Assembly: GCA_914767715.1 (NCBI GenBank)
Contig: OU612066.1
Location: forward strand, 15,939,001 to 16,003,000
DNA length: 64,000 bases
DNA from: Membranipora membranacea
Lineage: Eukaryota > Bryozoa > Gymnolaemata > Cheilostomatida > Membraniporidae
Direction of reading: 5' to 3'
The notes under the pieces were generated by a model that was not told where the DNA came from, did no database searches, and saw only the letters and a list, made by a program, of their open reading frames with translations. Below are positions 1 through 64,000 of the stretch, piece after piece. The first letter of the stretch is position 1. Each line of letters begins with the position of its first letter. A program made the translations under genes and the position numbers.

Positions 1-1010
1 AATCAAGTGTCCTCCAAAAATGTTGTGGGATTTCTGAACTCCTTTGAAAAGAGTTTTTGTTTCTATAAAGCAGTCAATCAGGATTATAATTTGAGGGACT
101 AAATTACTTTTACTTTCCGCCACCAAAGAAAAAAATACACTAATCAAAAAGACATCATGATTTATTTGGTTTGATAATGCTATAAAACACCCAAATTGAT
201 TTAAATGGGTTATAATAAAATGCACCCAAAATTAGTTCTATCATTGAACCTGCCCTGAAATCATACAATGGCGGTATTTCATCTCCATTGTTTCCATACC
301 AACCATTGTCATTCTGAATCTGACATTGTGTGTTAAAGTCAGTATTGCCCAATAAAATTCTTGGTATAGCTCTACTGCTTCTGTTGAACAAATTTCAATA
401 TCATTTGAATAGCTGGTAATCCAGTGCATTAGACAGGGAGTCTCCCATACGACACAATGTCTGAGTTCAATAAGTCCTACCTTCTAAATATTGTCATATT
501 CTCATAATTAAACCAAACTAATTAATGACTTTCATTTGTCAATCAAGATTGATTAGCATATGATCATTATACCACATGATCAAAGAAAGGATTTTATACG
601 CCTGTCAATGATCTCAATAAAATTTTTGGCACTCCGGGTGATTTTGACACCTTTTTCGTCTGCTATCTTATACACCGATCTATTTGGGAATTCGGCAACC
701 GCCATTACTACTCTATGGAGTCATGAAAAATATGACCATTCATCCTGTAATTTTAACGCCCATACAAACATCTGATACCAATCACTCTATTACACAATCA
801 TCCAAGATGTCTTAATTAATGAAACACTCTCCCAAGTATTGTGTCTAGTACTGTCTACTGCATACAATGCCTCATTGATGGACGTAATTTGCCTATTCAT
901 CAAGCAAAAAACAATCGCCAGTTTTGGTAGCTACTAGCCAGTGCTAATTGAATGAAGCTAATATTGCATTTTACTTCAAATTTCTAACGGTTCCATTCTT
1001 TCTATTCCAG
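1..1010 (+). other. non-coding DNA, probably intron of the ETS gene
   Basis: No reading frame here looks like protein. The stretch ends in a pyrimidine-rich acceptor (ttctattccag) directly before the ETS exon, so at least its 3' part is intron. Earlier exons of the ETS gene must lie outside the window to the left. Confidence 0.6.
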
Positions 1011-1354
1011 GCGGACAGATACAGCTGTGGCAATTCTTACTATCGCTTCTCGATGATGAGAGCAACAACGAGTGCATCGCCTGGGAAGGTACCTACGGAG
1101 AATTCAGAATGGTTAACCCTGATGAGGTCGCAAGAAAGTGGGGCGAGAAGAAAAAGAAAGTCAACATGACATACGATAAGCTCTCCCGTGCTTTGAGATA
1201 CTACTATGACAAGCTGATCTTAACTAAGACCCACGGCAAGAGATACACCTACAAGTTTCACTTCAAGAGGATCGTACAACAGCTGAGGAAACCAGGTGCC
1301 AGCACTAAGCGTGACCCAACATACATCCCACACGACATCCTCCCCTACATGTGA
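1011..1354 (+). CDS. ETS-domain transcription factor, last coding exon (ERG/FLI-like), partial
   Basis: This is the terminal coding exon of a DNA-binding ETS factor. It encodes 113 residues after a phase-1 acceptor and stops at 1352-1354. The domain starts [11 protein letters not shown], has the conserved WEGTYGEF and [13 protein letters not shown] stretches, and keeps the DNA-recognition helix [13 protein letters not shown] with both arginines and the YYY that contact GGA(A/T). [11 protein letters not shown] closes the winged helix. In vertebrate ERG/FLI the last exon also begins just before [10 protein letters not shown], which supports the assignment. Differences from bilaterian ERG are numerous (for example [12 protein letters not shown] and the FKRIVQQL end), and the C-terminal tail is short. 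Any pointed domain would be upstream, outside the window. It is convergent with the TBCEL-like gene downstream. The family is certain; the subfamily is moderately sure. Confidence 0.93.
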
Positions 1355-2779
1355 AGAGGAAAGACAGCGGGGATGAAGCTGGTCAGAGAATGAACAGTAG
1401 ACTTAGTAGATTTCGAGGCGGTGCTTGCTAGGCAGCATCAGTCAGGCGGCAGCAACAGTAGGCGCTGATGATGATTTAATAATACTGTAGGTTGGGCTCA
1501 TGCCAAGTGCTGACCTTTTCCTAACAGCAGTAGTCTTTATGAGAGAAATGTTACAAGCCCTTTATAGGAGCATTATTTTTCTGTTTTTGCAATCATGGAT
1601 CCCTTTTTACTATTATATAAATAATCATCCAAAGACGACAATGAAGGCATTAATTATTTATTTAAGGTAACCTAACTTTTTTTTATATCCTGAACTATGG
1701 CTGAAACACCGACGCTGGCGTCACATGTTATAACAGCAGCCACATTTTTATCCGCTGTGTCACTCTCCTTATACATATCCTGTTCGTACTACTCTAGTGT
1801 AATATATTGTCTGTAATCCTATACTCCTTTTTTTCTGTGTCATCACTTTTTATGTCTGATTTGAGCCTATTTTGATATTTTCATCAGTCACGTTAATTGT
1901 ACGACGTGCTAGCAGGAAACGAAATGAAATTTTTATTTTCTGCTGATAGAATATATTTTGCTGATTTCTGATTGTAACTATGTATGTTTTGGAGTTGCTT
2001 GCTCCTGTCGTTTTCAAATCGATATTGACGATCTCAATATTTTTTATTATAACTTAACTATGTCCGCGGAACCCTAGATGGAACAGTGAGTGATATTATA
2101 GTAAGTTAACTGCTGCTAGATAACACTCAGTCTCATGCATGACTTGGTGTTAATGTGGATTTTATTTCTTGTCATTCTTCAATATTATTTTTACAATAAT
2201 CTTAATAAACTTTAAAACACAATTCACTGAACAAAAATCAGTAATCTAAAAGCAGCATGCACATAAAACCTCCCTGAATTGCACCTTAGTGAGCGAATGA
2301 ATTAGGATATAAAGTAACATGATATTAACTGAACAGAGCAATAAATTTGATCTCATTGGTACTCCAAAAACAAGAGTGGAACAAGAAATGTACAGCTGGA
2401 TTTGCTGCACTGGTCAGAGAAGAACAGTAATGGTCACAATTTAAAAATATATTTAAAAAAACAACACTAGTATACAAACAAGATAATATATGATGAGTAA
2501 GGCATGTCTTCATACTTGCTTAAAACTTAATATTCAACCCATTTTTGAAAGTAACGCCACCATTTTGTTTGAGATTTGGTCAAACCAGGGGCTCTATGGG
2601 GTGAATGAACATCAGTGACAGTAAATACATTATATATAATTTTGATCAATAATTTTGCCCAACCTGGAGGAATCTCAAATAAAACAGCAAATTTTTTTGG
2701 TTAATGTCAGAATATCTCATTTGATAACTTTGTTGAAATCAACTTCTTGCATATAGTGTCTCTTAGATGAAAATTATAT
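1355..2779 (+). other. 3'UTR of ETS gene and convergent intergenic DNA
   Basis: No coding potential was seen. AT-rich sequence follows the ETS stop codon, and a canonical polyadenylation hexamer lies at 2204-2209. The remainder to 2779 is presumably the 3'UTR of the minus-strand TBCEL-like gene. Confidence 0.6.
2204..2209 (+). terminator. candidate polyadenylation signal AATAAA (ETS gene)
   Basis: AATAAA lies about 0.85 kb after the ETS stop codon. It is the first strong canonical hexamer noticed in the downstream AT-rich sequence. Confidence 0.5.
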
Positions 2780-5700
2780 TTAGCGTTTTTTGTGTGGTGG
2801 CTCTTTGCTGGGACTAGGAGGAATATTCTCGATACCATCCCCCAGAAGGCCGCCGGGGCCATCAGGACTGGCCGACATACTGTCTGGACTAGAGGGGGGA
2901 GACTGCTTTCCTCCTCGACGTGGCTCCATCTGATCACAGATCAGCGTCTCGCCATCTCTGAAGTTCAGCGCCCACACAAACCGATTGTTACTCTTAATCT
3001 CGGTGGGTCCTAGGCAGTCGTCATCATGGTACAGGCGGAATCTGGCGGATCCCACGTATTTCTTCAGCGATTTCTTCAGCTGACCTGGGAAAATGCAGTA
3101 CACAACTATCAACTTAGCATAAATACACCGAGCACATCAGCAAAACATAATTCAGTGACATCAGAAAATATATGAATAAATCTGCCACCACTACATAGAG
3201 AAAGCCATAGCCTGTCTGGACAAGCTTTGTTCGGGTGGGGGGGGGGGGGACACCACCGAGTAAAGCTTGTCAAGACAGTCTAAGAAAGCCATAGAGTTGA
3301 CACTTATAAACAAGTGCTTGTGTGGCACATATGAGCAAGTGCTTGTGTGGCAGGGCTCCACATAGGCTGCCTCATTACACTAATTATCACATTATCGTGA
3401 ATTATGTACACAGGTGAATATGTGAACTCAAATCTGAGGCTTTCAAATGACTCATAAGTTATCTCCAGCGGGACATTCCTATGGCTTATTGACCAGGGTT
3501 GTTTTGTTTTGAAAAAGTCGACTTCAAATTCAAGAAGCTGCCTATAAAAATTCCAAAATATTACACAATACCAGACATTAACCAGGGGTAGGTGGGGAAG
3601 GTACAGTTTCAGTTCTTAGATTAACGAGGTGTGGCGGAGTGGGTGGCGTGCATTAAATATAGAACAAGATTGTGGCAATAAAAATTCAAATTAGCCACTA
3701 CTTGGTCTCGGAAAATTATGTTCTAAAAGTCAACTATTTCTTCATTGAGATTAAACTGGTTGAATATTTCCTACTACCTCCAGATTGTGGTAAGAGATAG
3801 GTCTACCTACCTATAGTTTGTTTTGTGGGTATGTCAAATAAGGCCTCTTTGTCACCGCACACAACCGTCATAGCTACAGAGTTCGCAGGTTCCATATTCA
3901 CAGTTGCCAGCGGTTCAAGTCTGCCATGTTTCGTAACCAATTCAAAATACCTGAAACAATAAAACAAATGATCAATTTTATTCCATGTCAAGAGCCCTTC
4001 ATCAAGGATGGAGGGCTTTGCATACTCATGTCACTGAGTTTGTTTGGCATCGCAGGATTTTCTAGTCAGCTTGAAGTAACAGTATGACAGATATGACGGA
4101 TATAGTCATCGAAAATATTGAGCAGTTTGGAGCGGACCCAAACCGATGACACGCAAACGCTGCACTTAATGTTTATAGATCCATGTTGAAGGTCTACTTA
4201 CAAAAAGCTTGCCACGTTGTTGTCAGCCTTTTGCCAGAGAGTCAATATTGACAAAACTGCATGTTTATCACATAAAATAAATAATTATTATAGATATTTA
4301 TGTTATTGTTTTATTTTCTACTACATGCTGATTATGATATTCATTTCAACTAACCCTAACCCTGTTATCACATTCTATTTTGGGGGGGGGTTCCATCTTT
4401 TCATTTATTGGGCCTGAGGCTATATCCACCAATAAACAGTTTGTGCACTACACTATAAGAGAGAGCAGGGCAGAACCACATTGACATTGAGATTACACTA
4501 TTTAGGATGTGTATTTCTGATCGTTTTAGTATGAGAACCTAACATGTTACTGCCCCCTAATCATGAAATTGACCTTGGTTGTCACACCAGATTCCTTGTG
4601 ATGGTAGTCGTTCTAAGTGAAATACTTCACGCTTCATCGATCAGAGATATACATGAAATTAGCCTGAGCCCCCAGACTCTAGCCGCTGCCCAGCTGGGGA
4701 AGCAATAGTATATCACATGATCAGTGTGGGGCAGAACAAACCTGGAAGGTTTGTTGGGGAGGTCATGAAAATGTCGTATGTACACTCTTTCAGCCATATC
4801 CTGTTCTTCGAGGCTCATAGAACTTCCGTTAAGTCTGGAGACATGAGGAAAATAAACACCCAACATCTGTCTCCTTTTTAGTTCTTCAAAATCCTGTAAG
4901 AAAGAAACAGAACGTATTGTTCAATCAAAAAGAGATTTAAATGTCAATGATTTTGACTGCGATACAACAGTATGGACCCAATTGTTGAATGTTTAGTAAT
5001 GATGTGAAATATAATAGATAAACAAAATATTAAACATATATCTTGTTGAGGATGTTCCAGATTTCATCATCAAATTTAGAAAAACTATAACTGGCGCCCT
5101 CTCGTTGAGCGGATATTGACAAAGACACGAAATTGCCACATGAATGAGACATCGGATTAACTTCACGGCAACAAAAATCACAAATCTGACTGGTTGAAGA
5201 CTCCACCAACCAACGCTCGAGCCAGCTGAATTTTTATTTCGGGATCTCGTTGACGTTTAAAAGCAAAAAATTATGAATTTACACAATCCATTAGGTTGTG
5301 TGTTGACGGAAATTTGACAATGAAAGTGACAGCTCAACACAGTAGCAAAAACAAAAACTGTATCTTTCTATCATTGTGTGGTCTGTTTGTGCGGACACAT
5401 TTAAGTTTTTGTGTGAATTGAAATAATAACATTAAAGGGTTTCCCAATTTTGTTCTTTTTCAATGATAAAAGTAATGGTAAAATTTAAATCCCCATTGGT
5501 ATCCAATGCCTTTCAACAGCCAAGAAGGTTTTTCAAACAGAATGTAACGTTGTTTCGTTATGCTTGGTATGCATTTTCAACATCACGTCATCAATCTTAG
5601 CTGAGGTGAAAACAACAGGATTAAGAATCTATTTATGCCAATTAGACAATTATATCAAAAGCAATAATCTATATGGTAAAAAATGCATAATTCATCAAAA

Positions 5701-8700
5701 CAAGCACATCAGTGTTATTTATGGGGAACATGCCCAATGTCTCACATTACCTCTTGTGTAATACAGTGTGGGAATTTTCTGTTAGCTGATTCAGGGAGTG
5801 GCAAAACAAAATTAGCAGTAACTTAAATCGTTTTTTTAACCATCCAGTCGAGACTTTTTTAGCAGAGAGAGAGAGAGCTATCCCATCATCACACCTGGTA
5901 TCAATGATTTCAAGTTGTGTCCTTTACTAATGCCTGTCAAAAATCCAGCTACTCATCAAATTGAAGAAGAAGGAGAGGGAAGGGGTATTTTTACTGTATG
6001 TTGGCTGGGCAAATAAACAGTGGCCCTCCAGTATTTTTAGTCCTGACCCCTTTTATTTTTTCTCGGCTTGTTATGCAAGCATTGTTTAGAATGATAATGA
6101 TGTCACTAAAAAGCTTCAAGTAGAAATATCACTCCAGTGTTCCATTTCTGCTAAAATATATGGGGCTCTATATAGGAACTATAGCTAGGTAATTTAATTG
6201 AAGCTCTATGCCACAGGGACATACGTATGCCCGATTTTGCTACACGTGTATTTCGAAAAACATGATATGAAAGCACGGAAAATCATGATCCTATATAAAA
6301 CACTTGATCTCAGTCCCCCCAGTCCCCCCTTACTTGATAATCTCAGCTATATCATGCTGAATCATCATCATCATCATGTTCTCACACCAAACTGACCTTT
6401 ATTCCCAAACAAGGATCTTTGCTGTGATGGTATATTAAAAATATATCCATCAAATAGTTTTGATGCAATAATGCTAAAAGCCATCAGTAAGCTCCGATAA
6501 GGTTTCCTTCTACATAAACCAATAAACTACATACTAAAAATTCAAATAGATCCCCTAATGGCCAAAAATATTACAAAATCTCCCCTTTTTAGCTCACTTT
6601 AATTGTGTGGACAGTGTTGTTAGTCCTATATTCAAACCTCCAACAAAATGGAATTAAGTTTGCCCTGGTCTTTCTCCGGGTCTTGACCATGGGAATAAAG
6701 ATAGACTTGTACAACTTCATTTCTCTTCCCAAAACTTATAACACAAGATTTTGCCAACTGATCATTCATTCAGCTCCCAGACTGCTGAGATACAGGAAGG
6801 CATGGGTTAGAATCTAGACCCTTAGGAATTGCAGTATGGGTAACCTGGCAGAACTCTTGCTTTCATGTCGTTCAAAGTGGGAGACAATTTTGCCAAAGTG
6901 ACAGAAACATGAAAGATGAGTCTTACATTAATTTCAAAGTTTGAGAGACTGCCAGATGGCTGACAGCTAGCCGGTTAGCTGTCACATCCACGTGTACAAC
7001 CATAGTGCCCCAACTTAGCCTTGTTACGCGGCAAAAAAAAAAAAGCCGGTTGACAAGGCTAGCTCTAACTGACAACCAAACTGCAGCTCCTTTAATTTCT
7101 TCAACACTTTTTTTGCATTCTCACCTCAACAAGCGGTATACCAGTTAAGCGAACGTCTTTCAGCGATTTTATAGCTGCTAGCTTATCCAGTTCATTCCAT
7201 TCGCATATCTTAGTGTTGTTCATGTTTAGTAAGGTCAGCTTACTGAATATACGAGCATTCTCATCTTTATCACCTGCAAAACAGTAAACAAAAGAGTAAA
7301 ATGATGGGTTTATTATAATCAGTGAACTTTGTTGATGACAAGAAACCAATCGAAGTAGATTAAGCATGATCCAATTTGACTGCATTTAGGATTTGAACAG
7401 GATGGGACGGACCGGACTGCGGGCAAATTGAATGAAACTTGTTCTAGGTACAAAGTAGCTTTGTCACACGGCTACTTTTTTCAAAGATTTTGCCACATGA
7501 CAAGGCTAGGTGGGGAGATAAAATAGGACCACTTTGTGAGCCACTGAGCAAGTTCTTCAAATAACAACGTCATATTGATACTGGTTTGAGTGCTCAAACT
7601 GTGCCGGGATAGCTGGTAGTAGTATTCATTGTCCATGTTGGGAAAGTGGTTGATAATGTAATACCACTGCCAGCTATCCCGGCACAGTTTGAGAACTTTA
7701 ATTTGATTGATACTATGGTCTGAGCTATGGTCCTAGGGGCACAAGAATGGAATCACATGCTGCATCACCCCATGCAGGAAAAAGCTTGTGGCGGTTTATG
7801 GCATTACTCCTTTCTCTTTATAAGTGTCATAAATATATTTTATTAATTGAGTATGTGTGTGGATGAATCCAAGGTGAATCTTAGCTGTAACCTAACCACT
7901 CTAGGGTTTAATATATAGTGTCCAACAGTGTTATGTGTACTATAAAAAGATCATAACTTGATCGATATGATTTACCGCACTGCTCAATTCTGTTTCTGGC
8001 CAGGGTTAGATTTTTCAGTGCAGGGAAAATCTGGTCTAGCTTGATCACGTATCGCCAGTCTGTCAGCTTGTTACTGGTAAGCTGAAGTAGTCTGAGTGAA
8101 GGATAGGCAGGTATGTTCAGAGTGATGTCATCATAAGCATTCCCGCTCAAGTACAGCTCTTCAAGACTAGATGAATGAGAATTAAGCAACACTGGTTAAA
8201 AGTTAATACTTGTACTCCAGTTACTACTCTCAGAAGAACTATCATCATTTATCACAGTTGTCATACCAGAAAACATAAGGACAAGAAGTAAATAGATGTA
8301 AGCAATATATCGAAGTATTGCATAACACTAACTTTGGCATAGCAGTTAGGAGATTCTGTACGCTTTCCCAGTTCAGCTTAGTAAAGTTCAGAGCCAGGCT
8401 TTTGAGTTTGGGGTATCTCTTATCCACTTGCTTGGTTAGTTCCACAAGAGGATTACTGGTTAGATTTAGAAATCTCAAACCTGGGATTACGTCAAGCAAT
8501 GTCCAAACCTGAAAATGTAAAGCATCTTGGTTACAATAGATAATTGCATACAACCGCTTAACAGTCAAGTTGTCCACTCATTGAACTTTACAATCAATGG
8601 AAGGACAACTCGAAATTAGGTTGACTGAAAGGGTGGGTATCGGTTTGTAATTGGATTCACACTCAAACTCTTCCTGTATAGAGATCCACGAACTGGCTAG

Positions 8701-11700
8701 TCCTAATGCAAAAAGGATATCAAATTGAGTGAACAAAGGTTTATGTATCCTGTTTTCTGGCTTCTATCCCTCAAGTGATTATCAACGGCGCAATTTGCTT
8801 AGCTACTTTGGTCTAGATCAATTATAATGTGGAAATTTGCCATTATCTTCGATGGTGTGGATGTACTTTTTGTGCATTTCCATAGGTAATTGATGCAGCA
8901 AAGAGAAGATAAATGGAAACATCTATTTTTTGATATTTCTCTAAGGTCAAACTATGTACCTCATTCCAGCTGGATATAGAGTTGTCAGTGAGATCTAATT
9001 CGTTTACTTGAGAACACAGTCTATTGAGATCATCTGTTAGTCCTGCTGATGTTATCTTACATGAGTCAAGGATTAACACCTCAGGTACTCTGAAGCTTCC
9101 CGACTCTACAAATATCAGAATCATAGAATTTAGACAGCAAAGAAGGAAAACCCAAATGAAAGAAGTGTATCCCCTGTATACCTAAACCAAATACTCTCTC
9201 TCCTTGCTCAAACCAAGTAGACAAACAAACTCGGTTACAAACTTACTTAATTCAAAAGCTGATAGCAAACACACTAGATTTTGGAATTCTGGAGTGACCA
9301 GTTTCAACTCCCACACAGAGGCTGTCTGTTGGGATGTACTCAGCTTTGAAAGCCATGAGGAGCATAATTTGAGTAAGTTAAGAATGTAAGTTGGTAGGTA
9401 AAGGAAACTGTGCATGCAGTACATACCAGTTTTACCAGGAGCCTTTGATGTGATGAATATTTGACAATGCGTACTCTTCATCGATGACGTACTGTACTTA
9501 TTCTGTAACGCTGATATTAATGTTACCGGCTTAGAACCGCTCCTTGTCCGTTCTAAAAGCGAAAGAAGATTAAGGTTTACAAATATGAAACAAATCTTGT
9601 AAAGCATGACATTACCTAAATAGCGGATAACAAAACAGCCTAGTTAGTTATCTGCTCTTGTCATCGGACTGGACAACTCCCCACATAGGGCTAAAACTGT
9701 ACCTGACCTTCCTACTTTATTTCTTATACAAATTCTCCTGCGTCAGCTGTGATAAGTGAATCACTTATTTCTTGAGGTTTACTGACTTCACCTCAACTTG
9801 TTTGTTCATAAATCTTTTTTCAGGAGTAAGCACTGGACTCTTCATTGGTTTAACAGTCACAGAAACAATAAATACATTGATATGTTTTTCATAAAAATAT
9901 ATCTTCCCTACCATCATTTGTTGTTGTCAAATGATATATTTTAGACATTCAAACTGAATGTAGGATGAATGCAAGGCATGTATGACATTATAAATAATCT
10001 TTCTATGATATGATGGCCACAGGGCTAGGTGTTCAAGTGCAATTATAATCTGACTAATTGGCAAGTGCAGTGAAATCAAGACATCATTTAACTAGAAAAT
10101 ACTCATCAGCAGACCCATGCCTATCTCAATATCTTGTCACATAGGAAGGATAGAGTCTACTCTGTAATCTTGTCAATAGCAGGCCACTCTTGAGTTAGCT
10201 AAGAGTACTCAGACATCACAAAAACAACATAAATGCGGAAAAGCCTCAGGAAAAACGAAGGGGTGATCATTAGCATTGTTTCTAGGTACTGCTACAGTGT
10301 TGTGGCTAGGGAAAGGTCTTTTCTGTTGCACACTCAATAACTTGTCAGTCGCTGACTGTTGCCAGGGATCTATGATTGACGCAGACTGATATTGCACTGT
10401 TATTCGAGCCATGAGCAATTTTCAATAGCAGCAAAATTTTGAACTGCTGTAACATACCCATGATTAACACCAGAGTCCAGACATGTTCTTATTATTATTG
10501 CATGTACTCATGGTGGGGTTTACCTAAACTACACAAGACTACATGTATGTATGTGTGTATGAGTAATGCTTGTGAGCTGGCAAGTTTTGCATCATCATGA
10601 TTACTAGTAGTCCTTACACAAAGGTTTGAGAGTAGAACAATGAATAGGACTCTCACAGTAGGGTTTAAGTTGGACTATGTAATTTGCAAGTAGACTGTGA
10701 TGGTTGTCTAACAATGCAGATGGATAGTTATTTAGAAAGTTACTACGGATACTGAAGGTGCACTATACAGTAATAATTGCAGACTTCTTAGCCTTATCAT
10801 CAAATGCAGGGTTGCGATCTGAGCTGGCAATAATGTTTATACTGGCCACTGGCACTCTTATTGGTGGAACAGACGATTTTCTGTATAACTCAAGTAAAGT
10901 ATTGACAGGAGGACAGGTTCGCAAATGGTTGAAACAGGGAGAATAGTTAAATAACAAAACTTATGGCTAACTAACATTATCATCTCCTTTCAGCTGGCAA
11001 AAATTAATGCTAGCTCTGATTAAGACACCCTCAAATTAGATATTTTAACTCAAAGTGAAATTCAACTTTCTCGGGTCATTTAATTTTTTTTAAAACAGGA
11101 CGAGTGTCTTCATCACAAAGAATCCTTCGCCAGGATTTAGCAAAGATTCGCAGTAACATTGGTAACAACTTTCGTAACTTTGACGTGTTAGGCAAAAAAT
11201 ATTCTTTGGCAAAACTAAACAAAAAGGGCAAAATTGGAATTCAACTGGGTGGGTTTATGACATCTTTCACATCAGCCCTAAAATAGTTAATCTGAATAGA
11301 TAGTGTAATCGCATCAATGCATTCTTGAGCTGAGATAAATTAACTATCAGCTGATATAAAGTTAGCATGGCTCATTGTGTATATTGTGTAATTTTATCAC
11401 TACTTACAATTCCCATAAGGGTCAATGCATTATATAGTCTATATAGTCTTTAGTCTATATAGTTTATCATAGTTTACGGAATACTGTGGTTATTGCTATG
11501 CAAACGATGAAGAGTTGGAATTATGCCAACTAAAATCACTCATCCAGGTTCATCAAAATATAAGCCTTTGCCAGCTAATAATATTTTTAGCCAGCATTGG
11601 TTGAGCATGCTTCATGTGCCAGTAAAGATTCCATACTAAATGGTTTACACATGGCACATAGGCACATCGGCACAAATTTACACCCTGCACAGTAGCTGCC

Positions 11701-12380
11701 AGCCAAACTTTTCATTGGCAAAACCATTGAACAGCAATATAAAGATCAAAGTTGTCCCAACTTGGAGCTGATATTGGCAAGATGCACATTGTCACTACAG
11801 CAAGGTTGGATTGTTGCGTAACACTATGTGCAAAAAGATGCTAAACAAAGACAAAGAGCTTGTTGAAATCACGCAATCTCTACACACCGTTCAGCTTGGG
11901 TTGACAGTGAAACAATGTAAACAAACTAGAAGAAGCTAGATCTACTTTGATTGTCAATTCATAACCTGAGAAAATATCTAGAAGCTATAACCTATTATAC
12001 CAACAATGGTGACATACTAGAAGCTACTTGCCACATGTGCATTTGCTAGCTATAAGCTAGATCAAGTTAAATCCAATTGCCTGCATTCCAGTTGCCCCCT
12101 TCTACTGGTCACACCTGCGGCTTAACTAGTGGATGGGGAGCAACTACCAATGCAGGCAAATGGACCAAACTTTGTCTAGCTATGAGCATAACATAATGGT
12201 CGAAAATACCATGCCTAAATTTGTATTATGTTCGATTGGATGGTCCTTGACATTATTGATGTATAAATAACACCTACTGAGATTCTCGGAGCTTTTTGCT
12301 TTTGGTACTGTCTCCTCTTTTGGTCTTACATCTACGCTGCTCTTACTAGCAACACTCTTATCTCCGAGCTCATCAGCCAT
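2780..12380 (-). CDS. TBCEL: Tubulin-folding cofactor E-like protein, copy a (LRR + ubiquitin-like)
   Basis: TBCEL is a cytosolic relative of tubulin cofactor E that acts on tubulin stability; it has LRRs and a ubiquitin-like domain but lacks the CAP-Gly domain. Coding exons (minus): 12380-12278, 9552-9427, 9105-8960, 8508-8333, 8166-7976, 7273-7125, 4893-4742, 3950-3811, 3084-2780. All junctions join in phase and give 495 aa. The start is the ATG at 12380 (MADELGDK). LRR landmarks run from about residue 85 to 297: NELDLTDNSISSWNE, LRFLNLTSNPL, LEELYLSGN, LRLLQLTSNKLTDW, VRLTGIPLVE. FPHVSRLNGS is the LRR-cap region. GRLEPLATV leads into the ubiquitin-like domain at about 370-445 (QTIGQLKKSLKKYVG). 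A Ser/Pro-rich basic tail ending PPHKKR goes beyond the usual vertebrate end. The first intron is 2.7 kb. No CAP-Gly is present, which separates it from TBCE. Confidence 0.9.
3209..3285. repeat. MITE-like inverted repeat (cctgtctggacaagctttg family)
   Basis: The ends agcctgtctggacaagcttt and aaagcttgtcaagacagtct are near-perfect inverse complements around a G-run (3237-3249). It sits in the last intron of the TBCEL-like gene a. Related copies lie at 14779-14826 and 29463-29657. Confidence 0.7.
4390..4740. repeat. dispersed repeat, copy 1 of 3
   Basis: Landmarks are cacaccagattcc, then cgatcagagat, then atagtatatcacatgatcag. The same ordered landmarks recur, diverged, at about 13880-14100 and 63425-63520. 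The type of element is not recognised. Confidence 0.5.
7014..7060. repeat. short inverted repeat (agccttgt...acaaggct family)
   Basis: Ends of the type agccttgt and acaaggct flank an A-rich core. Similar structures are at 7459-7510 and 14180-14247. Probably tiny non-autonomous elements in TBCEL introns and 3' flanks. Confidence 0.45.
7593..7692. repeat. 100-bp hairpin MITE (ctatcccggcacag termini)
   Basis: ctcaaactgtgccgggatag on the left is the exact inverse complement of the right end. The core contains ttgataatgtaataccact, which is shared with the element at 58831-58932. Located in an intron of TBCEL-like gene a. Confidence 0.75.
10758..11286 (+). other. two short unassigned plus-strand reading frames inside a TBCEL-a intron
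   Basis: Frame 10758-10946 ends in GGQVRKWLKQGE and frame 11104-11286 includes LAKIRSNIGNNFRNFDVLG and ends in stop. The second is preceded by a possible acceptor (aaaacag at about 11092-11098). Neither starts with ATG. Neither resembles a family I recognise. They could be exons of a nested gene, a decayed mobile element or chance. Confidence 0.15.
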
Positions 12381-14395
12381 GGTGCTTAGCTTTTCTATAC
12401 GTGAAATACTGTCCCTCTGCCATACACAACACACCTCAGAGGTCCCCACCGACAACCGACTGCTTTGCTGCTGACGAGTCTAATTCTACAACATAAACCA
12501 CAAATTTACTCACCATCTTCTCCCTGTTGATTGCTTTTGTGTGGGGACATGCTTCGGACTCATTTATGGCTTCTCACTCTGACTTGGATTGAACAACTCC
12601 TTTTTTTTTCAACCCTTTCACTTGGCTCGATTTCAACTTGACAAAACATTTGATATATGATGACTGACGACCAGACGTTATGTAAGCTGGCCATGCGGAC
12701 GTATAACACATGCAACAATAAAAACCATTGCAGGTTCTGTCTACACAACTGCATTACAACAGTTATCTAGGAGATACAAAATGGAGCAAAATACTTGCTA
12801 TATGAAGCAGGACAGGTTTATCGAACAAACTTCCAGGTGATCAGGTGTGATCTATAGCACTGTATCTTACCAGTAGATAGAACAAAGAGACTCCCTATGA
12901 GCTGCGATCCTTTCAGTCCCTTTATTCCTTAATTTCAACATGCAGCTTGTACAATAATTTTCCTCTCAACACAGGTCCCCGCTTCACTTCTGTGCGATCC
13001 AGCGCCTACATGAGATAAGAATGTTACACCATGCAGTATTAGTCATCATGACTTAATAAATCTTCAATACCTGCATAATCAGTAAGTTTACAAGGCTGAA
13101 TTATTACAATAAGTTGGTGAAGATCTCTTCAGAAGAAACAAACATGAGTGCACATACACAAATTCACCTTAGTTTAGCTCATATATCCAACAAAGTTCCA
13201 CATTCCAATACACTCACCTCTGATAGTTCATCATACCTTATGCACTTAGCCACTCCTAATATCACATCAACCCAGTGAATGTTCAACTCACACCAGCGAT
13301 CAACTCAATCCATGCATGAAGCACATGAGATTGTTTATAAACATGACCTAGATAACTGACCCATTTCATAACAATAATAAAGTCACATGACACAAAGATT
13401 CCCACAAAGTTTTCCCTAAATGCAGAGCAATCCTGAGCTTGCTGAACTGCGTATTTATTATTGTGAATTTTACATTGATTTGTATTGAAACTTGATCCAG
13501 GGCATCTAGAATGTTCGAGCACCCTTAGATGTGAAAGTCATACATGGCATATTTTCTAATCATCTGTTTATTTGAATTAAGTATAAAAATACATTATTTA
13601 TAACCAATTTAATTGATTATTTGGGACCACGTGATTGAAATCTTGTAAATAGCCAATAATATACTCCCAAGATCGAAAAAAGAATGTTTGACTTTAAGGG
13701 ACACAATAAGCCTGTGAAAAAGTTACATATCATACACACATAAAGAATTGTCCAATAACTCTCTTCAATTCATGAAAATAAAGATGAAACTATATTTCAC
13801 ACCAGATAATCAAGAAATGGAATTATAGTGGTTATAGAAATGGTGGTTATAGCTATCACAGTATATTATTTATTTGTGCTTCAAACAGTGTTTGCTGCCA
13901 CACTGACATTGATATACCATTATCATTAATGGCATGTGCATCTCTGACCGTTACGATCAAGTTAGCATGAGAACCTCACGATTGTCTAGTTCAAGAAACT
14001 GACCTAACACCAGATTCTATCTGAAGATACTCAAGCTACATGAATTAATCGATCAGAGATTTATCCATACAATAGTATATCATGTGATCAGCGTGGATTC
14101 CCATTCTGAGCACCATTTGAACAAAATGAGACAATATTTTGGAGGTAACTAAACAATGGAACCAAACAATATCTAGCAGGAAGCCTTGTCACACAGCTAT
14201 TTTTTTGTTGTGAAACCGCAAAAAAAAATGGATGCGTGAAAAGGCTGTCCAGCGGTGCTTTCAGGATCACAGAACTCAAACATAATCTGCAATAAGTAAA
14301 AGATTACACTGCTCATGAGTGACACTGCTATCCAGCGGTGCTTTCAGGATCACAGAATTACAACTTAAACTGTAAAAAATAAAATATCACACAGC
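12381..14395. other. intergenic DNA between the two TBCEL-like genes
   Basis: It holds the 5' flank of copy a and the 3' flank of copy b, both minus strand. No coding frame looks real. The dispersed repeat (13880-14100), a short inverted repeat (14180-14247) and an 83-bp tandem duplication abutting the stop codon of copy b are present. Confidence 0.6.
13880..14100. repeat. dispersed repeat, copy 2 of 3
   Basis: Shares caccagattc, cgatcagagat and atagtatatcatgtgatcag in the same order as 4390-4740. Diverged. Confidence 0.45.
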
Positions 14396-14414
14396 TCACA
14401 TGTGGCGCACAGAG
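14249..14414. repeat. 83-bp tandem duplication at the 3' end of TBCEL-like gene b
   Basis: The string ccagcggtgctttcaggatc occurs at 14249 and again at 14332, followed by related sequence. The second unit runs through the stop codon of copy b, so the first looks like a duplicated 3' end. Confidence 0.7.
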
Positions 14415-17400
14415 ATGGGTTGGGCGTGGTCCTCATTTTCGAGGGGAATATCTGAGCGTACACACAGGAAAGAATCATTGTCATCTATGCTCAGAGAGGA
14501 CAGTAGCCTGTTCTGAGAATAATTGGCGATTGTTTCACGGGGTCCTCCATAATTGCGATTTAGGAACATCAGGAACTTTGAACTGCCAACAAACTGCTTG
14601 AGGGATCTCCTAAATTGGCCTAAAAAATAGAGATTTGGCTGTGTGATATCAATGCCAAGGATGAGATGTTTTGCTCCGGTTGTCATAGATGCACTACACG
14701 TCTAAAGCAAAAGGGTTCTCAACTAAACCACTGAATCGTTCAAAAAACAAAGAAGAACACCAGCCTTATTTATCCTAACCTGTCTTGAAAAACTTTGTTG
14801 GTTGAAAGCTTGTCAAGACAGGCTTTAGATATTACTGTAAAATTTGTTTGAGTAATGATGACTAAGTGATGCCAAATATTATGTTACCAACACATTATTA
14901 ATCTATGTCTCAGCATGACTCATTCTGTCAGCTTTATATCACCCACCTGTTGAGAAAATTTCCTGAGCTTGACATGGGCTGGGATCTGTGATAATTTGTA
15001 ATTTGGCTAAATATTGCTGCAATTTGTGTTCTTACTAGGTTTTTTACAGCTATTTTTTATAGTCATTTCATTGTTTCAAGTTGTGTTTTCTTAATTAAAA
15101 CACAGGCAACTTCCCATATGTTTGCCCTGGATAGCTAGTTTTGAAATGATAACATAACTGCATCTGTGTCACTATGTAGCAGCAAATGAAGCCAAGAGAC
15201 AAACATTTCAGGGTATTATTTGACTACTAGTTACCATGAAGTATACTTTGTTATTCATTGTTTAAAAACCAAGTTGACACTCTCAATCCAACTAGCTATC
15301 TTATCTATAAAAGTATGAGTGAACACTAGCCAAGAGTTAAGCCTTGTACCCACCAATGTGCTTTTTTAATCTCAGGAATTTCTAAGATTTTGCACTGGCA
15401 ATCATTAAAGAATTTGTGGGTACCACAAAATGCAGCACAACATATCGCACAACATATCGCACGAAAGTAGAATCAATTCTACTTTCGTGCGAAGGTATTT
15501 GTAAACGCATGATCTCTGTGTATTTTGTACCAACCAATCACAGCAATGCACAAGTGGTCGTGCATGATCGCAGATGAGTTCCTGGGACAGTTATGCAGTT
15601 GATGGGTACCAGGCATTGAATTCCATATTCCATAGAGAAGAATCTAATTCAGTGGTACCAGGCTTTAGATAGATAAGATAACCGAATTGTGAGCTTAGGC
15701 TAAGAAACGACATTAAGTCTACGGTGAACACTGAAAAGTACAGAACGTAATAAGACTTCAAGGATGTAGCCATTTTTTAATCATTCATCTCTGTCACATC
15801 ATCTCGATTGAAATAAAGTCTGATATCTATACTCACCCACTGACTGCTTTAAAGGGACGTCCATCTGAATTTTCTTATCTCCACTCACAACATGGACACA
15901 CGCAGAGAACTTAGGCTTCAAATCTACTTCAGCTAGATCTTGTAGAGGTCCATGCTTCTCCAGTATATTTCCATATCTATCAAAGGAAATTCATGTGTGC
16001 CTTTTTGTGTCCATTTCTCATAAAATCGACAGTTGTGCAAGTCACAAGGTTCTCTCTTGCGATTGTAATATTGAGCCAATATTATAAAGAAAAAACTTTC
16101 TTTTCCTTAATGTTGAACAATAAGCTTTCCATCAACACGAGACTGAAATATTGTGCTCATAATGGAGCATAAATCTTAACCGTACATATGTTTCTAACAG
16201 CATTGACAACCATACTGCCCTGTTCCCAGTAGTGACAGTTCCTAGTAAACATCAATACATTCAAGCACACATACACTCATGTGAACGCGCATGCTTACGC
16301 CTTTGCGTACACATGAGCATGCACACACATCATCATACATTCATTTGTAATTCCATACTTACATGTTGGGTTTAACTGCTTCATGCTCAAAGTGTCTGAG
16401 GTAGACGGTCTCTGAGGCCTCCAGCTCACCTGGGCTTACTGTACCACCATTCAGTCGAGTAAGGTGAGGTAAATGTACCGACAATAACTGTGTTCTTATT
16501 TTGGAGCTTTTTATATTCTACAGTGGAATAAACAGATAATCAATGGAAGACAAGTTCAGGCTACATGGCATCTCTCGAGAGTAAGCATAACAAAAGCGCC
16601 ATGCAGTGTTAGGGTTTGTTGAGATTACGATGCATTTAATGAGCATTTGGCTCCCGGCTAGCTTCTTGTTTGCTGAATCATGTTAGATTATTGTCAGAAA
16701 TAATCTTTTCGATAGCTTGAGTACCTTGTGATCATTTTCAGTTTTTTTTGTGGTACTCCACTATCAAAAAATGCAGACATGACCAATGGAAGGCTCAAAT
16801 TAGCCCCTAGATTCTCACATGCAGCAAACTAATAATATTTTGACATAGAATGCAAGCAAAAAACAAAAGTAACTCACCTCAACAAGTGGTATACCAGCCA
16901 ACCGAATGTCTTTCATTGATTCAATAGATGCCAGTTTATCCAGTTCATTCCATTCACATATCTTAGTGTTGTTCATGTTTAGTAAGGACAGCTTACTGAA
17001 TAACCCTTTGTTATCTTCTACACTACCTGTATATCAAATAAATGATGCAACTATTTCCTGTTCAATAAAAATAAAATAGAAATTTGTGGAAATATTAACG
17101 TACACTTTGTGACATGAGAGAGAATGCTGGATTATTTCTGAACATAAGAAAATGCAACTCCAAATTGTACCCTTCAATAAAATCTTGTCTATCACACGGG
17201 TGTTTGGGACAGACCCAAACTCCCTGATACCACCATGAGCGGTGATTTTGTTATCAAATCATTTGGCTATCATTTTCAGATTTATTGACCGAACAAGAAT
17301 TTAAACTGAAATTTAGAATATGGAGTTACTCACCACAACTTGACACGGGATTTTCTGCAAGGACCAGATTGTCTAGACTGGGAAATAATTTATCCAGTTT

Positions 17401-19920
17401 GATGATATGGCTCCAATCGCTGAGCTTATTACTGGTCAATTGAAGTAGTCTGAGAGAGGGATATGCAGATATATCAAGTAGTATGTCTTCATATGAGTTT
17501 CCGCTCACATACAGCTCTTCGAGGCTAAAACCAAAATTCATGCAAAAAGGTTAAAACCAGCACATTATTGTCAAAACCATGTAAGAACAAGCACATCCAC
17601 CAAGCACAGCAAATACTGGTTATCATAAAATGAAGTTAGTAGATCAAGCTTAATAAAAACTGACCAACAAAACTGTAGGCATGATAAAAAGTAACTCAAC
17701 TATTCTTTTTAAATAAACAGCGTCCCAAAACTTATGGTCCTCTCACAGATTAGTGGAATAGCGTTTTAATAGCACAAACGGGTATACAACAATCCTATCC
17801 AGAAACAGCCTAAGGAATTGAAAATTTAGGGGTCAAACATTTTCCTAACTTCTTTTGGCTTGCAATCTGATTTGACTCAATTTTTCGTTGGCAAACGGTT
17901 GACAAAATTCTAGGAATTTTCTCAAGAAAATTGGCCAATACAGAGATGACCACGTTTTCTGGCACTCTAAAAGTATTTGCTACTGCTTTTTTTGATAAGT
18001 TCTTCGGTTACCTTGGGAAAATGACTAGAAGGCATGACAAAGTACTCCATGATAAGTTTGTAAAATTTAGAGCGAGTTTGGTCAGCTTAGGGTACAGCTT
18101 GTCAGCAGGTAGCTCTGTCAGTTGAGACAGAGGATTGCGTGAGAGGTTTAGAAATGTTAGCAGAGGTATCCCATCTAATATAGCAAAGACCTGCAATACG
18201 GCAACAAGATATATGAGCGACACAGACTATGCTCCCATACGTCGTTGTGACGGCTGTTTTAGGGCTAATCGATACATGGGAATAGCATTTAGGTTAACTT
18301 CCGTATGCATTGGTAAATTCGAATCGGAGAACTGCATTGATCGGCATTGAATCAGAACGGCGACGTAGATGAATGGACTTGTTACAGTACCAGATTGAAA
18401 CATGCATAGAAAAACAGCACCAACAATAACTCAGAAATGTGCGGAGAAACACAAATAAAATCATGGCTAATATATCCCTTTAAGGTTAGGATAGTATATT
18501 GATGCGAGAAATATGACATAGACATATTAAACTATTACATATTACATGCTTAGAAAAATTGCACCAACGATAACCGAGAAATGTGTGGTGAAATGCCAAT
18601 AAAATAATGGAGAATCTATTCCCTTCAGGGTAAGATAATATAATGCTTGCTTGAAGAGCTAGGTGGCAAATGAATTTTGGATATCCTACCTGATTCCAGT
18701 CTGATAATTTATTATTGATGAGATCGAGCTCTCTGACTTTTGAGCAGTGATCAGCGAGCTCAGAGGCGTCACCAGCGTGTGTGATATCATAGGCCTCAAG
18801 AGCTAAGTTCTCTGGAACTCTGAACCCTCCATCTAAAGGAATAAACATTGAATGTAAAGAAGTCAAAAATACTCAGTCAGATTTGAACTCCTAAGCTTGT
18901 GTTTAAGCTAACGCTTACCCTAAGAACATATATATCAACAGTGCTCCAAATCACACACACACATCAATTATAAAGCACAAACTGTAAGTAACGTTATTCC
19001 TTCTACTGCGGGTAGCAAAGCACCAAATTTCAAGTGAACCATCAAGTTTCATGTATGCAAAGCAAAAAGAAAAAAACAACAGGTATGGGTTTCAGAAATA
19101 TGACTTATTACCTCTGTTAGTCAGTGCCCTATGAGAAGTTAGGACATACATTTTTCCTCTCAATGCTATACAATTGCCAAAAATTAATGAACCATTGTTT
19201 TTTGCAGCTCATGATGCACGCGTCCAGAAATTTCACCCACGCTTTTGCATAATTTTGTTTTCTGCATCATCTATAATTATGATGTGATATTATGCCATAA
19301 TACATAATTTAAGATATTGTGGATGCATAATATTCGTGATATCACTACATACATGAAATTGGTAGAACTTCAAAGACCTTGGTAACAAAAAATGGTATTT
19401 TATTGCCACTTCAGAAAAAAAAAAACCACTCTAGTTTGAGGATAAAAGAATGCCTAACCTGATTTTCCAGGAGCACCAGCTGGAACATAGATTTCACAGT
19501 AGTTGATAGTTTCTCTGTCTCCGGTATCGTTGTACTTGTCATTCAGAGCAGTGATAAGCGTCTTTTCTGCAAATAAAAATACGAGTGGTCAATAAGCCTA
19601 ATGAAGGTTGTAAGAGAGAATAGTATAGAGTATAAATTGCCTTGGCCTCTAACTTATTGCAATGAATAGACAATCAACACAGCGTTACATATAGCTTAAC
19701 AACCAGATGAGTACATGATTGGTTATAAGAAAATGTCAAAGAAAAACATTTAGGAGGCTTATGGTCTGCATAACAAAATTTTATTTATTTGGTATTAAGA
19801 CTTTGTCTTGGTCACTATATTATACAGAGAAGACTGATGTCAACTTGTCATCAGATCTCAGCGCAGGAGAGATTATTACCACTACACAGTGAACTTACCG
19901 ATTGAGGATGATGCTGCCAT
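14396..19920 (-). CDS. TBCEL: Tubulin-folding cofactor E-like protein, copy b
   Basis: Tandem paralogue of copy a. Coding exons (minus): 19920-19899, 19566-19459, 18832-18690, 18190-18012, 17524-17334, 17026-16878, 16517-16363, 15976-15837, 14619-14396; total 436 aa. Every intron has the same phase and alignment position as in copy a. The start is the ATG at 19920 (MAASSSIEKTLITALNDKY), close to the usual short N-terminus, whereas copy a carries a longer charged leader. LRR landmarks: VRELDLINNKLSDWNQ, LTFLNLSRNPL, LEELYVSGN, LRLLQLTSNKLSDW, IRLAGIPLVE. LPHLTRLNG marks the cap. The ubiquitin-like domain covers about 340-415 (QSVGQFRRSLKQFVG). The C-terminus ends SVRHM and lacks the Ser/Pro tail of copy a. 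Divergence is widespread with no breaks, so both copies look functional. Confidence 0.9.
14779..14826. repeat. short MITE (cctgtcttga...tcaagacagg)
   Basis: Inverse-complementary ends cctgtcttgaaaaactttg and aagcttgtcaagacagg. Third member of the family at 3209 and 29463; located in an intron of TBCEL-like gene b. Confidence 0.6.
15458..15491. repeat. perfect 34-bp palindrome
   Basis: Arms of 16 bp (cgcacgaaagtagaat) around a 2-bp centre, in an intron of TBCEL-like gene b. Possibly the remnant of a foldback element. Confidence 0.8.
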
Positions 19921-22423
19921 TGCTGTAGAATCAGATTCTTAACTTTATAACGTAGCAGAAATCCTCACAAATATGGCTACAACGAGAGAAATCAGAAAAA
20001 TCTTTGAGGAGTTAAATTTGATGGGCAAAAGTAGTAGGTATCATCGGGCCCACCACAAACTGTACCAGTAATCTCACCACAACAGGAACTGGACCGGCAA
20101 AATGAGAAAATAGTTATTTTTCAATCTGTAACCTAGGTCTCAGATGATGGCCACTGCAATAAATGTACCATGTACTGTATCATCATGGACCTGTTTGCAC
20201 TTCGTAAGCATGAATTTTGAATATGGCAACAACCTGGACTTAGACAAAACACTTCAGATGCATGCAAGCAGGGACAATGTATGGTCTCCTTGACTTGCAA
20301 GTGGACCAGGCCGAAATGTTATGTTACTGTTGGTGCCTGTCCTAGGGTAAACTGTGGAACTGCAATGGCAATGGCTTCCTTTATCATTTAAACATGTTGT
20401 TCCTAGCGGGCTAGGCCTATCTTATCTATGCAAATGATATGTTTTAAAAATGTGTATCATTGTGCTGATACACAGTCACAGTGCAGCACAATGATAGTTG
20501 ATACAAATATTTTGCATAGTAGGCCTAAGAGATGACAATTTTTGCAACACATCATACATCTGCTGCAAACTAATAATATGGGATACTCCACTGCACACAC
20601 CATCAATCTAATAATAACCAAACCTAACCTTGTTCATACATTATTTTTAACTGTCACAGTGTCTGTTGTGAAACTCACCAGCTCCTGCCCTTGGACTTGG
20701 TATGATGATGTTGTTATGTTACACCAATGCTTTTATGGTAGAATAAGGTTTAATGCATCATCATGACTCAGTCAGTTCATGCAGTATAGGCAGCCAACTC
20801 ACTCAATGAGTCATCATTGGAATGGAATGTTATAGAATTATCTGTGTTTGATGAGAACAAGGGCATGGTGAGAAGGTGTGTGTTTCCATCTTAAAAAATT
20901 CCCACTTTTTCACTTTGCTCAGAAAGAAATTTAGCTGATAATCCACTAAAATATTTGCATTGCAGCACGGCTGACGCAGTTAATTATCCACATTTCAAAC
21001 ATAGCCCTAAATGTCTGAGAAGACAACGTTGATATGTTTTAATGATGGGCATTTACAAAACAATAAAGTTCTTTGCTTGACATAGAATATATCAAATCAG
21101 GTCCACTTGTTAATGGTTGGCCAGGTCACCAATGACTTGGCTTACATTGAAGAACCTGCTCTCAGTCTACGACTCTGTCAATGAAATGATACATTCAGCC
21201 TTAGTGATTAGTTGGTGATAGAGAGGTGTTGGGATTGTACAACTAGGCACCCGCTAACCACACCATATAAGGGAGGCTGCCTGGTTTACCTCTGGAAATA
21301 GTATTTTTGGCACAAACATAGTGTCATTCCTATTATTTTTGAGTTACCACTAGGAGGATTTGGACTCTTCTCGAAAGTTATTCAAGAATATTGTTATGTC
21401 TAACTGTGATGAACTGCAATTTTTTTTCATCCTAAAGACTAAGATTATGTCATCATGGACCATTTTTTGGCTGTTATATTTCACAACTTTGAGTAAGAAT
21501 TTTTGATCTACAATTTTTGACGGGTTGTACCCCATACGGCTTTTCACTCAAAATTATCATATCCCAGTGCATGCACAGCCTGACATCCTGTATCCATTCA
21601 CAATGCTACACTACAAGAGCGGAATTTAACCATGTTTTTTTGCTACAGTCATGCCAATCTGCATCACAATCAGCTTACTAATTACTGATATTTTGTTGTA
21701 AGACATGTCCCATACAGTACCTGCCACATATCTTATAACATGTGACGCCAGCAACGGCTTTTAGTGCCCTTTTAGAACGGTATAATTAGTTGTTATGACT
21801 GATAGTCTGAGACAATAGAGTTGAAGTGTCAATTTCATGCAACTGCAAAACCACTAGGGGCAATATTTCTCTCTACATTACGCAAAATCCACCATGATCT
21901 CTTGTTCGTAAGATTGAAAACTTTATAATCATGCATATGAAATCATCCAAGAAAAGCATGCAGCTAAACAGAATTTCCGACTGACGTGACATAGTAAGAT
22001 ACCCACAGAGCCTTCAAAAATAAATGCTACACTACTCAATGCTGGATTTGACTTAGATGCGATGTTTCTCTAAAGCTGACACTTTGACCATAAATGGTCC
22101 TCACATCTATCAAAAGGAATTTCAGGAAAGCTCACCTTTGGAGTTAACTTCTTTGGTGAATGGTGTGACTAGTCGTGTAATCTTGCAATCATTTTATCAG
22201 CTAATATTATACCCACAGCAATTGTTATTTTAATTTGGAGATAAGAAGGTGATAATACAGTGAACAGTTTATAGTTTCATCGAACCGAAATGCTGATGTA
22301 CCATTGCAGCTAGGTAGCCAGGGATAGCCACAGATACAGTCTATGACAAACTTAACTGGAGTTGTAGCAATTTTTTTATTGACGGATTATAATTTGACCA
22401 AAGCTTTTGTCAAGAGAGCCACT
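19921..22423. other. divergent intergenic region: 5' of TBCEL-b and 5' of receptor A
   Basis: TBCEL-b is transcribed leftward and receptor A rightward, so both promoters should lie here. From about 20849 the sequence is a close copy of 33872-35404 upstream of receptor B, including cacggctgacgcagttaatt and the stretch around gagttaccactaggaggatt. No clear TATA box was seen. In the other copy a 104-codon frame lies at 34359-34673; here small deletions disrupt it. Confidence 0.6.
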
Positions 22424-24880
22424 ATGTGTATGAACTTGGCCTGGACTCTTCTTTTCATTAGTCACTGGGCAATTGGTGGGTATTTTATTGTTATACAAGC
22501 GTCCTTGTGTTCATGCTGTTTGTCTGCCTCAGATGCGCATACCAAAATATTGAAACCATTCCTCTTTTATTTTCTTCGTTTGTAGTTAAAGTGTATTCAA
22601 AGGGTTTTGTTCAAACCGATAACAACAAAGGTCGTAGATAACATTACAGACTAACCGAATATGTTGATGCCTTCATTATATGTTGTACTTTTTAACATCT
22701 TCTAGAGACTGCCTGGTCGGAAGACATTCCTGTTACATTCTATGGATTTGATGCTCCTGCTGATGCAGAGACTATAGTCTTCAATGGAGGTTGTGATGGT
22801 GATTTTCGACACAACTTATCCAAAGCCAGTGCGAAGGATGACAGAAGCTGGGTCATGAAGTTCAATCTGCCAGATCAGTGTGACCCCAGCGGTCTAATTA
22901 GGTTCAAATGGTCTACTGAAGCACCAATAAAGTGGGAGCCCCTGGGGTCAGAACTCAATCGTGAGATTGCCACACATTTGCTCAGGGAAGGAATCACTGC
23001 CGGATATACTATTTTCGGTCACAAACCAGGTATATCTGCAGATCAATCTTATAGCTTTCCAAGCAAAGATGTTTTTACGGTAATCAATTCAGCGTTTTAC
23101 CTCCAAAAGAGCTGTCCTGATGCCTTTACTACATTATATATGGAATTAGCAGTTTCTTAGTGCTTGTCAAAGTTATGAAAATTCTTGATTCAACCCCCTA
23201 GAAATGGCACCTTAACTTAGTGCTGTATTTTAATTTGATGAATTTTGTATTTATAATAATATATTTATATCTATATTTGCGTAAACTTATGTTATATGCT
23301 GTTTTTACAGTGACAATGAGACTCCCACTACAAGTACAGTTTGTGCTGGATTTATCTAGATATCCCTCTGATGACTTCTACACGGTATGCGGAAAATGTG
23401 TGAGAGATTCTCCTGATCCTCAGAGAGAAATCTGGAGATGTGAGGAAGGAGAGAGGGCAGGCAAGAACGGCAAAGTGGTGATACTCTACAATCTCTACAA
23501 GGAATGTAACTTTCACTGGAAATGGAGAAATCTCAATCAGACGAGCAATGGTGGATACGAGCCACCAAACAACGGACATGATGATAATGACAATTACAGG
23601 ATATCTGCAGCTGGTGATGGTGTATGCTCTGAGAAAGGGTATATCAAAACAGTTACGGCAGAATGGGGTGAAATGTTTACAAAAGCAATCTCTAAGAATA
23701 TCAATGGTGAATGCTCATCTCGGATTGTCCAAGGAACATCAGCAACCTTGAGGAAGGAGGCACTGCTAGCTCGAACACCAATAGAAAACCCACAGCTAAC
23801 TCAACATGCAGTAATGCACAAAAGGGATATGACTAGCACTTCATTTCAGAAATCCAGGATTATAATGTCAACAACTGAATCCAACAACATTAAAGGTATC
23901 ACCATAGGAAACTATGATCAATCTTAACTGGTCCTAATTATTCTCATTGTGAAGTTGAATTTTTCTTGATCTGAAAATGTTGAAAAGTAATATGATTGTA
24001 CGAAATGTTTTCCTGATTCTTAAAGTACCATGGAATGTAAATGGGAAATGATGGTCAAATGTTTTATCATATATATAAATCTATCTATACTAAATAAATA
24101 GTACTACTGTAAAAGTGTCCATTACCTTTGTAGAGATCACATTTATTGGATACGGTGCACCAGCAAACCATAGTGTCATGTACCTGAATGGACACTGTGT
24201 AACTGAGTCGAGATTGTTCACACGTAACATCTCACAAGCACCAATAAAACAGGATGGTACCTGGTCGCTGAGTGTCAAACTTCCACTGCCTTGCAGGCTC
24301 TCATGGAAATGGAGAGCAGATGGAAATTGGGAAAATATAGGTGAAAAAGGAAATCAGGGCAACAGAGAAACATTTCTGAACCGCAGCACAACAATCCACT
24401 CCGTTTTCATTCAAGACTATGAGTCGGAAGTCAAAGGTAAGTCTGTCTTTTCATGTTGAACATCAATTTCCCAAGCATTAGTATTTAGCGATGTTGGTGG
24501 AAGGCAGGAGTCCACATGCATCACAGTTATAGGTTCAAAATTGTAACATACTTTTGCGAAAGTTACCTCAAATTCTGTGTGTTTTGATAGAGGAATCTTT
24601 GTATTGTGTGAGATTATTTTAGGCCAACCGCCACAGAGATGAGAGATATCTTGTGTAGTAGGATGGGGTAGCAAAAAAATATAACTTATTGATTAAATAT
24701 ATTTTCAGCAAATTTTGTCACCTTTTTGTGTTGCATCGTATTTTAAAAACAGGCATATCTCTACATTTTGCAGCGATGGTAGAGCAGCCTGTAATCTTTG
24801 TGTTGAAAGGAGAATTCCCTAGTTAGGATGGCATGCTCGCAGATCACTATAGTGTCTGCGGTCGATGTGATAGAATAAAG
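20849..24880 (+). repeat. segmental duplication, copy 1 (upstream DNA plus receptor exons 1-5)
   Basis: Collinear with 33872-38233 in exons, introns and upstream DNA. The left boundary is at tgatgagaacaaggg in both. The right boundary is within a B exon at ataaag. Exon 4 differs by only a few bases in 303. Copy 2 carries a 357-bp element that is absent here. Confidence 0.9.
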
Positions 24881-27800
24881 GGTATTGAGTTGAAGAATAT
24901 TTATATCTATATATGCGTAAACTTATGTTATATACTGTGTTTACAGTGACAATGAGACTCCCACTACAAGTACAGTTTGTGCTTGATTTATCTAGATATC
25001 CCTCTGATGACTTCTACACGGTATGCGGGAATTGTGTGGGAGACTCTCCTGATCCTCAGAGAGAAATCTGGAGATGTGAGGAAGGAGAGAGGGCAGGCAA
25101 GAACGGCAAAGTGGTGATACTCTACAATCTCCTTAAGAACTGCAACTTTCATTGGAAATGGCGAAATCTTAATCAGAGTGACGCTGGTGGATACGAGCCT
25201 CCTAACCCTGGCCATGACGACAATGACAAAGACAATGACAGGATTGTTCATGTTGGTGATGGAGTGTGCCCTAAGTCAGGGCATATCAAACAAATCAAGA
25301 CTGTTATGACAACATGGGGTGAAATGCTCACAAGCCAGGGTTCAAGAGAAAGCAATGTTTCTTGTCTTCAGATGATTTCCCGAGTTTCCACGCTGTTACC
25401 ACTACTTCAAAGCTCAACATCTCCAACACCTATAGCAAACCAGCAGTCAAGAGAGAATCTGTATGTACAGAAAAGTGATATCACACGCACGATCTCAAGT
25501 ACACAGGCTATAGATGGCAGCGATTTGACAGGTATCAATTCTCAGGTTTTAATCCAACTCAATGTAAAATCAAGAGAGTCCGACATCTAACCCTTCCTTC
25601 TTTATAGAATTGTTTGGAGGGGATTGAGAGTGGCCTTTGGAAGAGTTTTTTAAATTGCTCGTAATGGTGATGTTGTACTTCACTTAAACCACTGCTGACA
25701 CAGCTGGGCTTTGCCCAGCAGTGCCACCAGTCAAAAATTTAAATAGAGAGTTGTGGCATCAAAACATCTAACCAGTAGCTTTGAATGGAGTTATATGAGG
25801 TCTCAAAATGTAAGGAGTATCTTCTTCCCCAGCCATCCACCATGAGTGATGACATATGTTGAGGTTGACCAATCAGGTTGGATCTCAGCTAGATTTTAAA
25901 GGCACCTGATTGGTCAACCTCAACATATGTCATCACTAATGGTGGATGGCTGGGGAAGAAGATACTCCTCATATTTTGAGAGCTCATATATCTCCATTCA
26001 AAGCTACTGGCTAGATGTTTTGATGCCACAACTCTCTATTTAAATTTTTGACTGGTGGCTATGCTGGGCAAAGCCCATCTGTGGCAGCAGTGGTTTAATG
26101 TTTTCTTATAAGCAGCGATTTGCCAGAAATGCTGCCAGGAAATTGAATAATCAATCATGATACCGTTGTTGGACAAGTGGCTCAAGTTTTTTGTGGAACT
26201 CCTTTCCTCAATAGCTGAATGCTTGTTTGATATGGGTAGAGATGTTCATTTGATGGAAATTGATAGCTAGTAAGCATTTTTGATTTTGTTTTTGTTATTT
26301 CATCTGAAGCCATCCACTGCTGCATTTGACAAACATCCTCCACCAAATCGATTTTATGTTGTAGAAATAAGATTTATTGGCTATGGTGCTCCGAGCGGCA
26401 AATCTATCATGTACCTGAACGGTGGCTGTGTAGGTAATGAATTCAAACCTGAAATTTCGCAGGCATCAATTAATCCAGATGGTACCTGGTCTCTGAGTGC
26501 CTCTTTTTCGCTACCATGCCATCTGATGTGGAAGTGGAAGGCTGATGATAAATGGGAATATATCGTAGAACTAGCGGGTGTAAGAAATACAGCTCTCTCA
26601 GGAAGGGAAGTCGTTCACACAGTCTTCAGAAATGATCCCAACAACCCATCAAAAGGCAAGTACCAAGAAGTTTGGCTTTGTGGTAAAGTAGTGGGGTCTG
26701 TATCAAATCTTCGGAAATGTCAGCGCAGTGTAGACTTTGCATAATCAGTCCAATATATGTAAACTTTCCAAATTTTCCCAGGCATTAGCTTACTTGTTGT
26801 TGAGCAGTGTAACAATGCACTAACTAGCGAGTCAAATATAATAGGGCTAGGAGGTTTTTGAATAGTGAATGTAGGTGGCTGAAATATTATCTCCATGATA
26901 TCTCTAACATAGCACCTAAACCCAAATAAAATGTAAAACTTCTGCTTAAATCACAACAATTTGTGATTTCTGGCAATTACTATGCATGCAGTACGAATCC
27001 ATAACACAGATCACACTAGAAAAACATTTTGCTAATCGACTCAACTATGATCCTAGGAAGATTGATAGGTATATTGTTGCAATGCCCTTCAAATTTGCAA
27101 TTGGTTGATACCTTAACAATGGATAGTGTGCGTGGAGGAATTTGCACTTTCTCAATGAAGAAACCATGTAAATGCCTGGACTACTCTTCATGTTGTATGT
27201 GGAGAAATGAGGTCTCAATATGATTATCAAACCCAAATTTCCTAAATTCAAAACTGTCTTCTGATAATTCATAACAAGTTTTGCAGGGAAAAGATCTATT
27301 TGACTGACGTGATTAAAAGATTCAATAACACTGTTGATCGATGGATCCAGATAGCCTTGCCATAATGCATTCTCTCTTCTTGTGGGTCAAAAATGAGTAA
27401 AAAAAATTGCCTAATGTATGTGAAAAACCCAAATGATCGCATAGATTTATTAGCAACTGATTTAAATCAATAAATGTACTAAAGATCAATTAAACTGACA
27501 TAATTATGAAGAGGATGTAATAGAACAGTGTTATTACAATTTTAGTACTGATTGAGCTGCCCGCTATGTTCACTCTGACAAAACAACCAAAAGAAGATTT
27601 GAATGACTCCTACAGTGTTTGTGGACGATGCAATGGAATAAACGAACTCTTCCCATTTGGAGTGTGGAAATGTTCTGAGCCTGCAAAGATTGTTGGTGCT
27701 GAAGTAACTATTGTAGTAAATATATATGCTCACTGTAACTTTGTTTGGAAATGGAGAAACTTAAACCATTCCGTATCATCTGGTAAAGGTTACGGGTTTA

Positions 27801-30190
27801 ATCAGCCTCAGGATACCAGAAAATTCAATATCGGAGGAGGCTGCGGGGAAAAGGCGATTAGCCATGTGCAAGCTGAATGGAACAAGCAAGGTGAAAAAAT
27901 AAATTGCGTGCCCCTTCCTATGGTAACAGTACAATCAACCCCAGAAAGTCCTCTACAGACAACAAGCGAAGATAGATCAAGATCTACCGCGCACTTGTAT
28001 CCAACCACCGACAATCATTTCACTGCAAAGATGAGTTCAGATTTGGCGCATACTGCCTCTAGTATCTCTACACCGACATCAGCAGCTACGGATATAAATT
28101 ATTCTGAAACTATAGACTCAACTTCGGCCATCACAACTTTAGAAGGAACATCTACCAGAAATACTACTCTCTCAAGAAGCGAAGTGATTCACACAGTCTT
28201 TGGGCATGATTCCAACAACCCACCAAAAGGCAAGTACTAAGAAGTTTGGCTTGCTGGTAAGATAATGGGGTCTATATCAAACCTTTGGAAGCGTCAGTGC
28301 AGTGCAGACTTTGCATAATAAGTTCAATACATGCAAACTATTATCCTTGCCAACCCAAACCAAACTTTCCAAATTTTCCCGGGCATTAACTTTTTTGTTG
28401 TTGAGCGGTGTAACCTTTTTCTAACCAGTGCGTCAAAAATATCAGAACTAGGCAACATTTAAAAAGTGAATATTGGTGGTTGAAGTATAATCTCCATGAT
28501 ACGTCTAACATAGCACCAAAACGCAAAAAAAAGGTTTGTTGAAACTCGAATGCATACATTTTGATATACCAATAGGGTGTGTTCTTAGCAATTATCCTGC
28601 AATGCATCTCCAACCTGGATATTCTGAGAGATCAGAGTTTGGCACCCCTTCAACAGTATCGCATTCAGGGATACTCATTGACACATCTTGTTTCATTTGT
28701 CATAGAGGATGATGTCTCGATTGGCGACTGCTTCTTGTAAATGGGAGAAAATGGCTTCCAATTTGTATCTTACATTCAGGGTGAATACATATTTATCTCC
28801 CCGTTTTATGATAGCTCTGCTATTTATTTAATGCATTATTATGATAAACATTGCATTTTGAAGCTTCTTTTCTTCATGATTTTAGACAGAGGTTTAGTTA
28901 TTGTGAGCTCAATCCTTGGAGTAGTCTGTGTTGCCCTGATATGCGGCTTTGTTACAGTGATGGTGAAAATTCGCAGATTGACAAGTCAGGTCAAAAGGTA
29001 GGTATTGTGTCATTGCCAGAAGGTCTCAATGAACCAAAGAGACTGCATTTGCATTTTAGTCTTTATAACTTAAAGCAGATCATTCACCTCACAGCAATAA
29101 ATGAATCATCGTCTGGTTGTGAACACAGATTGCTTTTCCGCAGCTACTTGATAGGGCAATGGTGAAATACTTCTATAACCTGTCAGATTTCAAATTTCAA
29201 ATGTGACTACCCATATTTGTTTGACAAGGTAAGTAAAATCAGCCCAGAAAATCAGTGAAGATTATTGTGTTTTATGATACAGATTGAATGAAAGACCAAT
29301 ACAGAGTCACCTTAAGGGGACTAGCAGCAATGGCAGTGACCCAGATAGCGGTGAGTCTCGAATACCCCAACAAATTCTTCTTTTTCGAAACACTTTGGTT
29401 GAAGCTTTTACTTAGAAGGTATTACACTGAGATGATACCATAATTATACCATGGGCAGATGTAGCCTGTCTTGACAAGCTTTGTTCGGTGAAGAGGGTGG
29501 GGTTCCAAGGAAGACAACTCCACCTTTCTTATACAAGTTGATCAGTAATATTATGGAGTTATTTACCCGATCAATCCTCTTCTCGCTTTTGAGCTCGCAA
29601 GTGATGACAAGCTTTGTTCCCCCACCACCACACAAAGTTTGTCAAGACAAGTTAAGGCAGATGCAATGACACTGTTTCTAAAACAATGAGGGGAGCAGAA
29701 AATACGTTGTTCTCAATTAAATCTAACTTGCAGGTAATAAATTTTCATCCTCTTCCCAAGCTGTCTAGAACCTGCAAACGTTGTAGGCCTACATTTTTCC
29801 ATTTTAGTGAATGACCACGGAGCTATAAGATAATGTATTTATGAAATACCTTTGTTGTGAATCAAAGACCTAGGCCTATTCATCTTATTCATAAGATTTG
29901 TTGAATAAATAGTATTATTGTCACTTCGTTCTTTATTTCCAGGAAAGCCAGATCCTGGTCAATATGAGGAGGCGAGAGAAGGTAACTCTGCAGGAATTAT
30001 CACATTCACAGAGTCTGCTAACGATGTGATAAGTTCTGGTGAATACCAAAACACCAGCAGTAAATCGGCTGAAGTAGGGGCTGATTACATTGAGATACTT
30101 CCTGCTCTTCCTGCGTCAGGGTATGAAATGGTTATTATGAGTGGACAATCTACAGATCAGCAGCATATGTACTCTCAGCTTAACAACTGA
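22424..30190 (+). CDS. receptor A: multi-module type I membrane protein with tyrosine-rich tail, unnamed family
   Basis: Exons: 22424-22475 (signal peptide, MCMNLAWTLLFISHWAIG), 22706-23029 (A1), 23311-23895 (B1), 24134-24436 (A2), 24947-25531 (B1-like), 26365-26655 (A3), 27546-28229 (B3 plus stalk), 28886-28997 (membrane helix, about GLVIVSSILGVVCVALIC, then basic KIRR), 29283-29350, 29943-30190 (tail). Phases join throughout, giving 1083 aa if the broken exon at 24774-24882 is skipped. A modules have two cysteines, a W and a WE/NR pattern (FKWSTEAPIKWEPLG, WKWKADDKWEYIVE) like CBM20. B modules have six cysteines: VCGxC, WxC, CNFxWKWRN, GxC and a late C. The stalk is Ser/Thr-rich. The tail has EYQN, DYIEI, GYEMV and MYSQL. 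Introns after 26655 and 28229 use GC donors (aaag|gcaagta). The gene model is strong; ligand and function are unknown. Confidence 0.75.
22706..23029 (+). other. A1 module exon (CBM20-like signature)
   Basis: Phase 1-1 exon of 108 codons. It reads PVTFYGFDAPADAETIVFNG with a cysteine two residues on, then DDRSWVMKFNLPDQC, then FKWSTEAPIKWEPLGSELNR. The arrangement F..G..P / V.FNG / W / LP / [FY]KW / WE / NR matches the order of conserved positions in carbohydrate-binding module family 20. The resemblance is from motif memory and is not a search result. The counterpart in receptor B is 36039-36362. Confidence 0.55.
24774..24882 (+). pseudogene. truncated, stop-containing B exon (recombination scar)
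   Basis: It has an intact acceptor and reads AMVEQPVIFVLKGEFPS, then TAG at 24824-24826 where receptor B has TAT (Tyr). About 50 bp later, after VCGRCDRIK, the exon stops matching receptor B at ataaag and runs into intron sequence preceding another B1-type exon. The remaining B2 and stalk sequence is missing here. Skipping it keeps phase, since the flanking exons are both phase 1. Confidence 0.85.
25684..26098. repeat. 415-bp palindromic element flanked by TTAA
   Basis: Two approximately 195-bp arms, nearly identical when inverted, flank a 27-bp loop (25878-25904). Both ends read ttaaaccactgctg in inverse orientation, so TTAA could be target-site or terminal sequence. It lies in an intron of receptor A between the second B exon and A3. 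Confidence 0.85.
29463..29657. repeat. MITE, cctgtcttgacaagctttg family
   Basis: Left end gcctgtcttgacaagctttg and right end caaagtttgtcaagacaagt are inverse complements. A third internal match (gacaagctttgttcccc) suggests a nested or compound copy. In the last intron of receptor A. Confidence 0.65.
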
Positions 30191-30796
30191 ATAATATAAT
30201 ATGAAACTAGCTGTAAAGGATATAAAATAGTTGATGAAACAAATATTTTAATTCAATAGTTTGTCTATTAGCAAGTTTAGAATTTTTAAGTTCCTTTTGA
30301 TGAGTTATGTAAGTACCTGATAACCAATACATTAATGTGCAATTTTATATTATGATGTTTTACCACATTTAGCTGTTATTTCTTATTTACTTGAGATTAT
30401 TATAGTTTTTCATATTTTAGAGTTTTAGATTTTACATATTCAAATGTTTGATTTAGATTTCCATTTCAATTTCAACATTCAACATTCAACATTTCAACGT
30501 TCAATGGTTACTCATCTAAGTTATCAAGCGAAGCTGAAAAGAAATAATAGAAAGATCAATCAATGCCGCACATCTGGAGGACAAAACAGTTAGGATGTTG
30601 AAAGATCTCTATCTTAGGAGTAACAATAGTTTCACCTGAATGGAATGTTGAGAACTCTCTAGAAATATGGCAAGACCATTGTAAGCAGTAACTAAGAATA
30701 TGTTGCAATAATGTCAACATTTAAACGAACCTATTAGTTCGATTAGGAAACGATACCTGCTGTGACCAATGAACTGCCTCTCCTCATTGCTGTGAC

Positions 30797-30805
30797 TATA
30801 TAAAG
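30797..30805 (+). promoter_or_regulatory. candidate TATA box TATATAAAG in left arm of inverted repeat
   Basis: TATATAAAG is followed about 20 bp later by an ATG. The mirror copy is at 33086-33094 on the minus strand. Its conservation in both arms suggests that the ancestral unit was transcribed. Confidence 0.4.
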
Positions 30806-30909
30806 AGCTGCAGAGACACTAAACATGAGCTCATTTTGGAACAGCCTTGAAGGTTGTGTTATGTGCAATTTACTTGGATTAATTTTTATGGAATAATTAT
30901 AATTAAATT

Positions 30910-31054
30910 AATGTCTACTCTACATCAAGAACTCAGTGAAATTACTGAATTACTCAGAAACATACATATTGAATTCCGGCCGAAGGGAGCGAGCAGCTTT
31001 CCGTCAGAAAAATTGACGAGGGAAGTTTATCACAATTGTGAAAACTCTTATTGA
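30910..31054 (+). other. small frame conserved in both arms of the inverted repeat
   Basis: From ATG 30910 the frame reads MSTLHQELSEITELLRNIHI and continues to stop after NCENSY. The right arm (minus, about 32980-32865) has MYIPHQELGEIIELLRNIHI and the same continuation up to a possible donor (ag|gtaagt). The left arm has lost this GT. Unknown protein; could be a remnant exon of the duplicated unit. Confidence 0.25.
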
Positions 31055-33871
31055 TACAATATACAATATTCAAGGTTGAAATTTGTTTGATAAAATAATT
31101 ATTATACAGCTCCAGTTCAAGGCAAAGGTAAGTCCTTGGTTATATCGACTGATCATCGGTTATAATTTTGTTGAAGCTCCATCGTTATTGGCGAGTCTGC
31201 CATTTGTAATTTCCTGCAGAGGATCAAGTGAATCTTGTGTCTTATTAAAGGTGAAGTTGTCACCTCATACATTGAGTCGTCCTGGCGAGCAATTAGTCAG
31301 AGTATACCGGTTATTTTATTACTAATCGCGCTACATTTTGACTAAATCCAATATTTTACAACTGCAGTCATATTTATCCTTATTACCTATAATTATATTT
31401 TAATATTGAACTTTAGACGGTAATTTTACTTTCAGAGTACGGGCAACCACTTGTTCGCGACTCAACTTCATGTTTAGGCCGAACTTTGCGGAATCACACA
31501 TAATCAAGTTAATGATTGCTTAGGTGGATTTCAGAGGTCCATAAAGTTAAGAGTGCTAACCATTACACATTATATAATAACACCATTACACATTACACCA
31601 TTACACAAAATAGAACCAAAATTTACCTTGTGTCAAACCAATCAAAGCGATAATTATAGTATTAATATTTGAATTAAAAATTTATATACAAAACACAAGA
31701 AGTGTGCAGGACGGGATCTTACACTTCTGTGATTAATACTAAAATTACGGGAGTGTGCGTTATTCGTCCCTCACAGTTATGAAGGATAACTTTGACACAA
31801 TAAGATATTTTACCAAGTTTTCTTTTTAATGCTGAACAAGATCCCGGAAACAAAATGAGATGTTTCATTCTGTGAATGCTAATCTAATAAATCACAGTAT
31901 TGAAACCTTATTAGCTACCACAGAGCAATCCAGGAGTTGTGCAAACATTGAAACAGATAAAGCAACTACTTGATTGCTTACAAATTCACTCTCTTGGACA
32001 ACGAAGCTTTATGTGCAACTGATAACTGGTAACTTGATAAGGTTGGTTGGTTAACTAGTTGTAGGTTTGCATGATGTCAGCTAGCAGTAGTTGAGCTAGC
32101 TTAGTGTGAGGGACGAATAACGCACACTCCCGCAACTTTAATATTAAATACAGGAGTGTAAGGTCCCGTCCTGCACACTTCTTGTGTTTGTTATATAAAT
32201 TTCTAATTCAAATGTCAATACTATATTTATCGCCTTGATTGGTTTGACACAAGGTAAAGTTTGGTTCTATTTTGTGAAATGGTGTATACATGTGTAATGG
32301 TGTAATTATATAATGTGTAATGGTTAGCACTCTCAACTTTATAGACCTCTGAAATCCACCTAAGCAAAAAGCAATCACTAACTTGATTATGTGTGCCTTA
32401 CAATGGTGAGGCTTAAAAAATGTAATTGAGTCTCGCACATGTGGTTGCCCGTTCTATGAAAGTAAAACAACCTTCTAAAATTAGGTGTGAAATATAACTA
32501 TGGGTAATAAGGATTAATATGACTGCAGTTATGAAATGTTGGATTAAATCAGAAGGTAGCGCAACTAGTAATAAAATAACCGGTATACTCTGGTAAATGC
32601 TCACCAGGACAAATCAATGTATGAAGTGACAACTTCTCCTTCAATAAGACCAGATTCACTTGATCCTCGGCAGGAAATAACAAATGGCAGACTCGCCAAT
32701 AACAATGGAGCTTCAACAAAATTATAACCGATGATCAGTCGATATAACCAAGGACTTACCTTTGCCTTGAACTGGAGCTTCATAATAATTACTTTATCAA
32801 ACAAATTTCAACCTTGAATATTGCCACGCAATATTAATAAGAGTTTTCACAATTGTGATAAACTTACCTAGTCAAATTCTTTGACGGGAAGCTGCACGCT
32901 CTCTTCGGCTGGAATTCAATATGTATGTTTCTGAGTAATTCAATAATCTCACCAAGTTCTTGATGTGGAATATACATTTATTTAATTATAATCATTCAAA
33001 AAATTAAATCTAAGAAAATTGCACATAACACAACCTTCGTCAAGGCTGTTCCAAAAATGATCTCATGCTTAGTGTCTCTGCAGCTCTTTATATAGTCACA
33101 GCAATGAGGAGAGGGAGTTCATCGGTCACAGCAGGTATCGTTCCTAATCCTAATAGGTCGCTTAGATGCCGACATTATTGCAACATATTCTTTGTTACCG
33201 CTTACAATGGTCTTGCCATCTTTCTAGAGAGTTCTCAAACATTCATATTCAGGTGAAACTTTTGTTACTCCTAAGATAGAGATCTTTCAACATCCAAAAT
33301 CCAACATCCAACATCCAACATCCAACATAACTGTTTTGTCATCCAGATGTGCGGCATTGATTGATCTTTCTATTATTTCTTTTCAGCTTCGCTTGATTAC
33401 TGGTATGAGTAACCATTAAAATGAAATGAAAAATCCAAAGTCCAAATCAAGCACTTGAATATCTAAAATATAAAACTCAAAAATATAAAAATATAAAATA
33501 ATCTCATCAAGTTAATTAGAAAAGTAAGTCATTATCAGCTAAAAGTAGTAAAACATCAAAATATAAAAATTAATATTAATGTATTAGTTATCACGTACTT
33601 ACATTAGTTGGAAGCTTGTACAAGTAAAGAGGATTTGTAAATGCTAGCGGGCAGTGATTTATTTTAATTCAAGCATGGCGAAAAAGGCAAACCTTTCCTC
33701 CTGTTTAACTTTACTCCTCAGGGCCATTGGTTAGGAAAAAATGGTAGGGGAGGCAGAAATCCTTGAGGGTACGAAGTAAAGGGTATTATAAGCTCCTCCA
33801 CCCCGACCCACTGACAAAAATCACAGGCTATATCAAAGTCACGTGGCCTTATGAGTTAAACTAACTCCTTG

Positions 33872-36800
33872 ATGAGAACAAGGGCATAGTGAGAAGGTGT
33901 GTGTTTCCATCTTCAAAAATTCCCACTTTTTCACTTTGCTCTGAAAGAATTTTAGCTTATAATCCACTAGTATATTTGCATTGCAGCACGGCTGACTCAG
34001 TTAATTATCCACATTTCAAACATAACCCTAAATGTCTGAGAAGACAACTTTGATATGTTTTAATGATGGGCATTTACAAAACAATAAAGTTCTTTGCTTG
34101 ACATAGAATATATAAAATCAGGTCCACTTGTTAATGGTTGGCCAGGTCACCAATGACTTGGCTTACATTGAAGGACCTACTCTCAGTCTACGTCTCAGTC
34201 AATGAAATGATACATTCAGCCTTAGTGATTAGTTGGTGATAGAGAGGTGTTGGGATCGTAAAACTAGGTACCCGCTAACCACACCATATAAGGGAGGCTG
34301 CCTGGTTTACCTCTAGAAATAGTATTTTTGGCACAAACATAGTGTCATTCCTATTATTTTGGAGTTACCACTAGGAGGATTTGGACTCTTCTTGAAAATT
34401 ATTCAAGAAATACAACTCTGTCATGTTGTTATGTCTAACTGTGATGAACTGCAATTTTTTTTCTCAACCTCAAGACTAAGATTATGTCATCATGGACCTT
34501 TTTTGGCTGTTATATTTCACAACTTTGAGCAAGAAATTTATATCTACAATTTTAAACTGGTTGTACCTCATACTGGAGAATGGCTTTTCACTCAAAATTA
34601 TGATATCCCAGTGCATGCACAGCCTGACATCCTGTATCCACTCACAATTCTACACTACAAGAGCGGAATTTAACCACCTTTTTTGATTGCTACAGTCACA
34701 CCAATCTGAATCACGATCAGCTCACAACTAATTACTGACGTCATGTTAGCGACTGTAGTCTGATTCTCAGAGTCAGTAGTGTTGATGTCTAAGTTCATGC
34801 AAGCGCAAAAAACATGAGTGGTGATATTTCTATCTACATAAAGTAAAAAAAAAAATCAACCATGATCTCCTGTTCTAAAGATTGAAAATTGTGTATATTA
34901 AGCATTGTACTGTTGATAGCATATAACCCAAAAAAAGCATAGAGCCAAACAGGATTTCAGACTGTCAAAAAGTAAGTTACCCACAAAGTCATCGATGCTG
35001 GACTGGCCAATGATGAGTTTGATATAGATGCAATGCTTCTCTGAAGCTGAAGGTTATACCATAAATGGGTCACACATCTATCACAAAACATTTCAGAGTA
35101 GCTCTCCTTTGGAATTATCTTCTTTGAAGAATGGTATGACTGGTCGTGTAATCTTGCAATCATTATATCAGCTTATGTTATACCACCAACCATTGTTATT
35201 TTAATTTAGAGATAAGATTGTGAATAAATCAGTGAGCAGTTTATAGCCTCTTCTAACCAAAAATTTGATCATCATCATGTATCATTGCAGTTAGGTAACC
35301 AGGGATGGTCACTGAAACGGTCTATGACAAACTTAACTAGAGTAGTAGCAATTTTATAATTAACAGAATTTATTTTGACCATAGCTTTTGACAACTGAGC
35401 CACTATGGAGTTGAACTTGGCTTGGACTTTTCTTTTCATGAGTCACTGGGCTATTGGTAAGCATTTTATTGTATTTTAAGCATCTTTGTGTTCATGCAGC
35501 TTTATCACTATGTTCCCAAGGTTCGATTTTGTAAGGATTTCGGGAGTAATCGCCCCATGGAAATGGCATTAAAATCAAATTCCGATTGTGACGAATGACT
35601 TTTTGGACGCGAATATTCATACCGTGTTTATTCGACCTATATTCTAATTGGCGGCGTGGCTGAATGGTTAGTGCGCTTGCACACAATGCCTTCAAAGAGA
35701 TTACACGCGATAGGCCGGCCGATAGGCACGCTATAGGTTCAAGACGCGCGGGGCGGCAGATTATATACATGTTTTTCCCATCATGGGAATGGTTAGAATC
35801 CTCTAGATTCTAACCATTCGAAATTGGAGAGAACCACAAAATCGAAGCATGGGACCATAGTGTATGTCACACAGCAGATATGCAAAATGTTGATACCTCT
35901 TTTTTTTTCTTCATTTTGTCAGTTTAACTGTGTATACAAAGGGTTTTATTCATACTATTATAATCAAAGGTCTCAGTATACAGACTAACCAAATATGTTG
36001 ATACCTCATTATATTTTGTTTTTTTTAACACTTTGTAGAGGCTGCCTGGCCAGCAGACGTACCTGTTACATTCTATGGATTTCATGCTCCTGCTGATGCA
36101 GAGACTATTGTCTTCAATGGAGGTTGTGCCGGCGATTTTCGACACAATTTATCCAAATCCAAAGTGAAGGATGACAGAAGCTGGGTCATGAAGCTCAATC
36201 TACCAGATGAGTGTGACAACAGTGGTCTTATCAGGTTCAAATGGTCTACTGAAGCACCAATAAAGTGGGAGCCCCTGGGGCCAGAAATCAATCGTGAGAT
36301 TGCCACACATTTGCTCAGGGAAGGAAACACTGCCGGATATACTATTTTCGGTCACAAACCAGGTATATCTGCAGATCAATATTATAGCTTTCCAAGCATA
36401 GATGTTTTTACGGCAATCAATTCAGCATTTCACCTCCAAAAGAGCTGTCCTGATGCCTTTACTACAGTATATATGGAATTAGCAGTTTCTTAGTGCCTGT
36501 CAAAGTTGTGAAAATTCTTGATTCAACCCCCTAGAAATGGCACCTTAACTTAGTGCTGTATTTTAATTTGATGAATTTTGTATTTATAAAGAGTATTGAG
36601 TTGAAGAATATTTATATCTATATTTGCGTAAACTTATGTTATATGCTGTGTTTACAGTGACAATGAGACTCCCACTACAAGTACAGTTTGTGCTGGATTT
36701 ATCTAGATATCCCTCTGATGACTTCTACACGGTATGCGGGAAATGTGAAGGAGATTCTCCTGATCCTCAGAGAGAAATCTGGAGATGTGAGGAAGGAGAG

Positions 36801-38233
36801 AGGGCAGGCAAGAACGGCAAAGTGGTGATACTCTACAATCTCCTTAAGAACTGCAACTTTCATTGGAAATGGAGAAATCTCAATCAGACGAGCAATGGTG
36901 GATACGAGCCACCAAACAACGGATATGATGATAATGACAAAGACAATGACAGGATATCTGCAGCTGGGGATGGTGTATGCTCTGAGAAAGGGTATGTCAA
37001 AACAGTTACGGCAGAATGGGGTGAAATGTTTACAAAAGCAATCTCTAAGAATAACAATGGTGAATGCTCATCTCGGATTGTCCAAGGAACATCAGCAACC
37101 TTGAGGAAGGAGGCACTGCTAGCTCGAACACCAATAGAAAACCCACAGCTAACTCAACATGCAGTAATGCACAAAAGGGATATGACTAGCACTTCATTTC
37201 GGACGTCCGGGATTATAATGTCAACAACTGAATCCAACAACCTTAAAGGTATCACCACAGAAAACTATGATAAATCTTAACTGGTCCTAATTATTCTCAT
37301 TGTGAAGTTGAATTTTTCTTGATCTGAAAATGATGAAAAGTAATATGATTTTACGAAATGTTTTCCTGATTCTTAAAGTACCATGGAATGTAGATGGGAA
37401 ATAATGGTCAAATGTTTAATCATATATATAAATCTATCTATACTAAATAAATAGTACTACTGTAAAAGTGTCCATTACCTTTGTAGAGATCACATTTATT
37501 GGATACGGTGCACCAGCAAACCATAGTGTCATGTACCTGAATGGACACTGTGTAACTGGGTCGAAAAAGTTCACACATAACATCTCACAAGCACCAATAA
37601 AACAGGATGGTACCTGGTCGCTGAGTGTCCAACTTCCACTGCCTTGCAGGCTCTCATGGAAATGGAGAGCAGATGGAAAGTGGGAAAAGATAGGTGATAA
37701 AGGAAATCAGGGCAACAGAGAAACATTTCTGAACCGCAGCACAACAATCCACTCCGTTTTCATTCAAGAATATAAGTCGAAAGTCGAAGGTAAGTCTGTC
37801 TTTTCATGTTGAACATCAATTTCCCAAGTATCAGTATTTAGCGATGTTGGTGGAAGGCAGGAGTCCACATGCATCACAGTTATAGGTTAAATTGTAACAT
37901 ACTTTTGCGAAAGTTACCTCAGATTCTGTGTGTTTTGATAGAGGAATCTTTGTATTGTGTGAGATTATTTTAGGTGAACCGCCACAGAGATGAGAGATAT
38001 CTTGTGTAGTAGGATGGGGTAGCAAAAAAATATGATTTATTGATTAATTACATTTTCAGCAAATTTTGTCACCTTTTTGTGTTGCATCGTATTTTAAAAA
38101 CAGGCATATCTTTACATTTTGCAGCGATGGTAGAGCAGCCTGTAATCTTTGTGTTGAAAGGAGAATTTCCTAGTTATGATGGCATGCTCGCAGATCACTA
38201 TAGTGTCTGCGGTCGATGTGATAGAATAAAGGA
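33872..38233 (+). repeat. segmental duplication, copy 2 (upstream DNA plus receptor B exons 1-5)
   Basis: Partner of 20849-24880. The extra length is mainly the 357-bp element at 35506-35862. Exon order, intron positions and most intron sequence are preserved. Confidence 0.9.
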
Positions 38234-41146
38234 AGAATATCCATTATCAAACTGGACCTGCTCAGACCCCGCTTTGAGAGAAGGGGATGAGGTGACCGTT
38301 AAGACTGAAATTTATGCTCATTGCGATTTTGAATGGAAGTGGAGAAACAGAAACTATGATAATAACAGTTCTGATCCATACTTTTGTGGCTATGAATTAG
38401 CAGAAACAGATAAAAACCGTAAACTTCTTATTGATGATGGTTGTGGCCCTGATAAAGTAACTAAATTGGTTGTACAATGGAACATTTCTGACTGGACCAC
38501 GAAGCAAGGAAAATGTATAGACAAGCCTGCAAGTCACTTTCCTCATACAACCTTACCAGAATCTTCTCTCACTGATTTCATCACAGATACAACAGAGATA
38601 GCCACAACACGGGTCACGACGTCAGGTTCTCCTATATTATCTAGCCTGCTGATGACACCTACCATATTGGATACCAAAACATCCGAAAAGGCCAAAACTA
38701 TGGACTCTATTGAAACTACCCAAAATCCCCCCTTACCACCATCAACCACACAGAGTATAAATGTAACTCAACACTCATCGTCAGGAATTACATCCGCTGC
38801 AACCATATCTTCGCCAAATACTGTAGAGCAGACCCAATCCTTTTCTTCCTCCACAACTTTTCTGCCATCTACCACAGCAAAAGATTCACAGGGTATCGCA
38901 AGCACTCAAGTACACCCCAACTCAACTGACATCCAAAACGTAACAGCTGCTGATTACCAAACTCAAACCAGTTCTAATAAGGTAACAACTGAACCTTCAC
39001 AGAACAAGACCTCCATCATCCTGAGTACCCAGGCCACAAATACTTCAGCCAATAAATCCTTAGCAGCAATAGGTAAGTTCAATTCTGAATTGCCCATACT
39101 GAATCGAACTTAAAGTGTTGTTCCGATCTTACTGCATTATTTATTTAGACAGTCACTGTACTAGTGGAACTGGAAAATTTTACTGTTGTTGATCTGTTAG
39201 CTCTAGGCAAATTAGTACAATCTTCCAGCGGTTGGACAAAATGTATTATTGTATTACATGGGGAATTCGCTCAACAATTAATTATCTATCTGATTTTATT
39301 TATAGGAAAGGCAAATGGAAACAACAATAACACCAAGAAAACTACTAAGAAGTCAAAGAATGTGCTGACCCAAGGTATTACATGGGAAATTACGATTCAA
39401 AGAGCAGTGATAGTTAAATGTGTTGGGATGTGACTGAAGACAATATTGGCCATAGTTTGCTTACTCACTCATAGGCAATTTCAAATGGCATTCACTTCAC
39501 TGATTCATAATTTACCCTAGGGCAAGAGGATTTAATATTGATTTAGTTTCGTTTGGCTATCTTGTGGGTGATTTATCATTAGCTATCAGCAATTTTGGCT
39601 AACTAAGGTGGGAGCTTATGAGATGGAGTAAACTTTAGCTAGCAATAAATCTCGCTAGTTCAAGCATGAGCTGAAAACAAATGAAAACTTTTCCTTCTAC
39701 AATGGCTTAAGTCCTTTAGGATAGGGTAGGATTCTGATCTAATACCATTATGGACATTCTTTGATTGTAGAGCAGATAATTATCATATCAGTGTGTGTTT
39801 CGCTCGCAGTTGTGCTGACAGTAGGTGCTATAGTACACTGGCAAGTTATGCAGTAAGTTGTCAGAGATCTATAAGAAATTTTTAAAAATTGTTAAATTCA
39901 ACTTTGAAAATTGCAACCATGATTGACTGCCGACGTATTTATTATTCTGCTACGGAATGACTCACTAATACTAAGGGTATTCTCATGAATTGGAATGTCT
40001 TGACAATGATGAAATCACTGCCCATGCACCAAACAACTGCTGTCAAAACCTTCATTCTTACTGATTATATGTTCCAAATTTGTTTTCAGGAAGAAAAAGA
40101 AACCGGCTACTGGACATTCTCTGGAAGACTTGGATCCATACATTTCATACATATCAACAGGCGGAGACGGTAACCACACCCCTTATCTATCACAAAGGCA
40201 CACAGTGGAGACAATTGGGCTTGATGACATAGCCTTTGAACCAAATCAGCTATATGAATCAAGCGGAGACCTGGCAGAAGATGGTACCAATTTGGATGAA
40301 GGGATTTACTCGTTGGCAGGTAGTAATACGATGTATCATTCATCTGTGATGCTTGTATTGATGGGCACAGTGGATCAGTATCAATCAGCCAAACAAACAA
40401 TTAACCACATAATTTAGGGTTGAAAACTGGGTTTTAGTAGGTTATTCTGTCTAAGTTCCACAAACATTAGTTTTTCGAACTAACCATTACACAATATTCT
40501 ACATAGAGGTTAACACTATTCATATGTTCAAATGGTTCAGATGAGGTATCCGCCACGCCACCGCAACAAAACAGTGCGATAGGAGGTGTGATGGATGAGA
40601 ATGAGTACATGGTTCCCCCAGAGCCAGTCGCGGTGACCCCCTCAGAGTATATGGTGCCGCCAGCACCGGTTGAAGTACCACCACCAGTACCGAACACTTC
40701 TGGACTTCAGTCAAGAGCAAACCCGCTATATGAGGATAGCATGCCTAGAAAGGTCGGTCACAAATAAGCTGATATATTCTAACCTACAGATATATGTACT
40801 TCACTGATACTGGCCCTTTAGTGAATTAAAAAATTTAAACAAAATAATAAACTGTGTTATTTATGTCACTTTGCGGAATTAAGACCTTGGGAATTGTGAT
40901 AAACGCAGGTGTAAAAGAAACAGAAACATTAAAAAATAGTATTTGGAGGACATTAAACTCTTGAAACATAATAAAAAAATACACTGAACTAGACCTTGAA
41001 TATAATAACATCATAAAATTTCCACCGAAAATAATTGATATTAATTCTATTGAGGTATTCTGAATGAAATATATTGTGTTATTCTTATATTGCAGAATGG
41101 AGGCAAACCCTCTATAAGAATTGTCTACTCCGAAGTGCGAAAGTGA
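35405..41146 (+). CDS. receptor B: four-module type I membrane protein with tyrosine-motif tail, unnamed family
   Basis: Exons: 35405-35456 (signal peptide, MELNLAWTFLFMSHWAIG), 36039-36362 (A1), 36658-37248 (B1), 37487-37789 (A2), 38125-39072 (B2 plus stalk), 39306-39374 (Lys/Asn-rich juxtamembrane), 39771-39852 (membrane helix, SVCVSLAVVLTVGAIVHW), 40090-40319, 40541-40752, 41096-41146 (tail). All junctions join in phase, giving 953 aa. Cysteine pattern and WKW motifs are as in receptor A. The stalk is long, Ser/Thr/Pro-rich, with several NxS/T sites (NVT, NST, NKT, NTS), so it is probably heavily glycosylated. The tail has KKKK after the membrane, PYISYI, QLYESSGDL, GIYSLA, EYMVPP twice, a proline-rich PAPVEVPPPVP, NPLYEDSMP and a C-terminal IVYSEV. 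These are typical SH2, SH3 and PTB ligand shapes. It shares the duplicated 5' half with receptor A but has a different tail. Ligand unknown. Confidence 0.8.
35506..35862. mobile_element. 357-bp non-autonomous element with CACTA-type ends and tRNA-like core
   Basis: The ends cactatgttcccaaggttcg and, on the other strand, cactatggtcccatgcttcg form inverted repeats of about 27 bp with the cgattttgt that follows. TAT flanks both sides (35503-35505, 35863-35865) as a candidate 3-bp target duplication. It is missing from the paralogous intron of receptor A. The core has pol III-like boxes: tggctgaatggttag near 35657 and gttcaagac near 35737. Confidence 0.7.
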
Positions 41147-43415
41147 ACATGAACAGAATGGCTACTTAAACCAGGGAGTATCCATGTTACCCCTGGAGTA
41201 AACCAGACTCTAAATGGCCCAGGCCGCTTACCTCTTCTGAGACAGCAAATGCCTCCTTTCTTTGACAAAGTTGTCTCCTCACAAACACTTTAGAGACAAA
41301 TCACTTCTGACCATAGACATCGATACAACTGATACATCGATAGTCTATTACTATGCTTCTGACAAATTTTTTTTATTATTCCATTGGAGTAAGCAACATA
41401 TTCTATAATACACAACAGTGTTGGTAAAATCTATTGGTACAGCTGTCCTCAACCCCATCTGATTGCTAGTGTAATTAATCTGCTAGGTGATATCTTATCA
41501 ACCACTGACCCATGCTAAATAATACTCCCTACGTCAAATATCCATGATATCACAGGTTTTGATTATTCATGGAATCAGACCATTCTTTAAGGATACAGCT
41601 CTGAGCTTTGCTGAATGTTTATGATTAGAACAAATTAAACTAGTAGTCTTTTTTTTATCTGCAACATCCCCGTCTACCTTATATATTCGCTACTGCATGA
41701 TTATTTAATGTCATATTTTTTTATGAAGACTTTGCCTGCAGTCTGAAATATTTGTTTTCATTATAATACAATACTCTCGCATTTATAAGCATGGGAGGTG
41801 TTGTTTCCGTGTATGAACCTTCTGACTATCAAACAATGGTGAATGGCAAGGCGATTATCCTCTTATCAGCTATCATAACCGTGTACACAATGGGTTCTTA
41901 TCAGAATAGATAGCAAGTTTCCTCATAATGAGAGATACTGGCGTTAGACTCACGTGTTTGAGATGAGCTTTTGTAACTGCACACTATTATACTTCAAAGT
42001 CTAAATTTATTATGTTACATTGTTGTGATGTAAATTTTGGACCTGACCCACACCTGCTCAGGAGCTAGGTTTTGGAGTTGTGCTCTTTGTTTTCGAGAGG
42101 AGACAAGTCACAATCACATAGACCTTGATTGTACCAGGGAAGGTGGTCTCCCACCCTCCCTGATTGTACAATATACAGACCTACCACTTCCTCGCTCATT
42201 GGGGGTGATAATCACTCAGTTGCCCTTTCAAAGTCCGATTTCAACAATACAAGTAACCATGAATTCAGCGTCAAATGAATTGGCATTAGAGTGTTCAATT
42301 GACACAATCAAATGTCTAATTGCAGCCAGAGGCTTTTGTGCTATAAGCTGTCTATTCTAACAACTCAAGCCACAAAAAGCTACACAATCCTGTAAATAAG
42401 TCAATGTCCCAACTGTTGGCCCTACCAGAAATACCTTATCACTTTGACAACACAATATTCATTTTGACCAAGTCATTATTTTAGTCATATATTAATGTTA
42501 CCCACAAACATATTGCACTATTTCTTTTTCTTTGGTAAGTTCGCCCTCATGTACATATGTCAGATTCAGGTTGTTGCATATTAGCAGAAAATTGTCCCAA
42601 AATCCAATGTCATGTGCCTGCCTGACACTGAGGTGGGTAGGGAATCAGGACAGCTCATCTCTGTCGATGGGCTGAGTTGTCAGTTTGAGCCAACTCGGCT
42701 TGCTGAGTACAAGCAAGCTTCAGCCAACTCATCATTAAATGGGGACTATTGTAACAACAACTAGGTTATCTTTTTATTTTATTGAGTATTATAGTCAATA
42801 AATAAAATAGCATAATGAGACCAAATAGCTCATGCTTTTTAAGATTGCCATATTAGAAATTTGTACCTATTAACTGTGTTATTCACCATGATTCAGGCGC
42901 CGGTTTTATAATAAACTACAGTAATTAGATACCATATAAAATAAATGTTGCCCAAGAACTGCCCAAGTTTTTGATGGGCCGTAAGCTACATCAAATGTAA
43001 GAATAGAAATAGTATACAAGACGTTCATAGCCATAGCAATACACAGTCATAATAAACACCTTGTTTTAAATATGAATGAAAATGATACAATTGGCAGAGA
43101 CTCATGAAATAATTTTGCATCCGAGTTTTTCGTCGCTTATGATTTAATACTGAACTGTGCAAAGCTTTGTGTGCTGAGGTTACTGAATATTGACCTAAGA
43201 TAACAACAGAAATGAGTCAGAATTGACCAAAATAACTTACATAATTATCGTTTTAATTATCCTGTCGCATATCAAGTTTGTTTTACAAAAAACCAACTGC
43301 AGATAAATCCTACTTCTGCAAAGTGTTGATGCTGAAAGTATAATGTCACCATTTTCCTCCAAAGTTGCATGCTTAGAACTGGCTATCACAGCGGCAAGGG
43401 CTTGCGGTTTCTATA
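41147..43415. other. convergent intergenic DNA between receptor B and BACURD gene
   Basis: No frame looks coding. The non-ATG 107-codon frame at 42037-42360 has no recognisable features. The stretch should contain both 3'UTRs. Confidence 0.6.
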
Positions 43416-46400
43416 TTATTTGCGCCGGAGACGATCTACACCTCTCTCAAGTCTTTCATCACGCTCATCACCGTCTAGCCCTAAAGACATGGTGGCTTTC
43501 ATAAGCTCAGAATCGGGGAGTGAGTCTCTGTTCTCATAAAGTAAACTATTCAATGTTTCTTCATAAATACGGGCTTCCGGAAACTCAACCTGTATAAATA
43601 GTAACATTGAGTACACAAAACATGCTGTGACTAGTATTTTTCCAAGCGATGGAAAGTCACATGACACACAAAGCTGTTGCTATTGTACACCTTAATGTGT
43701 GACAATATCATTTACATACTACCATATAAATAACATTAATATACCACATTTGTTGCATATGTGATATAAATGGATGATTTGTAAAAAAAGTATGGGTAAC
43801 TTCGAGTTACCCTCTCTCTGAACTGATATGTCAATAAGGGAGCAACTCCAAGTTATATGTGACAGATAAAAATGTTTTGTTTATGATTTCAAAGTTTTCT
43901 TGCACACTGACAAAACTGAAAGTAAACCAGCGTCATGGACACTGTATGTCCATCTAGAAAGCTGAGAATTTAAATCTTTAGTAGATCGAATCTATTTAGA
44001 CCAGCTTGTCTGTCCTACATGTCAAGCATTCTGTATAAAGTACTTTACAAACCTTAGTATGTTTCTTGTCTTGACCATACACAATGGAGGTGCAGTCAAC
44101 GTCAACTATTTTCTGAGCATTGCCGTAGAATGACCATAGGCATATTTCATTACTGACCAGGACATCTTTCATGAACAATATGCGTTCGCTAAACCGCAAC
44201 GATAATTTGTCGAATAATTCTATGTTACGTAGAATATTGTCGTCTGAGTGACTGAAACAGAACAAAGTTTGATTGTACCTTGTAAGAACAATTAGCAGTT
44301 CATGAAACTTTAAAGCGGTGATATCAACAGATTGTTGGAATTAAGACATCAAATATAGAAGTCGATGGATCAGATGTGGTGATATGCTACGAAATCACCA
44401 CAAAAATACAAGACATAAATGGCACACTTTTTGAGAAAATACGAAATTTTAGATTTTAAATATATCTTCTCTTACGAAAATCTAGTTACTTAAGTGGAGA
44501 GTTCTTCACAAAATATTGCCAGATATGGCGCATCAATGTGACATGTCAACACCACATTTTCTTTCAAATGCTCTTTTATTTACTCGATTATGGCCTTGGC
44601 ACACCAGCCATGTTCTTTTTGTAACAAAAAAGCAAAACACTAGTGGGCTGTATGTAGTCAGAGTAAGGCTAGAATACCACAGCTAACGCTTCAATCTCTG
44701 TAAATCTATTTGGAAATGTGTAAAGGACGATATTAGCATTTCAAAGTACGGAGAAACATACCTAGTATATGAGTATTTATTATTATGTCTGTTACAGGAC
44801 AATTTGACTATAGGTTTGCGACACGTTGAGATTATGTGTTGTTCTTCTTTAGCTGAAGTAATGAGGGGTACTCTGCACACTGGCACATATTCATCTTTGG
44901 ATTTCTTCAGCGCCTAGAAATATAAAGAAACAAGCTACTAGAAGTTGCATCAAGCAAATAAATGAACAAAATATGTTTCATCATCAAAATATTGGCTTTT
45001 TGATGACTGAATAATAAAGTGAGCTGGGCATCATATATACCATGACAGGAAAGTTGAATTTTCCCCTTTAGATGTTTTCTCAGCATAGTTGCTGGATATA
45101 GCGCATACTGTGATGGGATTCTTTTTAAAAACTCAAGTTTTATCTTAATATTTTGGGATTGGAAACAATCAAATCCATGAAAATCAAAGCCTCAAATAGC
45201 ACACAGCTGATTTCTGTAACAAATATTAATATTTAGGATTAGACCTGACTCCTAGCTAATGTGTTTCGGCGATTGAACTTTTTGAGATCCAGGTTAAATT
45301 CCTGATTTGGTACTGGCAAACCATTCACCCTAGCCAAGTCCATGCAGAATAGGACGAAAACTACCGAAGGTCTACTAGCCTATGTGTTTGCACAAACCAC
45401 ATGCAGCAAAATGACCCCTCTGCCTCTGATAAAAAAGTAGCGAGATACCAGCAGCATGGATACAAAGTGCCGTGTGAACACGATGAGCACCGGTACATGC
45501 ATTTAGAAGGAGGATAAATGTTCTACGCTTCAAAGATGATGAGCTCTGATTAGCCATTGGCTAGAGGAGCCCACAGCCAAAATACCTCAACACATTGGCT
45601 ACCAGGCTTTCTAATGATAAGTTGTTTTAAACGATTTACGTAATTCTGACCTGTTCACACAGCTCCACCAGCTGTTGTATACAGTAATACTTTGCTTCCA
45701 CGAGTATTTCCGTCAACTCCTCACGGCGTGATTCGCTGGGAAGAGCAACGGTACCATCACGCAAGAAGTTTAATATCAGTCCAAAATTCTTACCGCATCT
45801 ATCAATGAGAATCCATCCTACAATAAATTAAGCAACTGTTTCAAAATCAATTCTCAATTTTCGCCAACATAACATGATGAGGAGGGGACTCCCTAACCTT
45901 GTCGCGCACTTGACGGTTTTAGCGAGGTCAAAAGCGAAACACCAGTGTGATGAGCAAAAAGTCTAGAGGTCTTGCCACATGTTACTGTCTATTCTTGTGT
46001 CGTCAGTTATGACATGCCAGAATAAGAAGTTTCATATAGAGAGATTTGGGAAAGCCTGAAATGTCTCATTCATCACAACGAGGAATGTTCTGATCCATCG
46101 TGCTTTTGCAACCAGATGATAATATGAAACATCTCATTCAATTCCTGGGAGTATCTCCGGTCATCTATCTGTGACTATAATGAGTCTTGTGTTGTTGTAG
46201 TAGATAGATATACATAAATATATACAAAATTTGTCCAAAAAAACATGTAATTTATATATATTAATTAATATATTAATATATTCATAATTTTATTTATTAC
46301 TTTACTACACAATATTGCACTACTAATTGTGCTCAAGTCTAAGCACAGAGCAGACAAGAAATCCCAGATAGAGGATAACGCATACTTCACCAACCTTCTG

Positions 46401-46566
46401 AATCAGTCAGAACCTCCATTCTCCCACTGAACATGGCCCTTAACATGTTGTCATGTTTAGTCAAAGTTCCTATGGTGGTGTAGTAAAGAGTACCACCAAC
46501 ATTCAGCTTCACATATTTGGAGCTAGAAGCATTGCTGGGATATACCACTACTCTATTGTCTCCCAT
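43416..46566 (-). CDS. KCTD10/KCTD13/TNFAIP1-like: BACURD-type BTB/KCTD adaptor of cullin-3 ligase
   Basis: Members of this family are substrate adaptors that link CUL3 to targets such as RhoA through a T1-type BTB domain. Coding exons (minus): 46566-46395, 45817-45651, 44913-44762, 44251-44053, 43589-43416; 287 aa with all phases continuous. The start is the ATG at 46566 ([20 protein letters not shown]). The BTB domain covers about 16-115 with [53 protein letters not shown] and [17 protein letters not shown]. The family-specific C-terminal half has [63 protein letters not shown] and [19 protein letters not shown]. Length is slightly under the vertebrate 310-330 because of a short tail. Vertebrates have three paralogues; this looks like the single invertebrate form. 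Confidence 0.94.
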
Positions 46567-46993
46567 TGTCACCTCGGTGCACTGCAATCCGTCTAAGATA
46601 TTACCATGACTAATGATACATTGAAATTCACTTTTATTTATAGTGTCCAGTCTTTGGGAAGATAAAATAAAAATGTATTTTTAGAACAGGAAACTACAGA
46701 ATGGTGTGTTCTGCAGAATAGTTGTGGTTTTCGAGTCAAGTGAGGCCAATGTTCATAGCCCGGCTTTGTGTCGAGAGATGTGAATATTTGATCCTAGGTT
46801 ATTTTGCAGTTAGCTACTTCTCTTAACATATTTCCGGTTTAAAGTTCACACAATAATCTGAAATAAGATTTCTATACATACAGTCTCCCTATCTATCATA
46901 ATGTAATTTCAGTTCCTGACTTGCTGCATTCATTTCAAATAGCGGTGTATCAGTGAAGAAGGCAACCTGGCTGAGGAACAAGAAGAAGACACA
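46567..46993. promoter_or_regulatory. 427-bp divergent promoter region, BACURD / TMEM104
   Basis: The two start codons lie head to head, 427 bp apart, so a shared bidirectional promoter is likely. No clear TATA box in either direction was noticed. 5'UTR exons could lie here too. Confidence 0.55.
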
Positions 46994-49900
46994 ATGGGGC
47001 GTCCAGCTCCAGGGGCGCTGACTGAGGTTGGCTCACAGTTTTCCCCAACTGTAAGTAGTAAAGTACACTTTGATTTGACTTACACACACTAGCCTAGCTA
47101 GCTGACTGACATAGAATAGATGATAGGACATAGGCATATGGAGTGCCAAGCATGTATACTTTGCCAATGTCTATGATCATGGACATTTGCAAAGTATACA
47201 TACATACAACTTGAGATGCCTATCTGACTTAGTGCTTTTAATTAAATAAATTGTTATTACTATCTATACTTTGAAGTATGTTGTTGTCAGTGGTCAGTGA
47301 AAAGAAGTAGAATCTGATCAACTAACATGTAAGCAATTCAGCTGAAACTTGACTTGATGATACAAAAGGAGACCTTGAATTAATGATACACCCTGCATGC
47401 TTTACCTGCATACTTCTTGAGTGTAATATCATCAATTGTTAGTTACTGATAGCATATCTTTGAAGAGTGTTGGTCATTAAACCCTAACCCCACAGCTGAT
47501 GCTACCTGTAAAACTCACAAGGTTGGTCAATCGAGACAGATCACAGAGTAAAAGTTAAATAATTGACATGAAATATGTAGTGAGTGGCCTGGAGTGAGCT
47601 GCGTGCAGTAGAAGCTTAGAATAAGTTTGTTCCCTCTGTGGTGGCGGAGAGATATTGCAAATGTTTGGTATCGAGGCACCTCAATACCAAACATTTGCAA
47701 TAACTCTCTATCATTACAGAGGGAACGAACTTTTTCTAGCAGAAGCTTTCGTATGAGAGTCGGTCACTAGCATTCAATATATAAATTCTAACCAAGGATT
47801 GATGTTAATCTGTCTATAGTCTAAAATTGTACTTTTTTATTATGAAAATAGTACCCTATCCTTATGTCATAAACCCTCCTTGATTTTGTTTAGGTGAAAG
47901 CAGGTAGTTATAGGACAAACTCCCATGCGAAAGTGTATTTGATCAGATATATTTTTCAAATTCGATGGTTGATCCCTTTCTATGCCCCTATCATCTAAGG
48001 AGTATATTGAATCTGATAATTTACTTCCAGGTGGGAATGGTGTTTGTCTTCAATCTAATTGTTGGAACGGGAGCTTTGGCAATGCCAGGTGCTTTTCACA
48101 ATGCTGGATGGTTACTCAGTCTTATCCTAGTCATCTGTATAGCTTTTACCAGGTGAGTATTTGGTTGCATACCAATCGCGCTTTACTTCTATGCTGGTAG
48201 CTTCGCCCCCCCATAACCTCATACTTCATGCATTTGATGGGCCATGAGTGCAAGCTAACAATTACATCTTCCAGGCTTGGTACTTAGAGCTGCACTATGT
48301 TTTAACATCAGCTTAACCAACTAAACAACAGACAAAACGCAGTCAGCCATAATCGTTATCAATGATGTTGGAGATGTTTATTGGAGTTGAATTTATTTTC
48401 TTAAAAATTCCACATAATAACAGATAGGTTAATATCCCCAATAGTAACATAGTGCGTTATTGGATGGTTGGGCGTTTGCCAATTTTTTGATTTTGTACAT
48501 TTATTATCTTGGCACCAGTGCACTGAATTTAGACCATCAAATTTTACTTTTCAATTGGGCATCTCATTAACTTTGATATTTAGGGACAATTCTCATAAAG
48601 CCTGATCCTGGTGGTTGGATTGCATCTGATGTCCTTTGCTCAGTTAGAAACCCTATTATTACTTTGATATCATAGGGATGGAAGCAGCTGGTACTACAAT
48701 AACTGCAATAGCAACGAGGAAGTTCAATCTTGCGTGTGTGGTGCACTAATGTAAAAGTCATACACATAGACTTAATATACTATATTAGTATATTAAGTCT
48801 ATGGTCATACATTTCAAATATTGTCACCCTGTAGCATGCTTTCTTAATAAATACTAAGTACTAAATACTAAATACTAGTACGTGATGTTCTACCGGATTG
48901 GCTAGACCTATGCCTCAATGCCATTTATTTGATAGAAATACTTTAGTGGATTGTTTCCATATTATTTAGATATCAGGTTTTTAGGTGACCCTGTATACTT
49001 TGATCTGTGGTATATTATTCTTTTAGTTATGTGACGGTTACGTATGTCGTAGAGACTATGGCCTGTGCTAACGCCATGTTACAATACAAGCGTCGTATAT
49101 CAGGAGAACGTGATAGCGGCGGTGGTGCCCTTAGTCGTAAGAACAGTGATGCCAGCTCAGGCCTCACATACAGCGTGAACATAAATCCTTCTCCTCGTAA
49201 TGAAGGAACCTCCGAAAGAACAAGTTTGTTGGCTGGACCAATAGGTAAGTGATTGGGTGCCCCGGAATAATTTCAGATAAGATTTCCCTCTCTACGTTTA
49301 AGTAATTGACTCAATCGATTCTGACTGAATTTGGAAAAGAACTTGAAAGTGTCATTAACTTACTATTTTACCTTTTGCATTAGAAGCTTATGACAGTAAT
49401 CTGGTATCATTTCTTGCAGACAATTGTACTTGTAAGTTGAGGCGTAGGCCTGTTTTGTGAGTTTTACGGGTAATTTATTGTTCATGGGTTTTTAGTTTTG
49501 ATTCTCCAACTTCCTCATCACGCAATGCACCCCTGTTCGCAATAATAACATCAAAGGAACCCCCCCCACTCATCATAACTGCACTGGACCCGATAGAGTA
49601 AATTGTGAAACCAAAACTAAAAAGCTTTTTTGATATTTAATAAACTTTCTTCCTTTATACATTAATAGAGCACTAAATGAAATTCATGATGAACAAAAAA
49701 TTTGGAAAAAGATCAACCACGATTGCACACTCTGACCTAATGCCTGCCTGATTCTTTTCCGTGACAAAATTCTCACTACAATTCGTAAAGGTCTATGTAT
49801 AGGCTAAATACAATGCGTAAGAAACGAATAACCACCATTATTATTCTTTGACAGCTGATGATTACTTCAAGATAAGAGAACGGGTTGAAATGGTAAGCAT

Positions 49901-52900
49901 ATAGATGATTCCTGTCCATTTTGTTGAACCACAAACATATGAATTAATAAGCAGTAAATGATATTTGCGTTAGTTTATCATGTGGTCGCCCATTCTCAAG
50001 TGTAAATGGCTAAACTTACTAACTTCCAAAATTTTCTGATCGGGAATTGTAATCTATACATTATTGTAACCTTTAACAATTTTGATAGCAGATGATTACT
50101 TATGATAAGTATGCTGGGTCATATGATTGAACAAGTTCAATGGGTAGAAATTAGTGACATAATAATGAAATGCGACCAAAACACGAGGGCAATTTCATCT
50201 ATCTATCCATTGAGTTATCCTAAATCCAATTAAATTCTTGGAATGTTTCTAGTAACAATTTGCTGGTACAAACATAAACTCCATGTCACATGATTTTAAT
50301 CCATTTGCCATATTTCCTTTGTTCATTGATGACTCATTGACTTTACAACTATGGTTAACTTTCAATCATTTATTTTCAGGGTCAAATGGTGTCGCTCTTC
50401 TTCAATAAATGTGAGTATATCTTATCAAAAGTAGTCTTTCAAAATCTATGAAATAGAGTACCTGGCCATGTCAGCTGGGTGAAAGTTTGGGAAAGGAATC
50501 TGATGATTAGATAAAATCACTGTATGGTCTAGAGATATTACTCAGAGGCAAAGTTTGCCATTGTGCACCAGCTTGATACAGTAAATTTATGGCCAGCTTA
50601 CATTGCTTAACCCCATTACTGGATATAAAGTCAACCTCAACTCAACATTGACTGCTCAAAATAGCCATACCCGCACTAGCTGAGCTGATATTGTCATCTC
50701 CAGGGCCGTATAATTAAGGTTGAAAGAGAGTGTCATTTAATTCGGTCTTCTAGATGATGTCAATAATAAAAAGTGTATGTCTTATCCATCTGACAGAGAA
50801 GCTCTGAACTGTGAGCTAGTTAATGATGAATTTTATCCAAATTTGCAGTATATAAATTTGGAGTTGCTCCTCCTTTACTGGGCACCAGTCGAGGGGAACT
50901 AAAAAATGCACTGCAGCCAAACTGGACGAAACTCCATCTAAAATATGAATTTCTGTAGTGTTTGTAGTTAATGAGGAAGATTTTAATAGCCATTTCTGCT
51001 CTCTGATCATTCATTGGTTTCTCCTTACAGTTGGTGTTGCGGTTTTCTACATCTGCCTAATAGTTTACCTGTACGGAGATTTAGCCATATACGCTGCAGC
51101 AGTGCCAAAGTCCCTCAGAGATGTTATATGGTGAGTGGGCTGCAGAATAGAAATGGTATAGAAATAATGGCAAATTTTGACAGTAGACAATCCTCAGCTT
51201 TGCACTTATGACTTTAAACACCACTTAATTTTGTAATTCTTCCTCTCATGTATGACCAAGGAGTTAAAGACTTTAACTCCTTGGTATGAGATACTGTAAT
51301 GTTTTATCTCATTTGCTCAGAGACAATGGTTATAGAACTTTTACATGGTAGTATTACTTTAAACTTGACACCTGACTTTGGTTGTGTATGAGACCTGGTC
51401 ATGGAAGGTTAGTCCAATAATCAACTTCTTAAAACCTGCTGAGTTTGAAGATGTTGTCCTCCCTTTGTTAAAGGGTAAATAACTCACTAAGAAATAGTAC
51501 TATGTGTGAGGTAGCTCTATATTTTCTTTTTTGCAGTGTATATAAGCCACCTGATATCAACTGCTCTATGGGGTGGAACGACTCCTTGTTGAATGATACT
51601 ATGCAGTGCTTCCCCGGTGTGACATCAATTGACAGGATGTTAGCATATCGTATATGTGTCATACTTTTCTCCTGCCTTCTTGGACCATTCATATTCTTCA
51701 ATATTCAAAAGACGACATGGCTTCAAATAATAACCACTCTTCTCAGATGGCTAGGTAAGTTACAGCCCTTTCACTTCAAGGGCTCAAACTAAGCTGGGAA
51801 AGCTGCTAGTAGCATTCTATCATCAACTCCTTTCTCCAGTGGTACTACCATCTGTCCAGGTACAGTTTAAGCGCATAAAATACCTTCATGTACTTTTTAC
51901 TGTATAGCATTACAAGACACTTGGTTCCAATTTGAGCAAAAAAGCAATGAGGAGTCATAATAAAGGACTGGGTGGGAAGAATAAATTTATAGATTGATGT
52001 CCTACAAATTGCACTGCTTTCAAGTAAACAAATTCTATACTCCTATACTTCTATATATTGATCCGACTAGAAAGTAACTTCTGACAGCTTAACAATTCAG
52101 GATATGCTCTATGAACCATTGAGAGGACTTGTTGTATTCAGATGACATAGTATCGAGAGTGAAAACTGTATCTGATTTCGCATCAAGAAATGCCTATCGA
52201 TATAGCGAAAGCTGACTTAAATGCTATTCCCACATATCAATTGGGCATAAGACTGATGTCATGTCGACATATGGAAACATAGTGATCGACAATTTTCTAA
52301 ATGCCAAATGGTACACAATGATAATAATGATTGGTGAAAGTGTCAGTTTCTGATCAGAGTAAGGAAACCCTTTCAGTCCTGTAACCTAGTGTGTTGTGGG
52401 GGGGGGGGGGGGTGGTGCTGTGCTCATACTTGACAAATGACAGTGGTTGGTAATGGAGCTACTACAAGCTATCCCGGCACAGTGTGAGTGCTTAAACAAC
52501 CATTATGAATCTTTTTTGACTTGGTCTCAAATGGAGCCATAAAGCAATGAGAAAGCATAACAAGGGACTGGGTGGGAAAAAAGCTTTATATATTGACATC
52601 CCATAAAATGTACAGCTTTCAAGTAAACAAACTCAATAACTTTATAAAAGCGACCAGAGAATGTCTTTTGAGAGCTAACCAGTTCAGGATATGATCTATT
52701 TACTTTCGAGAGCACCTGTTTCATCGAATGGCGTAGTATCAACAATATTCAAATTTAATATGGTATTTGCTAATGGTGAAATGATGTATAAGGTTGTGGA
52801 ATACTTTAGAGATGGTAATGATTGTTAAAAGGATTCAATATGAGGAACTGTCAACAGCCGACCAGAGGAAGGAAAACATTTCAGTCCTCTGACTTTTATC

Positions 52901-55900
52901 GTTTGAGAAATAATATGGGAAGGAAACACATTTTAGGTTTTGTGTTTGCCTCTTGGCAAAGGTCAGGGTAAAGATTGGAGGCTATTTGTGTGGGTACACT
53001 TTAACCTTAACCTTTGACTGCAGTCCGGTCATTCCCATTCTATTGGTGAACAGGCGACGGCTCCAACCCTAAATGCAGGCAAATTGGATCATGCTTGATC
53101 TAGTTGCATATGAGGTTTTTTAGTTCATGGTGTATCAAGTCTTCTGTATAATAGCATAGGGAGGGATGGGATCCGAAGATAAGCTAGAGGCTTCCGTCAA
53201 GATGAGTATGAGACCTAAGTAAAACCTTGCTCCAGGCATCAAAGGGGCTGTCAAGTTCAGGATTCACAAGCTACCTGAAATTGGATTATTTGTTCAAAAC
53301 AGCTTACTGGTGCCAGGGAGTTAACTCCTTGCTGGTGCCCTCAAACAAAATTATTCTATAATCTATGTTCTGTTTGTCATCCTAAGTAATGTATTATTCA
53401 GAAACATGCGTTCCAAACAATCAATGGAACACATCAAATTTGAACCGCAGTGTTTGAAAACAATTTAATTATTAAATGAAATACAACAACTATAATATTG
53501 ACCATATAAAATTCATGTACACACAGTGACGCTTTCAACAACATGCTGAAATGCAAAATGGAACTACTATATAAGGATGAAATAATATCAGCAATGAGTA
53601 ACTTTGTATTCTGTTTAGTATTTTTGTGAATTTTGGTATCAGCTCGTCCCTATGGGGTTTAAAATGTAGGTCAGTGCAATCAATGGTGCAATAGGGAAGG
53701 TGGATTCCGAATACATCCTCAAAGACCCAATGATCTGATCAGTCTATGGGTACATAGCTTAAAATCTACACCTTGACTAAGGATTTCTAAGGGTCTTTTG
53801 TTTTACTCATCATAAATGAGGTTTGGAGTTAACAAGCCATCTTATATACGGCTATTTGTTCAACATTGCCTATGGTCAAATATCAGTCAAACGAACTGAA
53901 AGCTATGCCTTGCCTCAGGCATCTAGGAGGTCGATTGCAGTGCAACCAAGGTTTCAAACAACTTCTCATTGATGGCCATTGATTAATAGCAGATTGTACC
54001 TTCTGCATGGGGAAAAAGACAAAATATAATTCGGATGATTATTCAGCCAGAACTCTTGTGCAACTTAAGCCCTTAAGGCACTGATATTTCTCAGTCCTCG
54101 GATGGAGACAACACTTGCGATTTTTTTTTTTAACCCCATTTCTTCTATCAGGCACTCAAACTCAGCTAAAAGAGAATACCATATAGCAGTTTCCTGTTCC
54201 TGTTATTATTGAGCCTGTGCTCTATAATTATTACAGCAAAGTCTTGGAACCTCCCCTAAACTGAAGTGTTACCCTGCTTAGAGTCAGCAACTACTTTGAG
54301 TTTTGCATCGCGTAATGCACAAAGCTGATGCTGCCTAGCACATTATTCGCTACCCATTAATGCATTGCTGCGAAACCTTGGTTGCCCTTTAAATAAAGTC
54401 TGGTCCGGACATTATAGCGTCATATGAGATTATTTGCTCAGAATTGCGTGTAGTCAAATAACCATTTTTCTGACATCTGAGATCATGTTTGCGCTGAAGA
54501 TTTTGTCCCAGGTAATATATTAATGAATAACAAGAAATCAAAGAGATCTATCAAAGGCATCAAATTTGTATTAGAATTACCATGTTTGAAAATAATTTAT
54601 TATTAAAGGATATTTAATACAGTGATTATTTGCTACAATTTATTTATATGCCAAAAAGCTTTGAACAACTACTGACACCTCTGTAGGAAAGGAAGCTGAA
54701 TGTATACAGGTTTGAATTATTGATGGACAATATCACAATACATCCACACCCGAGAGTGTGTTGGTGCATAAGCACTGAATATTACAGCCAATTTTTATAG
54801 ATTAATCCACCGGGAGTGTGTTGGTCATCTTAGTGCATAAGCACTGCTTATTACAACCAAATTTTATAGATTAATCTTTGTCTGGCTAAAATCAAGTTCT
54901 GCGGAAACTAAGGCATCGAGGCATCAAGGGAGCAGAACATTACAATCTATTAATTATTAATCTCAATAAGGGAACGCACTGGCTGTTTGACCCAATAATT
55001 TGAATTCAATGTTATGCTGCAATGGTATAGAAATTTATTTAACTTTGCACAGGAAGCTTTTTTATATTCCCCACTGGCATAAACTACACTCTATACCATT
55101 CAAACCAATCTCACTCACCAGTTAGCATTGACCGAGATAATTCTAAATCCTACCATGTGTATATTTTATCTTCATAGATATTGTACCTCTGATTGCAGTA
55201 TGCAGATCAACACCCAACATTTTAAAATCTATGTAACAAACAATCACAAAATCGTGTGATTTTCTAGCAGCTTCTAGAAAAATCTTTCTCGCACATCTTT
55301 GTTATAAAGCTAACACGATTGTTTCTTTATTTTGTAGCCTTTGGCAGTATGGTCGTTCTAGCCATTTATGAGCTCGCAACTAAAGGTCCGAGGGGTAATC
55401 CAAAGGTAGCTGATTTCGCCCAGGTACCTGATTTATTTGGAGTATGCGTTTACTCCTTTATGTGCCACCATTCCTTGCCATCACTCGTCACTCCGATACG
55501 CAAAAAGAATCGACTCGGCACCCTGCTGGGGGCTGACTACCTGCTAATATTAGGATTTTATTCTCTACTCTCGCTCACAGCAGTCTTTGCCTTTGCTAAA
55601 ATTCCAGATTTGTACACATTGACATTCGAACCCAACAAATGCCCCAATCCTGATAACCCCGCTCCAGTTTTCTTCCAGTACTTTTTAGCTTTGTTTCCCG
55701 TTTTCACCCTCAGTACGAATTTTCCAATTATCGGTATTACTCTCAGAAATAATCTGAAAACACTCGTGCTTACGGAGGGGAAAACATATCACTTCCTCAT
55801 TGACAAAGTACTTTTTCCGCTGCTCGTGTTGTTGCCGCCAGTTGCTGTTGCCATAGGAACCAACGAAATTGAGTTTCTTGTTGGCATCACCGGTGCTTAT

Positions 55901-56104
55901 GCAGGCGCAGCGCTGCAGTATTTCGTTCCTGTTGCCTTGGTATATTTTGGCAGAAAAACAATAGCCCAAACATTCGGTATACGTGCCTATCATAAGGCAG
56001 TGTCACCCTTCAAACATATAGCGTGGCTGATAATACTGACTGTTTGGGCTTTTGCTTGCATTGTGTTTGTAACATATAAAAATATCAGCACAGCTGTCAA
56101 GTAA
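46994..56104 (+). CDS. TMEM104: TMEM104-family amino-acid-transporter-like membrane protein
   Basis: TMEM104 belongs to the APC/SLC38-like fold; its substrate is not settled. Exons: 46994-47050, 48031-48152, 49027-49244, 49855-49892, 50380-50410, 51031-51130, 51537-51754, 55338-56104; 516 aa, all phases continuous. The start MGRPAPGALTEVGSQFSPT is the ATG at 46994. First helix: GMVFVFNLIVGTGALAMPGAF, the hallmark unwound GTGAL segment. Also present: YVVETMACANAMLQYKRR, a variable Ser-rich cytosolic loop (exon 3), YLYGDLAIYAAAVPKSL, GPFIFFNIQKTTWLQI, FGVCVYSFMCHHSLPSL, LFPVFTLSTNFPIIGITLRN and FLVGITGAYAGAALQYFVP. Around 10-11 hydrophobic helices are visible. The last intron is 3.6 kb and repeat-rich. 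Slightly longer than human TMEM104. Confidence 0.95.
47605..47750. repeat. 146-bp hairpin element
   Basis: The arms run from gaagctt...gttccctctg inward to gcaaatgtttggtat and mirror each other around gaggcacctc. In the first intron of TMEM104. Confidence 0.75.
48765..48803. repeat. 39-bp palindrome
   Basis: catagacttaatatacta and its exact inverse complement flank tat. In intron 2 of TMEM104. Confidence 0.8.
51921..52892. repeat. two diverged direct repeats in the last TMEM104 intron
   Basis: Unit 1 (51921-52392) and unit 2 (52521-52892) share gactgggtgggaa, ctttcaagtaaacaaa, ttcaggatatg and tttcagtcct in order. A G-run (52398-52412) and a ctatcccggcacag half-element (about 52470) lie between them. 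Confidence 0.7.
54751..54876. repeat. tandem duplication, about 60-bp unit
   Basis: gagtgtgttggt...gcataagcactg...attaca.cca is repeated twice (54751-54807 and 54811-54876), with 6-8 extra bases in the second. Confidence 0.8.
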
Positions 56105-56486
56105 TGCCCCTTTCTTCCTATATTTTTAAAGTGCCAAAAATCAAAATATGAAATTGATACTCATTGAGTTTTCATGAGCTTTGGGAGTAAGTAGAATGAA
56201 TATATAAAAAGGCAAAAATCGTTTTTCTGACCCAATGTTCTGGACATATTATATATTTTGTACTCTCAGAAAAGTTTTACTCAAGAAGTGTCAGCAACTC
56301 CTTGCTCTGAAACAAACTTCCAAACTTTATATTCCACAGTTTTTGGTGCTATTTTATCTGTATTAAAGTTCGACCTTCAATCAAAATTATATTGTAACCT
56401 TAAACATTATATTGTTACCATTATACACACTTCTATAATCGGATTTTTTCTCGTTGCGGCAGCAAGTTGCAAGCTAATTATTCAGA

Positions 56487-56492
56487 AATAAA
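56487..56492 (+). terminator. candidate polyadenylation signal AATAAA (TMEM104)
   Basis: AATAAA about 385 bp after the TMEM104 stop codon, in AT-rich sequence. Confidence 0.55.
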
Positions 56493-57567
56493 ATGATTGA
56501 CCGAAATCTCCTCATCTCATTTATGAAAACTCTGAATACAGCATAATTATTAAGGACCCTAGCCAAGTTGTTTGGCTTCAATGATGCTGATGCTGTATGC
56601 GGAACTGTTTCAGATTTATGAAGTGTCAATCGAGAGTAATATGATTTATTAGTGCATGGATTTGTACTTTAAGGACCTTGACAAATACCTGTGCAAACTA
56701 TACAATTGCAGATATCTGAATGCTCACTTGCAAACAATCAATTCAAAGTAATAATATGTTACTAGTTGTAGCAAATCAGAGTCACTACACGATGTCAATT
56801 CAAGTTTTAAAATTTCATTCTGTTTTTTCGTTTTTGTTACCTGTTCATTGTTTCCTTCTTAAAAATTTTTTCGCCCGCTGGGACATAAGTATTTGTTCCT
56901 CTTGTATGTAGAAGTGAGCATATTTCTTTTTTGCTCAACTTATTGAGGACTGTTGTGATTGGTATGACTGATAAAGCCTTCATTTGTAAACAAAGCTGAT
57001 AATTACTAAGAAATCGGAGCTACTTGCTACTCCAATTCCAGTTGTCAGGGCTTGATTAAAAGCGCGTGCATTGGCTGTACCTATCACGAGTTACAAACCT
57101 CCAAAGCAAGCCACAATGACAGCTACACATCACTCATGAATTATTTAGTATTTTTGACATGACATCACTTTGCAGTTGTAACTCCTTCAACAGCAATTCA
57201 ACAGTTCATCAAACAGTAGGCCTAATTGCAAGCAAATAAGATATAAGGTGTGTGAGATATATTGCATTAACTTTGTGATGGTGTGAAAACTTGTGGCCGT
57301 GATTATTATCATGGTATTTTAATAAACATCACGAAGTGAGACAACCTTTTGTCACTTTATCCTGTCAATTAGCGTACACCATTGTGAGATATCGATTCTT
57401 ATCACCTGTAAATGCAGACGAAACCTAAAGCTTGACGCTAATTTTTTTGCATCTTTAGAGCAACAAAAAGCCACCTGGAAAATTTCTTTTCATTCAAAAG
57501 TTCAGATAAATATTAAAATCCAGGCATTATGAATAGAAGTTGAACCAATGAAAAGGTCGCAAAAATA

Positions 57568-57795
57568 TTATATACCTGGTTTCACAAACAGTTTGATCCA
57601 TTGTTTGCCTTCCCAGATTACATTGTTTGCCTTCGTCACAGTGGTGGCATAGACATAATAAATGTCAAAGTCAATGGACAATGGTCCGGGGAAAATGCGA
57701 ATAAAAGGCCGCTGCAGGAATAAAAAGTTTTTGCCAATAGACAAAACAGTCGACAGGGCAAATATTACCCGTGTCAGGCATTGCCAAGTAATCAA
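57568..57795 (-). other. unassigned minus-strand frame, possible exon
   Basis: It reads FIRIFPGPLSIDFDIYYVYA, then TTVTKANNVIWEGKQWIKLF, and ends at a possible donor (accag|gtatat). Composition is protein-like, but no neighbouring exon was found and I do not recognise the family. Confidence 0.2.
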
Positions 57796-58830
57796 TTGTA
57801 CTGCTAAATATTAATGATATTCTGGTAGCGATTTGCTTGCACTATTATAGATTGCTTGGCTTTCTATTGTTGAACAATGTAGAATGGATATCCCGTCATT
57901 TTGAAACAAGAGCTCTTGCTGGTTGGCAAGTTTTCCTCTACCCTGCATGAGAGGTGAGTTGCAGTCATCTACCAAGTATTTCGATTGAGGGGGTCTGGGT
58001 ATTCCATACAAGCTCGATGTTTGTAGGTTCTTTTATTATAAATTCTGTTACGCGATATTCTCTTTCACTCTGTATGCAGATATAGGGTGAGTTTGAATCT
58101 TTTCTTAGGCAATATTGAATGCTTGACTGCATAAAGGAAATATTTTTGTTGAATTTTGAGATAGTTCTGAATTAAATTTTCAAAAATAATTATTCGTGAA
58201 ATTTGATTGATTTGATGGATGCGTCAAGATTTTTCACCTGTCAAAGCAGGCAGAGGCAGCCATGATTTTTTTAGGTTGCTGGCCAGATTTCTTCTCCAGA
58301 CAAATCAATGGGCACAATCGTGCAATTGTCTTTTATCTTTGTTCAGTACAATCAACTAACTTTTTATTTGCAACACAAAAGCTTCCAAAAGTCAATATAT
58401 CACATCCTGAGTAATGGCTGGTCCACTTTGTCCCAGATAGCCATCCCAGTCAATGAAAACATGAAATTGACACAATCCCAGTCTGTCTCAGTCAGTCTAG
58501 GACAGTTTCTTGAATGTTTTTGAGCTCATATTATTATTGCCAAAAGATTTGCTGTTTAACCAAAAGGATACCTACCTACACTTACTTCTACTTAATAATT
58601 ACCAACTATTGATGTTTAACAGCTATCGCCACTACAGAACATGTTGTAAGTGCAAAATTATCATAAAGAATAGGCAAACATGTATGTTTTTGGGGCAAAT
58701 AGTTTTTATCATATAATAATCTCACTGTTCTACTCCTTTTGTGTCTATGTTTTCATTAACTTAACATATCATCATACTGGAGGTACATTATCTGCTCAGT
58801 ACCTCAGTACCTGCAGTGTGGTATTCGAAG

Positions 58831-58932
58831 TGCTCAGACGATTTCAATGCGAGTAAGTGGCACTACATTATCACTGAAATTGAGTGTTTGATAATGTAAT
58901 GCCACTAACTCGCATTGCAGCCGTCTGAGCAC
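58831..58932. repeat. 102-bp hairpin element
   Basis: tgctcagacg...ccgtctgagca ends; the inner arms gcgagtaagtggcactacattatc and its inverse share ataatgtaatgccact with the element at 7593-7692. Confidence 0.75.
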
Positions 58933-58944
58933 ATAGACCATCAG

Positions 58945-58945
58945 T

Positions 58946-58980
<35 letters not shown>

Positions 58981-58981
58981 T
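58945..58981. repeat. (TTTA)n microsatellite
   Basis: About nine perfect TTTA units, immediately after the hairpin element. Confidence 0.9.
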
Positions 58982-59244
58982 AGAGGTTTTCTCAGAAGTG
59001 TACAGATAACAAAAAGTATTCTATTATAGGTAACTTGTTTAAACTGGGGCATAGCTAGCCATATCACTCAATCAAGCGATAGCTGATGCCAGCGCTCCCC
59101 ACTCAATTGAAATTTGGTACTCCATTCTATTATTCATTCATTCTCACAAACATGCTGCAGGGAACAGCCACACCTGCACATTGCGTGGTGCAGCTCAAAT
59201 AACATCAACGTTTTATTTGTAGATTCTGCATCAGACGCTTAGCC

Positions 59245-62200
59245 ATGTTTCCACGAAAGCTAAGACGCTCTCTGCTTTATGCTGTATGGATATGTCCTCT
59301 TCTGATATTTGTATGGCTGTCCGCATACTCTAGTAATCTGTCTCAATATATGGATGATTCAGCAGACTTCGCAAACATCGCTACGCCAAAATCACAGGAT
59401 CAGAGTAATGACAAAGTGTAAGTATATTGCAATTAGAATTAGAAGAAATATTCTCTTTAAATGTGATGAAAAGATTTTGAACAAGGTATGGGGTATAGCC
59501 TGGGCAGACTGTTGCAGGTGGGTGGGTGGTGGGGGTGTCCCCCTTCACCCACCCACCCCCAACAGCCTGCCCAGGCTATAGGGGATGTGTATATAGTATC
59601 ACGGATATCCTCTCTCTGTGATAGTATGCTGCCATGACTTATTGCCGTTGGCTATTCTGAAAACTATTAAAGTTGTCAAAATCTCCCAACACAATAAGTG
59701 GCAGGATATTACTCTACAATTGTAACTGGAAAACGTTTGTTCACTTTGCGGGGTTGGGGGGAGGGGCTCTCTCCCCGATTTATACAATATCCTGGAGTTT
59801 TTCATACTATTGTGGGTACTTCTTGCAGTTTGCTTCTGTTCATTGATCAATATCGCGGGATTCGGAATCTTGAAAATCAACCTTTGACGTCAGGCATTGA
59901 AGTGAAAATACCCAACCCATTAAAACAAAAGTTGACTTGCAATTTGGAGCACTATTTTTACACACAAGATCAATCGCTTTGATGATGACATAAGTAGAAG
60001 CAATTTCTAGACCCGTCAGTAATTTTACCACAGTAGGAGTAGGGATTGTCAAGACTGAAAGTTGCCAATATCTAATCAAAAAGAAAGGATATAACTTTCC
60101 TCTGTGCCTTAAAATTACTCTCTCTGCACACACAAGGTATGGCAAACTACGGTAACGATGAAAAACATTACTGTCACCCATATCTTTTTGCCGAAATGAC
60201 AGTGACCCTCATTTGGTTTATGATTCAATTTTTATTTGAGAGCAAGCTTGCATTTAGTCATCTCACTCACTGAAACTGAAAAAGAAACCTTTTAACTTTT
60301 GCATCAGGATTGTAATGAAATATAATAGACCAACATAAAACTAATATGAGTAGTGGTATGAACCAAAAGAATAATACAATGGTGACGTGATAATATAATC
60401 TTGATTTCCTATCTGATTTGAATTAGTCAATGCATTCTCCCTGGTCAGTGTTATTCAAAATGTTCAACTAAGTTAGCGACGACCAACTGACCGTGTTCAT
60501 AGGAGTTTGACAGATTTATATTCTCAAATTCAACCTAGGCCAATGACATCGACTGCATTGTCAGCATTCAGTTTCATAGAAATAAAATCTATTGATGAAT
60601 ATTATATATTCTACACTTTTCTGTTATAAACCTACCTTAGCAAACGAAGGACGTTATTATGTTGTGATTAGAAATGCTACTCTGAATGGAAATGGATGTA
60701 TGCTATATTTCCCTATTTTCTCAAGAGCTTAATGATTATTATTGAATAATCAGACAGAGCAAACTTGCCTAGATTTCAGACAATGCTGCCGTTGTTTCTT
60801 TTGCCGTCTAATCGGTTAACATGCCACCATAATCCCTTTCGCATAGACCTGGCACAGGCCTGGACCAGACCAAGTGGTCTGTTGATGCAATTATGCTACT
60901 TGCATCAAGGTATTAGAGAACTCATTGCCTGCACCAAGCAGCTATTGTGTATAATAGCTGTAATAAAAGTCGTGTATAAAAGCCGTATATATAAAAATCG
61001 TTTTTCAAATGTGTGTATATAACAAAATGTTTTAATAATAAATGTCACAATTATGGTCTGAATTTGATGGCTTTGCCAAGGTCCATGGGAAATACCATGT
61101 ATAAAACAACAAAAGGTGGTAGGGTGATAATCATCTTACATGTGTAGTTGTAACAAAAGCTTGTGCCTCGTATGGTTCGAAATATAAACATCAGCAAATT
61201 AGCCTGGAGTTGTCTTACACTGGTTATGAAGAAGGACAACTCAATAACATATCCAAATCATTGTACTATAAAATTGAAATTACCCTCGGTTATTTTGTAG
61301 CAATGAAAACTCCGAGGCGATGATTCAACAAGCAGATTCTTCAAACAGCGCAACATCAGCACCGACCTGTCAAGCAAAGAAGAGCTTTGTATTCATAAAG
61401 ACGCACAAATCTGGCAGCACAACCATGATAGCTTCACTCCAAAGATTTGCGTATGTAAACAACTTGTATATGGTTGTACCTTCCATGGACCATAACATAC
61501 AACTTGGGTGGCCATACAGATTCGTACCACTGAATAACATTGTGATGCCACCAGTAGGCAAAAAGTTTACAGCGCTTGTTAACCATGTTGTGTATAATCG
61601 TACGGTGATGGATCAAATCATGGATCCACAAACAGTATATATCACCGTAGTTCGAGACGCTAAGGCGCACCTTCTCTCCGCATACAACTACTTTGGTTTG
61701 AATGAAGGCTACAGAATCGGTCAAAATCCAGAGGCATATGAAAAGTTTCTCAACGATACTAAGCGTTATGACGATGTGCCTGAGTATATGCGCAGGCTTA
61801 TGCTCGACACAACGCATATCAAAACATTCACTCGGAATCTGCAGTCAGCTGATTTGGGTTTGGAACACAAACACTTTGATAACGATGAGCTCATAGGCAA
61901 CTTTGTCAAGCAAATAGAGAAAGAGTTTGATTTCATTCTAGTTCTTGAACGGCTAACAGAGAGCTTAGTCTTGATGAAACGTAAGTTCTGTTGGACAATG
62001 CAGGATATAGTCCGTATAAACAAGAATCGCGGACCTCAAGATTGGGGTTACAAGAATATTAACCCAATATCTGCCCAAAAAGCATACAAATGGAACAATG
62101 CTGACACACTATTATATAATATGGCGCAAAGAAAGTTGAATGTTCTGCGAAAGGGTCAAGTTAAATTAAATGAAGAGATAGCAGAGTACGAAAGAATATT

Positions 62201-62456
62201 CCATACGGTTTTCGACTACTGCTCCCCCATGGAAAAATGGAATACTACGACCCTTGTTACCCCAAAGCCACTTATCATTGGACAGTCTGAATTCAATGAG
62301 CAGTTCAGCGTGGATAGACAGTTCTGCGTCTTGCTGCTCTTACATGAAGAGGACTTTACTTTCCTATTCAAGTGCAAACAAAACCCGAACCACAGACAAT
62401 GTAAAGAGCAGATAAATCATCTCCATGAGCTGTTCTCCTTAATTCATGGTGCCTGA
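59245..62456 (+). CDS. GAL3ST-like: Galactose-3-O-sulfotransferase family protein (Golgi type II)
   Basis: GAL3ST enzymes transfer sulfate from PAPS to the 3-OH of galactose on glycolipids or glycoproteins in the Golgi. Exon 1 is 59245-59417 (MFPRKLRRSLLYAVWI: short basic cytosolic end plus signal anchor CPLLIFVWLSAY, then stem). Exon 2 is 61301-62456. The GT donor and tag acceptor join in phase (gt+c, Val58), giving 442 aa, normal for the family. The 5'-phosphosulfate loop is KTHKSGSTT at about 91-99. NHVVYNR at about 152-158 is a family block. The 3'-phosphate loop is VRDAKAHLLSAYNYF at about 175-189, ending like the usual RxPxxxxxSxxxY. FDFILVLERLTESLVLMKR is the typical later GAL3ST motif. 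C-terminal cysteines are present. The intron is 1.9 kb. Which acceptor sugar is used cannot be told. Confidence 0.92.
59494..59580. repeat. 87-bp hairpin element in the GAL3ST intron
   Basis: tatagcctgggcag...ctgcccaggctata ends with (ggtg)n / (caccc)n inner arms. It may be related to the cctgtcttgacaag family. Confidence 0.75.
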
Positions 62457-62496
62457 ATAGTACAATAGCCACTATATATAATGTAATTAATATACA

Positions 62497-62680
62497 TCAG
62501 TGGCCGTGGGCGATAGGAGGGCATGGGTATTTGACTCAAGAGGTCCCGTGTTCGATTCCCGGCGGATCAGGGTGGTGTCATGAAGGGCATCTGACATCAA
62601 CGTCGCCTTGACATTACAGTCCGTAGACCCATACTGTTTGTTACCAAAAACAAAAAAACAAGTAACATCGAGGTTTTTCA
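62497..62680 (+). repeat. tRNA-derived SINE candidate
   Basis: gtggccgtgggcgataggag resembles an A-box region and gtgttcgattcccggcgg a B box. It is followed by a non-tRNA body (tgaagggcatctgacatca) and an A-rich end (aaaaacaaaaaaacaag). Confidence 0.5.
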
Positions 62681-63424
62681 CACGGTATCGTAGGGTATTG
62701 AGACTATAAATGGACATGTGTTTTTTTATTATGCATCTGTTCATGCAACAGTGTTTTTCTGACCAAAGCAAGATGCCTTTGTGTTCATCCAAAGTCCAAG
62801 ACTTTCTTGCCTTGTTTTTTATTCCATTCAGCATAATTAATGTTTGCAGATTTTCCTTTTTTTATGGTGCTCAATCTATTTTGGTGGTTATTTGTTAGGT
62901 GTGTATGCAATACACATTCATATGATGAAAAGATACTTCTTTAGTGATCGTCATTGTACATTGTGGGCACGGTGGTGGTATTGGGTTCCTGCTTATATGG
63001 TGCCCACACTGACATCACCTCGAGAATACACTATTAAGGTAATGTCAAAGACCGACAAAGAAGTTAAAATACCTTAGATATTCTTTTTCTGTACGCATCA
63101 GAGAGATTCCAGAAAAAAATAGGATTCTGAAATTTTATTCCTGGGTAGTTACAGGGTTGACAATATTTAAGTCCAAAACCTGGAAATTCAAGAGTCTGGT
63201 TTTTCCGGTCCTGAACAGGGGTTGTTGCTATGGGGTTGCTAAGACGATGAGTAAGACGCAGCGTTCTGACAGACAGCAATGAAGAACACTCTCACTTCTC
63301 CTCAATGCTCAGCAGTGTTCATAACAAATACATTTATATTTTTTGGTATCTCTGATTGATGAAGTCCTTTTGGTGTGAGTACCCATGTTCCCCCCCCCCC
63401 AAATTAATGATTCTGACATCGGGT

Positions 63425-63520
63425 AGCCACACCAAATTCCTTCTGATGGTACTCATGTTAATTCGACCTCTTTTGATAAGAGACATGTATGAAATAGTAT
63501 ATCACGTCAGCACTTTCTCG
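63425..63520. repeat. dispersed repeat, copy 3 of 3
   Basis: cacaccaaattccttctgatggta and atagtatatcacgtcagca match 4390-4740 in order. Confidence 0.5.
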
Positions 63521-63550
63521 GCCTATTGGCTAAGACCAAAGTATCATGGA
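63514..63550 (+). pseudogene. U2 snRNA 5'-end-like fragment
   Basis: ttctcggcctattggctaag followed by accaaagtatc matches the first part of animal U2 snRNA almost base for base. The branch-site-pairing GUAGUA and the following stem are not preserved, so it is a fragment, pseudogene or SINE head, not a working U2. Confidence 0.45.
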
Positions 63551-64000
63551 TAATGGCTGATTAGTGCCTGTTTCAGTTTCTGGCAGCTTGCTGCACACTC
63601 ACGATTAGGAGGTCCACCATGGCCTCACCTCTAGGATGCATTCTAGCTTGCTAGGATGTATCACACTCTCAGTATGAGGACTCTGGGTAACTTGCGTCCC
63701 TCTTTAGGGGCAGCCCACCCTCTGTTTTGTCATAAACAGGGTATATCACGTCAGCAGTGTGTATGATGCCTACAGATCTTGCCGTGAATACACTGCGGGA
63801 TCCTTACCTTTGCTATTTAGGATGGAAACTCCGTAAGATACTTATTTCACTGGTCATTACCATCATCACCACTCATATTTCTAAATAAAGACAATATAAA
63901 TATATATATATATGTATACCAGAGGGCTATGGGGGCTGGATAAATCAACCTTGGAAGCTCCCCCACTGGAATTTCAACCCGCGACTCCTGCGTCACCAAT

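Follow-up and report, generated by a model that had tools for sequence, protein, structure and literature searches.

Two adjacent genes, here called gene A and gene B, encode paralogous proteins with the layout of single-pass receptors, and we judge the chances to be evenly balanced that their arrays of CBM20-like ectodomain modules recognize glycans, with alpha-glucan as first candidate, and that they signal through phosphotyrosine. The front halves of the two genes are nearly identical while their tails are unrelated, which suggests that one ligand range is coupled to two outputs.

Gene Models and Domain Architecture

Both genes lie within the window, the whole stretch of 64,000 bases analysed (C2:15939001-16003000), in a searched genome of 339,339,785 bases in 18 contigs. 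The models were drawn by hand from the sequence and the exon joins checked by script. Gene A has ten exons (22424-30190; 1083 amino acids) and gene B has nine (35405-40767; 941 amino acids, or 953 with an optional final exon ending at 41146); both reading frames are open throughout. In these hand-made models 15 of the 17 introns are GT-AG and two are GC-AG, and all module exons are entered in phase 1. The features are:

22424..22475, +, gene A exon 1, putative signal peptide (gene model; hydrophobicity 0.99)
22706..23029, +, gene A module A1, CBM20-like (gene model, HMM)
23311..23895, +, gene A module B1 and linker (gene model, HMM)
24134..24436, +, gene A module A2 (gene model, HMM)
24774..24882, +, dead B-module piece with in-frame stop in an intron of gene A (HMM match 24827-24946)
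24947..25531, +, gene A module B2 and linker (gene model, HMM)
26365..26655, +, gene A module A3, GC donor (gene model, HMM)
27546..28229, +, gene A module B3 and Ser/Thr stalk, with a stray A-module C-terminus at its end, GC donor
28886..28997, +, gene A transmembrane exon (gene model, hydropathy; gene C counterpart 89% identical)
29283..29350, +, gene A cytoplasmic exon (gene model)
29943..30190, +, gene A cytoplasmic tail exon with YEEA, YQNT, YIEI, YEMV and YSQL
35405..35456, +, gene B exon 1, putative signal peptide (gene model; hydrophobicity 0.85)
36039..36362, +, gene B module A1 (gene model, HMM)
36658..37248, +, gene B module B1 and linker (gene model, HMM; structure model pLDDT 70)
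37487..37789, +, gene B module A2 (gene model; structure model pLDDT 87, CBM20 fold)
38125..39072, +, gene B module B2 and mucin-like stalk (gene model, HMM)
39306..39374, +, gene B juxtamembrane exon, Asn/Lys-rich (gene model)
39771..39852, +, gene B transmembrane exon (gene model, hydropathy)
40090..40319, +, gene B cytoplasmic exon with five Tyr (gene model)
40541..40767, +, gene B tail exon with EYMVPP twice and NPLYED, stop at 40765-40767 (or donor at 40752)
41096..41146, +, gene B optional last exon (splice sites and open frame only); the tail would end in IVYSEVRK

Module HMMs run on the six-frame translation of the window find five A and five B modules, all at E <= 3e-43, and also pick the stray A-module end in the B3 exon of gene A and the dead B piece. 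A preliminary description of this DNA had proposed two adjacent modular receptor genes with the order A-B-A-B-A-B (gene A) and A-B-A-B (gene B); the open spliced frames and the HMMs agree with it, and its end point, 41146, is the stop of the possible extra exon of gene B, whose donor at 40752 fits seven of nine consensus places. The mucin-like stalk and single membrane helix it described are also found, with 36% Ser+Thr in the stalks and one strong helix per gene (best 19-mer Kyte-Doolittle value 2.8 in A and 2.9 in B). Its signal peptides fare less well: exon 1 of each gene is hydrophobic, but only mildly. With ectodomain modules, stalk, one helix and tyrosine-bearing tails, the spliced products of both gene models have the receptor-like design that had been claimed. 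A tRNA-like piece in the first intron of gene B was set aside, having no Rfam or ARAGORN match. The window also holds, at 962-1351, an Ets domain (Pfam E 1.7e-33), which together with the exon-intron structure points to an animal as the source.

Relatives Within the Genome

The search for related sequences that the preliminary description had advised turned up relatives at further places in the genome and in other public DNA. With one B module as query there are 11 matches in the genome, divided between the window (five), C2:16.621-16.642 Mb (five; cluster 2, on the opposite strand) and C2:25.34 Mb (one). One A2 module gives 11 rows, comprising the B-module places and two weak ones. Cluster 2 holds gene C (A1, B1, a frame-broken A module, B3, and membrane and tail exons resembling those of gene A), gene D (a broken A1, B1, a membrane exon and a split tail) and gene E (one A and two B modules). 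By our own HMMs, the gene at C2:25.34 Mb has one A (E 4e-8) and one B (E 6e-11) module. The match at C1:7.789 Mb reaches E 0.059 only, but the open frames there encode two WKW modules, a long Ser/Thr stalk, a membrane helix (2.75) and a tail with NPLYASMREEDEY, and we therefore regard it tentatively as a distant family member. A weak match on C10 (E 0.046) contains one stop.

Near-Identical Fronts Joined to Different Tails

The recent duplication that had been proposed is borne out by the 5' halves: gene A 22558-24881 and gene B 35893-38232 are 93.8% identical, introns included. This identity ends in a dead copy of a B-module start; the piece, in an intron of gene A, copies the start of the last B module of gene B, and its 3' edge is the recombination joint. 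Downstream of 26558, gene A has no match of at least 60 bases to gene B in the same comparison, and the two tails have no significant similarity (best E 0.97). A near-identical front is thus joined to two different tails, a feature of paired receptors.

Gene A resembles gene C at 24891-25683 (81.0% identity), 26098-26788 (79.9%), 27417-29448 (87.5%) and 29885-30308 (88.3%), with only 78.6% identity in its front. The core of the B2 exon of gene A (24875-25333) is nearer to B1 of gene B (88.0%) than to gene C, so the mosaic is more complex than one clean joint. As read from these alignments, gene A is a mosaic, or recombinant, that joins a B-type front to a type of receptor located 0.64 Mb away.

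Fold of the Modules

The structure prediction that the preliminary description had recommended was informative for one of the two module versions. The model of A (A2 of gene B, pLDDT 87) is a CBM20-type beta-sandwich and falls within that fold. The model of B (B1 of gene B, pLDDT 70) is poor and ties with HGSNAT, and its low-scoring matches to intradiol dioxygenase, transthyretin and HGSNAT were rejected, coming from a low-confidence model. A and B had been described as two module types; they are indeed two versions, with one conserved cysteine pair in A and five conserved cysteines in B, but they are remote homologues rather than unrelated, and B may share the fold of A.

No module of the window scores with Pfam CBM_20 or reaches its cut-off, and we therefore call the modules CBM20-like rather than filing them as CBM20 members. 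Pfam CBM_20 appears in one of 17 A-family members at E 0.059, which is noise level (NADPH_Ox appears in two of the 17 at E 0.058). The score of the A profile with 79 bacterial CBM20 sequences is 12.7, under the best of 60 shuffles; more A sequences bring it to 16.9, equalled by 7 of 150 shuffles. With a mixed profile of 24 bacterial and six other CBM20 sequences, which we chose and which shape the score, it reaches 29.8 (E 7.6e-5; 0 of 200 shuffles). Leave-outs from the mixed profile range from 21.8 (without the own-genome C1 sequence) to 31.7; the score is 26.7 without both own-genome sequences and 16.8 with the bacterial sequences alone. Because the bacterial profile alone is not significant, the CBM20 homology of A rests on the fold and the mixed profile. 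A direct assignment of B to CBM20 was rejected as weak (9 of 200 shuffles with the mixed profile, 120 of 150 with the bacterial).

Site 1 of CBM20 has an aromatic residue, a Lys and a Trp followed by Glu. In the non-significant bacterial alignment, the first contact Trp lies opposite Phe29 of A, the Lys opposite Lys59 and the Trp-Glu opposite Trp66-Glu67. In the mixed alignment that Trp lies opposite a gap in A, and the register of this position is unsure; in B the Trp and Lys are paired, and B looks analogous to A at the contact positions. These residues are well conserved, both in A (n = 20: Phe 16, Lys/Arg 19, Trp 17, Glu 19) and in B (n = 23: Trp 22, Lys 21, Tyr/Phe 19, Glu 19). In STBD1, W293 (equivalent to W32 of laforin) is important for binding (PMC4076837).

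Like the CBM20 starch-binding domains of STBD1, GPCPD1, glucoamylase and CGTase, module A has the fold, the mixed-profile similarity and, as aligned, the contact-site Lys and Trp-Glu. Unlike them, the A and B modules stay under the Pfam cut-off, have extra disulfides and form an extracellular tandem array on a signalling-type receptor; the known animal CBM20 proteins named here are enzymes or a glycogen adaptor.

Cytoplasmic Tails

The tails had been described as rich in tyrosine motifs. This holds marginally for tail A (five Tyr in 116 residues; four motifs of our own set against 1.4 in shuffles, P 0.024) and fails for tail B (eight Tyr in 157 residues; three motifs against 2.9, P 0.60). All five tyrosines of tail A are kept in gene C, although with 76% identity such full retention would be expected in roughly a quarter of cases. 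Chance alone yields NPxY in 4% of the shuffles made from tail B and in 1% of those made from the C1 tail piece. Tail A departs from the ITAM pattern YxxL/I-x6-12-YxxL/I, reading YIEI-x8-YEMV with a second half that ends in Val. YQNT, YIEI, YEMV and YSQL of tail A are candidate motifs for Grb2/Syk-type partners, and the doubled EYMVPP, NPLY and perhaps IVYSEV of tail B for Crk/Nck, PTB or phosphatase-type partners; IVYSEV of the optional exon fits the ITIM pattern.

Proposed Role and Alternatives

The CBM20-like fold of A points to glycan recognition. In the ectodomain, divergent CBM20-like beta-sandwich modules of versions A and B would stand in tandem on a mucin-like stalk. Their ligand is probably a glycan, with alpha-glucans, such as the starch or glycogen that food microbes or symbionts contain, as first candidates. 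A polysaccharide might engage several weak modules together and so cluster the receptors; Src-type kinases would then phosphorylate tail tyrosines, which would recruit SH2 or PTB proteins. Tail A might call Grb2/Syk-type partners and tail B Crk/Nck, PTB or phosphatase-type ones, and the outputs could be opposite. Syk-family kinases are reported in sponges (PMC9601881); should the source animal be a sponge, it would have SH2 signalling at hand. It is tempting to go further and propose an animal system of alpha-glucan pattern recognition, an independent counterpart of Dectin-1 in which CBM20-derived paired receptors, reshuffled by recombination, link the same front to two phosphotyrosine outputs; we consider this rather unlikely.

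Could the fold have been kept and sugar binding lost, so that the pair serves protein-binding adhesion or self/non-self discrimination (allorecognition)? We find this somewhat unlikely. Fast divergence of the modules would fit it: A2 of gene A and A2 of gene B differ by 13 nonsynonymous and no synonymous changes, and a region of 24 residues round the predicted site contains seven of the 12 residue differences (P 0.007, for a region picked after viewing). The extra disulfides, the duplication and the mosaic formation are also in its favour. However, the aromatic residue of site 1, the Lys and the Trp/Tyr-Glu are among the best kept columns, and dN/dS in the other compared modules is 0.38-0.58 (gene A vs gene B: A1 0.45, B1 0.54; gene A vs gene C: B2 0.39, B3 with stalk 0.58; gene B vs gene C: A1 0.38). 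Ratios are higher in the membrane exon (0.82 for A vs C; 1.15 for A vs D) and in the tail (0.84 for A vs C).

Since NPxY and Yxx-hydrophobic motifs also act as endocytic signals, the proteins might instead be scavenger or feeding receptors that take up polysaccharide, with tails for endocytosis rather than signalling. The NPLY motif, present both in tail B and in the C1 gene, would suit such a role, as would YIEI and YSQL of tail A, but YQNT, the doubled EYMVPP and a proline-rich stretch suit adaptor binding better, and we think the uptake role quite improbable. That the genes are partly degenerate duplicates, one or both not made as drawn, is very improbable: the dead B piece with its stop, the stray A end in B3, the two GC donors, the broken A modules of two cluster 2 relatives and the derivation of the models from genomic DNA speak for it, but all ten and nine exons are open with matching phases, and in gene A vs gene C pooled, nonsynonymous changes are rarer per site than synonymous ones (odds 0.51, P 7e-5), a sign of coding constraint. 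For gene A vs gene B alone the odds are 0.70 (P 0.26).

Comparison With Known Receptors

Dectin-1 and other hemITAM C-type lectin receptors have a glucan-type recognition head, a stalk, one helix and a YxxL/I tail. The layout of receptors A and B resembles theirs in outline, but the head is CBM20-like in the model, with no Pfam match and no C-type lectin fold, the orientation is type I and tail A has five tyrosines. The paired activating and inhibitory receptors of the KIR, PIR and LILR families combine near-identical fronts, unrelated tails, tandem genes and recombination, as A and B do; unlike them, the predicted receptors A and B have no Ig domains. In outline, A and B would work as Dectin-1 or paired immune receptors do; they belong to neither group. 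With receptor tyrosine kinases they share a modular ectodomain and one helix, but their tails hold no kinase; this assignment was rejected, the tails of 116 and 157 residues being too short and the last tail exons having no Pfam match. Among open-licence PMC papers we found none on CBM20 or starch-binding receptors of such a kind.

If glycan-binding, phosphotyrosine-signalling receptors are what these genes encode, an alpha-glucan-type binding fold, here otherwise that of enzymes and glycogen proteins, would sit on the exterior of an animal's signalling receptors. This would allow a direct test of how an animal that lacks antibodies distinguishes food, symbionts and microbes by their storage polysaccharides. 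The shared front with swapped tails would also show that paired-receptor logic arose beyond the immune families of vertebrates.

A Probable Small Animal Gene Family

As the preliminary description had stated, no named family matches the whole protein. Nine exon peptides of genes A and B have no Pfam match at E <= 10, four have none in NCBIfam, and full-length gene B, compared with 5.8 billion proteins, gave 7997 scored candidates and none at E <= 10. Viral contigs searched with the A and B alignments hold no relative, and single modules and profiles gave chance-level matches only in the PDB, CBM20 being absent among them.

Profile searches do find relatives, and receptors A and B probably belong to a small animal gene family. 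The B profile matches 12 of 437 candidate proteins (E 2e-40 to 2e-12) and the A profile 12 of 88 (E 6e-25 to 2e-15); all of them are unnamed, exon-sized and free of Pfam domains. For a B protein (P0010) and one of A1 type (P0015) the longest contig has the same length, 5479 bases, a hint that other DNA also has the A-B order. Trees, in which many forks are weak, sort the window's A modules together with outside sequences into two types, A1-like and A2/A3-like.

Repeats surrounding the tandem duplication

The receptor genes A and B are accompanied by a 132-base direct repeat (20848-20979 and 33869-34000, 94% identity), which lies at the edge of a tandem duplication unit of approximately 13 kb. 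The two genes are separated by an inverted repeat of approximately 1.5 kb (30307-31775 and 32105-33604, 84% identity). An intron of gene A holds a foldback element (25684-26098; inverted repeat, 91%), and the first intron of gene B a stretch that is tRNA-like by eye, perhaps a SINE (35640-35745), for which neither ARAGORN nor Rfam gave a match.

Other genes in the window

The window also contains what looks like a second tandem pair and three other features:

2780-9643 and 14396-18872, minus strand, a pair of gene pieces that resemble each other
962-1351, plus strand, Ets domain
55268-56101, plus strand, amino-acid transporter piece
61278-62453, plus strand, galactose-3-O-sulfotransferase

The paired pieces look like leucine-rich relatives of tubulin cofactor E; those of their exons that were tried had no Pfam match.

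Other domains elsewhere in the genome

Two relatives, gene E in cluster 2 (L020/L019) and the gene at C2:25.34 Mb (L021), carry an additional small repeated domain following their B modules, with the pattern LPAGKYxYxI...C, which is absent from the window genes. The same genome has three ordinary CBM_20 matches (L117, L118, L119), two of which resemble GPCPD1 by eye.
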